In this document: positions 1-64,000 of the stretch, piece after piece
Layout of the letters: the number at the start of each line of letters is the position of its first letter
Numbering within the stretch: position 1 is the stretch's first letter
Source: Streptococcus pyogenes
GTDB taxonomy: Bacteria; Bacillota; Bacilli; Lactobacillales; Streptococcaceae
Reading direction: 5' to 3'
NCBI RefSeq assembly: GCF_002055535.1
Contig: NZ_LN831034.1
Location: 434,001 to 498,000, forward strand
Length of the DNA: 64,000 bases
Notes under the pieces: model-generated
Told to the model about the DNA's origin: nothing
The model's database searches: none
The model's input: only the letters and a program-made list of their open reading frames with translations
Translations under genes and position numbers: made by a program

Positions 1-10
1 AGTACAAAGA

Positions 11-43
11 AAGCCTTGGAAATAGCAGTTTCCAAGGCTTTTT
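11..43 (+). terminator. Rho-independent terminator of an off-window gene
   Basis: A perfect 12-bp stem (11-22 with 29-40) is followed by a short T run. It most likely ends a plus-strand gene left of the window. The rest of 1-142 shows nothing else. Confidence 0.7.
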
Positions 44-142
44 AGCTGTCGATAGGTAAAAGAGAAAAGTTGTCAGAGTAGATGATTTTTTATTGAGACA
101 CCCTTGATTGGCGTTTCGTTAAAAGGTAAAGAATGATTTTAC

Positions 143-994
143 TTAATCTTTGTTGACTAGTTTATCAAAATGGTCAGCGTAATGTAATTTTAACTTGTCT
201 TCATTTAAAATATCAAGAACTTGTATGGCTTGTTTCATCTTTTCAACTCCAGTTTCTAATTGGCGCTTAAATTCAAAGTAACCTGTTGCATAGAGAAAAA
301 CTGTCTGTTCATAGAAGTTTAATTCATTATCTAACAAGGTTTTTATCTCATCAATTAAATAGGAGCAATTAGAAAATTCCTCCTTATTGATACTAAGAAT
401 GAAACAATTTATAGCAAGCTGAGTGACAATTCGTTTATTAGTTTTGTTCCGTGAAGAGTAAATGTAATTATTTAACATCTCCTTTGTCAATAGGAAGTAG
501 GAGTTGTAGTTAATTGTTCGTACACAGTTACCCAACAAAAGGATTTCATAGTAGCCCCATTTTTCAACTTTAAAGAGATAATCTGTTAGTTGAAGTAATT
601 CATCATCTGATGGAATGATGCTTGAATCCATTGTGTGTAAAATGGACTTTACCATTGTTTTCTCAAAAGAATTCAGAGTGTAATCAGAAGTGTCGGAAAG
701 TAAACATGCTATATTATTGATATTTTGTGATGAATATTGCTTACGAATATACTGTACCAGGTTAGCAAATGTTTCGGAATTGGTATAGTCTTCATCATGT
801 AAAATAAGAAACTCATCCAAAGTAATGTGTAATTTGTCTAGAATATTGATCAGTCGGATACACGATATCTCTGACTCCCCGCGCTCAAAACGAGAGATTT
901 GTGATTTTGAAAGGTGTTCATCTGCCACGAAGCACAGACTAATTTGCTTTCCTTTTCGAACTTTTCTAAGTGTGGCACCAAGTTTTGATTTCAT
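143..994 (-). CDS. rgg3: Rgg-family quorum-sensing regulator Rgg3
   Basis: Cytoplasmic transcription factor of the Rgg (RRNPP) group, 283 aa. The N-terminal 60 residues form an XRE-type helix-turn-helix ([16 protein letters not shown]); the rest is the alpha-helical repeat domain that binds a peptide pheromone. It is divergent from a tiny gene encoding a SHP ending DIIIIVGG. In S. pyogenes, Rgg3 represses the shp promoters until imported SHP releases it, while the activator Rgg2 (not in this window) drives them. The start is placed at ATG 994 ([15 protein letters not shown]); an in-frame TTG at 1015 is a possible alternative and would place the N-terminal codons inside the TTTCCCA repeats. 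Assignment to Rgg3 rather than Rgg2 rests on the pheromone and the downstream operon. Confidence 0.93.
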
Positions 995-995
995 A

Positions 996-1046
996 TTTTC
1001 CCACTTTCCCAACAAAAATCAATTCCGTTTTTTTTTATTGTACAAT
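996..1046 (+). promoter_or_regulatory. shp3 promoter with candidate Rgg operator
   Basis: Two TTTCCCA units in tandem occupy about 997-1011 and lie upstream of a good -10 (TACAAT, 1041-1046) with no convincing -35. Rgg2 and Rgg3 are known to bind just upstream of the -35 of shp promoters; a weak -35 fits activator dependence. That these repeats are the contact site is inferred from position and symmetry. Confidence 0.7.
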
Positions 1047-1073
1047 AAATAAAAACTGAAAGGAAGTCCGCTT

Positions 1074-1145
1074 ATGAAGAAAATTTCAAAATTTTTGCCG
1101 ATTTTAATTTTAGCAATGGATATTATCATTATTGTTGGTGGGTAA
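1074..1145 (+). CDS. shp3: Short hydrophobic peptide pheromone SHP3
   Basis: A 23-codon gene with ribosome-binding site AAAGGAAG a few bases upstream. The product has a basic start (MKKISKF), a hydrophobic middle and an acidic residue introducing the C-terminal octapeptide DIIIIVGG. In S. pyogenes the SHP precursor is exported and trimmed with the help of the protease Eep. The mature C-terminal peptide re-enters through the Opp oligopeptide permease and binds Rgg2 and Rgg3. Its position divergent from rgg3 and in front of the biosynthetic operon makes it the inducer and first gene of that transcription unit. It is too short for routine gene callers. Confidence 0.95.
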   Translation: MKKISKFLPILILAMDIIIIVGG

Positions 1146-1163
1146 GTTACTTAGGTGTACACT

Positions 1164-1190
1164 TAAGTCTTTAGAGTATCTAAAGACTTA
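1164..1190 (+). promoter_or_regulatory. Hairpin between shp3 and the operon
   Basis: A perfect 11-bp stem (1164-1174 with 1180-1190) and a 5-nt loop. It lies in the 122-bp gap between shp3 and the next gene. No T run follows, so it is not a standard terminator. It may stabilise the shp3 message, be a processing point or attenuate readthrough. Confidence 0.5.
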
Positions 1191-1267
1191 TAGGTAATGG
1201 TTAGCTCTGTGTAATGCTTGTACTTTATGTTAGTAGTAAACTAATTAAACGTAGGAGGATGAAATTT

Positions 1268-2140
1268 ATGTATTCTGCATTGCTTGGTAATCCAGTTGAA
1301 CATTCTATATCAGATGAATTATTTGAATATCTAAATCACAACATAGGAGTTCTGGATGAATATAAACATAAAAAAATTTTGGTAGACTCAGTGTGTTTAG
1401 AAGATAAAATCAAACATCTGATAAATGATCCAAAATGTATTGGATTAAATATAACTTTACCTTATAAAAGAGAGGTAATGAGGTATATTGACAATTTAGA
1501 CAGAGTAGCAGAGATAACTGGATCTGTTAACAATATTTATAAATCTGGAAATATAATTACAGGAACTAATACTGATTGGAAAGGTATTTATAATACATTA
1601 GTTTTCTTTAATATTAGCCATATAACAAAATGTTGTGTTTTAGGTACTGGCGGTACTGCTAGAGCTGCTATTTTCACTTTACAAAAACTACAAATCTCAC
1701 CAACAGTTGTATACAGGGAGCCAATTAGTGAGAATACAAGAAGTTTGATAAAGAGTTTCCCTGATTTAAAGTATATTACATATAAGGAATTGGCTGATCA
1801 ACAAATTTTAAATGATATGGAAATCATAATAAATACTACACCAGTTGGTATGATAAATTATGAAGAAAGTTTACCTATAAATTTTGATCATTTGGACAAT
1901 GTTAATTATAAAGATAAATACTTTATGGATGTAGTTTTCAATCCTTTACATACGAAACTTCATGAATATTTTGGTAAAAAAGGAGCAAAAATAATTGATG
2001 GTTTATGGGTTTTGATTTTTCAGGGAATTGAAGCATTTTCATTGTGGAGTGATAAAATTAATGATGGTAAATATTTTTTTTCAAAAGATGATGTTGTCCT
2101 AATTCATACATTTCTAGAAGGGAAGATAAAAGGAAAATGA
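1268..2140 (+). CDS. Shikimate dehydrogenase-like oxidoreductase (AroE paralogue)
   Basis: AroE/YdiB-family protein, 290 aa. Residues 1-105 resemble the substrate-binding domain (LGNPVEHSISDELF, NITLPYKREV with the conserved Lys, TGSVNNIY, GTNTDWKG). The NAD(P) fold follows (VLGTGGTARAAIF), and DGLWVLIFQGIEAF matches the family C-terminus. The start was set at ATG 1268 because AGGAGG at about 1253-1258 fits it and lies too close to ATG 1259. First enzyme gene after shp3, overlapping the next gene by 4 nt. An additional AroE in a quorum-controlled operon suggests a substrate other than housekeeping 3-dehydroshikimate, for instance another cyclic polyol acid; this is inference. Confidence 0.85.
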   Translation: MYSALLGNPVEHSISDELFEYLNHNIGVLDEYKHKKILVDSVCLEDKIKHLINDPKCIGLNITLPYKREVMRYIDNLDRVAEITGSVNNIYKSGNIITGTNTDWKGIYNTLVFFNISHITKCCVLGTGGTARAAIFTLQKLQISPTVVYREPISENTRSLIKSFPDLKYITYKELADQQILNDMEIIINTTPVGMINYEESLPINFDHLDNVNYKDKYFMDVVFNPLHTKLHEYFGKKGAKIIDGLWVLIFQGIEAFSLWSDKINDGKYFFSKDDVVLIHTFLEGKIKGK

Positions 2141-2973
2141 CTTTTCACATTACAGTAAATCTTGATGAAATATCAGACAAACTAGATGATTCATTGAAAT
2201 TTTTAAATAGATTATCAATTAAAAGTTGTGAATTACGAATGATAAACACTAAAAATATTATACAACTTAGTGATGCAGAGTTAATTAATTTAAAAGAACG
2301 GTTACAAAAGTATAATATCACTCCAATTTCAATTGCAAGCCCACTTTTTAAATGGAATATAGAAGAAAATCATTTAGAGAGTAATCTTGATTTATACGGT
2401 ATTTCAGCTAATGTTACGTTAAATGAACAATGGCTTTATGTAAGGAAAATTATTTTTATTGCAAAATTTTTAAATATCAAATATGTAAGAATATTTGGTG
2501 GGATTGGGTGCTCAGTAGATGACTTCTTGAATAATGAACTATTTTTGAATTTGTTAAAAGAGACTGAAATTATCTTTTTAATTGAGAACGAGTTAGGAAC
2601 TTCAGTGAGCACTGCAGACGATTTGTTAAAAATAGGACATTTTATAGATGAAAAATCTATAAAAAATCTAAAAATCTGGTTTGATATTGCAAATTATTAC
2701 ATAGTTGAACCTCAGGTAGACAAGGTTATTCCAAAATTGAAAAAATATATTTACTATATTCACTGTAAGAACTATGTTAACAATGATTTAGGAATACATT
2801 ATGTAGAACTAGGTAAAGGAATTATCGATTATAAAACAATCATTCATGAAATCCATGAACATTTTATAGACTTAATTTTTAGTTTAGAAGTACATGAAAA
2901 AGAAATAGACAAAAAGGCAGAAGTAGTGAGGAAGTCTTATCTGACACTAAATGAGTATATTAATGGAGGCTAA
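2137..2973 (+). CDS. TIM-barrel sugar isomerase/epimerase-like protein
   Basis: 278 aa with the layout of the xylose-isomerase-like TIM barrel (AP_endonuc_2) superfamily. Visible signs are a strand ending KYVRIFGGIG, an acidic strand IFLIENELGTS, WFDIANYY, YIHCKNY with a likely metal-binding His, and FSLEVHEKE near the end. Glu, Asp, His and Glu at such strand ends usually bind a divalent metal in isomerases and epimerases. It starts within the stop of the AroE-like gene (ATGA overlap), so the two are translationally coupled. AroE-like plus TIM-barrel partners occur in quinate/shikimate-type and inositol-type pathways. The substrate is unknown. Confidence 0.75.
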   Translation: MTFHITVNLDEISDKLDDSLKFLNRLSIKSCELRMINTKNIIQLSDAELINLKERLQKYNITPISIASPLFKWNIEENHLESNLDLYGISANVTLNEQWLYVRKIIFIAKFLNIKYVRIFGGIGCSVDDFLNNELFLNLLKETEIIFLIENELGTSVSTADDLLKIGHFIDEKSIKNLKIWFDIANYYIVEPQVDKVIPKLKKYIYYIHCKNYVNNDLGIHYVELGKGIIDYKTIIHEIHEHFIDLIFSLEVHEKEIDKKAEVVRKSYLTLNEYINGG

Positions 2974-2974
2974 A

Positions 2975-3709
2975 ATGAATTTGAGTATATTTGGTTTAAA
3001 GAATATTCCTTATTTGAAAGAAGGGGATAGTATAGAAAAGCTTATTGAAGAAAGCATTAAAACTTCAGAATTTTTTATCGAAGACAATGATGTGCTTTGC
3101 ATAGCTTCTAAAGTTGTATCTATCGCAGAAGGCCAGGTGATGTCTTTAAACGAGATACAAGTGAGTGATGTAGCAAAAGAAATCCACAGGAATATTCCTC
3201 GTAAAGATCCTAGAATAATTGAAATTATGCTAAATTTAGTCAATAGAGATCTGTCACGTTTAGATATCAAAAAAAATTACATTGGTTGTCGCTTGGAAAA
3301 TGGTTTAAAGTTGACAAGTGGTGGAATCGATAGAAAATCAGTAGATGAAGTATTTCTTTTACCTAATAATCCGGATGCTTCTGCAAAAAGAATTTCGGAA
3401 TATCTTAAAAAATCACTTGGAAAAAATGTTGCAGTTGTTATAACAGATAGTGATGGTAGAGAGGATAAAAGAGGTGCTACTCAAGTAGCAATTGGTATTT
3501 ATGGTATTCATCCTTTGAGAAAAACAGAAGTAATAGATTCACAAGGAGAGACAATAAAATTCCAAGAAGAGACTTTGTGTGATATGATTGCAGCTTGTGC
3601 TGGCTTAGTAATGGGGCAACGTGGAACTGGAATTCCAGCTGTCCTCATTAGGGGCTTGGATTATAAATGGTCTGAAAATACTAGTATTAAGGAAGCATTA
3701 AATGAGTAG
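2975..3709 (+). CDS. CofE-like gamma-glutamyl ligase
   Basis: 244 aa, resembling coenzyme F420-0:L-glutamate ligase (CofE), which adds glutamate through a GTP-dependent amide bond. Family marks are DVLCIASKVVSIAEG near the N-terminus, DPRIIEIML, GGIDRKSVDE and the segment TDSDGREDKRGATQVAIGI, equivalent to the SDTFGRPWR region of CofE. The end (LVMGQRGTGIPAVLIRGLDY) also fits. The start at 2975 follows GGAGG immediately after the upstream stop. Streptococci are not known to make F420, so the acceptor is probably the operon's own metabolite. The GRPWR-to-GREDKR change supports altered acceptor recognition. Confidence 0.82.
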   Translation: MNLSIFGLKNIPYLKEGDSIEKLIEESIKTSEFFIEDNDVLCIASKVVSIAEGQVMSLNEIQVSDVAKEIHRNIPRKDPRIIEIMLNLVNRDLSRLDIKKNYIGCRLENGLKLTSGGIDRKSVDEVFLLPNNPDASAKRISEYLKKSLGKNVAVVITDSDGREDKRGATQVAIGIYGIHPLRKTEVIDSQGETIKFQEETLCDMIAACAGLVMGQRGTGIPAVLIRGLDYKWSENTSIKEALNE

Positions 3710-4688
3710 AAATCAGGACTGTAAGAATATTCTAATCATTGGTTTTGGAAAAATTGGGAAAATTAAAGCGTACAAGTGGCTATCACGCGGATATGAGGTA
3801 TATGTCAAAGATTTGAAATTCTCCAGCATGAAATACCTTAATACAAATAGTGATGTGTTGGATGATTTATCACGACAATATTTTACTATTGAGATTTGTA
3901 CTCCGACAAATCACCACCTTACGCTATTGAAAACCGTTATAACAAGGTATGTCTATTCTTATATTAGCATTGAAAAACCACTGTGTAATAGGTTAGAAGA
4001 TTTAGAAGAAATGAAGTCGCTAGTAGAAAGTCACCCACATCTAGCAAAAAAAATTTTTGCCAGTGAACAATACTTCTTTTCGAAAATTTTGGAAAAACTG
4101 TTACAAGTAGATTGTTTCTCTCTAGATAAAATCAAGGAAATAACAGTTGATTTTTCTAAAGATAGGATTGAGGATAACGAGAATGGGAGATTTTTAGATA
4201 AAGAGATATTGGGCTATGGAATAGAGATTCCTCATATCATTGCTGTCATTTCTTATTTAGGAATTTCATTAGAAGAATTCAAAAAAGGAATCTTTGTGAA
4301 TGCTATTTATATAAAAGACTTAGAGAAACACGATTATTCAATAGAAATCTTATCTTGTATTAATCAAACAGTGATTAAAATTATTAGTAATTTGGGAAGT
4401 TTTGCAATAAGAGAGGGCAAGATTGAAGGAGGTGATGCTAAAACAGTAAGAAGAGTTACCATTGATGACAAAACAATACTATTTGATCCACATCCTAAAC
4501 TCGAGAGGTATAAGAGTGAATTGGTAACTGGGACAAATACGTTTCAAATACACGATGATATGATGGACACGTATATCAGTTTGTTAGAAGGAAATGCTAT
4601 TCCTGAAGATTGCTATATCAATAATGCAATTGAGATAACAAAATTATTAATTAACTTATATTCAGAATGTGAAAAAATTTATTTATGA
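3702..4688 (+). CDS. Gfo/Idh/MocA-like oxidoreductase
   Basis: 328 aa. The N-terminal Rossmann fold is clear (ILIIGFGKIGKIKAYKW), then FTIEICTPTNHHL and YISIEKPLCN. The last is the EKP motif whose lysine is catalytic in inositol dehydrogenase, glucose-fructose oxidoreductase and biliverdin reductase relatives. The C-terminal half would be the alpha/beta substrate domain. It overlaps the CofE-like gene by 8 nt, so it belongs to the same operon. Expected role: NAD(P)-dependent oxidation or reduction of a sugar or cyclitol-like intermediate. The exact substrate is unknown. Confidence 0.8.
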   Translation: MSRNQDCKNILIIGFGKIGKIKAYKWLSRGYEVYVKDLKFSSMKYLNTNSDVLDDLSRQYFTIEICTPTNHHLTLLKTVITRYVYSYISIEKPLCNRLEDLEEMKSLVESHPHLAKKIFASEQYFFSKILEKLLQVDCFSLDKIKEITVDFSKDRIEDNENGRFLDKEILGYGIEIPHIIAVISYLGISLEEFKKGIFVNAIYIKDLEKHDYSIEILSCINQTVIKIISNLGSFAIREGKIEGGDAKTVRRVTIDDKTILFDPHPKLERYKSELVTGTNTFQIHDDMMDTYISLLEGNAIPEDCYINNAIEITKLLINLYSECEKIYL

Positions 4689-4697
4689 GGTGTAACT

Positions 4698-5897
4698 ATG
4701 GATTTAAAAATTACAAACGGCTTTTATGACCCAAGTCATTTATCATACGAAGTAGTAGAACGCAAAGGCTTAGGTCACCCTGATACCTTAGCAGATGGAA
4801 TTGCTGAGCAAATTGAAATTGATTACTCACTTTATTGTTTGGACAAGTTTGGTGTTATTCCACATCATAATTTTGATAAGATTATTATCCGAGGGGGACA
4901 TTCAGTTCAGGATTTTGGTGGAAGTGACTTTATTGAACCAATTAAAATTATTTTTCTAGGTAGGGCGAGCAAAAAATGTTTTAATAGTTCAATTCCACTT
5001 TTTAAAATTCAGAAAAAGGCTGCAACTAAATATTTAAATAGAATTTTACCTAATTTAGATGTTGAAAATTATGTAGAATTTGAGACATTGACCTCAGATT
5101 TTACTACAAAAACTAATTGGTTCTCGCCTGAAGCAATAGAAGATTTACCGGAGTATCTAGATGTACCAAAGGCAAATGATACAGCTACAATGATAAGTTA
5201 TTGGCCATTAACAATTTCTGAAGAATTAGCATTAATGATTGAAGGGTATTTTTATAAATTAGATAAGAATGAATTACCAACGCCAAGATTTACTAAAATG
5301 GGTGGTGATATTAAAGTAATGGTCGTAAGGAACGATTTAGAATATTCTATTAGAATAAATTTTCCTTTAATAAGTAAATTTTTTAACAATGATATTGAAA
5401 GTCAGTTGTATGTTGATAAACACGTAGAAAAAATTAAGAAATATATTGAACAAAAGTATAAAAACATAAGCTTTTCTATTGATTACCATTATTATTTAAC
5501 TACTACAGGTTCTTGTATTGATTTTGGAGAAGAAGGTGCAGTTGGTCGAGGTAATAAAACTCATGGTATCATATCAAGTTTTAGGCCAAATACTATGGAA
5601 GCACCAGCTGGAAAAAATTGTACTTATTTTGTAGGAAAGGTTTGGGGATTTTTGTCTGATACTATTGCCAAAGAAATTTATGAAGCATTCAATACTCCCT
5701 GTCAAATCATTATGCAATTAAATATTGGATCAAAATTGTATAGACCAACCCATTTATTTATTCAGACAGAAGAAAGTGTTGATCAAGAAAGAGTATTAGA
5801 AATTGTTAACAGGCATTTAAATAATGGTAAACAAAATACTAATTTAATCTTGTCAACTCAACATTTTATTCCTAAAACCAATGTCTATGATGGATAA
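4698..5897 (+). CDS. Archaeal-type S-adenosylmethionine synthetase
   Basis: 399 aa, matching the archaeal MAT family (AdoMet_Synthase) and not the bacterial MetK family. Evidence is ERKGLGHPDTLADGIAE at residue 22, IIRGGHSVQDFGG, ATMISYWPL, FTKMGGDIKVMV, TTTGSCIDFGEEGAVGRGN and MEAPAGKNCTYFVGK. The expected reaction is ATP plus methionine to SAM. It follows the oxidoreductase gene after 9 nt and overlaps the next gene by 17 nt. No methyltransferase or radical-SAM gene is seen in the operon, so the product may serve an unlinked enzyme, or the enzyme may use another thiol or amino acid. The family's distribution suggests horizontal transfer. Confidence 0.88.
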   Translation: MDLKITNGFYDPSHLSYEVVERKGLGHPDTLADGIAEQIEIDYSLYCLDKFGVIPHHNFDKIIIRGGHSVQDFGGSDFIEPIKIIFLGRASKKCFNSSIPLFKIQKKAATKYLNRILPNLDVENYVEFETLTSDFTTKTNWFSPEAIEDLPEYLDVPKANDTATMISYWPLTISEELALMIEGYFYKLDKNELPTPRFTKMGGDIKVMVVRNDLEYSIRINFPLISKFFNNDIESQLYVDKHVEKIKKYIEQKYKNISFSIDYHYYLTTTGSCIDFGEEGAVGRGNKTHGIISSFRPNTMEAPAGKNCTYFVGKVWGFLSDTIAKEIYEAFNTPCQIIMQLNIGSKLYRPTHLFIQTEESVDQERVLEIVNRHLNNGKQNTNLILSTQHFIPKTNVYDG

Positions 5898-6849
5898 AAC
5901 TGTTTTATATTTTGGGTTGGTTGAAATTTCTTTTGATGTGCCTGACTTTATATTTCAAAAAATAAAAGAGCAGAATAATAAAATTAGATATTATAGCAAA
6001 TCAATAAATATATTAGGTAGTGTAAAATTTATTAACAGCAATCAGCAATTTATAGAATATGATGGCAATGGAAATATTTTAGTTTATGGAAGATTAAAGT
6101 ATTTTAAAGAAGGAATTTCATTATACTACATTGGAGAGTACTTAGCTGAATGTCTCTTGATTGAACATAGTGACACCTTATTAATTCATGCAGCAGCAGT
6201 TTATAATCCTTTATCTGGCCATTCAATTTTACTATTAGGAGATAAAGGTGCTGGAAAAACTACGGTTGCAATAAGGCTTTGTATAGAACATGGGTATCAC
6301 CTTATTGGTAATGACCAAGTAATATTTGGTTCGAACTCTGGAATACTACTAACTTATGCAGGGACATCTTTCTTTAAAATAAGAAGGACAGCTGTTTTGT
6401 CGGACAATTTACTGTTTAAATTATTTAGCAAATTTTTTAATCGTTCATTACAATTTAATAAGGCAAGTTGGGATGATAAAATTTCAATTTTCCCAAAGGA
6501 GTTGGGAATACGAACTTGTAATTTTTCTACTGAAATCTCAAAAATTTATTATATAAAGACAGACAAGAAAGAAAAGCAAATTTATCATTCAATTTGGAGT
6601 GATAGTTTAGCAAGTCTATATCTAAATGAGCTATTGGGAAGGCATATTTCTGGACAGGTTGCATGTTTTCAATCAGATAATGGAAAATATTTTTCTACAA
6701 TGCCTTTGATAAATTATGAAAAAAATAATCGGGTACGAGAACAGATAGTGAAGGGTATTTTCGCTAAACAAAAATTATTTAAAATTACAGCAGCTACGCC
6801 AGCTAAGATTGCAGAAGCGATTATAGAAAATGTTAAGAAAAACTCATAG
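5881..6849 (+). CDS. HprK-like P-loop kinase
   Basis: 322 aa. A Walker A motif lies near residue 120 (SILLLGDKGAGKTTVA), preceded by TLLIHAAAVYNP and followed by LIGNDQVIF, the order seen in HPr kinase-related proteins found in peptide-modification and sugar gene clusters. The true HprK signature region present in the gene at 37703 is absent, so HPr is probably not the substrate. Start uncertain: ATG at 5881, 5887 or 5890, all inside the end of the SAM synthetase gene. It may phosphorylate a small molecule or carrier made by the operon. Confidence 0.7.
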   Translation: MSMMDKTVLYFGLVEISFDVPDFIFQKIKEQNNKIRYYSKSINILGSVKFINSNQQFIEYDGNGNILVYGRLKYFKEGISLYYIGEYLAECLLIEHSDTLLIHAAAVYNPLSGHSILLLGDKGAGKTTVAIRLCIEHGYHLIGNDQVIFGSNSGILLTYAGTSFFKIRRTAVLSDNLLFKLFSKFFNRSLQFNKASWDDKISIFPKELGIRTCNFSTEISKIYYIKTDKKEKQIYHSIWSDSLASLYLNELLGRHISGQVACFQSDNGKYFSTMPLINYEKNNRVREQIVKGIFAKQKLFKITAATPAKIAEAIIENVKKNS

Positions 6850-6903
6850 TGTGGGTGAATTTGGGGATTAATATGAAGTATTGAAAAAGGAGTAAGAGTA
6901 ATT

Positions 6904-7893
6904 ATGTTTGTGATAGGCATTCCAACTTTAAATGAGGCAGATAATATCAGTAGATTAGTTAAACAAATTGATGAGTATGCTGTAAATTTAGGGAAAGAAA
7001 TTATTATTATTAATTCGGATAGTAAAAGTACAGATGGAACTCCGCAGATTTTTTTAGAAACCAAAACTTATAACACCAAAGTTTCGATAGTATCAGAAGC
7101 TAAAGGAAAAGGTTATAATGTGAGAAATATTTTCGAATATGCAATAAATCATGTGCCGAATTTCTCCGGTTTAATTTTGATTGATGGAGACGTTGTCTCA
7201 ATGAAAAAAATGTGGTTAGAAAAGATGTTTATAGCAATTGAATCTGGAAATGATCTTATAATCCCAAATTATGCTAGAAAATCTTTTGAAGGAAATGCGA
7301 CAAACCATTTTATTTATCCCATGTTAGTGAAAATTTTCAAACGTGATATGCCTTATCAATGCATCTCTGGTGATTTTGGATTTTCAAGAGGATTGATAAA
7401 AGATTTAACTTTGAAATGTAATTGGCACAAATATACATTAGGTTACGGGATAGATATTTTTTTAACCTTAACAGCTATATTAAAGTCATACAAAATTAAG
7501 GAAATCGATTTACAATCAAAGATTCATAAAAAAAGCTTTGAGAAAATTGAAAAAATTTTTTTAGAAGTTTCACAAAGTTTCTTCGAAACTATTAATGATA
7601 ATTCTTTGAATCAAGATAAGTTACGTTTAAATATAAATTTTGAAAGTCATTCAAGACAGTTTATTAAGTCCAGTGATATCCTATCCAGCAATGATATCGA
7701 GAATTTAAAGTTAAGAGCGTTGTTTTTATTACAGGAAGAAAAACAGTATCTACATGGGCTGTCAGAGGTAGAATGGGACGGAATTTTGTCTAATACAATT
7801 AACAATATTTATAGATATAGTAGTGAGGAACATTCGTTATATTTATTACCACTTTATTTATTGAGAGTATACAATTATCTAAAGTACAACTAA
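6904..7893 (+). CDS. Family 2 glycosyltransferase
   Basis: 329 aa, GT-A fold. FVIGIPTLNEADNISRLV opens the nucleotide-binding domain, IIIINSDSKSTDGTPQIF is the second element and LILIDGDVV the metal-binding DxD-type motif. FGFSRGLIKDL and GYGIDIFL resemble glucosyl-3-phosphoglycerate synthase and mannosylglycerate synthase relatives. No membrane segment is evident. RBS AAAAAGGAG lies upstream of ATG 6904. With the nucleotide-sugar dehydrogenase at 8586 it suggests that the operon product carries a sugar or uronic acid. Donor and acceptor are unknown. Confidence 0.82.
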   Translation: MFVIGIPTLNEADNISRLVKQIDEYAVNLGKEIIIINSDSKSTDGTPQIFLETKTYNTKVSIVSEAKGKGYNVRNIFEYAINHVPNFSGLILIDGDVVSMKKMWLEKMFIAIESGNDLIIPNYARKSFEGNATNHFIYPMLVKIFKRDMPYQCISGDFGFSRGLIKDLTLKCNWHKYTLGYGIDIFLTLTAILKSYKIKEIDLQSKIHKKSFEKIEKIFLEVSQSFFETINDNSLNQDKLRLNINFESHSRQFIKSSDILSSNDIENLKLRALFLLQEEKQYLHGLSEVEWDGILSNTINNIYRYSSEEHSLYLLPLYLLRVYNYLKYN

Positions 7894-8167
7894 GTTTTCA
7901 ATTTTTATTAATCTTGAGAAGGAGTGTGATTGGTGGAATATGTTTCAATATGTTTAGCTTATCTAAATAATAAATACAGTATGTAAGTAAATTTATTTAT
8001 AATATTTTTGATACTTTGAGTAGTAACGATAATATTTAATTTTTTGATGGATTATTTTAATTGACTTTAGTGGGTTAGATGCCAGTTTGGATTTTTGATA
8101 TTTGTGTTGAGTTTAAAAGATAAAAACACTTAATGAAAATCTGTTTTTTCTTAGAAAGGGGACCAGT

Positions 8168-8562
8168 ATGATTGAGACGCTAATGAGTACGTTGGAAATG
8201 GTTAGAAAAAAATCCTAGTAGGACTGCAATCGAAGATGACTTTGAGGAATATAAAAAGAGAAATCTACCAATCTTTGTCAGTGAAGATGATAGTGTGATC
8301 TATTATAGACCAGGGTTCATTTTTAATGAATTCTATCCCAATATTTCAGGCTGGAGACAAGAACTAAAGACTAAGCTTACTAGTATTTCTTTAATTTCTT
8401 TACATTTTATTGGTGTTGTTGACGAACAAAAAAAGGGGGGAATATCTAGGTTCTTTTTCTGATACATCTGAATTCTTAAGTAGACATCCAAAAATTTATA
8501 TCATCTCATTTAGGTATAAAAATCAATTTTATATTCTTTCTAACAAAAAAATTGATTTATAA
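8168..8562 (+). pseudogene. Broken gene of unknown function in the operon
   Basis: ATG 8168 follows AAAGGGG and encodes MIETLMSTLEMVRK before a stop at an A7 run near 8206-8212. Changing frame there restores a long reading (RTAIEDDFEEYKKRNLPIF, then GWRQELKTKLTSISLISL). A second break lies in the A/G run near 8428-8440, after which LGSFSDTSEFLSRHPKIYI and a terminal NQFYILSNKKIDL are read to TAA 8562. The repaired protein would be about 130 aa. Family not recognised. Both breaks are at homopolymers, so read error or phase variation is possible. The remaining gap (7894-8167) shows no gene. Confidence 0.65.
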
Positions 8563-8585
8563 AAAGTTTTAGAATAGAGGTTAAC

Positions 8586-9743
8586 ATGAAAATTACAGTT
8601 GTAGGCATTGGATACGTTGGATTATCGATAGGGCTCCTACTTGCAAAGGAACACGACGTCACCTTTTTTGATATTGATAATAAAAAAATTGATTTAATAA
8701 ATAAAAGGCAATCCCCTCTTAAAGAAGCAGCTATAAACAAACTTTTATGTAAGGCAAAAAATATTAATGCAACTTCTTCTGAAGAATTAGCATATAAGGA
8801 TGCGACTTTCATAATCTTGTCTTTGCCAACCAACCTAAAATTTAATAAGCTTGATACTTCCATTATCGAAATTTCTGTAAGTAATATTTTAAAGATAAAC
8901 AAAAAGGCTACAATTGTAATAAAGTCGACAGTTCCAATTGGTTTTACAGAATATTTAAGGAATCGATTTCACTACAACGATATCATTTTTTCACCTGAGT
9001 TCCTTAGGGAAGGATCAACTATTCATGATCAATTGTATCCTTCGAGAACTATAGTTGGAAATGAATCTAGAAATTCTCAATTATTCTTAGACATACTAAC
9101 AGATATATCGGTTGAAAAAGACTCGCCATCTTTATTAGTTGGCTCTTCTGAAGCAGAAGCGATAAAGTTATTTTCGAATGCATACTTGGCACAAAAAATT
9201 GCTTTTTTTAATGAGTTGGATACGTTTGCTGAAATGCAAAATTTGGACTCAAAAAAAATTATTGAGGCTATGGGATATGACCAGAGAATAGGAAATTCGC
9301 ACAATAATCCTTCTTTCGGTTTTGGTGGGTACTGTCTTCCTAAGGATATTAAGCAATTAGAGTATCATTTTAAAGAAATTCCAGCACCAATTATTACCAG
9401 TATAAGTGAATCTAATTTATTAAGAAAAATTCATATAGCAAAAATGATTTTGAACAGCTCAGCTAAAACAATAGGAATTTATAGAATTAATTCCAAAAAA
9501 GATTCGGATAATTGTAGGGAATCTTCTACAATTGATGTTGCTAAACTTCTAAAAAGCAGTGGTAAGGATGTTATCATCTTTGAGCCCTTAATTAACCAAA
9601 AAAAGTTTTTGGGGTGCCCTTTAATTAATGATTTTAATGAATTTATTAAATATTCGGATATTATAGTTGCCAATAGAATAGATGATGCTCTGAGAAAATG
9701 TAATTCAAAAGTTTTTACACGTGATATTTTTCAGTATGATTAA
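8586..9743 (+). CDS. UDP-glucose/GDP-mannose 6-dehydrogenase family
   Basis: 385 aa. The N-terminal Rossmann fold (MKITVVGIGYVGLSIGLLLA), KSTVPIGFTE, FSPEFLREG, the lysine of EAIKLFSNAYLAQKIAFFNE and the active-site segment GFGGYCLPKDIKQLE with catalytic Cys are all present. The C-terminal domain has IGIYRINSKKDSDNCRESS. The family oxidises nucleotide sugars at C6 to uronic acids using two NAD. It follows the broken gene by 23 nt in the quorum-controlled operon. Length is close to short UDP-glucose dehydrogenases; the true donor (UDP-Glc, UDP-HexNAc or other) cannot be told. It probably supplies the glycosyltransferase at 6904. Confidence 0.88.
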   Translation: MKITVVGIGYVGLSIGLLLAKEHDVTFFDIDNKKIDLINKRQSPLKEAAINKLLCKAKNINATSSEELAYKDATFIILSLPTNLKFNKLDTSIIEISVSNILKINKKATIVIKSTVPIGFTEYLRNRFHYNDIIFSPEFLREGSTIHDQLYPSRTIVGNESRNSQLFLDILTDISVEKDSPSLLVGSSEAEAIKLFSNAYLAQKIAFFNELDTFAEMQNLDSKKIIEAMGYDQRIGNSHNNPSFGFGGYCLPKDIKQLEYHFKEIPAPIITSISESNLLRKIHIAKMILNSSAKTIGIYRINSKKDSDNCRESSTIDVAKLLKSSGKDVIIFEPLINQKKFLGCPLINDFNEFIKYSDIIVANRIDDALRKCNSKVFTRDIFQYD

Positions 9744-9827
9744 CAAAAACATTTTTGCGAAAAAATATTTTTAAGTAATAAATTCAGTTAAAAGTTATTA
9801 TATCTGAAAATTTTAAAGGTCTTTAAA

Positions 9828-11036
9828 ATGAACAATAGGAAAAAAAATATTCAATATTTAGTGTATAGTAAAGTTATATATCGAATTGGCGATGTTATGT
9901 TTGATTTTGCTAACAATACTTTTCTTGCTGGGCTTAATCCAGCGTCTCTATCATTAGTTGCAGTATATCAGTCTCTAGAAAGTGTCATAGGTGTTCTATT
10001 TAATTTATTTGGTGGAGTCATTGCAGACAGTTTCAAGCGGAAAAAAATTATTATTACTACAAATATCTTATGTGGCACAGCTTGCTTAGTACTCTCGTTC
10101 CTAACAAAAGAGCAATGGTTGGTTTATGCCATTGTACTAACTAATGTTATCTTGGCATTTATGAGTGCTTTTTCTAGTCCATCCTATAAAGCATTTACAA
10201 AAGAAATTGTTAAAAAAGATAGTATATCACAACTTAATTCATTGCTAGAGACAACAAGTACTGTAATCAAAGTAACAGTTCCTATGGTAGCAATTTTCTT
10301 ATATAAGCTACTTGGTATACACGGTGTATTACTATTGGATGGACTATCATTTCTAATAGCTGCTTTACTAATTTCCTTTATTTTACCTGTTAATGACGAA
10401 GTGGTGATAAAGGAGAAGGTGACAATCAGAGAAATATTTAACGATTTAAAAATAGGATTTAAATATGTTTACAGCCATAAGTCCATCTTTATTATTACCG
10501 TTCTTTCTGCACTTGTTAATTTTTTTCTAGCCGCTTATAATTTATTGTTGCCCTATAGTAATCAAATGTTTGGAGAAATTTCAACTGGACTTTATGGCAC
10601 TTTTTTAACAGCAGAAGCAATTGGTGGATTTATTGGGGCAATATTAAGTGGTTTTGTGAATAAAGAATTATCAAGTATGAGATTGATATTGTTTCTATCT
10701 TTATCAGGACTGATGTTAATGTTAGCTCCCCCATTTTATATTATGTTTCATAATGCAATTATTTTAGCTTTGTCACCAGCTTTATTCAGTTTATTTCTTT
10801 CCATCTTTAATATTCAATTTTTTTCTCTTGTCCAGAAAGATGTTGATAACGATTTTTTAGGGAGAGTGTTTGGTATTATCTTTACAATAACTATTCTTTT
10901 TATGCCTATTGGGACTGGCTTTTTCTCGGTGGCATTAAATCCTAACAATAGCTTTAATCTTTTTATTATTGGTTCGTGCATTACTACATTGTCATTAGTA
11001 TTTAGAATATTATTTAAAAAGTATAATATTCGTTAA
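9828..11036 (+). CDS. MFS efflux transporter
   Basis: 402 aa, about 12 predicted membrane helices. The loop after helix 2 reads GGVIADSFKRKKIII, the MFS A-motif (GxxxDxxxRKK), and SPSYKAFTKEIVKKD is typical of the macrolide/enterobactin exporter branch. It is the last gene of the plus-strand cluster, 84 nt after the dehydrogenase, and is followed by a strong terminator. The natural reading is export of, or self-protection from, the operon product; uptake is less likely for this branch. Confidence 0.82.
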   Translation: MNNRKKNIQYLVYSKVIYRIGDVMFDFANNTFLAGLNPASLSLVAVYQSLESVIGVLFNLFGGVIADSFKRKKIIITTNILCGTACLVLSFLTKEQWLVYAIVLTNVILAFMSAFSSPSYKAFTKEIVKKDSISQLNSLLETTSTVIKVTVPMVAIFLYKLLGIHGVLLLDGLSFLIAALLISFILPVNDEVVIKEKVTIREIFNDLKIGFKYVYSHKSIFIITVLSALVNFFLAAYNLLLPYSNQMFGEISTGLYGTFLTAEAIGGFIGAILSGFVNKELSSMRLILFLSLSGLMLMLAPPFYIMFHNAIILALSPALFSLFLSIFNIQFFSLVQKDVDNDFLGRVFGIIFTITILFMPIGTGFFSVALNPNNSFNLFIIGSCITTLSLVFRILFKKYNIR

Positions 11037-11085
11037 CAGTTAGTACTAAGTATTATTGAGAAAATTATTTTTTTTCAAAGTAAAG

Positions 11086-11133
11086 GCACTAAGTTGATCT
11101 GACTTACACATCTTATCAACTTAGTGCTTTTTT
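11086..11133. terminator. Bidirectional terminator between convergent units
   Basis: A 13-bp stem (GCACTAAGTTGAT at 11086-11098 with 11115-11127), then a T run. A matching A-rich stretch on the other side suits the converging gene at 11139. Confidence 0.8.
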
Positions 11134-11138
11134 TATTT

Positions 11139-11348
11139 CTAGATATTATTATCTACAATTTCTACTATATCTTCAATCTTACAATCAAGTGCAATACAAA
11201 TTTCCAATAAAATATCAGTAGTGATATTTTCCCCTTTTCCCAATTTTGCGATCGTGGAAGAACTAATCCCAGCTTCTTGCCTGAGCTTTGTTTTGGTCCA
11301 ACCTTTATCAATAAGAAGTTTCCATAATTTATTGTAACTAAATCTCAT
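11139..11348 (-). CDS. Small XRE-type regulator
   Basis: 69 aa, almost all helix-turn-helix (KTKLRQEAGISSSTIAKLGKGE, read in two parts), of the short Cro/C1 type. Start chosen at ATG 11348 (MRFSYNKLWKLL) because AAAGGAG lies just upstream; the longer reading is unneeded. It overlaps the end of the ABC-3C ATPase gene by 11 nt and shares its direction, so it is probably co-transcribed and may regulate the system. A DNA-binding role is clear; its targets are not. Confidence 0.82.
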   Translation of the reverse strand: MRFSYNKLWKLLIDKGWTKTKLRQEAGISSSTIAKLGKGENITTDILLEICIALDCKIEDIVEIVDNNI

Positions 11349-12996
11349 CTGAGTTTTCTCCTTTGTTCCATGAAATACCGTAGAGTTCATTTCCGTTACT
11401 AGAGAGTCTCAATACCGTATTTTCTGACAAGAGTTGATTAGCATCTGGAGAATAAGAGCTGGCTTTATCGAAGACTAAAAAGACTTGTTTGTTCAATGAC
11501 CTTGACTGGTCATATAGCTTCAAAAGTGCTTCAGTCGCTTGGTAGCTAACATTACTCAAGAGTAATGAATCGTGTGCGAGTGCTGGCAGATTAGTAAGGT
11601 AGAGCATTACTAAGTCGAATACAATCATCCCTTTAAACTTAGTTCCTGTACCATCATCATCTGGTGTATAGAAGGAGTAGCTATTGTGAGCATTTAGGTT
11701 AATTTGAGGAGCTTTGCGAATATCTGGATATAGAATGTTATTGACTTCACGCATCTTACTGTTGATTTTTACTTCTAGATCTAGAAGGATATCTTCTGTA
11801 CTGCGTTTCAAGTCAGCGTCCGTTTCTGATTTTTCTTTGGATAGACCAGACTCCTTTAAGTAGGCCTCGTTTTGTTCTTTTAGTGCATTGATTGTAGCTG
11901 TTAGTTTAGAGTAGTTTTCTAAGTACTCACTTGAAAGATTTGGGATGTTTCCTAGTTCTTGAAGTTCTTGGTTTAGAGTTGTTAATTGACTCTCTAATTC
12001 GTCGATCTCAGCTATTAGGGATTCACGTTCAGTTGAGAATTCGGAATCTAAAATAGTTTCCAATTTTTTGTGGTAAGCTTCAACTTCATATAATTTTTTG
12101 AGATTAGTATCTGGGAAGTATTGTTGAAGCTCTGTTAAGTCAGATTCAGTAGGATATAAGCCAAATTCGATACTGATGTCCAATAGCTTAAGACGTCTTT
12201 GCTTGTCCCGAAGACTGCTTTCTAACTCCAGCTTAGTATTTCTAAGTTGGAGTTTTTGTTGATTTTTTTAAATATCATCAGAGTCAATTTTATCTTGATG
12301 AGTATCTTGGAGATGTGCTAAATCATATTCCAATCTTTTTATTTCTGAGACATTTGCTTCAAATTGCTTTTTACCGCCAACCAGGTTGGAGATGAAGGCA
12401 TACCTGCGAGCATTACGAAAAGTTGTTAACTGGTCGCTCTTATCTTTCAGACGTTCTTTGTATCGTGCAATGTTATCATACAAATTAAACAGTTGGATGA
12501 GAGTAGTAATAGATTCAGAAGATTTTTGGCTCGAATAAACTTGTAAGGGGAAATCGGTATTTTGATTACTTTTTCCTGCAATCCTAAAGAAGCCACTCAT
12601 AGCTAATCGGAATGATAGCTCTGGAGAATCTAAATGATATCGTTTCTTAAGTTTGTTAAGAAAAATTCCTAGGTCCATTGTTTCACCGGTTGGAGAGTAG
12701 CTCTTGTCACACACTAGAATGATATCTGGGTTGGCCGTATCTCTTGAAAAATAAAACTTTTTCTCAAATTGAAAGCAGAAGTAGATAGGATGATCACCTA
12801 ATTTTTTAACCGCAATTGATTTTAGATAGCTATTACCTCCAAAGATGAAATCAATGGCTAATAGTGAGGAGGATTTGCCGATAGAGTTATCAGCTAAATC
12901 CATCCCCATAATCACGTTTAACCCATGGTGGAAGCAGATTGGTTCCCGAATTTCTCCGTGTTTCTTAAATACTGGAGACCACATTTCTATAAGCAT
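11338..12996 (-). pseudogene. ABC-3C system ATPase (DUF2326), interrupted by TAA
   Basis: Two adjacent open segments (12268-12996 and 11338-12183) lie in the same frame and are separated only by one TAA at 12268-12270, after which KNQQKLQLRNTKLELESS continues. The N-terminal half has an SMC-like P-loop (NVIMGMDLADNSIGKSSSLL). The middle is coiled coil. The C-terminal half has FKGMIVFDLVMLYL and VFLVFDKAS, the DUF2326 Walker B region. Full length would be about 552 aa, usual for the family. Such ATPases work with a middle component and an effector in ABC-three-component conflict systems, both encoded next to it. The stop probably inactivates it unless read through. Confidence 0.8.
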
Positions 12997-13211
12997 AATT
13001 TTACTTCTCCTTCATTAGACATTTCAATAGCGTTCAATGCATACAAGCAATCCATTATGGATAGAAAATCTGTAGGATCATCCAACTCTTCTGAGATAGC
13101 GTGAAAGATATCTTTGACGTTTGAGTTTCTACTTTTGATTTCATTTAGCACTCTAGGCAAATAAGCAAGGGTGCTTTTTTGATAGGAGTAAAGTTTATTT
13201 GGTAATTGCAT
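12987..13211 (-). CDS. ABC-3C middle component-like protein
   Basis: 74 aa, helical, reading like a winged-helix (SYQKSTLAYLPRVLNEI, LSIMDCLYALNAIEMSNEG). ABC-three-component systems carry a small middle component between the effector gene and the DUF2326 ATPase gene, and this one sits exactly there, overlapping the ATPase start by 10 nt and abutting the effector stop. It is assigned mainly from that position and its size. It would bridge ATPase and effector. Confidence 0.65.
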   Translation of the reverse strand: MQLPNKLYSYQKSTLAYLPRVLNEIKSRNSNVKDIFHAISEELDDPTDFLSIMDCLYALNAIEMSNEGEVKLCL

Positions 13212-14305
13212 TATTCAAGTACCTCGCATTTTTGGATAAAGTAAGAGACAATCATCTGACAGAAGTAGATGTCCTGTAGTGTAGCCAGATGGAGTTTTTC
13301 CGAAATAGTATTGAAAATAGCCAGATTATTATGCTTGGCTGCTTTTAACTTTTTATACATCGATCGCGTTTGATATTGGATTTTCTCGTAATCAATTTTT
13401 CCTTGTTTGTCCAAATTTACGATGATTTTTTGAATGGTTAAGTAGTTATCAATAACTTGGTTTTTAACCAATTGATAAAGCGTACGATTGTTCTCAGGTG
13501 ATATCTTATCAGTCAATTGCTTCGAGTCATAGGAGATATTATATTCATCACATTTTAGTTTATTGAGACTAGTCAAAACTGAAACAATTCCACTGTCTAA
13601 CTTCATATCAGAAATCGCTTGTTGGCTGTTATGTGCAGAGACTAGAATCTTTTTAACATTTTTTAGAGTTGTTACAATTTTTTTGCGCCTATCTGCTTGA
13701 TAGGTTAAAAAACCATCTGGGCAGAGGGCTATCAGATTCAGTGCTTCAGCGTCCTTATCTTTTTCAATGGCTGAAACCTCGTAATTTTCTGCTGCTAAGT
13801 TGCCACTGGTTAGAATGAGTGGTCTATCACAGCCTGGGCATGCACAACAGTTATTAGATTCTGTTAACAAGAACTGCCCGTATTGTTTTTTGAGTTGATT
13901 CGACTGGGTAGTGAACGCTGTATTTTGCACAGTGGTTAATTTTACAATCCCTGTCTTCTCTCTGATGGTTACCAGAAGATACCTTGGAATTGCGGTGTCG
14001 ACTTGACCATGGTGCCTTTTGGGCAGGGCTATAAGGATATGAGTCCACCGTCCAAGGAACTCTATAAACTCATGATGGTAGGGAAAATCTAACATGTTGG
14101 TCATCCAGTCCTTAAATGGATGGGACAAAACGTGGTGATGCGACAAGCCCCTGGAGGCAACATCAAGCCAGATAAGGAAAAATCTGTTGAGAAGATTGAC
14201 GGTATTGTAGGTCTTATCCTGGGGCTTGACCGTTGCATTTGCCGCCAAGGTGATGAAGCTAGCGTCTATGATGAGCGAGGGATATTGAGTTTTTAGTTGA
14301 GTCAA
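13211..14305 (-). CDS. ABC-3C effector-like protein with zinc-finger/HNH remnant
   Basis: 364 aa. A central cluster reads NNCCACPGCDRPLILTSGN and ends ALNLIALCPDGFLTYQ. This is the layout of HNH modules found in ABC-three-component effectors, where LCPxCH would be expected; here the second Cys and the His are missing. The C-terminal 150 residues are helical and may be the domain that contacts the middle component. The longest reading starts at TTG 14305, inside a palindrome and without a ribosome-binding site. The real start may be internal, or the gene may be truncated at its 5' end. Confidence 0.55.
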   Translation of the reverse strand: MTQLKTQYPSLIIDASFITLAANATVKPQDKTYNTVNLLNRFFLIWLDVASRGLSHHHVLSHPFKDWMTNMLDFPYHHEFIEFLGRWTHILIALPKRHHGQVDTAIPRYLLVTIREKTGIVKLTTVQNTAFTTQSNQLKKQYGQFLLTESNNCCACPGCDRPLILTSGNLAAENYEVSAIEKDKDAEALNLIALCPDGFLTYQADRRKKIVTTLKNVKKILVSAHNSQQAISDMKLDSGIVSVLTSLNKLKCDEYNISYDSKQLTDKISPENNRTLYQLVKNQVIDNYLTIQKIIVNLDKQGKIDYEKIQYQTRSMYKKLKAAKHNNLAIFNTISEKLHLATLQDIYFCQMIVSYFIQKCEVLE

Positions 14306-14326
14306 CTCTAAAAACGTGATACAATG
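14295..14326 (+). promoter_or_regulatory. Toxin-antitoxin promoter and operator
   Basis: AGTTGA-G-TCAACT (14295-14307) is a perfect inverted repeat just upstream of a -10-like sequence (GATACAAT, about 14318-14325) and the antitoxin ribosome-binding site AAAGGAGG. RelB-type antitoxins repress their own promoter at such palindromes; operator function here is inferred. Confidence 0.55.
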
Positions 14327-14350
14327 TCGTTACAAAAAAGGAGGATAACC

Positions 14351-14653
14351 ATGGCTAAAACGGGAACTTTGAATTTACGAGTTGATGATTCAGTAAAAAG
14401 TGCGGCAGATGATATTTTGAAACGCTTAGGTATTCCTATGTCAACTGCGATTGATATGTTTTTGAATCAGATTATTTTGACTGGGGGTATCCCATTTGAT
14501 GTTTCTCTACCTGAAGCGCCTCAACGAGTTAATGTTGATTACATGAGTCAGGAGAAGTTTTATGATAAGCTTATCACCAGCTTTGAAGATGCGAAAACTG
14601 GCAACCGTCAGGATGTCAGAGAATTTCTATTTCAATTGAAGGAAAATGCTTAA
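14351..14653 (+). CDS. RelB/DinJ-family antitoxin
   Basis: 100 aa. The ribbon-helix-helix N-terminus is clear (TLNLRVDDSVKSAADDILKRLG, read in parts, then MSTAIDMFLNQIILTGGIPF). ATG 14351 is preferred over the upstream in-frame ATG at 14324, because AAAAGGAGGATAACC sits directly before it. It binds the operator and neutralises the toxin through its C-terminal tail. Its stop overlaps the toxin ATG by one base, the usual coupled arrangement. Confidence 0.9.
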   Translation: MAKTGTLNLRVDDSVKSAADDILKRLGIPMSTAIDMFLNQIILTGGIPFDVSLPEAPQRVNVDYMSQEKFYDKLITSFEDAKTGNRQDVREFLFQLKENA

Positions 14654-14958
14654 TGAAAGAATATCAGGTCACCATGTCGGATGATGCTAAAGCAGATTTG
14701 CTGAGCATCTATCACTATGTTCGTGATGAACTCTGTGCACCACAGGCAGCGGATGATCTTCTTGAGAGGTTATCCCAAGGAATGTTATCACTATCCATTT
14801 TTCCTGAACGTTGTGCCATCATTGAGGATCTGATTGGAAAAGGCTATACCTTCAGACAACTGATTGTCAAAAAATATCGCATTGTATATCATGTTCTGGA
14901 AGATGAAGTTATAATTGTTGCGGTCGTCTATGGATCACGTCATATGAATAATTGGTAA
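14653..14958 (+). CDS. RelE/ParE-family toxin
   Basis: 101 aa. The family marks are KADLLSIYHYVRDELCAP, SIFPERCAII, FRQLIVKKYRIVYHVLEDE and IIVAVVYGSRHM. The second group is typical of the ParE-like branch (YRIvY…V..v.H.r). Members either cleave ribosome-bound mRNA (RelE) or poison gyrase (ParE); the sequence alone does not settle which. Coupled to the antitoxin upstream. Appears intact. Confidence 0.88.
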   Translation: MKEYQVTMSDDAKADLLSIYHYVRDELCAPQAADDLLERLSQGMLSLSIFPERCAIIEDLIGKGYTFRQLIVKKYRIVYHVLEDEVIIVAVVYGSRHMNNW

Positions 14959-14976
14959 AGTAAGGGAGAGTGATGT

Positions 14977-15249
14977 ATGGAACTCGTAAAGACGATACAA
15001 ATTGGTGATGACATCTATCCTCCGATACCTGACCTATTTGGCATTCAAGAGAATCAGGAGTTTAACCTTTATAAATCAACTGATGGAACTTTGGTGTTAA
15101 GTCCATCTGATAGCAAACTATCAGCGGATCACCAAAGTATAAGCAGTGATGAGCAGATGACAACAGCTGTTGAACAAGCAAGGTTAGATGAGATTGCGAC
15201 TTCAGTATTATCACGACATCTTGACGCATTTAAGGAATTGACAGAATGA
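14977..15249 (+). CDS. Orphan PemI/AbrB-like antitoxin
   Basis: 90 aa. The first 45 residues read MELVKTIQIGDDIYPPIPDL, then FGIQENQEFNLYKS, like the swapped-hairpin DNA-binding part of PemI/MazE antitoxins from streptococci. No PemK/MazF toxin follows; instead a phage fragment begins at 15354. RBS AGGGAGAG precedes the ATG. It may be a solitary antitoxin left after deletion, or an extra partner of the preceding pair. Confidence 0.6.
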   Translation: MELVKTIQIGDDIYPPIPDLFGIQENQEFNLYKSTDGTLVLSPSDSKLSADHQSISSDEQMTTAVEQARLDEIATSVLSRHLDAFKELTE

Positions 15250-15306
15250 GAATACTAGGTTTTGTAAGAAAGACTGTTGATTACTTTGAAAGAAATATAC
15301 CGAAAG

Positions 15307-15331
15307 CACTTCAAAGGAGGTGCTTTTTTTG
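15307..15331 (+). terminator. Terminator before the phage fragment
   Basis: An AGCACTTC / GAGGTGCT stem followed by a T7 run, between the antitoxin gene and the portal fragment. It appears to close the toxin-antitoxin unit. Confidence 0.55.
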
Positions 15332-15353
15332 TACCCCAAAATAAGGAGGGCTT

Positions 15354-16186
15354 ATGGGACTACTTGATTTAATTGGAAGAAAAAGGGCTAGAGATAAGCC
15401 CCAAAACAGTTATGAAGGTCAGGACTTTTCCTACCTCTTTGGTCGCACGACTAGTGGCGAGAATGTGGATGAGTTTAAGACTATGCAGACGACGGCAGTC
15501 TATGCCTGTGTGCGTGTTCTTGCTGAAGCGGTGGCGTCACTTCCTATTCACATCTATGAACGGACAGAAAATGGGAAGGAGAAAAAGCTGGACCACCCAC
15601 TGTACTTTCTTCTTCATGATGAACCCAATCCAGAGATGTCCTCCTTTATCTTTCGAGAGACAATCATGAGCCATCTTTTGATATGGGGAAATGCCTATGT
15701 ACAGATTATACGAGATAAAAGTGGTATGGTATCGCTACTGCTAAAGCAGAAGGCGAGCGTTCTGATAAGAAAGCTGCTCTTGATTATCTGGCAACGGATG
15801 CCTTAGAAGCACGAATTGCAGCACTTCACAAAGCTAAGATTGATGAGTTGACCGTCTCTAGTTCAGCATGGATGCCAAGGCTTATCTCCCAACAGATTCT
15901 ATCAGAGTATGTGAAGAGCCTAGAAGTTGAAGCTGATAAGGTCGTTATTCCAGGACAGAATACTCCAGTCTTTAGTTGGGATAGGGATGGGAATGGGAAT
16001 CTTTCCATTGACACACCGCTCCTAAAGGTGAGAGGGGAAAGTCTAGCGACACAAGCTGACCTTACAACCATCTCTTTAACTCCTGGTCCAAAGGGAGAAC
16101 TCTGGCAGACAAGTGTTGAAAGGTTGGATATAAAAGTAGACAAGCACATCAGCCTAACCTTCAAAAATGGCGTACGGATTGATTGA
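15354..16186 (+). pseudogene. Prophage scar: portal N-terminus joined to a tail protein C-terminus
   Basis: From 15354 (RBS AAGGAGGG) about 125 residues match an HK97-type portal N-terminus (TMQTTAVYACVRVLAEAVAS, DHPLYFLLHDEPNPEMSSFI, LIWGNAYVQIIRD). Near 15727 the family match stops. A different frame then carries KAALDYLATDALEARIAALH and a beta-rich tail region ending LTFKNGVRID at 16186, resembling the C-terminal part of a phage minor structural or tail protein. A large deletion has removed everything between. The frame shift at the junction means no fused protein is expected. Confidence 0.72.
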
Positions 16187-16189
16187 TAA

Positions 16190-16224
16190 AAGGCAAGGGC
16201 GTATCAATTCGGCACGTCCTTTTT
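16190..16224 (+). terminator. Probable terminator after the phage scar
   Basis: AAGGCAAGGGCGTATC / GGCACGTCC with an imperfect stem followed by TTTTTT. It lies just after the tail-protein remnant. Confidence 0.45.
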
Positions 16225-16318
16225 TAGTTTATCTGTGGTATAATGAAAGAAGTTATATTGGGAGTTGAGATGCACGATTCATTTGAATTTTGCACTCCCT
16301 AAAAAGGGTAAAGGTTAG

Positions 16319-16346
16319 ATTGTATGATAAAACTAATAGCAACAGA
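16319..16346 (+). repeat. Left copy of a 28-bp direct repeat (candidate attL)
   Basis: Identical over 28 bases to 23015-23042, which is the start of the Cof-type phosphatase gene (first codons MIKLIAT). After the repeat this copy diverges and its frame closes within about 17 codons. Weaker likeness extends 5' (TGCAC…TTGCAC motifs). Read as one edge of an island inserted in the 5' end of that gene. Confidence 0.75.
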
Positions 16347-16515
16347 AATAGGAATAAAGTGGATAATACAATAAAAGTTCTAAATAGCTTGAAACAAAGG
16401 GACTAGGAGTTTGAGTGGGAATTTTAATACTCTAGGGTAATTTTATGTAGAGTGTTTGAAAATAATAACGTTAAAAAGTTAGTAATCGTTAAAGAATTTA
16501 AAATAAATTGTAATA

Positions 16516-16577
16516 GTTTATCGCTTGTTTTATCGCTTGAAGAACGAGCGATAAATTTATTTTTATGGTATAAATAA
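16516..16577 (+). promoter_or_regulatory. Promoter with TTTATCGCT operator half-sites
   Basis: TTTATCGCTTG occurs at 16517-16527 and 16529-16539, and the inverted half-site AGCGATAAA at 16547-16555. A -10-like TATAAA lies about 16569-16574, with RBS AAGGAG before ATG 16600. A repressor overlapping the -35 region is suggested. The rest of 16347-16515 shows nothing recognised. Confidence 0.5.
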
Positions 16578-16599
16578 GAAAAAAGATTGTAAGGAGAAA

Positions 16600-16941
16600 A
16601 TGATGAAACCACCTTTTACAGTTACGAATACCATGTTAAATAAGGTAGTAGAGATTTCTAAAATTATTGGTAATTTAGAATTACAAGTACAGAAAGATTT
16701 AAAATTAAGAAAAGAAAATCGTATTCAGTCTATTCACTCATCACTCGCTATTGAACAAAATTCTTTAACAGTAGAACAAATAACAGCCATTATTGATGGG
16801 AAAAGAGTGTTAGGGAACCCCCGTGAGATAAGAGAAGTAAAAAACGCTTATGAAGCTTATGAAGAAATTTTAACGCTAACTCCCTATGATGAATCACATT
16901 TTTTTAAAATGAAGAAATTTCAACAGTACATTTACCGATAA
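16600..16941 (+). pseudogene. Fic-family protein, N-terminal fragment
   Basis: The first 100 residues read like the N-terminal domain of a Fic/DOC-type protein (RIQSIHSSLAIEQNSLTVEQ, NPREIREVKNAYEAYEEIL, LTPYDESHF). The catalytic HPFxxGNGR motif that should follow is absent: the frame passes into another gene near 16905. The AMPylation domain is therefore lost. The intact promoter and ribosome-binding site may now serve the downstream genes. Confidence 0.75.
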
Positions 16942-17789
16942 CAACATCGTCAATCACAAGTCCTATGGGGTTGGGGAGTGATTCGCTACCTGTAAAAATT
17001 TCCTTATTTGATGTTGATACCTATCTTGCAGATTCGATGCAGTTTCACTTAGAGTATATACTTAGACTTTTTCCAAAGTCAGGAGTTCATTACTTAATGC
17101 CTACTTTTAGAGGAGAAGCAGTAGATCATCGACATTTATCGCAATTTTATCATAGTGAGTGTGAGATAGAGGGAGATTTACACTATGTGATGAATTTAGT
17201 GGATAGATATATTAAGTTTCTGGTTAGTGAAATTCTTAGAGAGTGTCGAGATAGTATTTTTGCTATAACAAAAGATGTAAGTCATTTGGAAAGTTTTATT
17301 GATCGAAAGATACCAATTATTACGTTTGAAGAGGCTTGTACTATATTGGAAAATGAAATAGATTCATTGGAATATAATGATGAACATCATTTTTATGTGT
17401 TAACAGATGTTGGGGAAAAGAAATTAATGGAACATTTTGAGGGAGTAGTTTGGGTAAAAAATTATCCCTGTAAAAGTGTCCTTTTTTATCAAAGGTTCTC
17501 AACAGATCATCTATTTGCCTATAATGCAGATTTGTTGTTAGGAATAGGCGAAACTGTAGGTTGTGGAGAAAGATGCGAAACATATGAAGAAGTTGTAGAA
17601 AATATGAATTATTTACAAGTAGATGCTTCTGAATATAGTTGGTATTTAGAAATGAAAAAAACAAGACCTATGAAATCTTCAGGATTTGGTTTAGGAGTAG
17701 AGCGTTTAATAGCGTGGATATTGAAGTGCGATGATGTTCGAAAAGTTCAATTAATCAGTAGAGAAAATGGGATTGATTATTTACCATAA
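16908..17789 (+). CDS. AsnRS/asparagine synthetase-like class II enzyme, 5' end damaged
   Basis: A class II aminoacyl-tRNA synthetase core without an anticodon-binding domain. STVHLPITTSSITSPMGLGS, SMQFHLEYILR, motif 2 (FRGEAVDHRHLSQFYHSECE), LLLGIGETVGCGERC and motif 3 (GFGLGVERLIAWIL) are visible. It most resembles AsnRS paralogues that activate aspartate, such as archaeal asparagine synthetase. The frame opens at 16908 after a stop. ATG 16965 falls inside conserved sequence, so 25-30 residues are missing or the true start is frameshifted against the Fic fragment (MKKF at 16910). Next gene follows after 13 nt. Likely reaction: amino-acid adenylation, probably Asp or Asn; inferred. Confidence 0.72.
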   Translation, partial: NEEISTVHLPITTSSITSPMGLGSDSLPVKISLFDVDTYLADSMQFHLEYILRLFPKSGVHYLMPTFRGEAVDHRHLSQFYHSECEIEGDLHYVMNLVDRYIKFLVSEILRECRDSIFAITKDVSHLESFIDRKIPIITFEEACTILENEIDSLEYNDEHHFYVLTDVGEKKLMEHFEGVVWVKNYPCKSVLFYQRFSTDHLFAYNADLLLGIGETVGCGERCETYEEVVENMNYLQVDASEYSWYLEMKKTRPMKSSGFGLGVERLIAWILKCDDVRKVQLISRENGIDYLP

Positions 17790-17802
17790 AGGAGGAAGAA
17801 AA

Positions 17803-19050
17803 ATGAAAAAGAATATTTTAATTGTAGGTGGAGGTCCAGAGATAACTATATGTTATGATTTAATTAACAATAGTACGGAGTATAATTTCTTTTCAGTATC
17901 AGAAATTCCTACGATGTATCCAGAGTTGTTTGTAGAAACAATTGAAACCAGCTTTAGAAATTTTGGAAAGACGATTGAACAAATTAAAGAGCTCAAATAT
18001 TCTATTGATGCTGTTGCTTGTTGGGATGAAGCTTTAACGCATATAGCTGATGATATTTCAAAAGAATTAGGATTGAACCCTATTTCATCGCTAGATTCTC
18101 AATCATTCAGGTTTAAAGATCGAATGAGAATGGTATGTGAAGCTGGTGGACTAAAAATGCCCAAATATAAAATTATCAATCAATTTTCAGATACAAATAA
18201 AATAATCAATTGGAAATATCCATTAATAGTGAAACCAACCTCTTTTTTAGCAAGTATAGGAGTGAAAAAAGTTTATAATTTTTCAGAATTACAACAAGCA
18301 GTTTCTCAAATGCTTAATGTAAAATTTCCGGTTTACATAGCTTCAGGGGTATATGAATTGGGGGAATTATATAATTTAGAACCTAGAGTTTTGGTGGAAG
18401 AGTTTATTGATGGAGAAGAATATAGCTTAGAGAGCGTGGTAAGAAATGGAATCTATACACCTCTAGGGATAACTAAAAAAATAGTGGATGAAAAATTATT
18501 TATGGATGAAATAGGCCATATTTTCCCTTCAAATTTAAACAAAGAAGAAAAAAGTAGAGTATATTCTTGGGCAGAAAAATTACATCAAATTTTGCAATTA
18601 AATCATATTACGACTCATACAGAATTTAGAATTGGAAGAAATGGAGATATTATTTTAATAGAAATTGGAGCAAGAATCGGTGGAGATTGTATTCCAAACT
18701 TAATGAAAAACAGCTTTATAGTCAAGGGATTTGATTTTTATAATACTTATTTAAAAGCTAGACTAGGTTTACAAGAAGAGTTAAATACAGACACTAATAA
18801 GTTTTCAGGAATTGTATTTTTCAGACTCAATCCAGAGAATTACGGAAAAATATTTAATGGAGTGAGTTACGATGCACCTAAAACTTCACTAATATTTGAA
18901 GAAAAGATATATAAAAAGGAAGGAACTGTATTGCCAAATCCGATTAATTGGAGTAATGAGAGAGTAGGATATGTCTGTTTGGAAAACAAGGAATACGCTG
19001 TGCTAGAAAAGGAGATGAAAGAAATATTAAAATCATTGTCAATAGAGTAA
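17803..19050 (+). CDS. ATP-grasp carboxylate-amine ligase
   Basis: 415 aa. An N-terminal Rossmann-like part (ILIVGGGPEITICYDLI) is followed by the ATP-grasp fold: FKDRMRMVCEAGGLKMPKY, YPLIVKPTSFLASIGVKK with the ATP lysine, VEEFIDGEEYSLE, and metal ligands in ILIEIGARIGGDCIP. Relatives join a carboxylate to an amine through an acylphosphate, as in L-amino-acid ligases. The start is ATG 17803 after AAAGGAGG; an earlier ATG at 17767 lies in the upstream gene. It sits between the AsnRS-like and the S66 peptidase genes, suggesting a small amide or dipeptide product. Confidence 0.85.
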   Translation: MKKNILIVGGGPEITICYDLINNSTEYNFFSVSEIPTMYPELFVETIETSFRNFGKTIEQIKELKYSIDAVACWDEALTHIADDISKELGLNPISSLDSQSFRFKDRMRMVCEAGGLKMPKYKIINQFSDTNKIINWKYPLIVKPTSFLASIGVKKVYNFSELQQAVSQMLNVKFPVYIASGVYELGELYNLEPRVLVEEFIDGEEYSLESVVRNGIYTPLGITKKIVDEKLFMDEIGHIFPSNLNKEEKSRVYSWAEKLHQILQLNHITTHTEFRIGRNGDIILIEIGARIGGDCIPNLMKNSFIVKGFDFYNTYLKARLGLQEELNTDTNKFSGIVFFRLNPENYGKIFNGVSYDAPKTSLIFEEKIYKKEGTVLPNPINWSNERVGYVCLENKEYAVLEKEMKEILKSLSIE

Positions 19051-19994
19051 ATAGTGAAAGAAACATCAAATCTATAGGTATTTGTTCACCCTCCTATCCG
19101 GGGACATTTCATTATCAGAAACGATATAAGAGAGGAGTAGAATTTTTACAAAATAAAGGATTTACTATAGTAGAGGGAAATTTAACAGGAAAAGAAGGTT
19201 ATAGAGGGGAAATTTCAGGAGGAGTTCAAGACAGAGCTGAAGAATTAAATCAACTTATTCCGCGTGTGGATGTCATCATGACTTCCATAGGTGGCTACAA
19301 TTCTAATTCTGTATTAAAGTATATAGACTACGATCTATTTAAACAGAAATCTCCTATCTTTATTGGATATTCTGACACAACAGCTCTTGCTTTAGCCTTA
19401 TATAAAAAGACTGGATGTATAACTTACCTGTCTCAGAGCGTTATCTCTAATTTTGGAGAGTTTGAACCGTTTAATGAATTAAATTATTTCTATTTTGACT
19501 TCATGCTTCAGAGTAAGTGCGAAACCTTAATGGTACAAATACCAGATGTTTGGACGGATGAGTGGATAAATTGGGAAACCTATGAAAGAACCAAAAAAAC
19601 AAATAAAAATGAGTGGATTATTTTTAACAAAGGTGAATTTAATGGTACTTTGATCGGAGGAAATCTCGATACCATTGTAGGAATAATAGGAACTGAGTAT
19701 ATGCCAAAAATAACAGAGGATACCATACTCTTGTTAGAAGATGTATATACGGATCTAGGAAGACTATATAGGAATTTCACAACGCTTGCCTTACATGGTA
19801 TTTTTGATAAAATAGGAGGACTTATTATTTCAAAATTTGAAACAATAGGGGAAAATAGCGATGTTATTAATGATATCATTAATGAATTTGTAGGGCATAG
19901 AAAGATTCCTATTTTATTGAATTTTGATTGTGGTCATACCCATCCTAGCTGTTTAATGCCTATTGGTGGTAAAATTACGTTGAGTTTAAGCTAA
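19026..19994 (+). CDS. S66 peptidase (MccF/LD-carboxypeptidase-like), irregular start
   Basis: The frame is open from 18960 and homology begins at SIGICSPSYPGTFHYQKRY near 19071, far upstream of the first standard start (GTG 19266). No ATG, GTG or TTG is in frame before it. ATT 19026, 11 nt after AAGGAG, is the best candidate, giving about 322 aa. Catalytic features: serine in IFIGYSDTTAL, Glu in ILLLEDVYTDLG and His in NFDCGHTHPSCLMPIGG, the S66 triad. MccF of this family cuts aspartyl-adenylate compounds to give self-immunity; LdcA trims peptidoglycan. The AsnRS-like neighbour favours an MccF-like role. It overlaps the ATP-grasp gene by 25 nt. Confidence 0.75.
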   Translation: MKIIVNRVNSERNIKSIGICSPSYPGTFHYQKRYKRGVEFLQNKGFTIVEGNLTGKEGYRGEISGGVQDRAEELNQLIPRVDVIMTSIGGYNSNSVLKYIDYDLFKQKSPIFIGYSDTTALALALYKKTGCITYLSQSVISNFGEFEPFNELNYFYFDFMLQSKCETLMVQIPDVWTDEWINWETYERTKKTNKNEWIIFNKGEFNGTLIGGNLDTIVGIIGTEYMPKITEDTILLLEDVYTDLGRLYRNFTTLALHGIFDKIGGLIISKFETIGENSDVINDIINEFVGHRKIPILLNFDCGHTHPSCLMPIGGKITLSLS

Positions 19995-20006
19995 AAGAGG
20001 TGGTAT

Positions 20007-21226
20007 ATGAACAATAGAGAAAGTAAATTAACGGGTTTCTATGATGTTTTTGAGGAAGAAGTAGAAAAAATAAATCATATTCATAATGTTTTTGTAGAGG
20101 AGTCAGAAAAATTTGGCTTTCAACAGATGAAGATTGCTATGGTAGAGCATAGAAAAAAATACTTAGATGCAACCGATGTTCATTATACAAAATACAAAAA
20201 TATTTGAAGTTCATAGAGTAAAAGAAGAGTCAGTATACGCCCTCCAATCAGATTTGGCACTTAGTATGTCGCCGTTGTATAGCTAACTTACCACAACAAA
20301 TACCTGTAAAGTGGATTCAAGACAGAGTGTTATTTAGAGATAGAATTCCTACATATAAAGGTTATAGAAGACAATTTAATCAAATATTATTAGGTGCATG
20401 GGGAATAGAATCAGCTTATGTGGATGCAGAAATAATAGTTGCAACTTGGCGAGGCTTGCAACGATTTAAAGGAATTAAAGTAGAATTTATTCAACTGTCT
20501 AACAAAAATATATTTGATGTTTTGGAGAAAGATTTATCTAAAAAGTTAAGATTTGAAGATATTTCAATTGAAGCAATATTGGGTAAATATTTGTGTAATA
20601 ATGACATAGAAATCATAAAATGTCTTTATGAAAAAGATAAAATAAATATGGAACTCTTAATTAGTCTTATTTCAAAAATAAGTAACAAACTGGTGAAACA
20701 GGAATTTATAAAAGTTTTAGTCTTGTATGAGTATGTAAAAAACTTTTTACCAGTAGATTGCATTTACTTTTCATTATCTAATTTATATGGAACAGGACAT
20801 TATTCAAGTATGAACTATAAAATCTTCATACGAACTAAGTCAGGTGACATATTTGATATTGCTGATGGTGGTAGAATTGATGATATGGTTTCTAAATTTA
20901 ATAAAGTAAACGTATTAGGAGTTTGCATGGGAATAGGAACCACTGTTTTATCACAAGAGATTGAGTATGAAATTGAAGATAGAATAATGATATTAGTTGA
21001 AAAAATAGATGTGAAAATCTATAAGAATTGTCTTGAATTAGCAAATAAATTAAGTGGGTATCATTGTTCCGTTTTTGAGTTTCCTTATAAAAAAATCAAA
21101 AAGTTTTTTAAACATGAATTATATTCGAGACATCATTATATTATTGTTCGATTAGATGGAAGTATGGAATACAGATTTTCATCTGTAGCTTTAAAAAATA
21201 AAATTAAAAGCATACTTGATAGTTGA
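20007..21226 (+). pseudogene. HisRS/HisZ-like class II synthetase paralogue, two frameshifts
   Basis: ATG 20007 (RBS AGAGGTGG) encodes a HisRS-like N-terminus (GFYDVFEEEVEKINHI, FGFQQMKIAMVEHRK). The frame stops at 20207, but the next frame continues KIFEVHRVKEESVYALQSDL, and a third from about 20272 gives IANLPQQIPVKWIQDRVLFR and YKGYRRQFNQILLGAWG. The rest, to 21226, has GTGHYSSMNYKIFIR, IFDIADGGRIDDMV and LGVCMGIGTTVL, the second half of a HisRS core. No C-terminal anticodon domain. Two indels, near 20190 and 20270, break it. Alternative name: ATP phosphoribosyltransferase regulatory subunit-like. It may have been the second amino-acid-activating enzyme of the island. Confidence 0.7.
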
Positions 21227-21352
21227 TGTATACTGTCATTTAGAATAATAATCACATATTGTTGTCAACGAAACCCACCATAGTCTATAATGAAAGCCTA
21301 GTAGGGATGAGCTATATACCAACTATCTATCAATCCAGACGTCTCTACTAAA

Positions 21353-21394
21353 AAATACTCCGTCTTCTATGAAACTAGAAACGGAGTATTTCTG
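21353..21394 (+). terminator. Terminator after the aaRS-like island genes
   Basis: AATACTCCGT (21354-21363) pairs with ACGGAGTATT (21381-21390), followed by TTTCTG. A smaller hairpin (GGATGTT/AACATCC, about 21437-21459) comes later. The rest of 21227-21543 holds no gene I can recognise. Confidence 0.65.
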
Positions 21395-21596
21395 TTTGTC
21401 TATACCACTAAATGAACAGTTATATAGAAAGGTGATTGGATGTTTGGAATAAACATCCTGAAAAAAATTTGAGACCTTCTTATATCCTAAACTAGAACGA
21501 ATGTCTAGTGAAATAAAAAAAGCGACACCATTAGGATGTATTTTGGACTAATGTCAAATAAGTAGACAGAAAACCGTGTTATTTTATTACGTTAAA

Positions 21597-22392
21597 CTAA
21601 TTTTCTTCTTTCTGATTAGGGGTTAGTCCTAGATTAGCCGTATGTGGGTTGTAATTGTTATAAAAATTCTCAATGTATTCAAAGCAGTCTAATTGAACCT
21701 GTTTGATACTTTTTTTGGTTGATTTGTCTATGCTTTAAATACTTGAAAAATGCTTCAGTTACGGCATTATCATAAGGATATCCAGGTTTAGAAAAAGAAT
21801 GCATGATAGTGTTGTCATCAATTATTTTTCTCAATTCCCTGGCCTTAAATTGTGACCCTTGGTCGGAATGAAAGAGAAGTGTTCCTTCAATCTTTCTTTT
21901 ATTAAGAGCTAATTCTAGAGTGTCACATGCTAACTTTGCATCCATACGGTGACTCAGTTTCCAAGCAATACATTTTCTAGAATAGAGATCAAGTATTGCG
22001 CAGAGATAGACATATTTCTTATATCCAATAGAAATATAGGTGAAGTCAGTAGACCATACTTGATTAGGTTTGTCAGGATTAAATTTCTGGTTGAGTAAGT
22101 TTTGAGGATACGTTTTTTGAGTCCTTTTAAGAGCTGTTTTTGGCTTAACGGTAGCCATTTTAGGGAGCGCCATATTCTTCATTAGACGGTAAATTCTTCC
22201 TTCAGAGATTTTTGTGTCGTAGTCTCTTTGAAGAATGACTTTGATAGACTTCACACCAAGTCTTTTGTTTGCTTTGGTATAAATCTCAAGTATTTGTTTT
22301 CTATAAATTTGATTATCCAATTCTCTTTTTGAGGGCTTATGTTTTAGAAATTTATAGTAAGTGGAGCGATTGACACGTAAAACACGATACAA
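21597..22392 (-). pseudogene. IS3 transposase OrfB, frameshifted near the C-terminus
   Basis: DDE-type integrase core. RLMKNMALPKMATVKPK, then VWSTDFTYISIG (first Asp), LLFHSDQGSQFKA (second Asp) and KPGYPYDNAVTEAFFKYLK (Glu) are all present. The frame ends early at 21679, because an A7 run (T7 at 21710-21716 on the plus strand) has lost or gained a base. The next frame continues SIKQVQLDCFEYIENFY to ENYNPHT-like sequence and a stop at 21597. An OrfAB fusion could be made by -1 slippage at the A-run near 22473-22479. Confidence 0.82.
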
Positions 22393-22439
22393 GGTTGTTG
22401 TGACGTGTTCAAAGCGTAACCGATAAACAGCGAGGAGTC

Positions 22440-22715
22440 TTACTTTAAGTTTTGCATGAATATGGCACTTGCTTTTTTTAGGATAAGGTTCTCCTCTTCA
22501 AGCTGCGCATTACGTTTTTGTAGCTCTTGTATTTGCTTGGCAGTAAGTACAGAATTATCTTCGAGTTTGACTTGGGAATACTGTTTGATCCATTTTGCAA
22601 GCGCAGAAGCGGATACCCCATAGTCTTTACAGAGTTCAGACCGAGTTTTTCCAGTTTGATAAAGGTTAACAAGAGATTGTTTGAATTCTTCATCATAGCG
22701 TTTAACTGTTGACAT
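22440..22715 (-). CDS. IS3 transposase OrfA
   Basis: 91 aa from ATG 22715 (MSTVKRYDEEFKQSLVNLY), helix-turn-helix of the IS3 type (SELCKDYGVSASALAKWIKQ) and a leucine-zipper-like tail (IQELQKRNAQLEEENLILKK). The A-rich slippery run at the LKK codons (plus-strand T7, 22473-22479) lets ribosomes shift -1 into OrfB, the known way this family makes full transposase. Reads intact. Confidence 0.88.
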   Translation of the reverse strand: MSTVKRYDEEFKQSLVNLYQTGKTRSELCKDYGVSASALAKWIKQYSQVKLEDNSVLTAKQIQELQKRNAQLEEENLILKKASAIFMQNLK

Positions 22716-22894
22716 AGGCTGTCCTTTCGTTTTTGTGTCTTTTAAAACAGATTGTAACACACAAAGTTTTGTCTACTTTTATAGTATACATCCAGTGGTC
22801 ATTTATAAAAATAAAAAAAGTAGCAGTTCACTTCAAAAACGGTCAGGTTATCGAAATATAATCTGGCTGTTTTTTACGAATGGAATGAAAGCTG

Positions 22895-22922
22895 CTTTTT
22901 ATGATATAATAAGAAAAATTGA
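22895..22922 (+). promoter_or_regulatory. Candidate promoter of the phosphatase-ftsY operon
   Basis: TATGATATAATAAG contains a good -10 (TATAAT, about 22903-22908), some 110 bp before ATG 23020. This stretch lies inside the island, so the inserted DNA may have replaced the native promoter. The copy at 16230-16240 (GTGGTATAATG) would be the other version. The rest of 22795-23014 holds no gene. Confidence 0.45.
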
Positions 22923-23014
22923 ACAGAATGCAGAAATGATGGGGCTTATTTAAATCGTTAAAAAGTGCACACCCTAAATGGCGTTTGCACCCCCCTAGAG
23001 TAAAAAAAGGAGAC

Positions 23015-23042
23015 ATTGTATGATAAAACTAATAGCAACAGA
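23015..23042 (+). repeat. Right copy of the 28-bp direct repeat (candidate attR)
   Basis: Spans the five bases before ATG 23020 and the first codons of the phosphatase gene, identical to 16319-16346. The gene stays intact on this side, which is how site-specific integration into a 5' gene end normally leaves its target. Confidence 0.75.
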
Positions 23043-23817
23043 TATGGATGGTACTTTCCTAGCTGAAGATGGTACTTATAATCAAGAGCAACTAGCTGCG
23101 CTCTTGCCAAAGTTAGCCGAAAAAGGCATTTTATTTGCGGTTTCGAGTGGCCGCTCGCTCTTAGCCATTGATCAGCTCTTTGAGCCCTTTTTGGATCAGA
23201 TTGCTGTTATTGCAGAAAATGGTTCCGTGGTTCAATACCGTGGTGAGATTCTATTTGCAGATATGATGACCAAAGAGCAGTATACCGAAGTTGCAAAAAA
23301 GATTTTAGCCAATCCTCACTATGTAGAAACAGGTATGGTTTTTTCTGGGCAAAAGGCAGCCTATATTTTAAAAGGCGCATCAGAAGAGTACATTCAAAAA
23401 ACAAAACATTACTATGCTAATGTTAAGGTTATTAATGGTTTTGAAGATATGGAGAATGACGCCATTTTTAAAGTTTCTACCAACTTCACAGGCCATACCG
23501 TCTTAGAAGGAAGCGATTGGTTGAATCAAGCCCTCCCTTATGCCACTGCAGTGACCACCGGCTTTGATTCCATTGATATTATCTTAAAAGAGGTGAATAA
23601 GGGCTTTGGTATGGAGCATCTTTGTCAAGCCTTGGGCATTAAGAAAGCAGAAACGATTGCTTTTGGGGATAATTTTAATGATTACCAGATGTTGGAGTTT
23701 GCTGGTAGGGCTATTGCTACGGAAAATGCAAGACCTGAAATCAAAGTGATTTCAGACCAAGTCATTGGCCACTGTAATGACGGAGCAGTACTAACGTATT
23801 TAAAAGGACTAGTGTAA
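23020..23817 (+). CDS. Cof-type HAD phosphatase
   Basis: 265 aa, HAD superfamily IIB. Motif I is IATDMDGTFL at residue 5 (nucleophile Asp), motif II AVSSGRS, motif III in LKEVNKGFGMEHLC (Lys), and motif IV AFGDNFNDYQML. Such cytoplasmic enzymes hydrolyse sugar phosphates, FMN or pyridoxal phosphate. RBS AAAAGGAG precedes ATG. It begins inside the direct repeat and is followed 3 nt later by a second member of the family and then ftsY, apparently one operon. Confidence 0.9.
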   Translation: MIKLIATDMDGTFLAEDGTYNQEQLAALLPKLAEKGILFAVSSGRSLLAIDQLFEPFLDQIAVIAENGSVVQYRGEILFADMMTKEQYTEVAKKILANPHYVETGMVFSGQKAAYILKGASEEYIQKTKHYYANVKVINGFEDMENDAIFKVSTNFTGHTVLEGSDWLNQALPYATAVTTGFDSIDIILKEVNKGFGMEHLCQALGIKKAETIAFGDNFNDYQMLEFAGRAIATENARPEIKVISDQVIGHCNDGAVLTYLKGLV

Positions 23818-23820
23818 CTC

Positions 23821-24645
23821 ATGAATATTAGAATTTTGGCGCTTGATTTAGACGGTACCCTCTACAACACTGAAAAAATTGTCACAGATGCCAATAAAAA
23901 AGCCTTAGCAGCGGCTAGAGAAAAAGGGGTTAAGGTGGTTATTACCACAGGTCGCCCTCTAAAGGCCATCGGTAACTTGCTAGAAGAGTTGGACTTGCTT
24001 GACCACGATGACTACAGTATTACCTTTAATGGGGGGTTGGTTCAGCGAAATACAGGGGAGGTTTTGGATAAGAGTTCTCTCAGTTTTGACCAGGTTTGCC
24101 AGATTCAGCAAGCTTTAGAGGCGGTTGGCTTACCAACAGATATTATCAGTGGTGGGGATGTGTATAGCATTCCAAGTAAGGACGGTAGGCATTCGCAGTA
24201 CCATCTAGCTAACCCACTGTTGACCTTTATTGAGGTGACATCTGTAGCGGAACTACCAAAAGACATTACCTATAACAAAATTGTGACAGTCACCGATCCA
24301 GACTTTTTGGATCAGCAGATTATAAAGCTATCCCCAAGCTTATTTGAGGATTTTGAAGCCTTTAAATCACGAGATATTATTTTTGAAATCATGCCAAAAG
24401 GCATTGATAAAGCTTTTGGATTAAACTTGCTTTGTCAGCACCTTGGCCTTGACGCTAGACATGTCATGGCTATGGGAGACGAAGCTAACGACTTTGCGAT
24501 GTTAGAATGGGCAGGACTTGGAGTAGCTATGGCTAATGGTGTTTCAGGAGCTAAAGCCGATGCCGATGCCGTGACCACCTTGACCAATGATGAGTCTGGA
24601 GTTGCAGAAGCTGTGAAGACATTTATTTTAGAAGAGGAGAGTTAA
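23821..24645 (+). CDS. Cof-type HAD phosphatase, second copy
   Basis: 274 aa. Motif I ILALDLDGTLYN, motif II VITTGRPLKAI, motif III KGIDKAFGLNLLC and motif IV AMGDEANDFAML. It is clearly distinct from the upstream paralogue. The stop (TAA) overlaps the start of ftsY by one base, so it is translationally coupled to a protein-targeting gene. The link is positional. Substrate unknown. Confidence 0.9.
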   Translation: MNIRILALDLDGTLYNTEKIVTDANKKALAAAREKGVKVVITTGRPLKAIGNLLEELDLLDHDDYSITFNGGLVQRNTGEVLDKSSLSFDQVCQIQQALEAVGLPTDIISGGDVYSIPSKDGRHSQYHLANPLLTFIEVTSVAELPKDITYNKIVTVTDPDFLDQQIIKLSPSLFEDFEAFKSRDIIFEIMPKGIDKAFGLNLLCQHLGLDARHVMAMGDEANDFAMLEWAGLGVAMANGVSGAKADADAVTTLTNDESGVAEAVKTFILEEES

Positions 24646-26195
24646 TGGGATTATTTGATCGTTTATTTGGGAAAAAAGAAACCCCGAAGGTAGCTGAGGA
24701 AAAGTTAGAAGAAAATCTTTTGACAGAAACAACTCAGAAAGAGGAGCTTTCTGAAAAAGCCAATGAGCAAGACAAGATTGAGGCGGTTCAACAAGAGGAC
24801 GTTTCTTCAGAGGGCGCAGGTTCGGTGGAAAATGGTCCCGAAGCAGCTTCAGTAAACGCACTGGTTGAGGAAGAAACAGGTGACAATAGTAATCATCCAT
24901 CAGAAGATACCAATGAGTTTGCTGCCGACAAAACAGACCTTAAGGTAAGTGAACTTAGTCAATCTACGGCATCAGAACCAAAAGACCTTGTTGACCAGCC
25001 AGTTGTGGAACAGTTTCCAACAAAACAAGCCCAAGCTGATGCCTCAAATGATTCGGCGAATGAAGAAGCAGTAGACACTTCAAAAGAGCAATCCAGTAGC
25101 CAACAGGTTATGGAAGACTACTACCGTCGTAAGGCTGCTCTTGAAAAAAGCCTTCAAGAAAAAGCAGCGGCAACGGTTCCAGTGATGCCAGAAGAAGTTC
25201 CACAAGAAAATCAGGCCTCTACCTCAGCAGAAGCTTCTCAAAACAAGGCAACCCACGATACCATTCCTGAGACAGATCAAGAAAAATACAAGCGTAGCTT
25301 GAAAAAAACGCGGACTGGCTTCTCAGCTCGTCTGAACAGTTTCTTTGCCAATTTCAGGCGAGTGGATGAAGAATTCTTTGAAGACTTGGAAGAAATGCTG
25401 ATCTTATCAGATGTCGGTGTACATGTGGCGACAACTTTGACAGAGGAGTTGCGTTATGAAGCCAAACTGGAAAATGCGAAAAAACCAGATGCCTTGAAAC
25501 GTGTGATTGTGGAAAAATTGGTAGATATCTATGAAAAAGATGGGCGTTATAATGAAGCCATTAATTATCAAGATGGCTTGACGGTTATGCTTTTTGTAGG
25601 TGTTAACGGGGTTGGTAAAACGACTTCAATCGGGAAGCTGGCTTACCGTTACAAACAAGAAGGTAAAAAAGTCATGTTGGTGGCAGCAGATACCTTCCGA
25701 GCAGGGGCTGTGGCTCAGCTAGTCGAATGGGGACGCCGAGTAGATGTGCCAGTCATTACTGGCCCTGAAAAGGCTGATCCAGCGTCTGTTGTTTTTGACG
25801 GGATGGAAAAAGCTGTGGCAAAAGGTGTAGATATTCTCCTGATTGACACGGCTGGTCGCCTGCAAAACAAAGAAAATCTCATGGCAGAGCTGGAAAAAAT
25901 GGGTCGTATCATTAAGCGCGTGCTACCAGATGCCCCTCATGAAACGCTTTTGGCCTTAGATGCGTCAACAGGACAAAATGCGCTTAGCCAAGCCAAGGAA
26001 TTTTCAAAAATAACACCATTAACAGGTTTGATTTTAACGAAAATTGATGGCACGGCCAAAGGTGGTGTAGTCCTAGCCATCCGTCAAGAATTAGACATTC
26101 CAGTCAAGTTTATCGGATTTGGTGAAAAAGTGGATGATATTGGAGAATTCCACTCAGAAGACTTTATGAAAGGCCTTTTGGAAGGTATCTTATAA
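24645..26195 (+). CDS. ftsY: Signal recognition particle receptor FtsY
   Basis: 516 aa. Residues 1-210 are a long acidic, low-complexity N-terminal region typical of streptococcal FtsY, which helps membrane contact. The NG GTPase domain follows with G1 GVNGVGKTTSIGKLAYRY, DTFRAGAVAQL, G3 DTAGR and G4 TKIDGTAKGG, ending FHSEDFMKGLLEGIL. It docks ribosome-SRP complexes at the membrane. Last gene of the phosphatase-ftsY unit, followed by a terminator. Confidence 0.97.
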   Translation: MGLFDRLFGKKETPKVAEEKLEENLLTETTQKEELSEKANEQDKIEAVQQEDVSSEGAGSVENGPEAASVNALVEEETGDNSNHPSEDTNEFAADKTDLKVSELSQSTASEPKDLVDQPVVEQFPTKQAQADASNDSANEEAVDTSKEQSSSQQVMEDYYRRKAALEKSLQEKAAATVPVMPEEVPQENQASTSAEASQNKATHDTIPETDQEKYKRSLKKTRTGFSARLNSFFANFRRVDEEFFEDLEEMLILSDVGVHVATTLTEELRYEAKLENAKKPDALKRVIVEKLVDIYEKDGRYNEAINYQDGLTVMLFVGVNGVGKTTSIGKLAYRYKQEGKKVMLVAADTFRAGAVAQLVEWGRRVDVPVITGPEKADPASVVFDGMEKAVAKGVDILLIDTAGRLQNKENLMAELEKMGRIIKRVLPDAPHETLLALDASTGQNALSQAKEFSKITPLTGLILTKIDGTAKGGVVLAIRQELDIPVKFIGFGEKVDDIGEFHSEDFMKGLLEGIL

Positions 26196-26200
26196 CAGCA

Positions 26201-26239
26201 AAAACCAGTCTCGTTTTATTGAACGAGACTGGTTTTTAG
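26201..26239. terminator. Bidirectional terminator
   Basis: AAAACCAGTCTCGTT pairs with AACGAGACTGGTTTT around a short loop; T-rich in both directions. Serves ftsY and the convergent MFS gene. Confidence 0.85.
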
Positions 26240-26248
26240 TATGTCATC

Positions 26249-27616
26249 TTAGGCTAATCCTTTTTTCCCTAAATGGTAAAACATAGCAAAGAAAAAGATA
26301 AAATCAAGTAGAGCAAAAATAGTAAAGAGAAGGTAGACAGACTGGACACCGCTTGTGAATTCTGCTTGACTATTTGCTATCAGTGATGCCATAGCAGTTC
26401 CTAGAGCGCCAGCAAATTGCTGCATCATCTGAAAAATGGCCGTGGCATCGGCATTTTTCTCGGCAGGCAATTCTCGAATAGCCGTGGCTAAGCTATTATT
26501 AAAGCCCATGTTACGCCCAAACGTGAATAAAATATATAAAAGAGTGAATGGTAAAAGCATAAAATGTCTTGTTTGAAGTGTCATAATAATCAATGATAAA
26601 CTAAATAAGGCATTTCCTAAATAAAGCGAAAGTCTTGCTCCTTTTTGATCATAAAGTTTACCAAAAGCAGGTGCTAGTAGAGCTCCGAGTAAGGTACCAG
26701 GTAGTAACACCATACCAGCTTGAGAACTATTAGCAATCTTTTCCATGACAATAAAGTTTGGCGTTAGAAAATTTATGCCTAAATTAATCAGCTGGAAGAC
26801 AAAAAAGGGAATCAGGCCAAAGGTTAGAGAGGGAATTTTGAGAATGCGAATATCAAGAAAGGGTTGCTTAGCTGTGAGATTCTTGTAGAGGAAGAGGATA
26901 AAGCTGAGAATAAAAAGCCCTAAGTAATACAAATTAACACTGCCGTTTTCTAGACTAGTAATAGCTAATAAGGCAGAAGTTAAGCTAATCGATAGTGCAA
27001 TAAATGCCAACCAGTCAAAGGGTACTTTTTCGCTTACTGGAGAATCTTCGAGGTAATAATAAGCTAGAATACCTGCAATCAGTGGTACAGGGAGTATACA
27101 GATAAAAATCCATTGCCAACTAAAATGGCTAATCATAAAGCCCCCATAAGTAGGCCCAAAAGCAGGTGCTAAGCTAATAATAAGACCAGCAAATCCCATA
27201 AATAGACCTACCTTATGCATTGGGACACGCTCTAAAATAATATTAAACATCTGAGGCATTACCAGACCAGTACCAATGCCTTGAAAAATGCGGGCTAGCA
27301 ACATGATCGCAAAGGACTGGGTCAGAACGGCCAAGATGGTGCCAAATGTAAAAAGACCTGTGGCCATAAAAAAGAGGGGTCTTTCCCGCACATTTTTTTT
27401 CAGTGTAGCCGAAGTGGTCATCATAATCGCCACTGCTAGTAAATAAATGGTCGTCATCCATTGCAAGCTATTTAAGGGTAACTGATAGACTGACATCAGT
27501 GTCGGGAAGGTGACATTCATACTGGTTTCAGACAAAATTCCTGAAAAACCAATGAGTGCTATGGCGATAATCGCCATAATTGTTTGTTTTGAAACGGTTT
27601 GTTGATGATGTGACAT
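26249..27616 (-). CDS. DHA2-type multidrug MFS transporter
   Basis: 455 aa with about 14 hydrophobic segments. Marks of the EmrB/QacA branch are NVTFPTLMSVYQLPLNSLQW, FQGIGTGLVMPQMFNIIL and AFGPTYGGFMISHFSWQWIF. Expected to export drugs or toxic compounds with proton exchange. Divergent from the bgl operon; RBS AAGGAG just before ATG. Substrate unknown. Confidence 0.88.
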   Translation of the reverse strand: MSHHQQTVSKQTIMAIIAIALIGFSGILSETSMNVTFPTLMSVYQLPLNSLQWMTTIYLLAVAIMMTTSATLKKNVRERPLFFMATGLFTFGTILAVLTQSFAIMLLARIFQGIGTGLVMPQMFNIILERVPMHKVGLFMGFAGLIISLAPAFGPTYGGFMISHFSWQWIFICILPVPLIAGILAYYYLEDSPVSEKVPFDWLAFIALSISLTSALLAITSLENGSVNLYYLGLFILSFILFLYKNLTAKQPFLDIRILKIPSLTFGLIPFFVFQLINLGINFLTPNFIVMEKIANSSQAGMVLLPGTLLGALLAPAFGKLYDQKGARLSLYLGNALFSLSLIIMTLQTRHFMLLPFTLLYILFTFGRNMGFNNSLATAIRELPAEKNADATAIFQMMQQFAGALGTAMASLIANSQAEFTSGVQSVYLLFTIFALLDFIFFFAMFYHLGKKGLA

Positions 27617-27734
27617 GATAACTCCTTTATCTAATCGATTGTTATTGTATCATATAATCTTAAAATTGTCAGAAACTCTTTTTTGCTAAATCAATAGATA
27701 CGAATAACAATAGTTGCTCTTTCAGAGAATTTTT

Positions 27735-27914
27735 TGAAAACGCTTGACAGAATCTTAAAGAGATGATAACATTAAAGCGTTCTCAGATGTGATTACTTCA
27801 GGTAAGCAGGCTAGAGACATAACAATCAGAATATTAAAGGATGTTATCACAGTTTTGTGAGCAGGGACCTATTTGAAAAGTGCTTTTTAGCGAGCTTTTG
27901 GATAGGTCATTTTT
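27735..27914 (+). promoter_or_regulatory. bgl promoter, cre-like sites, RAT and terminator
   Basis: TTGACA (27745-27750), 17 bp, TAACAT (27768-27773). Two cre-like sequences overlap it, at 27735-27749 and 27772-27786 (the latter one mismatch from WTGNAANCGNWNNCW). The ribonucleic antiterminator-like segment runs 27836-27869 (AAAGGATGTTATCAC…GCAGGGACCT) and overlaps the 5' arm of a terminator (GACCTAT/ATAGGTC, 27866-27914, then T6). LicT binding to the RAT would block the terminator; CcpA would repress at cre. Mechanism inferred from the family. Confidence 0.8.
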
Positions 27915-27943
27915 TATTGTGATACTAAAGGACTAGGACTTTT

Positions 27944-28786
27944 ATGTTGATTAAACGCGTTTTAAACCATAATGCGGCGATTTCGACCAACCATCAAGGA
28001 TTAGATATTTTATTGATGGGAAAAGGGATTGCCTTTGGAAAAAAAGTTGGAGATAGTATTGAGCTTAATGCTATCGAAACATCATTTGTTTTAAAAAATA
28101 GTGACAATATGAATCGCTTCACAGAGTTATTTATTACGGTGCCACAAGAAGTTGTTGCTTGCTCAGAGAGAATTATCAATCTAGGTAAAATTAAATTAGG
28201 CAAAACCTTAGATGAAATTCTCTATATTAATTTAACGGATCATATTCACTCTGCTATTGAAAGGCATGAGCAAGGAATGTTGATTCATAACCCACTACGG
28301 TGGGAAATTCAACGCTATTATCCTGATGAATATAGTCTAGGGGTAAAAGCCTTAGAGCTAATTGAGCGTAATCTAGGAGTCACTCTAGCTATTGATGAAG
28401 CAGCTTTTATTGCCATGCATTTTGTCAATGCTAGTTTGGACACTCCTTTTAAGGAGCCACATCGCCTGACGGAGATTGTTTCTTATATTGAGCAAAAAAT
28501 CAAAACAGACTTCAAAACAGAATTGGATGACACATCCATCGATTATTACCGCTTTATGACCCATATTAAATTATTTGCTCAACGTGTGTTATCACAGATG
28601 TCTTACGATGATGATGATGCGGAACTGCTTTTAGTGGTGAAAACGAAATACCCTAAAGAATATCGGTGCGTCTTAGATATTAGTGAGGAGATAAAAAAGC
28701 GGTACAACTACCACCTTAATTCAAGCGAACTTTTGTATTTGACGGTTCATGTTAAACGTTTAGTGAAACATTTAAAGGAGACTTAA
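27944..28786 (+). CDS. licT: LicT-type transcriptional antiterminator
   Basis: 280 aa. An N-terminal CAT RNA-binding domain (MLIKRVLNHNAAIS, LMGKGIAFGKKVGD) is followed by two PRDs whose regulatory histidines lie in DHIHSAIERH, AFIAMHFVNA and LTVHVKRLV. PTS phosphorylation of these histidines tells whether beta-glucoside is being transported. It follows its own RAT/terminator and lies 1 nt before bglP, so it controls the operon including itself. Confidence 0.93.
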   Translation: MLIKRVLNHNAAISTNHQGLDILLMGKGIAFGKKVGDSIELNAIETSFVLKNSDNMNRFTELFITVPQEVVACSERIINLGKIKLGKTLDEILYINLTDHIHSAIERHEQGMLIHNPLRWEIQRYYPDEYSLGVKALELIERNLGVTLAIDEAAFIAMHFVNASLDTPFKEPHRLTEIVSYIEQKIKTDFKTELDDTSIDYYRFMTHIKLFAQRVLSQMSYDDDDAELLLVVKTKYPKEYRCVLDISEEIKKRYNYHLNSSELLYLTVHVKRLVKHLKET

Positions 28787-28787
28787 T

Positions 28788-30650
28788 ATGACGTATCAAG
28801 AAACTGCCAAGGCTATTTTAGCGGCGGTTGGTGGCAAAACAAATATTCAACGTGTGACACACTGTGTAACACGTCTACGCTTAGTACTGAAAAATGATGA
28901 GAAAGTTAAAGATCAGCAAGTCAAAGCCATTTCAAATGTGATTGGCGTGATGCGCAAAAACGGCCAGTACCAAATTATCTTGGGCAATGATGTCAATAAT
29001 TATTACCAAGCCTTTTTAAGCCTAGGGCATTTTGACAATCAAGATGAAGATCATTCTTCAAAAGCGAAAGGAAGTATCCTTGAGCGCTTGATTGAAACCA
29101 TTGCTGGCGTGATTACACCGCTGATTCCAGCCCTTCTTGGTGGTGGAATGCTCAAAGTGGTGGGAATCTTGCTTCCTATGCTTGGCTTAGCGAGTGCGGA
29201 CTCTCAAACCGTTGCCTTTATTAACTTCTTTGGCGATGCGGCTTATTATTTTATGCCTGTCATGATTGCCTATTCAGCAGCGGCGCGCTTTAAGGTGACA
29301 CCTGTTTTAGCAGCGACGATCGCAGGGATTTTATTGCATCCTGCCTTTGTTGCAATGGTAGCAGAAGGTAAACCATTGACTTTATTTGGAGCACCAGTCA
29401 CTCCTGCTAGCTATGGCTCATCTGTTATTCCCATTTTGATGATGGTTTACTTGATGCAATACATTGAAAAATGGGTCAATCGCTTGGTGCCAAGCGTGAT
29501 GAAAAGCTTCTTACAGCCAACCTTAATCATTTTGATTTCTGGCTTTTTGGCTTTAGTGGTTGTAGGTCCTCTTGGTGTGATTATTGGTCAAGGGTTATCT
29601 AATACCATGCTCGCTATTTATCATGTGGCTCCGTGGCTAGCACTTGCTATTTTGGGAGCGATTATGCCGCTTGTTGTCATGACGGGGATGCACTGGGCTT
29701 TTGCACCAATCTTTTTGGCCGCTTCGGTCGCAACACCAGATGTCTTGATTTTACCAGCAATGTTGGCTTCTAATTTGGCTCAAGGAGCCGCATCTTTGGC
29801 TGTTGCCTTTAAAACAAAGCAGAAACAAACACGTCAAGTTGCCCTTGCCGCGGGGATTTCAGCTTTGCTGGCAGGTATCACGGAACCGGCACTTTATGGG
29901 GTCACACTGAAATTTAAAAAGCCACTCTATGCAGCCATGATTTCAGGTGGTCTGGTTGGAGCCTTTATTGGTTTTGTCAATATTGCTTCTTATACCTTTG
30001 TCGTACCTTCTATTATTGGTTTACCACAGTACATCAACCCATCAGGCGGAGCTAATTTTACAAATGCTTTGATTGCCGGAACTGCGACGATTGTGTTAGC
30101 CTTCAGTTTGACTTGGTTCATGGGAATTGATGAAGAGTCCCCAAAGCAAGTGAGTGTTGCAGCAGATATGTCACAAGTTAAGAGCGGCTTGTCAACCAAA
30201 CAAACGTTGTATGCTCCAATGACAGGTGAGATGCTTTTTCTATCAGAAGTTCCTGATGAAACCTTTTCTTCCAAGTTATTAGGAGAAGGATTTGCCATAT
30301 TACCAAGCGAAGGTGAGGTCTATGCCCCCTTTGATGGTGAAGTCATCACTTTCTTTCCAACCAAGCATGCTGTTGCCTTAAAAAACACACGTGGTGTGGA
30401 AGTCTTGATTCATGTCGGTATTGATACGGTTGAGTTAAAAGGGCAAGGTTTCGAGCAGTTAGTGTCTGTTGGCGATGTCGTGAAACGAGGCCAGGCACTT
30501 CTAAAAATGGATATTGATTTCATTACTTCAAAAGGCTATTCACTCATCAGTCCTGTGGTCGTGACCAATTCGGCTGAGCAGTTGGAGATTATTATTCAAG
30601 ATGACAAAAAAATGGTGACTAAAGAGGACGCTTTGTTAGTCATTTTATAA
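28788..30650 (+). CDS. bglP: Beta-glucoside PTS transporter EIIBCA
   Basis: 620 aa. EIIB at the N-terminus with phosphocysteine in HCVTRLRLVLK, EIIC membrane domain with about 10 helices (IPALLGGGMLKVVGILLP; TEPALYGVTLKFKKPLYAA is the substrate region) and EIIA with the phospho-His in VEVLIHVGIDTVELKG. It imports and phosphorylates aryl-beta-glucosides or cellobiose-type sugars. RBS AAAGGAG; same operon as licT and bglA. Confidence 0.95.
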   Translation: MTYQETAKAILAAVGGKTNIQRVTHCVTRLRLVLKNDEKVKDQQVKAISNVIGVMRKNGQYQIILGNDVNNYYQAFLSLGHFDNQDEDHSSKAKGSILERLIETIAGVITPLIPALLGGGMLKVVGILLPMLGLASADSQTVAFINFFGDAAYYFMPVMIAYSAAARFKVTPVLAATIAGILLHPAFVAMVAEGKPLTLFGAPVTPASYGSSVIPILMMVYLMQYIEKWVNRLVPSVMKSFLQPTLIILISGFLALVVVGPLGVIIGQGLSNTMLAIYHVAPWLALAILGAIMPLVVMTGMHWAFAPIFLAASVATPDVLILPAMLASNLAQGAASLAVAFKTKQKQTRQVALAAGISALLAGITEPALYGVTLKFKKPLYAAMISGGLVGAFIGFVNIASYTFVVPSIIGLPQYINPSGGANFTNALIAGTATIVLAFSLTWFMGIDEESPKQVSVAADMSQVKSGLSTKQTLYAPMTGEMLFLSEVPDETFSSKLLGEGFAILPSEGEVYAPFDGEVITFFPTKHAVALKNTRGVEVLIHVGIDTVELKGQGFEQLVSVGDVVKRGQALLKMDIDFITSKGYSLISPVVVTNSAEQLEIIIQDDKKMVTKEDALLVIL

Positions 30651-32093
<1,443 letters not shown>

Positions 32094-32146
32094 ATAGGTC
32101 TTGTTTAAGATGGTGACTCTGTTCCTATGCTAACTGATAAAACTCA

Positions 32147-32184
32147 AAAAGCATTTGTTTTGATAAAAAACAAGTGCTTTTTTA
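32147..32184. terminator. Terminator after bglA, possibly bidirectional
   Basis: AAAGCATTTGTTT pairs with AAACAAGTGCTTT, with T runs on both sides. Convergent gene ends at 32192. Confidence 0.75.
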
Positions 32185-32191
32185 TTAGTCT

Positions 32192-33007
32192 TTAAAAAAC
32201 GCGGTAAACATAAGGATTATTAGGTTCTTTGGTTTGATGAACCTCAGCAAGTTGAAGGACAGGTAGATGTTGTTCTAAGTTTTTATCATATTCCATATGA
32301 AGGCGACCTTTAACTGTTAGCCATGTGTTGTTAGGGTAGCTGGTTTGATTACCTGTGGTCAAAAGTCCGTACACTCCTGAGTCGGCAATACAGTGAATAA
32401 TGCCGAAGCGGAAAAGGAATTGGTAGTTGTCATGGCCCGGTTCGTTATAAACAAAGCCAGTGTATTGGATGTCACGATCAAGAAACTCATCTGGGTAGAG
32501 ATAGATCAATTCCATCACTTCCATATAATTTTCAGTGGTAATGGTGACCGGTTTCTTGCCTTTATATTTATGGAGTTCTTGACGCATCTCCTTTTGGTAG
32601 GCAGACTTTGTAAAGTAAAGGCTGGTATCAGGTTTGAGGTATTGAATGGTGGTACCGTCATCACTGACTCCCGTTTTAGAGGCTCCCGCAGCCAATGGGA
32701 AAGTATAGCCTTTAGCAGAAACCGTGGTGGAATCTAAGGTCACGGTCGGCACAAGGAGACCAATCAAAACAGGAAAGACCAAGATAAAAGGACTCGTCAG
32801 CCTTGCGATTTTTCCTGTTAAATGGCTATGTACCTTAATGTTTTTCATCCAGGTATAGAGTTGAACAAGAGCTAAAATGAAAGATAAAATCATGGAAATA
32901 TAAGCAAGGTAAGAATACCGAACATTGATGTACTGATCCAGTTTGCCAGACAGCTGGAGATACATGGTTAGTTCAAAATAGCCAGCTAAAATTAAAAAGC
33001 GAATCAT
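32192..33007 (-). CDS. TIGR03943-family membrane protein
   Basis: 271 aa. Three or so N-terminal membrane helices (FLILAGYFELTMYLQL, YLAYISMILSFILALVQLY, LVFPVLIGLLVP), then a long extracellular region with YPDEFLDRDIQYTGFVYNE and a C-terminal IHCIADSGVYGLLT (Cys). Start ATG 33007, overlapping the permease stop (TAATG). The pair with a DUF318 permease is conserved in Firmicutes. Function unknown; export of a metal or sulphur compound has been suggested for such pairs, which I cannot confirm here. Confidence 0.8.
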   Translation of the reverse strand: MIRFLILAGYFELTMYLQLSGKLDQYINVRYSYLAYISMILSFILALVQLYTWMKNIKVHSHLTGKIARLTSPFILVFPVLIGLLVPTVTLDSTTVSAKGYTFPLAAGASKTGVSDDGTTIQYLKPDTSLYFTKSAYQKEMRQELHKYKGKKPVTITTENYMEVMELIYLYPDEFLDRDIQYTGFVYNEPGHDNYQFLFRFGIIHCIADSGVYGLLTTGNQTSYPNNTWLTVKGRLHMEYDKNLEQHLPVLQLAEVHQTKEPNNPYVYRVF

Positions 33008-33909
33008 TAGAGCACCCCCACAAGTAAACAATAAACGGCAATCATAAGAACGGATACGCCGATAAATTGGACAATGAAGCGTCCTTTAAAAGCCTTTACC
33101 ATCATCATAAGGTTTTTAATATCCACCATAGGACCAATTAAAAGAAAGGCAAGAACTGGAGCCACTCCAAAGGTGGATAATAAGGAAGCTCCGATAAAGG
33201 CATCGGCTTCACTACATAATGATAGAATGAAAGCCATCAGCATCATGATCAAAATGGCTGTCAAGGGATTGTGCCCAATCGTTGTCAACACACGAGTTGG
33301 GACATATATTTGCATGGCAGAGGCAATCAAGGTTCCAAATACGAGATACCTACCGGTGTCGAAGAATTCATCAATAGCATGTACCAGTGCTAGATAAATG
33401 CGTTTTGGCAAGCTTTCATGAGAATAATCATGAAAATGCACGGGTTGAGCATTATCCTTGAGAATGTTATCATCTACAATAAAAGCTAACATTACCCCAA
33501 GTGTAATGGCTACTAGTGCAGCACCGACCAAGCGAAGTATCAGAAAGCGCAAAGAATTCCCAAAAGCAGAATAAGTAGCGAACAAAACAATAGGATTAAT
33601 GATAGGCGCTGTTGCCAGAAAAGGGACGGCCGTATAACTAGGCACCTTTTTTTCCAAAAAGCGGTTGATGATGGGAATAATCCCGCATTCACAAGAAGGA
33701 AAAACAAATCCAACAAAGGTTCCAAACAGAATGCGCAAGCATTTTTGCTTAGGTAGGTATTTTTGAACCAATTCTGGCGTTACAAAGACTTCAATACAAC
33801 CAGATAAAATAGTTCCTAGGAGCACAAAAGGAAGAGCTTCAATGATAATGGACATAAAAATCGCAAACCATTGCAAGACACTGGGAGGAAGGTTGGAAAA
33901 GAGTGACAT
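33007..33909 (-). CDS. DUF318/YraQ-like permease
   Basis: 300 aa with about eight membrane helices in two similar halves. The conserved motif FPSCECGIIPIINRFLEKKVP lies in the first half and FILSLCSEADAFIGASLLS in the second. It contains cysteine and acidic residues in membrane helices, as in the arsenite/permease-like DUF318 family. Translated first, coupled to the TIGR03943 gene. Substrate unknown. Confidence 0.85.
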   Translation of the reverse strand: MSLFSNLPPSVLQWFAIFMSIIIEALPFVLLGTILSGCIEVFVTPELVQKYLPKQKCLRILFGTFVGFVFPSCECGIIPIINRFLEKKVPSYTAVPFLATAPIINPIVLFATYSAFGNSLRFLILRLVGAALVAITLGVMLAFIVDDNILKDNAQPVHFHDYSHESLPKRIYLALVHAIDEFFDTGRYLVFGTLIASAMQIYVPTRVLTTIGHNPLTAILIMMLMAFILSLCSEADAFIGASLLSTFGVAPVLAFLLIGPMVDIKNLMMMVKAFKGRFIVQFIGVSVLMIAVYCLLVGVL

Positions 33910-33939
33910 TCACCATATCCTTTCTAGATGATAAAAGAG

Positions 33940-33990
33940 GAGGCTGAAACACGAATGTTCAGCCTCGACTGATACGTTTTGTTAGCCTGA
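33940..33990. terminator. Hairpin upstream of the permease gene
   Basis: GAGGCTGAA pairs with TTCAGCCTC (33940-33966). It lies before the start of the minus-strand permease gene, and in the outflow of the minus-strand gene at 34057; T-rich on that strand. Probably ends that small gene. Confidence 0.55.
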
Positions 33991-34056
33991 TCGCTAAAAA
34001 TCTCTCAACTCAGTTTAAACGAATGGACGATATGTTAAGAGAATGAGACAAACTAG

Positions 34057-34212
34057 CTATGGTTTGCTTGGTTTTGTTTGTTCTGTCGTTTTTTCTTTGG
34101 TCGCTAGTTTACCATCAGTATTGACTTCCAAAGGCTTATCAAAACTAGGGATTGATGCAAAGCCTGCTAGCATTTTTTCAAGTTCATCATTTTTTTTATG
34201 GGTAATTGCCAT
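34057..34212 (-). CDS. Small SPJ_0845-like protein
   Basis: 51 aa from ATG 34212, RBS AGAAGG nine bases upstream. The sequence (MAITHKKNDELEKMLAGFAS, then IPSFDKPLEVNTDGKLATKE) is soluble, charged and Lys/Thr-rich at the end. It recalls the short streptococcal family called SPJ_0845, from memory. Function unknown. The opposing plus-strand reading lacks a ribosome-binding site. It stands alone, with a hairpin downstream. Confidence 0.7.
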   Translation of the reverse strand: MAITHKKNDELEKMLAGFASIPSFDKPLEVNTDGKLATKEKTTEQTKPSKP

Positions 34213-34445
34213 ATCTATGACCTTCTTTCATTCAAGATAAGTCTATTATACTATCATTTGAGAACAATGCCAAAGCGGAAGTGTTGTTTACTTCTTTCTT
34301 TTTTAAAATTAGGTATTGTTATTTAGGGTTTCGTCAGTTATTTACTAAAAGTAGCTTTTTTTGATTCTTTACGCAACTTTATATTAGGACAATGTTTCGC
34401 TATCATTTTTTGCATTAACATGGTTTGTGTTATAATAGCAATATT

Positions 34446-36578
34446 ATGGAAAATAACAATAATCACAACATTGCAGAGGCTTTGTCAGTTAGTCTCCATC
34501 AAATTGAACAGGTGCTTGCCCTAACAGCACAAGGCAATACCATTCCCTTTATTGCACGTTACCGTAAAGAAGTAACAGGAAATCTAGATGAAGTGGTGAT
34601 TAAGTCCATTATTGATATGGATAAGTCTCTCACTACCCTGAATGAGCGCAAAGCAACCATTCTCGCTAAAATTGAGGAACAGGGAAAACTGACAGATCAG
34701 TTACGAACGAGTATTGAAGCAACCGAGAAACTCGCTGATTTGGAAGAGTTGTACCTGCCTTATAAGGAAAAACGCCGTACAAAAGCGACGATTGCGCGTG
34801 AAGCAGGCTTGTTCCCATTAGCACGTTTGATTTTACAAAATGCGCAAAACCTTGAAACAGCAGCAGAACCCTTTGTCACAGAAGGATTTGCCAGCCCACA
34901 AGAAGCTCTAGCAGGAGCTGTGGACATCCTTGTGGAGGCCATGTCAGAAGATGCTAAATTACGCTCTTGGACCTACAATGAGATTTGGCAGTACAGCCGC
35001 TTAGTATCAACGCTTAAAGATGAGCAGTTGGATGAGAAAAAGGTTTTCCAAATCTATTACGATTTTTCTGACCAAGTGTCTAACATGCAAGGATATCGTA
35101 CTTTAGCCCTTAACCGTGGCGAAAAGTTAGGCATCTTAAAAGTGTCTTTTGAGCATAACTTGGAGAAAATGCAACGCTTTTTCAGTGTGCGGTTCAAAGA
35201 AACCAACCCTTATATTGAAGAGGTCATCAATCAGACCATCAAAAAGAAAATTGTTCCAGCTATGGAAAGACGGGTTCGTTCAGAACTCAGTGATGCCGCA
35301 GAAGATGGGGCTATCCACCTCTTTTCTGAAAATCTCCGTCATCTTTTGTTAGTGTCTCCTTTAAAAGGGAAAATGGTTCTTGGGTTTGACCCTGCCTTTC
35401 GAACAGGTGCAAAATTGGCTATCGTTGATCAGACTGGAAAATTGTTGACTACTCAGGTTATTTATCCCGTAGCACCAGCTAGCCAAACGAAGATTCAAGC
35501 AGCTAAAGAAACACTGACTCAGCTCATTGAGACTTACCAGATTGATATTATTGCCATTGGAAACGGAACAGCCAGTCGGGAAAGTGAAGCCTTTGTAGCA
35601 GACGTTTTGAAAGATTTCCCAAATACGTCCTATGTCATCGTTAACGAAAGCGGTGCTTCTGTTTATTCAGCGTCAGAGTTAGCCCGCCATGAGTTTCCAG
35701 ACCTCACAGTGGAGAAGCGCTCTGCTATTTCTATTGCTCGTCGCTTGCAAGACCCACTCGCAGAATTGGTTAAAATTGATCCTAAATCTATTGGCGTCGG
35801 TCAGTACCAGCACGATGTGAGTCAGAAAAAGTTGAGTGAGAATCTTGGTTTTGTTGTGGATACTGTGGTTAACCAAGTCGGTGTTAATGTGAACACGGCT
35901 AGTCCATCTTTATTAGCACATGTGTCAGGTTTGAACAAAACGATTTCAGAAAATATTGTCAAATACCGCGAAGAAAATGGAGCACTGACATCACGCGCTG
36001 ACATCAAAAAAGTGCCGCGTTTAGGAGCCAAGGCGTTTGAGCAAGCAGCAGGTTTTCTCAGAATTCCAGGAGCCAAAAATATTTTAGACAACACAGGAGT
36101 TCACCCCGAGTCCTACCCAGCAGTCAAAGAACTCTTTAAGGTACTTGGTATTCAGGACTTGGACGACGCTGCCAAGGCAACTTTAGCAGCAGTTCAAGTT
36201 CCCCAAATGGCAGAAACATTGGCTATTGGGCAGGAAACCCTTAAAGATATCATTGCTGATCTCCTTAAACCGGGTCGTGACCTTCGTGATGACTTTGAAG
36301 CACCAATCTTACGTCAAGATATCCTTGATTTGAAAGATTTGGAAATTGGCCAGAAGCTTGAAGGAACTGTGAGAAACGTCGTTGACTTTGGTGCTTTTGT
36401 AGACATTGGTGTTCATGAAGATGGGCTTATTCACATTTCTGAAATGAGCAAAACCTTTGTCAACCACCCTAGTCAAGTTGTTTCAGTGGGTGACTTGGTA
36501 ACTGTTTGGGTCTCTAAGATTGACTTGGACCGCCACAAGGTCAATCTCAGCCTATTGCCACCGCGTGACACTCACTAA
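34446..36578 (+). CDS. tex: Tex family RNA-binding protein
   Basis: 710 aa. N-terminal helical domain ([19 protein letters not shown]), YqgF/RNase H-like domain ([20 protein letters not shown]), helix-hairpin-helix repeats ([20 protein letters not shown]) and a C-terminal S1 domain ([20 protein letters not shown]). Start set at ATG 34446 just after TATAATAGCAATATT; the earlier ATG 34425 would lie on the -10 element, so the leader is very short. Tex binds nucleic acids and affects transcription and virulence gene expression in several pathogens. Confidence 0.95.
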
Positions 36579-37002
36579 TTATGTCCAAGAAGTTTCCCTG
36601 GCTGATTTTGGCAAACCACTTCACCACAAGGCTTATTGGAACAAGCGCCTAAAAACAACTGGCGGTCGCTTTTTTCCAAAAGATGGTCATTTGGATTTTA
36701 ACCCTAGGATGCTTGAGGAGCACGGTGAGCTTATTTTTCGGAAAATTGTTCGCCATGAGCTCTGCCATTACCATCTTTATTTTGAAGGAAGAGGGTACCA
36801 TCATAAAGATAGGGATTTCAAAGATCTGCTAGCTCAAGTAAACGGGCTTCGTTATGTCCCAACTAGCTCTAAATCAAAGACTAATCATCATTATAGTTGC
36901 CAAACCTGTGGGCAGGTTTATCAACGAAAAAGGCGTATCAATCTGGCTAAATATGTTTGTGGAAATTGCCACGGGAAACTTATGGAAAAAAATCAGTCGT
37001 AA
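36565..37002 (+). CDS. SprT-like zinc metalloprotease domain protein
   Basis: 145 aa from GTG 36565, overlapping the end of tex by 14 nt. [19 protein letters not shown], the zinc motif [14 protein letters not shown] (HExxH variant) and a zinc ribbon [14 protein letters not shown]…CGNCHG define the SprT-like family. Streptococcal members are about this length. Function unknown; possibly a DNA-protein crosslink or stress-related protease. The longer frame from 36520 is part of tex. Confidence 0.88.
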
Positions 37003-37065
37003 GACTGGTTTTATTTTGCGAAAAACAATGTAAACTAGTATCATAGAATGAGGAGGTAAAGAAAC

Positions 37066-37338
37066 GTGGAAACTAAATTCTATAAACAGCGAAAAAATCG
37101 CTTGGTTGCAGGTGTTATTGCTGGTTTAGCAGATAAGTATGGTTGGGATCTTGCTCTAGCGCGTGTCTTAGCGGCTCTTCTTATTTACGGAACTGGTTTT
37201 GGAGTTTTGCTTTATATTTTGTTGGCCATCTTCTTACCTTACAAGGAAGACTTGCTTGAAGAACGTTATGGCCGAGGTCCTCGTCGTCGTAAAGACGCTG
37301 ATGTCTTAAATGAAGAAGAAGATGGTTGGTTCTGGTAA
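37066..37338 (+). CDS. PspC-domain membrane protein
   Basis: 90 aa, GTG start after AGGAGG. One PspC domain: KNRLVAGVIAGLADKYGWDL then a hydrophobic segment ALLIYGTGFGVLLYILLAIFLPY, ending in a charged tail (GRGPRRRKDADVLNEEEDG). A small membrane stress-response-type protein related to phage shock protein C. Single gene; a terminator-like hairpin with T run follows near 37420-37460. Confidence 0.88.
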   Translation: METKFYKQRKNRLVAGVIAGLADKYGWDLALARVLAALLIYGTGFGVLLYILLAIFLPYKEDLLEERYGRGPRRRKDADVLNEEEDGWFW

Positions 37339-37702
37339 ATAATCAGTTAAAATGATAATTCATCACGTAAGAGCAACCATGTGATTAACTGATGATAATA
37401 AAATGTTTTGATATGTAAGTAAGCGAAGGGTCTTATCAACTATGATGAGGCTTTTTGCTTTTTGACTTAGTAAGATGATACCTTTTTAAACACCATAATA
37501 AGCACTAATTGCTCAATGATACTAGTAAAGTATTTGTTTGCCATTGTCTTATTTTTGACTCATATCTCTAAATGATAAAACCTAGTTTTTAATAGAGCTA
37601 AGACCATTTTTGGTGTCGTTGTTCTCATTTAGTAGTGAAAAAATGAGTATTTGCAAGGGTCTAACGGTCGATTTGTGTTATAATATTGAAAAAGGAGAAA
37701 TT
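37339..37702 (+). other. Intergenic region before hprK
   Basis: 364 bp with no gene. It holds an imperfect hairpin with T-rich tail (37428-37460) that probably ends the PspC gene, and the hprK promoter: a TG-extended -10 (TGTTATAAT, 37676-37684) about 20 nt upstream of the hprK start. Confidence 0.5.
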
Positions 37703-38635
37703 ATGACCGTTACTGTAAAGATGCTAGTGCAAAAAGTTAAACTTGATGTGGTTTATGCTACAGATAACTTGCTGTCAAAAGAGATAACAACATCAGATAT
37801 TTCACGTCCAGGTCTTGAAATGACTGGTTATTTTGATTATTATGCTCCAGAAAGGTTGCAGCTATTTGGAATGAAAGAGTGGTCTTATCTTACACAGATG
37901 ACTTCTCACAACCGTTATTCTGTTTTAAAAGAGATGTTCAAAAAGGACACTCCTGCAGTGGTTGTCTCTAGAAATTTAGCCATTCCAAAAGAAATGGTTC
38001 AAGCTGCAAAAGAAGAAGGTATTTCACTTTTAAGTAGCCGTGTTTCAACTAGCCGCTTAGCTGGAGAAATGTCTTATTTTCTTGACGCTTCTTTAGCTGA
38101 ACGTACTAGTGTTCACGGCGTTTTAATGGATATTTATGGTATGGGGGTTCTTATCCAAGGGGATTCTGGAATTGGTAAAAGTGAGACTGGTTTAGAATTA
38201 GTTAAGCGAGGGCATCGTTTGGTTGCAGATGACCGTGTGGATGTCTATGCCAAAGATGAAGAAACCCTTTGGGGAGAGCCAGCAGAGATCTTGCGCCACT
38301 TGCTTGAAATTCGTGGGGTAGGTATTATTGATGTGATGTCGCTTTATGGAGCTAGTGCTGTGAAGGACTCATCACAAGTTCAATTGGCCATTTACCTTGA
38401 AAACTTTGAGGCTGGTAAAGTTTTTGATCGTCTCGGAAACGGTAATGAGGAGATAACTTTCTCAGGAGTGAGAATCCCTCGTATTCGTATTCCGGTAAAA
38501 ACAGGTCGAAATGTTTCAGTGGTTATTGAAGCCGCTGCGATGAATCATCGGGCTAAAGAAATGGGCTTTGATGCTACAAAAACTTTTGAAGATCGTTTAA
38601 CTCAACTAATCACCAAAAATGAGGTGAGTCAATGA
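37703..38635 (+). CDS. hprK: HPr kinase/phosphorylase
   Basis: 310 aa from ATG 37703 after AAAAGGAG (upstream ATG at 37610 rejected). Walker [16 protein letters not shown] and the HprK signature [17 protein letters not shown] are present, as is [11 protein letters not shown]. It phosphorylates HPr at Ser46 in response to fructose 1,6-bisphosphate and so governs carbon catabolite control with CcpA, including the bgl promoter upstream in this window. Overlaps lgt by 4 nt. Confidence 0.97.
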
Positions 38636-39411
38636 TCAATCCCATTGCCTTAAAATGTGGTCCACTAGCCATCCACTGGTATGCTCTATGTATCTTGTCA
38701 GGACTTGTTTTGGCGGTTTACTTAGCATCAAAAGAAGCACCCAAAAAAGGAATATCATCTGATGCTATTTTCGATTTTATTCTGATTGCTTTTCCACTTG
38801 CTATTGTTGGTGCAAGAATTTACTATGTTATTTTTGAATGGTCTTATTATGTCAAGCATTTAGATGAAATCATAGCCATTTGGAATGGCGGTATTGCTAT
38901 TTATGGCGGTCTCATTACAGGAGCTCTTGTACTTTTGGCTTACTGTTATAACAAGGTGCTCAATCCCATTCATTTTTTAGATATTGCCGCACCAAGTGTC
39001 ATGGTCGCTCAAGCTATCGGTCGCTGGGGAAATTTTATCAACCAAGAAGCCTATGGTAAAGCTGTGAGCCAGTTAAATTACTTACCAAGCTTTATTCAAA
39101 AGCAAATGTTTATAGAGGGAAGTTACCGCATTCCGACCTTTCTCTATGAATCACTTTGGAATCTTTTGGGCTTTGTCATTATTATGATGTGGCGTCGTAA
39201 GCCAAAAAGTCTATTAGATGGAGAAATCTTTGCATTTTACTTAATTTGGTATGGTAGTGGAAGACTAGTCATTGAAGGTATGCGAACAGATAGTCTTATG
39301 TTTTTAGGTATTCGCATCTCCCAATATGTGTCTGCCTTATTAATTATTATTGGCTTAATCTTTGTTATAAAAAGACGTCGTCAAAAAGGAATTTCTTATT
39401 ATCAAGAATAA
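38632..39411 (+). CDS. lgt: Prolipoprotein diacylglyceryl transferase
   Basis: 259 aa, about seven membrane helices. Conserved [33 protein letters not shown] and the signature [13 protein letters not shown]. It attaches diacylglycerol to the lipobox cysteine of lipoproteins, such as the DUF4430 protein at 50705. Coupled to hprK (ATGA overlap). Confidence 0.96.
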
Positions 39412-39432
39412 GGATAGAAAAAGGAGAAACTT

Positions 39433-39840
39433 ATGGACTTAGTTGGAATCTCACTGATGATTATTGCACTCGCATTTGTTGCTTTGGTGATTTTCTTGAT
39501 TATTGTATTAAAGAAAGTCTCAGAAACAATTGATGAAGCCAAAAAAACGATTTCTGTATTGACAAGTGATGTTAATGTGACACTTCATCAAACTAATGAT
39601 ATTTTAGCAAAAGCTAATATCCTTGTTGAAGATGTTAATGGTAAAGTAGCAACCATCGATCCACTGTTTGTTGCTATTGCTGATTTGTCAGAAAGTCTTT
39701 CAGATTTAAATAGTCAAGCAAGGCATTTTGGGCAAAAAGCAACTAATGCTACAGGTAATGTTTCAAAAGCTGGAAAATTAGCATTAGTTGGTAAAGTAGC
39801 CTCAAAAGTATTTGGAAAAAAAGGAGAAAAGCATGAATAA
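39433..39840 (+). CDS. DUF948 family protein
   Basis: 135 aa. An N-terminal membrane helix (ISLMIIALAFVALVIFLIIV) is followed by a long helical segment rich in V/T/D heptads, then a basic tail. In other Firmicutes DUF948 proteins sit by hprK-lgt or general stress genes. Overlaps the YtxH-like gene by 8 nt. Function unknown. Confidence 0.88.
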   Translation: MDLVGISLMIIALAFVALVIFLIIVLKKVSETIDEAKKTISVLTSDVNVTLHQTNDILAKANILVEDVNGKVATIDPLFVAIADLSESLSDLNSQARHFGQKATNATGNVSKAGKLALVGKVASKVFGKKGEKHE

Positions 39841-40261
39841 AAGTTTCAAAAACTTAGTGATTGGAGCTGTTTCAGGAGTAGCGGCAGCTTACTTCTTATC
39901 AACAGAAAAAGGCAAGGCTTTGAAAAATCGTGCTGAAAAAGCTTATCAAGCCTACAAAGAAAGTCCAGATGATTACCACCAATTTGCTAAAGAAAAAGGT
40001 AGTGAATACAGCCATTTAGCACGTGACACTTTCTATGATGTGAAAGATAAGTTGGCTTCTGGTGACTTAACTAAAGAGGACATGTTAGACTTGCTCAAAG
40101 ATAAAACAACAGCTTTCGTGCAAAAAACAAAAGAAACCCTTGCCGAAGTTGAAGCGAAAGAAAAGCAAGATGATGTTATCATTGATTTAAATGAAGAAGA
40201 CATCATCATTGACTATACTGAACAAGATGAGCCTGTTAGTGATACACTAGATAAACACTAA
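39833..40261 (+). CDS. YtxH-like protein
   Basis: 142 aa from ATG 39833 (RBS AAAGGAG). GAVSGVAAAYFLSTEKGKA is the YtxH hydrophobic/Gly-rich start; the rest is charged, helical and ends in an acidic tail (IIDLNEEDIIIDYTEQDE). Probably membrane-associated stress protein; last gene of the hprK operon. Followed by an outer stem 40291-40300 with 40361-40370 and T run. Confidence 0.85.
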   Translation: MNKSFKNLVIGAVSGVAAAYFLSTEKGKALKNRAEKAYQAYKESPDDYHQFAKEKGSEYSHLARDTFYDVKDKLASGDLTKEDMLDLLKDKTTAFVQKTKETLAEVEAKEKQDDVIIDLNEEDIIIDYTEQDEPVSDTLDKH

Positions 40262-40290
40262 CTAAAACGACCTAAAACATAGAAGAAGAA

Positions 40291-40377
40291 AAGATTGAAG
40301 GATCTGATCACTAGTCCCGATGGTTAGTTTTAGGCTAACTGAAGAAGGGGGGGATTGTGGCTTCAATCTTTTTTTGT
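40291..40377 (+). terminator. Terminator after the hprK-lgt operon
   Basis: AAGATTGAAG pairs with CTTCAATCTT 60 nt later, followed by T7; an inner GTTAG/CTAAC stem lies between. Unusually large loop for a simple terminator. Confidence 0.6.
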
Positions 40378-40420
40378 TTTTGACACAAAAAAAAGAGTCA
40401 CGTAAAACGGACTCTGGAAG

Positions 40421-40705
40421 TTACATCAGTAATGATTTGATAACCTTGGCGAATAAGGAAGTAATGCCTAAGCTGATGATGCTTGCAAATAAGAAAGCAA
40501 ACATTGGCGCTAAATTCATTACGAGCAGGACAAATGCAAATAAAACGGTAATAAGGCTGAAACTAGCGATACGAGCAAAGAAGACTAATTCTTTTAGCTT
40601 TGCACTTTGGCCATTGAACTCTTGAAAATCTCGAAATTTACTTTGAGATTCTTGGTAAGAATCATCCTGTTCAACCGAATTATGCTTCTTTAACGGTGCA
40701 GGCAT
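40421..40705 (-). CDS. DUF3270 family membrane protein
   Basis: 94 aa; RBS AAGGAGAGG. The N-terminal 40 residues are polar (MPAPLKKHNSVEQDDSYQES), then two membrane helices (LVFFARIASFSLITVLFAFV and MFAFLFASIISLGITSLF). Matches the short streptococcal DUF3270 family as far as I recall. Function unknown. Confidence 0.78.
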   Translation of the reverse strand: MPAPLKKHNSVEQDDSYQESQSKFRDFQEFNGQSAKLKELVFFARIASFSLITVLFAFVLLVMNLAPMFAFLFASIISLGITSLFAKVIKSLLM

Positions 40706-40903
40706 AGTCCTCTCCTTTCCTTAACATACTAAGTAATTCTATCATAAAAGTCTCTTCTTGTCATCTTTTTTTAAAAGATTTGAAAAGATTTACTAATGAC
40801 AAGTGACTTATCATGCTATAACAGTAAGGGGACTAGCTTAACGTTTGGGCTTTTGCAAGAAATATGCTTAAGGTCTTAAAATTTTTGGTATAATAAAGCT
40901 TAT

Positions 40904-41830
40904 ATGGAAAAAATAATTATTACAGCCACAGCTGAAAGCATTGAGCAAGTCAAAGCTTTATTAGCTGCTGGTGTTGATCGTATTTATGTTGGTGAAGCCA
41001 ATTACGGGTTACGTCTTCCCCATAATTTTTCTTATGATGAATTGAGACAAATTGCCAAACTAGTGCATGATGCAGGCAAAGAGTTGACAGTAGCTTGCAA
41101 TGCTTTGATGCATCAAGATATGATGGATCAGATCAAACCCTTTTTAGACTTAATGATAGAGATTGCTGTTGATTATCTTGTGGTTGGTGATGCAGGTGTG
41201 TTTTATGTCAATAAAAGGGATGGCTATAACTTTAAACTGATTTATGATACCTCTGTTTTTGTGACTTCTAGCCGTCAGGTAAATTTCTGGGGGCAACATG
41301 GTGCTGTTGAAAGTGTTTTAGCAAGGGAAATCCCATCAGCAGAGTTATTCACCTTAGCTGAAAATTTGGAATTTCCAGCAGAGGTGCTAGTTTACGGCGC
41401 CTCGGTGATTCATCACTCGAAACGTCCCTTGCTAGAAAATTATTACCATTTTACAAAGATTGATGATGAGGTTAGTCGTGAACGAGGACTTTTCTTGGCA
41501 GAACCAGGAGATGCTAGCAGCCATTACTCCATTTATGAAGACAATCATGGCACTCATATTTTCATTAATAACGATATCGACATGATGTCTAAATTGGGTG
41601 AGCTGTATGCGCATGGCTTAACTCATTGGAAGCTAGATGGCATTTACTGTCCAGGTGATGATTTTGTCGCTATTACTAAATTGTTTATTCAGGCTAAAAC
41701 CTTATTAGAAGCTGGGCAATTTACCCAAGAAGAAGCTGAAAAGCTTGATCAAGCAGTGCATGCCCATCATCCAGCTGGCCGTGGATTAGATACTGGCTTT
41801 TATGAGTTCGATCCAAAAACCGTTAAATAA
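40904..41830 (+). CDS. U32-family protein (TrhP/YrrN-like)
   Basis: 308 aa. Starts IIITATAESIEQVKALLAAG and has VDRIYVGEANYGLRLPHNFS, the TIM-barrel start of U32 proteins, but lacks the Cys-rich HGAMC motif seen in the next gene; instead VLVYGASVIHHSKRPLLENY is at that place. In Bacillus, paired U32 proteins hydroxylate tRNA U34. The Cys-rich partner follows 90 nt later. Confidence 0.88.
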   Translation: MEKIIITATAESIEQVKALLAAGVDRIYVGEANYGLRLPHNFSYDELRQIAKLVHDAGKELTVACNALMHQDMMDQIKPFLDLMIEIAVDYLVVGDAGVFYVNKRDGYNFKLIYDTSVFVTSSRQVNFWGQHGAVESVLAREIPSAELFTLAENLEFPAEVLVYGASVIHHSKRPLLENYYHFTKIDDEVSRERGLFLAEPGDASSHYSIYEDNHGTHIFINNDIDMMSKLGELYAHGLTHWKLDGIYCPGDDFVAITKLFIQAKTLLEAGQFTQEEAEKLDQAVHAHHPAGRGLDTGFYEFDPKTVK

Positions 41831-41920
41831 GTAATCCTTGTCTTGAGTGAGTGGGCAAGACAGGGTTATGACACCATTACACAGGTAATCTACCTATCTT
41901 GAAAATAGAAAGAATATCAC

Positions 41921-43207
41921 ATGTCACATATGAAAAAACGTCCCGAGGTCTTATCACCTGCTGGAACACTTGAAAAATTAAAAGTTGCGATTGACTATGG
42001 CGCAGATGCTGTTTTTGTTGGAGGGCAGGCCTATGGCCTAAGAAGCCGCGCTGGTAACTTCTCTATGGAAGAATTGCAAGAAGGCATTGATTATGCACAT
42101 GCGCGTGGAGCTAAGGTCTATGTTGCTGCTAACATGGTTACCCACGAAGGGAACGAAATTGGTGCGGGCGAGTGGTTTCGTCAACTGCGTGATATGGGGC
42201 TTGATGCGGTCATTGTTTCAGATCCAGCCTTGATTGTTATTTGTTCAACAGAAGCCCCAGGTTTGGAAATTCATTTGTCAACGCAAGCTTCATCTACCAA
42301 TTACGAGACCTTTGAATTTTGGAAAGCCATGGGCTTGACCCGAGTTGTTTTAGCTCGCGAGGTTAATATGGCCGAGTTAGCAGAAATCCGCAAGCGGACA
42401 GATGTGGAAATTGAAGCCTTTGTCCATGGAGCCATGTGTATCTCTTATTCAGGCCGCTGTGTTTTGTCAAACCACATGAGTCACCGTGATGCCAACAGGG
42501 GCGGCTGCTCACAGTCTTGCCGCTGGAAGTATGATTTGTATGACATGCCATTTGGAGGAGAGCGCCGCTCCTTAAAAGGGGAAATTCCAGAAGACTATTC
42601 TATGTCCTCTGTTGACATGTGTATGATTGACCATATTCCTGACCTGATTGAAAATGGGGTTGATAGCTTAAAAATTGAAGGCCGAATGAAATCTATCCAC
42701 TACGTCTCAACCGTAACCAACTGTTACAAGGCGGCTGTAGATGCTTACATGGAAAGCCCAGAAGCTTTTTATGCTATCAAAGAGGAATTGATTGACGAGT
42801 TGTGGAAGGTTGCCCAGCGCGAGTTGGCTACAGGTTTTTACTATGGTATCCCAACTGAAAATGAACAATTATTTGGTGCTCGCCGCAAAATTCCACAATA
42901 TAAATTTGTCGGAGAAGTAGTTGCCTTTGACTCAGCTAGCATGACAGCGACCATTCGTCAGCGTAATGTCATCATGGAAGGCGATCGGATTGAATGTTAT
43001 GGACCAGGTTTCCGTCATTTTGAAACGGTTGTTAAGGACTTACATGATGCGGATGGCCAAAAGATTGACCGTGCCCCAAATCCAATGGAACTCTTAACCA
43101 TCTCTTTACCGAGAGAAGTTAAGCCAGGGGATATGATTAGGGCTTGCAAGGAAGGTCTGGTTAACCTCTATCAAAAAGATGGCACCAGTAAAACTGTTAG
43201 AACATAG
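41921..43207 (+). CDS. U32-family tRNA-modifying protein (TrhP-like)
   Basis: 428 aa. The U32 signature EAFVHGAMCISYSGRCVLSN is complete, followed by GGCSQSCRWKYDL with Fe-S-type cysteines. Related proteins (TrhP) make 5-hydroxyuridine at tRNA position 34 together with the prephenate pathway; older name is collagenase-like peptidase U32. ATG 41921 or 41930 both possible. Terminator at 43220-43282. Confidence 0.92.
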   Translation: MSHMKKRPEVLSPAGTLEKLKVAIDYGADAVFVGGQAYGLRSRAGNFSMEELQEGIDYAHARGAKVYVAANMVTHEGNEIGAGEWFRQLRDMGLDAVIVSDPALIVICSTEAPGLEIHLSTQASSTNYETFEFWKAMGLTRVVLAREVNMAELAEIRKRTDVEIEAFVHGAMCISYSGRCVLSNHMSHRDANRGGCSQSCRWKYDLYDMPFGGERRSLKGEIPEDYSMSSVDMCMIDHIPDLIENGVDSLKIEGRMKSIHYVSTVTNCYKAAVDAYMESPEAFYAIKEELIDELWKVAQRELATGFYYGIPTENEQLFGARRKIPQYKFVGEVVAFDSASMTATIRQRNVIMEGDRIECYGPGFRHFETVVKDLHDADGQKIDRAPNPMELLTISLPREVKPGDMIRACKEGLVNLYQKDGTSKTVRT

Positions 43208-43219
43208 TAACAAGAAATA

Positions 43220-43284
43220 CTAGAGGCCCTCTTTTTCCAAATGGTATACGACCATAGTTGGGAAAAGAGAGCCTGTTTTTTTTG
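43220..43284 (+). terminator. Terminator after the second U32 gene
   Basis: AGAGGCCCTCTTTTTCC… pairs with GGGAAAAGAGAGCCT with a loop of about 20 nt, followed by T9. Confidence 0.7.
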
Positions 43285-43416
43285 AAAATTGGATATCACA
43301 ATAGCTTATTTTCTCAAAACTTGATAGAATAATAGGAGAATGAGTCATAAAAAAAGTGAAAAAAAGATGATTTTTTCCACTTTAATTTCGAATAGTATAG
43401 ATGAGGAGGAAAACTA

Positions 43417-43629
43417 ATGGCAGAATTTACATTCAACATTGAGGAACATTTACTCACCTTATCAGAAAATGATAAAGGTTGGACGAAAGAATTGAACCGC
43501 GTCAGCTTTAATGGCGCAGAAGCGAAATGGGATATCCGCACGTGGAGTCCAGACCATACGAAAATGGGGAAAGGCATTACTCTTACTAATGAAGAATTTA
43601 AAACCATCTTAGACGCTTTTCGTAAGTAA
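43417..43629 (+). CDS. YdbC/PC4-like single-stranded DNA-binding protein
   Basis: 70 aa, RBS GAGGAGG. Whole sequence matches the YdbC family: FTFNIEEHLLTLSENDKGWT and WDIRTWSPDHTKMGKGITL. The Lactococcus homologue folds like the transcription coactivator PC4 and binds ssDNA. Single gene before the long hairpin. Cellular role unknown. Confidence 0.9.
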   Translation: MAEFTFNIEEHLLTLSENDKGWTKELNRVSFNGAEAKWDIRTWSPDHTKMGKGITLTNEEFKTILDAFRK

Positions 43630-43658
43630 TGTTACCTTAATCGAAACATAATCCCTCG

Positions 43659-43717
43659 TTCGCCCCTGTCCTTTTAACCTGGTGATGACATCGCTAGGTT
43701 AAAAGGACAGGGGCGAA
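43659..43717. terminator. Very long perfect hairpin
   Basis: A 22-bp perfect stem (43659-43680 with 43696-43717) around a 15-nt loop, then AGAAGGATTATTTTTTT. Placed between ydbC and a convergent small gene; serves as a bidirectional terminator but is unusually long. Confidence 0.75.
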
Positions 43718-43725
43718 TAGAAGGA

Positions 43726-43866
43726 TTATTTTTTTGAATTGAGGCGATCAGCAAGGCCGACAAGTACCAAAATTAAGCCTAGCCCAAGAAAAATCCATTT
43801 GGCAGCTAAAAGGCCATAAAGCAAGAAGATAGCAGCACTAATGTAGGAGATATATTCTTTGGTCAT
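43726..43866 (-). CDS. Small membrane protein, 46 aa
   Basis: ATG 43866 to TAA 43726. Reads MTKEYISYISAAIFLLYGLL then AAKWIFLGLGLILVLVGLAD and a basic end RLNSKK: two close membrane helices with a short loop. The upstream AAAGTG is only a weak ribosome-binding site. A separate terminator (43902-43931) isolates it from lysS. Conserved small membrane proteins of this shape are common; family not recognised. Confidence 0.62.
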   Translation of the reverse strand: MTKEYISYISAAIFLLYGLLAAKWIFLGLGLILVLVGLADRLNSKK

Positions 43867-43901
43867 CTTGTTAAGTCACTTTCTATAAGCTACTGTTAAT
43901 A

Positions 43902-43931
43902 AACCAGTCTTCATGGTAATGAAGACTGGTT
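43902..43931. terminator. Terminator of lysS
   Basis: AACCAGTCTTCAT pairs with ATGAAGACTGGTT around a GGTA loop, a perfect 13-bp stem, about 70 nt after the lysS stop. Confidence 0.7.
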
Positions 43932-44001
43932 AGAGATAATAAAACGTTATGTTATATTGCCACTTATCGGTTTTAAGATATGAATACAAATCTTAAAAAA
44001 G

Positions 44002-45528
<1,527 letters not shown>

Positions 45529-45668
45529 TCATAAAAGGGGCTAGAATACACCTATATTTCGTTGGAAAATGCGACTGCAGCGGGGCATTTTTTTGAAAAT
45601 GAAATTGAAAAGCCTAATGGAAAATAGTATAATGATTGGGATATTAAACTAGAAAAGAAAAGAGACTC

Positions 45669-46571
45669 ATGATTACTGCTATTGTTTTTGATGTGGATGA
45701 CACAATTTACGACCAGCAAGCGCCTTATCGAATCGCCATGGAAAAGTGCTTCCCAGATTTTGATATGTCAGTAATGAATCAAGCTTATATTCGCTTTCGT
45801 CACTATTCAGATGTTGGATTCCCAAGAGTAATGGCAGGGGAGTGGACCACAGAATATTTCCGATTCTGGCGTTGCAAGGAAACACTGCTTGAGTTTGGCT
45901 ATCGAGAAATCGACGAAGCTGCGGGAGTACATTTTCAAGAAGTCTATGAGCACGAACTTGAGAACATTACCATGTTAGATGAGATGCGCATGACCCTTGA
46001 CTTTTTAAAATCAAAGAATGTTCCTATGGGGATTATTACCAATGGGCCAACAGAACATCAGCTGAAAAAAGTTCGTAAATTAGGGCTTTATGATTATATT
46101 GATCCTAAGCGTGTCATTGTGAGCCAAGCAACAGGCTTTCAAAAACCAGAAAAAGAAATTTTTAACCTGGCAGCAGAACAATTTGACATGAACCCACAAA
46201 CCACACTATATGTTGGGGACTCTTATGACAATGATATCATGGGTGCCTTTAATGGTGGTTGGCATTCCATGTGGTTTAATCATAGAGGTCGTCAGCTAAA
46301 ACCAGGCACTAAGCCTGTTTATGATGTGGCTATTGATAACTTTGAACAGCTCTTTGGTGCCGTTAAAGTACTCTTTGATTTACCTGATAATAAATTTATT
46401 TTTGATGTCAATGACAAGAAAAATCCAATTTTACAGATGGGAATCAATAATGGCTTGATGATGGCAGCAGAGCGTTTACTTGAAAGCAACATGAGCATTG
46501 ACAAGGTGGTTATCTTGCTTCGGTTAACCAAGCAACAAGAAAAAGTTTTGCGCTTAAAATATGCCAGATAG
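45669..46571 (+). CDS. HAD-superfamily hydrolase (YjjG/PyrP-like)
   Basis: 300 aa. Motif I VFDVDDTIYDQQAPY at residue 6, motif II IITNGPTEHQLKKV, motif III GFQKPEKEIFNLA and motif IV YVGDSYDNDIMGAF. The C-terminal 80 residues (NKFIFDVNDKKNPILQMGIN, VVILLRLTKQQEKVLRLKYA) are an extra helical region. Probably a phosphatase with an added domain; substrate unknown. Confidence 0.88.
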   Translation: MITAIVFDVDDTIYDQQAPYRIAMEKCFPDFDMSVMNQAYIRFRHYSDVGFPRVMAGEWTTEYFRFWRCKETLLEFGYREIDEAAGVHFQEVYEHELENITMLDEMRMTLDFLKSKNVPMGIITNGPTEHQLKKVRKLGLYDYIDPKRVIVSQATGFQKPEKEIFNLAAEQFDMNPQTTLYVGDSYDNDIMGAFNGGWHSMWFNHRGRQLKPGTKPVYDVAIDNFEQLFGAVKVLFDLPDNKFIFDVNDKKNPILQMGINNGLMMAAERLLESNMSIDKVVILLRLTKQQEKVLRLKYAR

Positions 46572-46603
46572 ATGAAACCATAATAGCCCACTAGATAATA
46601 ATA

Positions 46604-46662
46604 AAAAAAGCTAGCAAAGTGAGTGTCTTGTCAGTAAGAGATCAATGTGTTAGCTTTTTTTA
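46604..46662. terminator. Bidirectional terminator
   Basis: AAAAAAGCTA (46604-46613) pairs with TAGCTTTTTT (46651-46660). Convergent genes on both sides. Confidence 0.7.
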
Positions 46663-46678
46663 TTATTTTCTAGTGGTT

Positions 46679-47302
46679 TTACACCTCTAGAAAAGATTTA
46701 TCATTCCAAATTAAACAGTCATAAGTTAAATAATCTTTAGTTTCAAGAATAGTAAGACTGGCATTATCTAAGCCACCTTTAGCGAGTAAAAGAGCAGGTT
46801 CAAAACCTAATAATGAGCGAATAGTTGCTGTTAAGTTAGCGCCGTGTCCTACAATAAGAACGTTTTGATAATGTTTATCTTTAAACGATTGGATAAGATG
46901 GCAGACACGTTGAGTCGTTTGGTAAATTGATTCAGCCTCGAACTGATCTGGTTTGAACTGGGCTAGATTCTCTCGAAAAGCCAGCATTTGTTGGGGATAT
47001 ATAGCTGCCATTGTTGCTATTTTAGCCCCTTCCAATTTACCTAATCTCCACTCCCGAAGCTGGTCGGTGTGGTAAAGTTTTGGCTGTTGGTCAAAAGCAT
47101 CTAAGATAATAGCTGCTGTTGCCATAGCTCTTTGAAGGTCGCTAGTATAAACGGCATCAAAAGCCACCTTAGCTAACTCTTTGCCAAGTAAGTGAATTTC
47201 GTCTTTTGCCTCTTCAAGTAATGGCGAATCGCCCCCAGCGCCTTGAAAGCGACCTTCTAAATTCCAAAGGGTTTTCCCATGTCTTACAAAATATAATTTC
47301 AT
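46679..47302 (-). CDS. Histidine phosphatase family protein
   Basis: 207 aa. LYFVRHGKTLWNLEGRFQG contains the phospho-His (RHG), VYTSDLQRAMATAAI the second arginine, and VLIVGHGANLTATIRSLL the second catalytic His. Named phosphoglycerate mutase in many annotations, but this length fits small-molecule phosphatases. Substrate unknown. Confidence 0.9.
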   Translation of the reverse strand: MKLYFVRHGKTLWNLEGRFQGAGGDSPLLEEAKDEIHLLGKELAKVAFDAVYTSDLQRAMATAAIILDAFDQQPKLYHTDQLREWRLGKLEGAKIATMAAIYPQQMLAFRENLAQFKPDQFEAESIYQTTQRVCHLIQSFKDKHYQNVLIVGHGANLTATIRSLLGFEPALLLAKGGLDNASLTILETKDYLTYDCLIWNDKSFLEV

Positions 47303-47642
47303 TTAAGCCTCCTTTTAGAGATAACTGATGCGAGCGCTAAAAATAAAAAAGTAACCAGAAAAAGTTTAGGCATCACCAAGCAAAAATAATACCTATAGTG
47401 AAAAGATAAAGTAAAAAAGCGTAGTATAAGTGTATAATAGCTAGGTTCTGATTAAAGTGTAAAGCCCATATTAGATCTAAGACAAATCGACCTGAATTTG
47501 TCGTGATATCAAGTCTCTACAAAAGAAAAAGATTAACAGGATCAATGTTAAAGCAGTTGAGATCAAAATAATACTAAACAAAGACTAGCTTAATCAAGGC
47601 GAAAAACTTAAAAAAGAAACCAGATAAAGTTGGCAGTAGTGT
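47303..47642. other. Intergenic region, nothing recognised
   Basis: 340 bp with no credible gene, repeat or strong hairpin. It contains the AT-rich promoter region of the phosphatase gene at its left edge. A remnant of an older gene is possible. Confidence 0.4.
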
Positions 47643-48122
47643 TCATTTTCTCTTCTTTAAATCAGCAAAGCTTGCGCCAACGAAATCAGCTAGAGCCTGG
47701 CTAGAAATCTTTATAGAACGCCCAACTTCACCAGCTGAAACGATTATTTGACCTTTTTCCAGTGCAGTTTGGTCAATAAAAATAGGATATGAATGTTTTT
47801 GACGAATCCCAACAGGATTATTGGCACCGTGAATATAGCCTGTTGTCTTTTGCAAGTCTTTTTGAGGAACCATGGACACTTTTTTGTTACCTGATACTTT
47901 TGCCAATTGTTTTTCTGATAAGTGTTCTGTTAATGGAATAATGCCAATTAGAGGACCTGTTTGATCACCAGTCAGAGCAAGTGTCTTGTAAATATCTGAT
48001 GGTTGAAGATCATCTGGAAAGTCGCCTTCTAAAGCATTAAGCTTGAGTCCTTGATGAGCAATATTAGCCTTATCGAGGATTTGTTCTACTAAGGTTTTTT
48101 TGAGTTTTGTTTTTTTAGCCAT
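47643..48122 (-). CDS. ybaK: YbaK/EbsC-type Cys-tRNA(Pro) deacylase
   Basis: 159 aa. The family marks are IYKTLALTGDQTGPLIGIIP, KKVSMVPQKDLQKTTGYIHG and NPVGIRQKHSYPIFIDQTAL. It removes wrongly attached Cys from tRNA-Pro. RBS AAGGACTTG; convergent genes none. Symbol by family. Confidence 0.9.
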   Translation of the reverse strand: MAKKTKLKKTLVEQILDKANIAHQGLKLNALEGDFPDDLQPSDIYKTLALTGDQTGPLIGIIPLTEHLSEKQLAKVSGNKKVSMVPQKDLQKTTGYIHGANNPVGIRQKHSYPIFIDQTALEKGQIIVSAGEVGRSIKISSQALADFVGASFADLKKRK

Positions 48123-48212
48123 ATCAAGTCCTTACCTTTATCTAAACATAAAAAAATGGTATAACAACATTATTATACCATTTTTTTAATGTAAGATTCA
48201 AATGACTAAAAA

Positions 48213-48776
48213 TTAGTCTTTGGGATCAAATAATTGAGGATGAATTGGTAAAGCAATCATTAACGCTAAACATGTTATTAAAAAAGTTAGGACACCAGCT
48301 GTACCATTAACGCTAAAAGAATACCAGACAGCGGACATGCCTTTAGGGGCGTAACTGCCCCAGAAAATGATTCCTGCAAGGAAGTGCCACAAGTAACGTA
48401 CTGTAACGGCTAGTAAACTAGCCATTATTGCAAGAAAAACGGCAAAAAAGGTTTGTTGTCTTCTTAAAGTTTTAATCAAACTATCAGAGAAACTACCGGC
48501 TAATCCCATAGAGGTAAAGGCTAAGATATATTCAATAAAGACTTGGGACATGCTGAGATAGTAAACTTTTCCAAGTACAAAGTGAAGTAGCCCCCAAATG
48601 AGACCCGCCAACATGCCGTACTTTAACCCACGGCGCAAAGAGAAAATAACCAGTGCAATAGCACCATAAGAAGGACTAAACCAGCCAGCAAAATCTGGAA
48701 TAAATGAAAGGGTCATCGCCAATGCAGCAAAAATAGCAGCTTCGATAAGGTATTTGACATTGGTGTTTGGTGACAT
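48213..48776 (-). CDS. thiT: Energy-coupling factor thiamine transporter S component ThiT
   Basis: 187 aa from ATG 48776 (RBS AGGAG); the upstream in-frame ATG would lie in the riboswitch. About six helices; NTNVKYLIEAAIFAALAMTL, PDFAGWFSPSYGAIALVIFS and GLIWGLLHFVLGKVYYLS follow the ThiT pattern, including conserved aromatic residues. It binds thiamine in the membrane with the ECF energizing module encoded elsewhere. A TPP riboswitch upstream confirms the substrate class. Confidence 0.92.
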   Translation of the reverse strand: MSPNTNVKYLIEAAIFAALAMTLSFIPDFAGWFSPSYGAIALVIFSLRRGLKYGMLAGLIWGLLHFVLGKVYYLSMSQVFIEYILAFTSMGLAGSFSDSLIKTLRRQQTFFAVFLAIMASLLAVTVRYLWHFLAGIIFWGSYAPKGMSAVWYSFSVNGTAGVLTFLITCLALMIALPIHPQLFDPKD

Positions 48777-48821
48777 AAAAAACTCCTTTTGTGCACAAAA
48801 AGAGTATCGCTTTCCAATCAT

Positions 48822-48912
48822 TGATTATTGGTCACAATCCCTACGCTTGTACTAACAAGATCAGGTCCTCAGGATTTCGCAATTGCGATCTCAGCCAAAG
48901 CACTCCTTTGTG
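48822..48912 (-). ncRNA. TPP riboswitch
   Basis: On the minus strand the aptamer reads GGCTGAGATC then GACCTGATCTTGTTAGTACA and AAGCGTAGGGA, the hallmark of the THI element. It lies directly upstream of thiT. Downstream sequence before ATG may form the expression platform that hides AGGAG. Confidence 0.95.
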
Positions 48913-48930
48913 AAATATTATAGTGCTTTC

Positions 48931-48959
48931 ATTATATGATGAGATAATCTCCTTGTCAA
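48931..48959 (-). promoter_or_regulatory. thiT promoter
   Basis: TTGACA (48954-48959 on the minus strand), 17 bp, TATAAT (48931-48936), 19-20 nt before the riboswitch. A near-consensus vegetative promoter. Confidence 0.85.
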
Positions 48960-49044
48960 GGATAAGGGGTTTTAAATTATTGACCTAGAGTTTTTCCTGG
49001 TAAGATGTAAACTATAAAAAAAGATTAGCCATGATGCTAACCTC

Positions 49045-49893
49045 TTAATTGTTGGAGTTGCCAAATAACTTCTCAAACGTTTTTTTAGTGTCTTTTGTTA
49101 CGGCAATTTGATTTAAATCTAAAGCATTGTTAAAACCACTGAGATAACCTTGTGAGGTGTATTGGTGTAAATCGTAATCTAAGGTTGTATTAGGAGCAGC
49201 CTCATAATAGCCAGAATCACTACCATAAGTCGGAATCCATACAGAATCGAAACCTTTTGTTGAAATATCTTGTTCTGCCATAAAATAAGTTCCAATATAG
49301 AGACCAACATTTTCAGCACCAAGTTTTTTAAGCTCTTCTCGGAAGGCTGTTACGCCTTTATTCATATCTTTCATAGTGGCTTCTTCGACATCAATCCAGT
49401 AGTAAGTTGGATTATAGGGAGCAGCGTTTTTGTAGAAAGCTCGGGCCTCTTCTTTCATCTCTTTAGTACTACGACCAAGTGCGTAACTGTAAACAGCTAC
49501 AGGAACATTTCGTTTTTGAAATTCTTTGATATGCGTTTTAAAAGATTTGTCAATTCCAGTTGTAAAAGCAGCGTTGTTATGAGCTGTAATTTGCGATCCT
49601 CCATAGACACGTACAATTGCGCCAGAGATGTGACGTGACAATGTGTCATAATCAATTTCTTCAGGGAGTTGCCAGCCGGAAACATCAACAATAGGATTTA
49701 AAATAAAGTCTTCGGTTTCAGAAGTGCTAGTTTTTGCTTTACTAGGATTACTGGTTGCAATAGGAATATGACTCTTAGCGTCTTCAACTTCTTTTTGTTT
49801 CGCATGATTAGCTTGTCTTTTTCCGATAATCAATACCATTGCCAGTAAAATAAAGAAGACTAGCACAACAATAGGTTTTATTTTTCTTCTCAT
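49045..49893 (-). CDS. GH25 lysozyme-type muramidase, membrane-anchored
   Basis: 282 aa. An uncleaved signal anchor (KIKPIVVLVFFILLAMVLII), a 35-residue linker, then a GH25 domain with NPIVDVSGWQLPEEIDY (catalytic Asp), YYWIDVEEATMKDM (Glu) and DSVWIPTYGSDS, ending LHQYTSQGYLSGFNNALDLN. Cleaves the glycan of peptidoglycan, probably in cell-wall growth. RBS weak; single gene. Confidence 0.9.
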   Translation of the reverse strand: MRRKIKPIVVLVFFILLAMVLIIGKRQANHAKQKEVEDAKSHIPIATSNPSKAKTSTSETEDFILNPIVDVSGWQLPEEIDYDTLSRHISGAIVRVYGGSQITAHNNAAFTTGIDKSFKTHIKEFQKRNVPVAVYSYALGRSTKEMKEEARAFYKNAAPYNPTYYWIDVEEATMKDMNKGVTAFREELKKLGAENVGLYIGTYFMAEQDISTKGFDSVWIPTYGSDSGYYEAAPNTTLDYDLHQYTSQGYLSGFNNALDLNQIAVTKDTKKTFEKLFGNSNN

Positions 49894-50217
49894 TAACTGT
49901 TATTGTACCCTAATTACTAAAAAAAATCAAAATATCCTAACTGTTTTCTTATATTATCTTGCATTTTAAGGTATTCTCTTTGAGAAGTTACAAATGAGAT
50001 CCTCTCTAACTATGTCAAGTTTATGTCACTATCTCTTATAGTTGGTAGCTATATTCTTTACAATATTAGTTTAGTCTTTGACTATATCATGACAGTCAGC
50101 AAGTACTGTTTTGTTATTTAATTCTCATGTTATTATCATTTGATAAATAAGTGAGCTCCAAACTGGTAAACGCTCTGTAAATCTGTCATAATAGAGAAAA
50201 AAACGAGGAAGAAGTTT
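49894..50217 (+). other. Intergenic region between divergent genes
   Basis: 324 bp, AT-rich. A promoter for the next gene may be at about 50168-50190 (CTGTAA…CATAAT). No riboswitch fold was recognised. Confidence 0.4.
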
Positions 50218-50721
50218 ATGTCAGCTAAGCTTATGAGTCGCATTGCTATCATGTCAGCCCTATGTGTTGTGTTGAGAATGGTTTTTAGCAGCCTGCCTAA
50301 CGTGCAGCCTGTGACGGCATTTTTACTCAGTTATCTTCTTTACTTTGGGTTAGCCGAGGCTGTATTAGTTATGATGTTGTGCTTGTTTTTATCAGCCTTT
50401 TTGCTGGGATTTGGCCCTTGGGTCTTTTGGCAAGTTACTTGTTTTGTGCTTGTTCTTTTATTATGGCGTTTTGTCTTGTACCCTTTGTCTCAGCAATTCC
50501 CCAAATATCAGCTTGGCTGTCAGGCTTTCTTGGTCGCCTTATGTGGCCTCCTTTATGGGGTGTTGATAGATACTTGTTTTGCGTATTTGTATAGTATGCC
50601 TTGGTGGAGCTATGTTCTAGCTGGGATGCCTTTTAATATAGCGCATGCTTTATCAACTCTCGTCTTTTTTCCAGTTGTGATGATGTTATTTAGGAGGTTA
50701 ATCGGTGAACAAAAGATTTAA
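50218..50721 (+). CDS. ECF transporter S component-like protein
   Basis: 167 aa, five or six helices. RIAIMSALCVVLRMVFSSLP with the conserved small-residue pattern and FLLSYLLYFGLAEAVLVMML are typical of the membrane-embedded substrate-binding S subunits. No ATPase gene is near. It overlaps the next gene, a DUF4430 lipoprotein, by 17 nt, so substrate capture may occur at the cell surface by the lipoprotein. Substrate not known; DUF4430 likeness to transcobalamin hints at a corrinoid or related vitamin. Confidence 0.78.
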   Translation: MSAKLMSRIAIMSALCVVLRMVFSSLPNVQPVTAFLLSYLLYFGLAEAVLVMMLCLFLSAFLLGFGPWVFWQVTCFVLVLLLWRFVLYPLSQQFPKYQLGCQAFLVALCGLLYGVLIDTCFAYLYSMPWWSYVLAGMPFNIAHALSTLVFFPVVMMLFRRLIGEQKI

Positions 50722-51091
50722 AACAGGATTTCTAGCGCTTGTTGCTATGCTACTTGTTGCTTGCTCGCAAGGAACAAAACAAATACAGACGACTCCAAGC
50801 GTTCCAAAAGCAGACCATCACGTTCGCTTAGTTGTCAAAGAAGATACCAATACTGTTGACGAAAAAGTTTCTTTTGGAAAAGGAGATACGGTGCTTGAGG
50901 TTCTCAAAGATAATTATGAGGTTAAAGAAAAAGATGGTTTTATCACAGCAATTGATGGTATCGAGCAAGACACGAAAGCTAACAAATACTGGCTTTTTAA
51001 GGTGAATGGAAAGATGGCAGATAAGGGTGCCGATCAAATTACCGTTAAAGATGGTGATAGCATTGAATTTTATCAAGAAGTTTTTAATTAG
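50705..51091 (+). CDS. DUF4430 lipoprotein
   Basis: 128 aa. Signal peptide with lipobox LLVACS (Cys 20), then a single DUF4430 domain (HVRLVVKEDTNTVDEKVSFG, TVLEVLKDNYEVKEKDGF, NKYWLFKVNGKMADKGADQI). This fold resembles the C-terminal domain of transcobalamin. A GTG start lies in the ECF-S gene. Expected to be lipid-anchored at the outer face of the membrane by Lgt (see 38632). It most likely hands a ligand to the S component. A terminator at 51106-51137 follows. Confidence 0.85.
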   Translation: MNKRFKTGFLALVAMLLVACSQGTKQIQTTPSVPKADHHVRLVVKEDTNTVDEKVSFGKGDTVLEVLKDNYEVKEKDGFITAIDGIEQDTKANKYWLFKVNGKMADKGADQITVKDGDSIEFYQEVFN

Positions 51092-51105
51092 TAACTATAA
51101 TATAA

Positions 51106-51137
51106 AATAGACTTGGCACGCCAAGTCTATTTTATAT
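51106..51137. terminator. Bidirectional terminator
   Basis: AAAATAGACTTGGC pairs with GCCAAGTCTATTTT; T runs on both sides. Convergent genes. Confidence 0.8.
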
Positions 51138-51616
51138 TAACCAAGAAGTGCTTTAAGGTCTTCTTCAATTAGTTTAGGATCTGTCTTTGAGGAATAGCGT
51201 TTAATGACTTGACCATTTTGGTCAATGAGAAATTTAGTGAAATTCCATTCGATGCGTTTCCCAAGGGGACCACTTTTTTCTTCTTTTAACCAGGTGAACA
51301 AAGGATCAGCGTCTTTACCATTCACTTTGATTTTTGCAAAGCGAGGGAAAGTAGTGTGATAGGTCAGACTGCAAAAGTGATTAATCTCCTCAGCATCTCC
51401 TGGAGCTTGATTTAAAAATTGGTTGCAAGGAAAATCTAAGACCTCAAATCCCTTGTCATGGTATGTGTCATATAGTGCTTGCAAGGCCTGGTATTGTGGG
51501 GTTAGCCCACATTTGGTAGCTGTATTCACGACCAAAACCACTTTTTCTTTGTAGTCAACTAGTGAGATGTCACTGCCGTCCTGAGCCTTAACCGTAAAAT
51601 CATAGAGATTAGGCAT
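51137..51616 (-). CDS. Glutathione peroxidase family thiol peroxidase
   Basis: 159 aa from ATG 51616. The peroxidatic Cys is in VNTATKCGLTPQYQ, the second conserved elements are FPCNQFLNQ and IEWNFTKFLID (Trp). Reduces hydroperoxides, in Gram-positives usually with thioredoxin. It overlaps pepF by 8 nt. Symbol withheld because names vary (gpoA, bsaA). Confidence 0.92.
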   Translation of the reverse strand: MPNLYDFTVKAQDGSDISLVDYKEKVVLVVNTATKCGLTPQYQALQALYDTYHDKGFEVLDFPCNQFLNQAPGDAEEINHFCSLTYHTTFPRFAKIKVNGKDADPLFTWLKEEKSGPLGKRIEWNFTKFLIDQNGQVIKRYSSKTDPKLIEEDLKALLG

Positions 51617-53408
51617 GTGACATATCCTCGGTGTAACTGATAATTTGGTCAACGGTATCACTCAAGAATTGAATGGTATCTCGAAGAGGCTTTTCAGTGG
51701 CAATGTCTGCCCCAATGAGCATTGCAGTATCAAGAGGCGTACGGCTGCCACCTGATTTTAGGAAGTCAAGCCACTCCTTGGCACCATTTGGATTATGTTT
51801 AAGGTTGAGGTAACCAGCTGTTGAAATAACAAGCCCAGCAGAATAGGTATAACTATATAAGCCCATGTAGTAATGTGCTTGGCGCATCCAGGTAAGAGCT
51901 GCGTCATCGTCAATGTCAACGGCATCTCCCCAGAAGTCTGTTAAGACCTCTTTCATCATCGCATTTAATTGGTCAGCTCCAAAGGTACCGCCTTCTTCAA
52001 TAAGGGTGTAAACCTTACGTTGGAAAGCCGCTTCCAATAGGTGAGTGATGAAGTTATGAAAGTAAGTATCTGTTAAACGGTGAGCAAGGGCAAAACGTTT
52101 TTGACGAGGGTCATCAAACTGATGTTCCAAGTAATCACTAAGCATCAATTCATTAAAGGTCGATGGCGCTTCGACGTAATAAGTTGACATATGGGTGTTG
52201 AAGTAACTTTGGTGATTATCTGAAAAAATGAATTGGCCAGAGTGACCGATTTCATGAATAAGGGTATAAACATCAGACATTCTTCCAGTCCAACTCATTA
52301 AGACATACGGATGAACCTTGTAGGGATCAGCGGCATAACCACCAGAATCCTTATTGGCGTTAGCAGCAAAGTCAACCCAGCGTTCTGTCTGATAACGTTC
52401 GATTTCTTTCGTGTATTCTTGCCCTAATGGGGCTAGAGATTTCATCACGAGGTCATAGGCACCATCAATGCTGACCTCTGGATTGAGATCATTGTCAATA
52501 TCTAGCTTCCAGTCAGCAAAAGTCATTTTCTCAAGACCATTGACTTGGGCGACATGTTTTAAGAATTTCTGAGCAACCGGTCCAAATTCAGTCATGATGA
52601 GGTCAATTTGGCGGTCGAACAAGCTACGATCCACTTCCTGTTCAGCTAGGAGGTAATCAAAGACAGAAGCGTAGCCTTTCATATCCGCTAACAATTTTTC
52701 AGATTTAACCTTGGCTAAGTAAGCCGCTGCAGCTGTATTTTGGTGTTTACGGAGACCTTTTGAAAAAGAGCGGAAGGCTTTTTCACGAATCTCAGCATTT
52801 TCGTGATTTTGATAGAAATTTTCGTAAGAAACAAAGCTATTTTTATAGGTTTTACCATCCACCTCAAAATCATCCATGTCAAAGTCACCAGCCCGCATTT
52901 TGGTGTAAATATCATAGGGCGCATTGATAACCTCGCGTAAGTTAGCCAAAGCTTTTTCCACATCAGGACTTAAGAGGTGTTCTTTTTGAATTTTTGCCAT
53001 GCGAATAGCTGCGCTGAAATAAGGGTTCTTTTCTAATGTATCTAACACGTCAAGGTCGGCATTGGCTAAGGCGGTGTCAAAGAAGCTAAGGGCAACGCTA
53101 GCTTTAGTCATGAAATCATCGCCAGCCTGAGCAATTTGAGCAAAACTTTCATCTGAAAAGTCAGTGGTTTGAGGCATAAAGGCATAAGTGCCAATATGAC
53201 TCATTTGAATATAAATATGCTCAATTTCTATTAAGGCCTGAGTGAAATCGTCCACCGACGTTAAGCGGCCTTCATAATTGCGCTTAAACAGGTCAATATC
53301 TTGTAAGGCTTTTTCAATAGCGAGTAAAAAATCTTGGCGGTCTTTGTAGAGCGCTGTTAGATCCCAAAGTTCATTTTCAGGGAATTCTGAACGTTTTTTC
53401 AATTCCAT
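51609..53408 (-). CDS. pepF: Oligoendopeptidase F
   Basis: 599 aa from ATG 53408 (RBS AAGGAG); the earlier frame extends into the 5' region. M3 metallopeptidase: zinc motif YTLIHEIGHSGQFIF with the third ligand Glu in VEAPSTFNELM. Cuts oligopeptides of 7-17 residues in the cytoplasm. Some relatives process pheromone peptides, which is of interest next to the SHP3 system, though that is unproven here. Coupled to gpx. Confidence 0.95.
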   Translation of the reverse strand: MELKKRSEFPENELWDLTALYKDRQDFLLAIEKALQDIDLFKRNYEGRLTSVDDFTQALIEIEHIYIQMSHIGTYAFMPQTTDFSDESFAQIAQAGDDFMTKASVALSFFDTALANADLDVLDTLEKNPYFSAAIRMAKIQKEHLLSPDVEKALANLREVINAPYDIYTKMRAGDFDMDDFEVDGKTYKNSFVSYENFYQNHENAEIREKAFRSFSKGLRKHQNTAAAAYLAKVKSEKLLADMKGYASVFDYLLAEQEVDRSLFDRQIDLIMTEFGPVAQKFLKHVAQVNGLEKMTFADWKLDIDNDLNPEVSIDGAYDLVMKSLAPLGQEYTKEIERYQTERWVDFAANANKDSGGYAADPYKVHPYVLMSWTGRMSDVYTLIHEIGHSGQFIFSDNHQSYFNTHMSTYYVEAPSTFNELMLSDYLEHQFDDPRQKRFALAHRLTDTYFHNFITHLLEAAFQRKVYTLIEEGGTFGADQLNAMMKEVLTDFWGDAVDIDDDAALTWMRQAHYYMGLYSYTYSAGLVISTAGYLNLKHNPNGAKEWLDFLKSGGSRTPLDTAMLIGADIATEKPLRDTIQFLSDTVDQIISYTEDMSHA

Positions 53409-53602
53409 AGTTGTCTCCTTAACAATATAGTCAAGACTAGTATAACAGAATTTTAGTGGAATATGGAGACTAAACCTATCCAAACATTCTTTAAAATAAA
53501 GCGCTTACTTTTGTTAAAAAACAAACGTTATGAACATGATCACTTTTATTTTTGGTAAAAAGTGGTATGATAGAAGAAACTAGCAAAGAAGGAGATGGTC
53601 AT

Positions 53603-56365
53603 TTGCCACTTAAAAAGTTAGAGAGTAGTAACAATCAAGATATCATTGCTGAAGAAGTTGCTCTTTTGAAAGAAATGTTGGAAAATATCACACGACGGAT
53701 GATTGGAGATGATGCGTTTACAGTTATCGAGTCTATTATGGTGTTATCTGAAAAACAAGATTACATAGAATTAGAAAAAGTTGTCGCCAATATTTCAAAT
53801 CAAGAAATGGAAGTGATTTCCAGGTATTTTTCTATTTTACCCTTGCTAATCAATATTTCAGAAGATGTCGATTTAGCCTATGAAATCAATTATCAAAATA
53901 ATACGGATACTGATTATTTAGGAAAATTAGCCCTAACCATCAAGGATCTTGCTGGAAAAGATAATGGTAAAGACATTTTGGAGCAGGTTAATGTGGTTCC
54001 TGTTTTAACAGCACATCCGACGCAAGTACAACGTAAAACGATTCTGGAATTGACAACTCACATTCATAAACTTCTGCGCAAATACCGTGATGCTAAGGCT
54101 GGTGTGATTAATCTTGAGAAATGGCGTCAGGAGCTATATCGTTATATTGAAATGATCATGCAGACAGATATTATTCGCGAGAAAAAGCTTCAGGTGAAAA
54201 ACGAGATAAAAAATGTCATGCAGTATTACGATGGTTCTCTCATTCAAGCAGTGACCAAGTTGACAACAGAGTACAAAAACTTAGCCCAAAAACACGGTCT
54301 AGAGTTAGACAATCCCAAACCCATTACCATGGGGATGTGGATTGGTGGGGACCGTGATGGGAACCCCTTTGTCACAGCTGAAACCTTGTGCTTGTCAGCT
54401 ACGGTTCAAAGTGAGGTTATCCTCAATTACTACATTGACGAATTAGCAGCCCTTTACCGAACATTTTCACTGTCGTCAACCTTGGTACAACCCAACTCGG
54501 AAGTGGAACGTTTAGCCAGTTTGTCTCAGGACCAATCGATTTACCGTGGAAATGAACCTTATCGCAGAGCTTTTCATTATATTCAATCGCGTCTTAAACA
54601 AACACAAATTCAACTAACTAATCAGCCAGCAGCTCGTATGAGTAGTAGTGTGGGACTAAACACATCTGCTTGGTCCTCACCAGCTAGTTTAGAAAATCCC
54701 ATCTTAGCCTATGACTCTCCTGTTGATTTTAAAGCTGATTTAAAGGCTATTGAGCAGTCGCTACTTGATAATGGCAACTCCGCTTTGATTGAGGGGGATT
54801 TGCGAGAAGTCATGCAAGCTGTTGATATTTTTGGCTTCTTCTTAGCAAGCATTGACATGAGGCAAGACTCCAGTGTCCAAGAAGCTTGTGTGGCAGAGTT
54901 ATTAAAAGGAGCCAATATTGTTGACGATTATAGCTCTCTTTCAGAAACTGAAAAATGCGATGTTCTCTTACAACAATTAATGGAGGAGCCAAGGACTTTA
55001 TCCTCAGCGGCAGTTGCTAAATCAGACCTATTGGAAAAAGAACTGGCTATCTATACTACGGCACGAGAATTGAAAGATAAGCTTGGAGAAGAGGTTATTA
55101 AACAACATATTATTTCACATACAGAAAGTGTCTCTGATATGTTTGAGTTGGCCATCATGCTTAAAGAAGTGGGATTGGTTGACCAGCAGCGGGCTCGTGT
55201 GCAAATTGTTCCCCTCTTTGAAACCATTGAGGATTTAGATAATGCCCGTGACATCATGGCAGCCTATTTAAGCCATGACATTGTCAAATCTTGGATTGCA
55301 ACGAATCGTAATTACCAAGAAATCATGTTAGGTTATTCTGACAGTAATAAAGATGGTGGCTACTTGGCATCGGGTTGGACTCTTTATAAAGCTCAGAATG
55401 AATTAACGGCTATTGGTGAGGAACATGGAGTGAAGATCACCTTCTTCCATGGTCGTGGAGGAGCAGTTGGTCGAGGAGGTGGCCCTTCTTATGATGCCAT
55501 TACTTCACAACCTTTTGGTTCCATCAAAGATCGGATTCGTCTGACAGAGCAAGGGGAAATTATTGAAAACAAATACGGCAATAAAGATGTGGCTTATTAC
55601 CATTTAGAAATGTTGATTTCAGCTTCTATCAATCGTATGGTGACTCAAATGATAACAGATCCTAATGAGATTGATAGTTTTCGAGAAATCATGGATAGCA
55701 TTGTTGCTGATAGCAATATCATTTATCGAAAATTGGTTTTTGACAATCCCCATTTCTATGATTATTTCTTTGAGGCAAGTCCGATTAAGGAAGTTTCCAG
55801 TCTCAACATTGGGTCAAGACCAGCGGCCCGTAAAACGATTACGGAAATTACAGGCTTGCGTGCCATTCCTTGGGTCTTTTCATGGTCACAAAATCGCATC
55901 ATGTTTCCAGGTTGGTATGGGGTAGGTTCAGCCTTTAAACGTTATATTGACCGAGCACAAGGTAACCTTGAACGCCTCCAACATATGTATCAGACGTGGC
56001 CTTTTTTCCATTCCTTGTTATCAAATGTTGATATGGTATTATCTAAATCAAACATGAATATTGCCTTTCAGTATGCACAACTAGCTGAAAGGCAGGATGT
56101 TCGAGATGTTTTTTATGAGATTTTGGATGAGTGGCAATTGACAAAAAATGTTATTCTTGCTATCCAAGACCATGATGATCTATTGGAGGATAATCCTTCC
56201 CTTAAGCATAGCTTGAAATCACGCTTGCCGTATTTTAATGTGTTGAACTATATTCAAATTGAATTGATTAAACGTTGGCGTAATAATCAACTTGACGAAA
56301 ATGATGAAAAATTGATCCATACAACTATCAATGGCATAGCGACTGGTTTACGTAATTCAGGCTAA
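53603..56365 (+). CDS. ppc: Phosphoenolpyruvate carboxylase
   Basis: 920 aa from TTG 53603 (AAGGAG 8 nt upstream); the upstream ATG codons at 53552 and 53567 lie in the promoter and lack a ribosome-binding site. [15 protein letters not shown] with catalytic His, [30 protein letters not shown] and [15 protein letters not shown] match the family. It carboxylates PEP to oxaloacetate, filling the short TCA branch of streptococci. Size is in the usual range. Confidence 0.95.
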
Positions 56366-56534
56366 TGCTCTTGAGTATTAATTGGTATTTATAGAAGTTT
56401 TCAAGTGACTAATCAGAATTTTAAAGGTTAGCCCTTGGAGCTTCTTTTTTTGAGGATTCTTGACTTTTTCTTTTGTTTGATATAGAAAGATGTTATAATG
56501 CTAAATGATTATCTCAAGAAGTAGAGGGAAAACT

Positions 56535-57809
56535 ATGAAGATTGATAAAAGGCACCTCTTAAATTATTCTATATTATTGCCTTATTTAATTTTATCGGTG
56601 ATAGGCTTAATAATGGTTTACTCAACCACAAGTGTCAGCTTGATTCAAGCACATGCTAATCCATTTAAATCGGTGATTAACCAGGGAGTTTTTTGGATAA
56701 TAAGTCTAGTGGCTATTACATTTATCTATAAATTAAAATTAAATTTTTTAACGAATACAAGGGTATTAACTGTGGTTATGTTAGGAGAGGCCTTTCTTTT
56801 AATCATTGCCCGCTTCTTTACAACTGCTATCAAAGGAGCGCATGGTTGGATTGTGATCGGACCAGTCAGCTTTCAGCCTGCTGAGTATTTAAAGATCATT
56901 ATGGTATGGTATTTGGCATTGACCTTTGCTAAGATCCAAAAAAACATTAGCCTTTATGATTATCAAGCACTAACTCGTCGAAAATGGTGGCCAACACAAT
57001 GGAACGATTTACGGGACTGGCGTGTTTATTCTTTGTTGATGGTACTTTTGGTTGCTGCTCAGCCTGACTTGGGAAATGCTTCCATTATTGTATTGACAGC
57101 CATTATTATGTTTTCTATCAGTGGCATTGGTTACCGATGGTTTTCGGCTATCCTAGTCATGATTACCGGTCTATCCACGGTCTTTCTTGGGACTATTGCC
57201 GTTATTGGGGTAGAAAGAGTTGCTAAGATTCCTGTTTTTGGCTATGTCGCTAAACGTTTTAGTGCCTTTTTTAATCCTTTTCATGACTTGACCGATTCAG
57301 GTCACCAATTAGCCAATTCTTACTATGCTATGAGTAATGGTGGGTGGTTTGGCCAAGGGTTAGGAAATTCCATTGAAAAGCGTGGCTATTTGCCCGAAGC
57401 ACAGACAGACTTTGTCTTTTCAGTTGTCATTGAAGAGTTAGGTCTAATAGGAGCAGGGTTTATTTTGGCACTTGTTTTCTTCTTAATTTTACGTATTATG
57501 AATGTTGGTATTAAAGCAAAAAATCCTTTTAATGCCATGATGGCTTTAGGAGTAGGCGGTATGATGCTCATGCAAGTCTTTGTTAATATTGGTGGTATCT
57601 CAGGCTTAATTCCATCTACTGGTGTTACCTTCCCTTTTTTGTCTCAAGGTGGAAATAGCTTACTTGTCTTATCTGTTGCAGTGGGTTTTGTACTAAATAT
57701 TGATGCTAGCGAAAAGCGAGATGATATATTTAAAGAAGCTGAATTATCTTATCGAAAGGACACTCGAAAAGAAAATAGTAAAGTTGTAAATATCAAGCAA
57801 TTTCAATAA
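56535..57809 (+). CDS. ftsW: Peptidoglycan glycosyltransferase FtsW
   Basis: 424 aa from ATG 56535; about ten helices. VYSTTSVSLIQAHANPFKSV, FQPAEYLKIIMVWYLALTF, AAQPDLGNASIIVLTAI and GGNSLLVLSVAVGFVL are SEDS motifs. Polymerises lipid II at the septum with a class b PBP. Terminator follows. Confidence 0.93.
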   Translation: MKIDKRHLLNYSILLPYLILSVIGLIMVYSTTSVSLIQAHANPFKSVINQGVFWIISLVAITFIYKLKLNFLTNTRVLTVVMLGEAFLLIIARFFTTAIKGAHGWIVIGPVSFQPAEYLKIIMVWYLALTFAKIQKNISLYDYQALTRRKWWPTQWNDLRDWRVYSLLMVLLVAAQPDLGNASIIVLTAIIMFSISGIGYRWFSAILVMITGLSTVFLGTIAVIGVERVAKIPVFGYVAKRFSAFFNPFHDLTDSGHQLANSYYAMSNGGWFGQGLGNSIEKRGYLPEAQTDFVFSVVIEELGLIGAGFILALVFFLILRIMNVGIKAKNPFNAMMALGVGGMMLMQVFVNIGGISGLIPSTGVTFPFLSQGGNSLLVLSVAVGFVLNIDASEKRDDIFKEAELSYRKDTRKENSKVVNIKQFQ

Positions 57810-57810
57810 T

Positions 57811-57845
57811 ATTCTAAAATCTCCTTTAAGGAGATTTTAGAATAT
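57811..57845. terminator. Terminator after ftsW
   Basis: ATTCTAAAATCTCC pairs with GGAGATTTTAGAAT around a TTTAA loop. Immediately followed by a dispersed repeat. Confidence 0.75.
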
Positions 57846-57925
57846 AGACAATCCCAGTTTGATGCTCAAAAAACTTGAACTGCTCTGCTGATTTCTTATT
57901 TTTGCGTGTGACATGAGCCCAAACA
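57845..57925 (-). repeat. Dispersed repeat, copy 1
   Basis: Contains CAGTTTGATGCTCAAAAA, GAACTGCTCTGCTGATT and GATTTCTTATTT(T)TGCGTGTGAC, all shared with 63916-63996. Minus-strand translation AHVTRKNKKSAEQFKFFEHQ continues TGIVYILKSP, resembling a C-terminal protein fragment. Identity unknown. Confidence 0.65.
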
Positions 57926-58062
57926 GCTGCTTTTTGCTGTGGCAAAAATAAAGCGTGGAATTCCAAAGGAAGTCGCTGCTATAAGCACCACCTAAGGAGA
58001 GTATCAAAAAAGACTTTTTCATCTATTTAAAAAATAAAGAAATGGCAAAAAACATAAAATAC

Positions 58063-58090
58063 TTGCATTTTCATTGTAATTTGCTACAAT
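58063..58090 (+). promoter_or_regulatory. tuf promoter
   Basis: TTGCAT (58063-58068), 16 bp, TACAAT (58085-58090), about 70 nt before the start of tuf. Confidence 0.7.
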
Positions 58091-58162
58091 AGTAAGGTAA
58101 AGTTAGACTGTATGGCCTACCGTCTATCTATAAAATATATTTTATTGGAGGCTTTTCCTAAA

Positions 58163-59359
<1,197 letters not shown>

Positions 59360-59411
59360 TTTTAATTAAGTTCCCAGAATAGCAATTTAAGTCAGACAAC
59401 TTAAGTTTGAA

Positions 59412-59436
59412 GAAGCCCCCAATTCGGGGGCTTTTT
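59412..59436 (+). terminator. Terminator of tuf
   Basis: AAGCCCCC pairs with GGGGGCTT, followed by TTTTT. Confidence 0.9.
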
Positions 59437-59599
59437 GCTATCTTAAACTCCATAAAATGCTGATAAATAAGAATGAAAAGCTTTCAGAAAAAGGGTTTTT
59501 ATTTGTGAAAATATTCCTAAAATATAAGCAATTCCTTTTAATCGTCGGTCATTTGTGCTAAAATAGAAGATATAAATAAAAAAAGAAGAGGTATGTGAT

Positions 59600-60358
59600 A
59601 TGTCACGTAAACCAATTATTGCTGGTAACTGGAAAATGAACAAAAACCCTCAAGAAGCAAAAGCATTCGTTGAGGCTGTAGCAAGCAAATTACCTTCAAC
59701 TGACCTTGTTGATGTTGCCGTAGCAGCCCCAGCTGTTGATTTGGTAACCACTATTGAAGCTGCTAAAGATTCAGTTCTTAAAGTTGCTGCACAAAACTGC
59801 TACTTTGAAAACACAGGGGCATTCACTGGTGAAACATCACCAAAAGTGCTTGCTGAAATGGGAGCTGACTATGTTGTGATTGGTCACTCAGAACGCCGTG
59901 ATTACTTCCATGAAACAGATGAAGACATTAATAAAAAAGCCAAAGCAATCTTTGCTAACGGTTTAACTCCAATTGTTTGTTGTGGTGAGTCTCTTGAAAC
60001 TTATGAAGCTGGTAAAGCCGTTGAGTTTGTAGGTGCACAAGTTTCAGCAGCACTTGCAGGTCTTTCAGCAGAGCAAGTAGCTTCACTTGTTTTAGCTTAT
60101 GAGCCAATCTGGGCTATCGGTACTGGTAAATCAGCTACTCAAGATGATGCTCAAAACATGTGTAAAGCTGTTCGTGATGTGGTAGCAGCAGACTTTGGGC
60201 AAGAAGTTGCTGATAAAGTTCGCGTTCAATACGGTGGTTCTGTAAAACCTGAAAACGTTAAAGATTACATGGCTTGTCCAGATGTTGACGGTGCCCTTGT
60301 AGGTGGTGCATCACTTGAAGCTGATAGCTTCCTTGCTTTGCTTGATTTCCTTAACTAA
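59600..60358 (+). CDS. tpiA: Triosephosphate isomerase
   Basis: 252 aa. [15 protein letters not shown] (Lys), [13 protein letters not shown] (His), [16 protein letters not shown] (Glu) and [12 protein letters not shown] are family marks. Interconverts DHAP and glyceraldehyde 3-phosphate. RBS AAGAGG. A perfect hairpin overlaps the stop codon. Confidence 0.98.
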
Positions 60359-60406
60359 GTCATCTAAAAAAGAAAAGGTTAAATCCTTTTCTTTTTTAGA
60401 TGACTT
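60357..60406. terminator. Long perfect terminator hairpin overlapping the tpiA stop
   Basis: A 22-bp stem (60357-60378 with 60385-60406, TTAAAT loop), with internal A and T runs. Serves the convergent genes tpiA and murN. Confidence 0.8.
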
Positions 60407-60456
60407 AACTCTTACTATAAGAGAATAAAGGTGATTCTACAGGCAAATGCATTAGC

Positions 60457-61692
60457 CTAATAGCGGTTTAATAGCTTTTTTGCCAATCTAATGAAATGAT
60501 ATTTGATTGGAAATGGATAACATCTAAATGTCCCTGGTTTTTGCAAAATAAAGCCATTGAAATTCTGTTTAAAGCGCAAGACACCGTCTGAACCATCAAA
60601 CTTTCCAGTAATACCAAGAAAATTATATTGTTTGATGCCCTTGTGAATTGCCTTGAGCATAGCATGCTCTTGTAATAGAGCTGGGCTATAAAATTTATTA
60701 AATTTGGGGTAAGATCCTGAAAAGAGGTAGACGGCCTCTTGTTCGGTATAGATAAAAAGACTTCCCGCAAGGAACACATCTTTAGTTCCATACTCTTCAA
60801 GAAAATGGAGAGCTTCAGAAATTCTTACCTGAAAGGTTTCGAACTGGCTGGATAGTTCTTTTAATCTATTTTGCTTTTTTTCAGAATGAGGATTTTTGCC
60901 AAGGTCTCCTTTAACTTTGTTGATGCTGGTTGCTAGTTGTAGTTGTCTTTGTTTAAGGTTATTAAGGTAATCTTCAAAATTAAGAGTCGCAACCATAAAT
61001 TCACAAGAGTCTCCAAAACTATCATAAAAGTCCTGATAGTAAGATAATGATTTGTCAAGGTAATCTCTACGATCAGAGGTTGCTTCAGTAATTTCTTTGA
61101 AATGGTGTAACTCATCTCGTTTCAGTTGACGTAATTTAATACCAAAAGTATTAGCTTTTTTTATTAAAGCTTTTCCTTTTTTGCTGAAGGAACGGGTTAA
61201 ACGTGAGGAATCAATTCCTTCTAACTTTTTAACGTAATGCCAAACAGGTTCACCCTCAGGATAGCCTGTTTTTAAACCGTCATGTTTATATCCTAACGCC
61301 GTTAAAAGGCTAATAAGGTCAGTGTTTGGACGAGAAATAGGGATGCCATCAGTATCAAATGACTGATAATTGTCGTAAGGTTTTAAAATGAGTTCGATAA
61401 CGTCTTTTTGTTTGGCATAGTCTTTAAGTTGAGTGTAAAAATGTTCTAATTCTTCGGGATGATTGGTATTAGGGCCTGCATTGAGTTCCATACGCCAACC
61501 TCCAGCCACTTTTTGGCTAAAGACCATAGCAGCAACCTTTAGTTCACCATCTTTTTCAAGTCCAAGAAATTGTGGTTTTGCCCCTCTTTTAGCCATCAAG
61601 CTGGCCATTTCTGAGGTTTGGATAAAGGAATGATGGACGAGACTGTGGCAGTAATGGTCAAATTGTTCTTGTGAAATTTCAATTAGTGCCAT
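60457..61692 (-). CDS. murN: FemAB-family cross-bridge aminoacyltransferase, MurN-like
   Basis: 411 aa. FemX/MurN marks: SFIQTSEMASLMAKRGAKPQ, GWRMELNAGPNTNHPEEL, LTRSFSKKGKALIKKANTFG and SLFIYTEQEAVYLFSGSY, with a central coiled-coil arm (SEKKQNRLKELSSQFETF). It would add the second L-Ala or Ser to the peptidoglycan branch from aminoacyl-tRNA. The MurM/MurN assignment follows order and N-terminal likeness to pneumococcal proteins as remembered. Overlaps the upstream partner by 14 nt. Confidence 0.85.
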   Translation of the reverse strand: MALIEISQEQFDHYCHSLVHHSFIQTSEMASLMAKRGAKPQFLGLEKDGELKVAAMVFSQKVAGGWRMELNAGPNTNHPEELEHFYTQLKDYAKQKDVIELILKPYDNYQSFDTDGIPISRPNTDLISLLTALGYKHDGLKTGYPEGEPVWHYVKKLEGIDSSRLTRSFSKKGKALIKKANTFGIKLRQLKRDELHHFKEITEATSDRRDYLDKSLSYYQDFYDSFGDSCEFMVATLNFEDYLNNLKQRQLQLATSINKVKGDLGKNPHSEKKQNRLKELSSQFETFQVRISEALHFLEEYGTKDVFLAGSLFIYTEQEAVYLFSGSYPKFNKFYSPALLQEHAMLKAIHKGIKQYNFLGITGKFDGSDGVLRFKQNFNGFILQKPGTFRCYPFPIKYHFIRLAKKLLNRY

Positions 61693-62905
61693 TAGTTGTG
61701 CTCCTTAATTTTTTTCTTAAGTTATAGGTTAAGATGGCTAAGCTTGAAACAAGGCCGACAGGAATGTTGAATTCACCTGCAAATTCTTCGATAGTGGGGT
61801 TGAGTCTAGCTTTGAAATGATAGAGTCCACCATCTTGTTGATTTTCCACACCTCCTAAATTATGCCAGCGGCAGCCTCTTTTAAAAGCTTCTTTAGCCGT
61901 TTCATACCAGGTTAAAAGAGGAGCTTGATAATTGCGATAATCATCGTCCATTCCCGCATAAAGATTTTCAGAAGTCTCGCCATAAATCAAGGTTAGGGTG
62001 GCGGCTAATGGGATGCGGGTTTGGCCTGTAGCGAGCTGCTCGCTTAAAATGGTTAAATCTTTTTGTAGCCGTGCAATGGTTTTTTGATTTTCTGCTACTT
62101 TGCTAGGTTTACTCTTATCTGTTAATCGTGCTTGTTCTGCTAAGGCCTTGTCCAACTGTTGGATCAAGAGTTTTTTTTGTTCAGGTAAGTCTAAACTAGC
62201 CATAGTAATGTAGGACTGACCAGCATAAATACCTAGTAATTTTTGATAATAGGATTTGCCTCGAAGGATAATGCCTTTTCGATTCTCGGTTTTTTTCATC
62301 AAGGCTGAAAAGTCGTCTAGCAATTCACTGCCACCAATCGTGACATTAACACCTTTATTGGTAGCGGTACGAATGGATTGCTTGGCTTTTTTGGGCAGGC
62401 TGTCAAAGTCAAAATCCTTGGCGTAGATGTTGGCTTGTATTCTTGGTTGAATAGTGTCTTCGAGTTCTTTTGTTCTGCCAGACCATTCGACACCGAGTTT
62501 TTTTAGAAAAGCAATAATAGAGAGTGTCACATCATTTTCTTTGCTCTCTTTTCCTTCTAAAGTTTGTTTGATGACTAAACTTGGATCAATTTTGATAAAA
62601 AGCGCTCGTTTGCTTTTTCCGAAAGTTTTGAGCGTTTTAATGACGAAATCAAGGAGTTCAAAATTGGCGTAGTCCATGATTGGCCCACGTGGGATATAAA
62701 TCATAGTGAAACCAAGAGGAAGTTTTCTGATTAAACAAGCAGCAGCAGCAACTTGTACCCCATTTTCATAAAAGCTGATGCGTTCGTGTTTCCAGTTATC
62801 TTTGACTTTTCCCCACTTTGAACTTTGAAGTAAGCCAGCTTGTGGCTGTGCTAAGACAAACTGATCATGTTCTTCAGGAGATATTCCGATTTTATATGTA
62901 TACAT
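61679..62905 (-). CDS. murM: FemAB-family cross-bridge aminoacyltransferase, MurM-like
   Basis: 408 aa from ATG 62905 (MYTYKIGISPEEHDQFVLAQ), overlapping the phosphatase stop by one base (TAATG). QSSKWGKVKDNWKHERISFY, YIPRGPIMDYANFELLDF and NLGGVENQQDGGLYHFKARL are FemAB motifs; the coiled-coil arm is KKLLIQQLDKALAEQARLTD. Adds the first amino acid of the cross-bridge to lipid II. In pneumococcus altered MurM affects penicillin resistance. Confidence 0.87.
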   Translation of the reverse strand: MYTYKIGISPEEHDQFVLAQPQAGLLQSSKWGKVKDNWKHERISFYENGVQVAAAACLIRKLPLGFTMIYIPRGPIMDYANFELLDFVIKTLKTFGKSKRALFIKIDPSLVIKQTLEGKESKENDVTLSIIAFLKKLGVEWSGRTKELEDTIQPRIQANIYAKDFDFDSLPKKAKQSIRTATNKGVNVTIGGSELLDDFSALMKKTENRKGIILRGKSYYQKLLGIYAGQSYITMASLDLPEQKKLLIQQLDKALAEQARLTDKSKPSKVAENQKTIARLQKDLTILSEQLATGQTRIPLAATLTLIYGETSENLYAGMDDDYRNYQAPLLTWYETAKEAFKRGCRWHNLGGVENQQDGGLYHFKARLNPTIEEFAGEFNIPVGLVSSLAILTYNLRKKLRSTTNGTN

Positions 62906-63714
62906 TAGTTTAATACCCACTTGCGAATAGCATGTGCCACACCACTGTCATTGTTGGATTTGGTGATGTATTTGGCTATTTTTTTCAATTCAGGAACCCC
63001 ATTTTCCATGACAACAGGGTTGGCAACGACTTCTAACATAGCACGATCATTTTCAGCATCCCCGATGGCCATGGTTTGTGACATATCTAGCCCGAGTTTT
63101 TTAGCTAAGTGTTTGATGGCATTACCCTTGCTGACGGTTTTTGGCATGAACTCTAAATAAAAAGGGGTTGACTTGACGATGGTGTACTTATCAAAGAAAT
63201 GTTGAGGAATTTGCTTGATGGCCGCGTCCAAAAGGTCAGGTTCATCAATCATCATCATTTTGATGATTTCTTTATTGGTCATTTCTTCGGGAGTGCGATA
63301 GAAAATAGGCATGTTTACCAAAGTCGATTCATGAACTGTGTATTTTCCAATATTCCGATTGGCAGTGTAAATACCTTCTTTGGTAATGGCATGCATGTGA
63401 ACTCCTAATTTTCGGCTCAAAAATTCCGTTTCCAGATAATCGTCGTAAGTCATCAATTCTTTAACAATTTCTTCGCCGGTCTCGGCATCTTGCACCAAGC
63501 CACCATTAAAAGTGATAACGTGGTTTCCTTTGTGGTTGAGTTCTAATTGTTCGAGTAATGAAATCACTCCGGCAATAGGTCTGCCAGTAGCAATCACCAC
63601 ATGAACCCCTTGGGCTTTAGCCTCTTGGACAGCTTGAAAAACATCATCTGTAATTCGACGGTCATCAGTGAGTAATGTGCCATCAATATCGACAGCAACC
63701 AGTTTGATAGACAT
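62905..63714 (-). CDS. Cof-type HAD phosphatase
   Basis: 269 aa. Motif I KLVAVDIDGTLLTDD, motif II VVIATGRPIAGV, motif III KTVSKGNAIKHLAKKLG and motif IV AIGDAENDRAMLE. Leads the operon with murM/murN; this order is conserved in pyogenic streptococci as far as I recall. RBS AAGGAGG. Substrate unknown. Confidence 0.92.
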   Translation of the reverse strand: MSIKLVAVDIDGTLLTDDRRITDDVFQAVQEAKAQGVHVVIATGRPIAGVISLLEQLELNHKGNHVITFNGGLVQDAETGEEIVKELMTYDDYLETEFLSRKLGVHMHAITKEGIYTANRNIGKYTVHESTLVNMPIFYRTPEEMTNKEIIKMMMIDEPDLLDAAIKQIPQHFFDKYTIVKSTPFYLEFMPKTVSKGNAIKHLAKKLGLDMSQTMAIGDAENDRAMLEVVANPVVMENGVPELKKIAKYITKSNNDSGVAHAIRKWVLN

Positions 63715-63868
63715 GGCATCCTCCTTGTTTTTTTGTGGTTTATCTTAAAAATGTTCTCCCTCCTATCTTACTAAAAATAGGTGCTTTTGTCATGGGATGG
63801 GAAAGGAAACTTAAGGAAAAACGAGAGAAAACGTTTTAGTTTAGCTCAATCGCCTCTGTAGTAACTAA

Positions 63869-63901
63869 AAAGATTGAAGAAAGTACTCTTTCTTCAATCT
63901 T
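63869..63901. terminator. Hairpin before the second dispersed repeat
   Basis: AAGATTGAAGAAAG pairs with CTTTCTTCAATCTT around a short loop, bounded by AAAA on the left side. It probably ends a minus-strand gene or remnant lying to the right. Confidence 0.6.
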
Positions 63902-63904
63902 AGA

Positions 63905-64000
63905 ATGGAGACAAACCCAGTTTGATGCTCAAAAAGCATGAACTGCTCTGCTGATTTGACAACTGATTTCTTATTTCTGCGTGTGACGTGAGCCAAAACA
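63905..64000 (-). repeat. Dispersed repeat, copy 2, runs off the window
   Basis: Shares most of 57845-57925 with a 9-bp insertion. Minus-strand translation from the edge is AHVTRRNKKSVVKSAEQFML then FEHQTGFVSILRLKKEYFLQ and a stop at 63865-63867, passing through the hairpin. It may be the 3' end of a gene or a remnant of one. Confidence 0.6.

What the first reader, a model, noticed from the sequence alone, without database searches (positions are those of the whole stretch)
16908..21226. Two tRNA-synthetase paralogues, an ATP-grasp ligase and an MccF-like peptidase in one cluster
An AsnRS-like and a HisRS-like core without anticodon domains would activate amino acids without tRNA. The ATP-grasp ligase could form an amide. 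S66 peptidases of the MccF type destroy aspartyl-adenylate toxins. Together they suggest a small aminoacyl-nucleotide or dipeptide antimetabolite pathway with built-in immunity. I do not know this four-gene set as a described system. The chain of reasoning from gene family to product is inference.
Basis: inference. Interest (0 to 1): 0.82.

Follow-up and report, generated by a model that had tools for sequence, protein, structure and literature searches.

The report
Decayed agrocin-like antibiotic gene cluster
Four neighbouring genes in a genome that matches Streptococcus pyogenes look like the broken remains of a pathway for an agrocin 84-type antibiotic, a false aminoacyl-nucleotide that jams a tRNA synthetase; relatives of its two core genes sit together in gene clusters of many other bacteria.

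Summary
The four genes are real: an AsnRS catalytic core 40% identical to AgnA of the agrocin 84 plasmid, an ATP-grasp ligase of the BacD type, an S66 peptidase that is MccF (273 bits) rather than murein carboxypeptidase (65 bits), and a HisRS-family paralogue. The proposed class, an aminoacyl-nucleotide antimetabolite with MccF immunity, is supported by neighbourhoods: S66 in 67 of the 80 best AgnA-like genome loci against 0 of 34 AsnRS control loci; another aaRS homologue in 47 of 80 against 5 of 34. Paludifilum (L020) has all four genes open. Two details fail: the HisRS-like family has a C-terminal domain and has lost the motif-3 and HisA arginines. Product, amino acid and target of this version are unknown. 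New variant of a known kind.

The parts
16600..16941 (+). ORF remnant, 5' part of another gene that runs into the cut 5' end of the AgnA-like gene; Fic-like by recall only
   Evidence: ORF; no Pfam match. The resemblance to Fic N-termini comes from no call.
16908..17789 (+). AgnA-like AsnRS catalytic core, truncated: open frame from 16908, first ordinary start codon 16965; lacks the long N-terminal helix of its relatives; motifs 2 and 3 kept
17803..19050 (+). ATP-grasp ligase of the L-amino acid ligase / BacD type, open, with AGGAGG upstream of ATG 17803
18960..19994 (+). MccF-like S66 peptidase: open frame; homologous from 19071; nucleophile Ser, and Trp-containing loop aligned; no ATG/GTG/TTG in frame before 19266
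20007..20207 (+). HisRS-like pseudogene, N-terminal piece (frame 3)
20167..20286 (+). HisRS-like pseudogene, middle piece (another frame)
   Evidence: read by eye against the family
20222..21226 (+). HisRS-like pseudogene, C-terminal piece (third frame); homologous to the family from about the position of motif 2
15354..15806 (+). phage portal protein remnant upstream; in other alleles it is joined to the HisRS-like C-terminus
   Evidence: PF04860 105.1 bits
21679..22760 (-). two ORFs of an insertion sequence downstream (IS3-type by recall, not scanned)
   Evidence: ORFs

Best explanation
The locus is the decayed remnant of an agrocin 84-type biosynthetic gene cluster. In the intact ancestor the AgnA-like enzyme, a class II AsnRS core with no tRNA-binding domain, would use ATP to build a nucleotide joined to an acyl group through an N-acyl phosphoramidate, a stable mimic of an aminoacyl-adenylate (inferred from agrocin 84). 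The HisRS-like protein would be the second, exchangeable synthetase paralogue that supplies or joins the acyl or amino acid part (inferred). The ATP-grasp ligase would add an amino acid cap (inferred from BacD homology). The MccF-like peptidase would cut the acyl-nucleotide bond inside the producer and so give immunity (inferred from MccF). Shown by sequence: the four families, the AgnA and MccF relationships, the recurrent AgnA-S66 association, an open four-gene version in Paludifilum, and the decay of this copy. In this species the pathway is very probably not working.
For: AgnA-like: 40.4% identity over 97% to pAgK84 agnA; motif 2 FRGE and motif 3 GFGLGVER kept. S66: 273 bits to B. anthracis MccF, 236 to E. 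coli MccF, 65 to murein tetrapeptide carboxypeptidase. S66 in 67 of 80 AgnA-like genome loci, within 5 kb in 59 of 80; 0 of 34 AsnRS control loci. aaRS homologue in 47 of 80 loci. Plasmid loci pair AgnA-like genes with a LeuRS (L095, L097) or AlaRS (L093, L094). Order AgnA, ATP-grasp, S66 as in the window in L014 and L072; all four genes open in L020. An AlaRS-like and an MccF-like domain share one open frame in L060 and L066. Passages: agnA is a truncated AsnRS homologue keeping the catalytic domain, agnB2 is the resistant LeuRS (PMC4392301); TM84 has a 5' N-acyl phosphoramidate bond (PMC5059758); MccF hydrolyses the aspartyl-AMP phosphoramidate bond (PMC7916415). Decay.
Against: No complete aaRS and no methyltransferase ORF stands between 16.6 and 21.7 kb of the window (ORF lists), though a methyltransferase is found in 41 of 80 relatives. 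L020 has no second full aaRS of the cluster in the stretch held. 13 of 80 AgnA-like loci show no S66, 8 of them with flanks of at least 9.2 kb on both sides. The aaRS association is weaker evidence: 5 of 34 control loci also have another aaRS gene, and some of the 47 are probably housekeeping. In the AgnA tree the window groups with metagenomic P0002-P0006, not with L020, L016 or L022, so the four-gene set is not one inherited unit. pAgK84 AgnA sits on a long branch (1.71). That AgnA makes the P-N bond is nowhere shown in what I read.
Confidence: 0.78

Rival explanations
1. The AsnRS-like gene is an ammonia-dependent asparagine synthetase, as NCBI names it, and the neighbours are unrelated genes brought together in a mobile region.
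For: NCBIfam NF005053 'asparagine synthetase A' 651 bits; archaeal AsnA 1nnh and 3p8t match at 55 and 50 bits; an insertion sequence and phage remnant flank the genes.
Against: NF005053 is 274 positions long, the length of this truncated ORF, so the score is near a self-match. AsnRS 1x54 scores higher (107 bits) and is the top fold match of an intact relative. The genome has a classical AsnA (TIGR00669, 593 bits). S66 beside the AgnA-like gene in 67 of 80 loci.
Confidence: 0.08
2. The locus is a resistance remnant: an MccF gene with neighbours kept against nucleotide antibiotics of competitors, not a producer's cluster.
For: S66 and ATP-grasp are the two genes whose frames are open over the conserved part in the window; MccF alone confers resistance in McC systems (recalled, and passage).
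Against: The AgnA-like and HisRS-like neighbours are biosynthetic-type genes that travel with S66 elsewhere; the S66 frame lacks an ordinary start codon; alleles P0124 and P0125 have lost the region.
Confidence: 0.08
3. The HisRS-like gene is the resistant target copy (HisRS immunity), so the product would be a histidyl-nucleotide.
For: HisRS family (TIGR00442); pAgK84 and several relatives carry a resistant or extra synthetase.
Against: The family lost the LRPEGT motif, the HisA Arg and the motif-3 Arg, so it should not charge tRNA-His. In L016 and L022 a ProRS over the TIGR00409 cut-off stands next to it.
Confidence: 0.04

Closest known systems
Agrocin 84 cluster of pAgK84 (agnA, agnB2, agnC5; CP000632.1, L097)
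   Same: AgnA-like AsnRS core (40.4% identity) and an S66 gene annotated MccF-like (29% to the window's; 156 bits to MccF); product a leucyl-adenylate mimic with a 5' N-acyl phosphoramidate (passage)
   Different: pAgK84 has a full resistant LeuRS and a methyltransferase beside agnA; the window has an ATP-grasp and a HisRS-like gene, no full aaRS, and is decayed
Microcin C (MccF of E. coli and B. anthracis)
   Same: the S66 immunity peptidase: 236 and 273 bits
   Different: in microcin C the P-N bond is made by a ThiF-type MccB on a ribosomal peptide (recalled); no MccA- or MccB-like gene was seen among the ORFs of the cluster
L020, Paludifilum halophilum
   Same: ATP-grasp, AgnA-like, MccF-like and HisRS-like genes, all open
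   Different: different order, with a methyltransferase and an MFS transporter; AgnA not in the same tree clade as the window's
BacD / L-amino acid ligase BL00235 (3vmm, 3vot)
   Same: ATP-grasp dipeptide-forming fold, 58.5 and 64.5 bits
   Different: substrates unknown; bacilysin has no AgnA or MccF gene (recalled)

Membership tests
Agrocin 84-type (AgnA/MccF) nucleotide antibiotic cluster | AgnA-like AsnRS core without tRNA-binding domain | tested here: met
   40.4% identity to agnA; core-only fold of intact relative P0002; the window copy is truncated
Agrocin 84-type (AgnA/MccF) nucleotide antibiotic cluster | MccF-like immunity peptidase in the cluster | tested here: met
   for the window; 67 of 80 relatives; start codon of the window copy doubtful
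Agrocin 84-type (AgnA/MccF) nucleotide antibiotic cluster | full-length resistant aaRS in the cluster | tested here: not met
   no full aaRS ORF between 16.6 and 21.7 kb; the HisRS-like gene is broken and its family lacks the catalytic arginines
Agrocin 84-type (AgnA/MccF) nucleotide antibiotic cluster | product with a P-N bonded acyl-nucleotide | not testable with these tools
   needs biochemistry
MccF (S66) | sequence closer to MccF than to LD-carboxypeptidase, with nucleophile Ser and Trp-containing loop | tested here: met
   273 against 65 bits; position mutated to Ala in 3t5m is Ser in the window
MccF (S66) | hydrolysis of aminoacyl-nucleotides | not testable with these tools
   no assay
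Histidyl-tRNA synthetase | motif-3 Arg and HisA-motif Arg (roles recalled) | tested here: not met
   lost in the family alignment against the HisRS of the same genome
HisZ (regulatory subunit of HisG) | partner HisG in the genome | tested here: not met
   0 hisG matches in G000, 13 of 14 control genomes ring
Asparagine synthetase A (NCBI name) | makes asparagine from aspartate and ammonia | not testable with these tools
   name rests on a model of 274 positions equal to this ORF; the genome has a classical AsnA
ATP-grasp L-amino acid ligase | sequence match to BacD or BL00235 | tested here: met
   64.5 and 59.1 bits; substrate not tested

The most novel reading that the evidence does not exclude
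AgnA-like plus MccF-like proteins mark a large, mostly undescribed class of aminoacyl-nucleotide antibiotics in which AgnA builds a common P-N nucleotide head and an exchangeable second synthetase paralogue (ProRS-, AlaRS-, MetRS-, ThrRS- or GluRS-like, or the retooled HisRS-like protein here) decides which amino acid is attached and so which tRNA synthetase is jammed, often beside a full copy of that synthetase as self-resistance. The HisRS-like protein would be an enzyme of HisRS/HisZ fold that works without the usual motif-3 arginine. The S. pyogenes locus is a fossil of one such pathway.
Probability: 0.4. Interest if true: 0.82.

Novelty: new variant of a known kind. Interest (0 to 1): 0.62.

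Why it matters
Agrocin 84 is usually presented as a lone Trojan-horse antibiotic. Here its core pair (AgnA-like, MccF-like) recurs in loci labelled Bacillota, Pseudomonadota, Actinomycetota, Myxococcota, Chloroflexota, candidate phyla and one methanogen bin, with different synthetase homologues alongside. If the second paralogue sets the amino acid, the gene list itself predicts the target synthetase of each unknown compound, which is directly testable. For S. pyogenes it suggests that the lineage once carried such a pathway and is losing it in more than one way.

Tried and rejected
HisZ role of the HisRS-like protein: rejected, no hisG. Resistant HisRS copy: rejected by sequence. Sole asparagine supply: unlikely, separate AsnA. 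LD-carboxypeptidase: rejected. Streptomyces L087 and L088 carry HisRS homologues of another kind that keep the HisA Arg (RGHDYY, RGLDYY) and are not counted as the window's HisRS-like family. Viral contigs: no HisRS-like relative; the 23 AsnRS-like viral hits are ordinary AsnRS and served as controls. Plasmid records: no relative of the HisRS-like fragment. The first genome-contig scan with the single protein confirmed nothing; the second, with alignment A1, gave the 80 loci. Sampling for the HisRS-like family: 1 of 246 order genomes (own), 2 of 398 class genomes (own, and G741, whose coordinates agree with L020), 1 of 398 phylum genomes (own). The AgnA-like gene over the NF005053 cut-off: 1 of 197 genus genomes (own); 196 of 197 match below it through their AsnRS. 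The genome behind P0131 (named S. suis, 419 aa, 47% identical) could not be fetched, so its neighbours are unknown.

Papers: in the listings of ten searches I saw no paper that describes the AgnA-MccF-aaRS gene family as a class; the library is open-licence papers only, and Kim et al. 2006 (PMC1482666) is not held. Of PMC6429109, PMC4392301, PMC5047915, PMC7916415, PMC5059758 and PMC3675131 I saw passages; of the rest only listings.

Caveats on counts: the 80 loci are the best of 456 relatives ranked by similarity to the window, not a random sample, and include near-copies (L080/L084, L062/L064, L086/L092, L074/L085). The 47 loci with an aaRS homologue include probable housekeeping genes (GlyQS in L045 and L063, PheST, TyrRS); none were dropped. 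Controls: 34 AsnRS loci, 392,434 bases, 11 of them only 3.8 kb, against 1,415,591 bases in the 80; S66 0 of 34, but another aaRS gene in 5 of 34 (L123, L128, L129, L130, and weakly L141; AspRS and LysRS hits were left out of that print). In one search the ORF caller missed the AgnA frame in 12 of 85 loci, so one search used tblastn. In one search rows over 460 aa were left out (1 of 11 ProRS-type, 3 of 8 AlaRS-type). For the tree only P0002-P0006 of the 120 listed proteins were added, with their first 40 residues cut off. In L016 the S66 gene is in two pieces.
Full report
What is there. The window is G000:C1:434001-498000 of a 1.91-Mb single-contig genome. The nearest named proteins to the AsnRS-like and HisRS-like genes are from Streptococcus pyogenes at 99% identity (P0001, P0121), so I take the genome to be that species. 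Between a phage portal remnant (15354-15806) and an insertion sequence (21679-22760) lie four genes on the + strand: an AsnRS-like core (open frame 16908-17789), an ATP-grasp protein (17803-19050, AGGAGG before its ATG), an S66 peptidase (open frame 18960-19994) and a HisRS-family gene in pieces up to 21226.

The copy is decayed. Of 120 listed relatives of the AsnRS-like protein (1370 found), 119 are 316-362 aa; the exception is the near-identical P0001. The window's open frame starts at residue 42 of P0002. The model of P0002 has a helix at 20-42, the motif-1 helix of class II synthetases (name recalled), which is therefore missing; with the first start codon, at 16965, five residues that are invariant in alignment A4 (P51, T53, T54, S59, P60 of P0002) are lost too. 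The NCBI model that names the protein 'asparagine synthetase A' has 274 positions, the length of this cut ORF, and the open relatives in L020 and pAgK84 score 271 and 191 bits, below its cut-off of 322. The S66 frame matches MccF from 19071 but has no ATG, GTG or TTG before 19266. The HisRS-like gene is spread over three frames between 20007 and about 20300. Other alleles differ: P0122 has an S66 N-terminus joined to the HisRS-like C-terminus; P0124 (named S. pyogenes, 54 members) and P0125 (no name, 522 members) have the portal remnant joined to the HisRS-like C-terminus, so the genes between are missing there. That P0122 and P0125 are S. pyogenes is inferred from near-identity. At least two further deletions besides the window's state are the mark of a relic.

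The AsnRS-like gene is AgnA-like. Against plasmid records it matches 'agnA: Agrocin84-synthetase' of pAgK84 at 40.4% identity over 97%, and proteins of Exiguobacterium, Peribacillus and Xenorhabdus plasmids at 51.4, 49.3 and 47.8%. Motif 2 (FRGE) and motif 3 (GFGLGVER) are kept in the window. By fold the intact relative is closest to P. horikoshii AsnRS 1x54. The genome has a classical AsnA elsewhere (593 bits; S. pyogenes AsnA is also listed in a table of PMC3675131, passage).

The S66 protein is MccF. phmmer gives 273 bits to B. anthracis MccF, 236 to E. coli MccF, 138 to an MccF-like/LD-carboxypeptidase-family protein and 65 to murein tetrapeptide carboxypeptidase. The residue that is Ala in entry 3t5m is Ser in the window and in 3gjz, and the loop with two Trp (W-[ST]-D-E-x-INWE) aligns. 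The S66 proteins of L020 and pAgK84 (agnC5) are also best matched by MccF (209 and 156 bits); that of L014 is ambiguous (MccF 90 bits, MccF-like BA_5613 86 bits).

Neighbourhoods. Alignment A1 was scanned against genome contigs; 456 relatives were confirmed and the best 80 kept. By tblastn an S66 gene is within the fetched flanks in 67 of 80, within 5 kb in 59 of 80; a class I SAM methyltransferase in 41 of 80; an aaRS homologue other than the AgnA-like gene in 47 of 80 (loci per amino acid: Pro 13, Met 8, Ala 7, Leu 4, Asn 4, HisRS-like 3, His 3, Glu 3, Tyr 3, Phe 2, Gly 2, Thr 2). Some are likely housekeeping genes. Controls: among 34 loci of ordinary AsnRS (23 on viral contigs, 11 from the genus) S66 was found in 0 and another aaRS gene in 5. 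Of the 13 AgnA-like loci without S66, 8 have at least 9.2 kb on both sides, so the pairing is common and not universal.

Pairs of synthetase homologues. In L018, L024, L038, L047, L052, L066, L068, L069, L073, L074 and L085 (11 of 80), and on plasmid loci L093 and L094, two homologues for the same amino acid lie near the AgnA-like gene, usually one long and one short or diverged (ORF lengths in GC-rich loci are unsure). L039 and L095 have a LeuRS with a ProRS-type short paralogue. pAgK84 has the resistant LeuRS agnB2 (passages of PMC4392301 and PMC5059758). In L060 and L066 an AlaRS-like stretch and an MccF-like domain share one open frame (the AlaRS match is weak in Pfam, 22 and 18 bits against a cut-off of 30.3). 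All 10 aligned ProRS-type short paralogues keep the motif-3 Arg, and 2 of 5 aligned AlaRS-type ones do.

The HisRS-like protein. Twenty-six relatives of 407-425 aa are listed (P0126-P0151), among them proteins named from Streptococcus suis (P0131), Bacillus cereus and B. thuringiensis, and others lie in L020, L016 and L022 beside AgnA-like and S66 genes. The family keeps a pocket (FRDR, G-[YF]-R, GTGHY, DGGRI, C-x-GIG invariant or nearly so), but against the HisRS of the same genome it lacks LRPEGT, the HisA Arg and the motif-3 Arg. NCBIfam scores it slightly nearer to HisZ than to HisRS (108.6 and 101.1 bits for L020), yet this genome has no hisG. The model of P0131 has the HisRS fold with a C-terminal alpha/beta domain. 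In L016 and L022 a ProRS over the TIGR00409 cut-off (414 and 416 bits against 306.7) lies close by, so histidine need not be the amino acid.

Order and combination. AgnA, ATP-grasp, S66 in the window's order are found in L014 (Virgibacillus) and L072 (Peptococcaceae; its S66 is the nearest to the window's, 40.7%, but its ATP-grasp matched the Exiguobacterium one and not the window's). L020 (Paludifilum) has all four genes open in another order. In a tree of 91 AgnA-like rows the window groups with metagenomic P0002-P0006 (100/97), whose neighbours are unknown, and not with L020, L016 or L022. The combination is reshuffled rather than one inherited unit.

Mechanism. [quoted passage not shown] The simplest reading is that AgnA-like enzymes help to make the P-N bonded acyl-nucleotide and MccF-like enzymes undo it at home. 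That AgnA forms the P-N bond is inference. That the short paralogue (here HisRS-like) sets the acyl part, and that the ATP-grasp adds a cap, is further inference.

Verdict. Lacking the resistant synthetase lowers the claim that it is an agrocin-type cluster, not the claim that its ancestor worked like one.

Noticed in passing
window 1214-7893 (and MFS at 9828-11036): A run of genes with a shikimate dehydrogenase-like (356 bits), a CofE-like F420-0:glutamate ligase (181 bits, at its cut-off), an archaeal-type methionine adenosyltransferase (747 bits), an HprK-like and a glycosyltransferase-like protein; an odd set for a streptococcus that may be another small biosynthetic cluster.
   Followed up: partly
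window 11338-14305: ABC-three-component-like genes on the - strand: a DUF2326 ORF (11338-12183) next to a separate ORF (12268-12996) that may be its other part, and a CTD11 protein (13211-14305).
   Followed up: partly
window 14324-14958: RelB antitoxin / ParE toxin pair.
   Followed up: no
L060:18445-20637, L066:1698-4271 (-): AlaRS-like stretch and MccF-like domain in one open frame in Streptomyces AgnA-like loci; L055 looks the same from its ORF length.
   Followed up: partly
L026, L030, L041, L068: Two S66 genes in one AgnA-like locus.
   Followed up: no
NCBIfam NF005053: The 'asparagine synthetase A' model has 274 positions, equal to the truncated ORF; the two open relatives tested (L020, pAgK84) score below its cut-off.
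   Followed up: partly
L091: AgnA-like, S66, methyltransferase and ATP-grasp genes on a contig of a methanogen bin (Candidatus Methanovirga), grouping with Shouchella and Bacillus (100/100); transfer or a binning error.
   Followed up: no
L095:5068-6456: XyeA/XyeB cyclophane RiPP genes within about 5 kb of the Xenorhabdus AgnA-like cluster.
   Followed up: no
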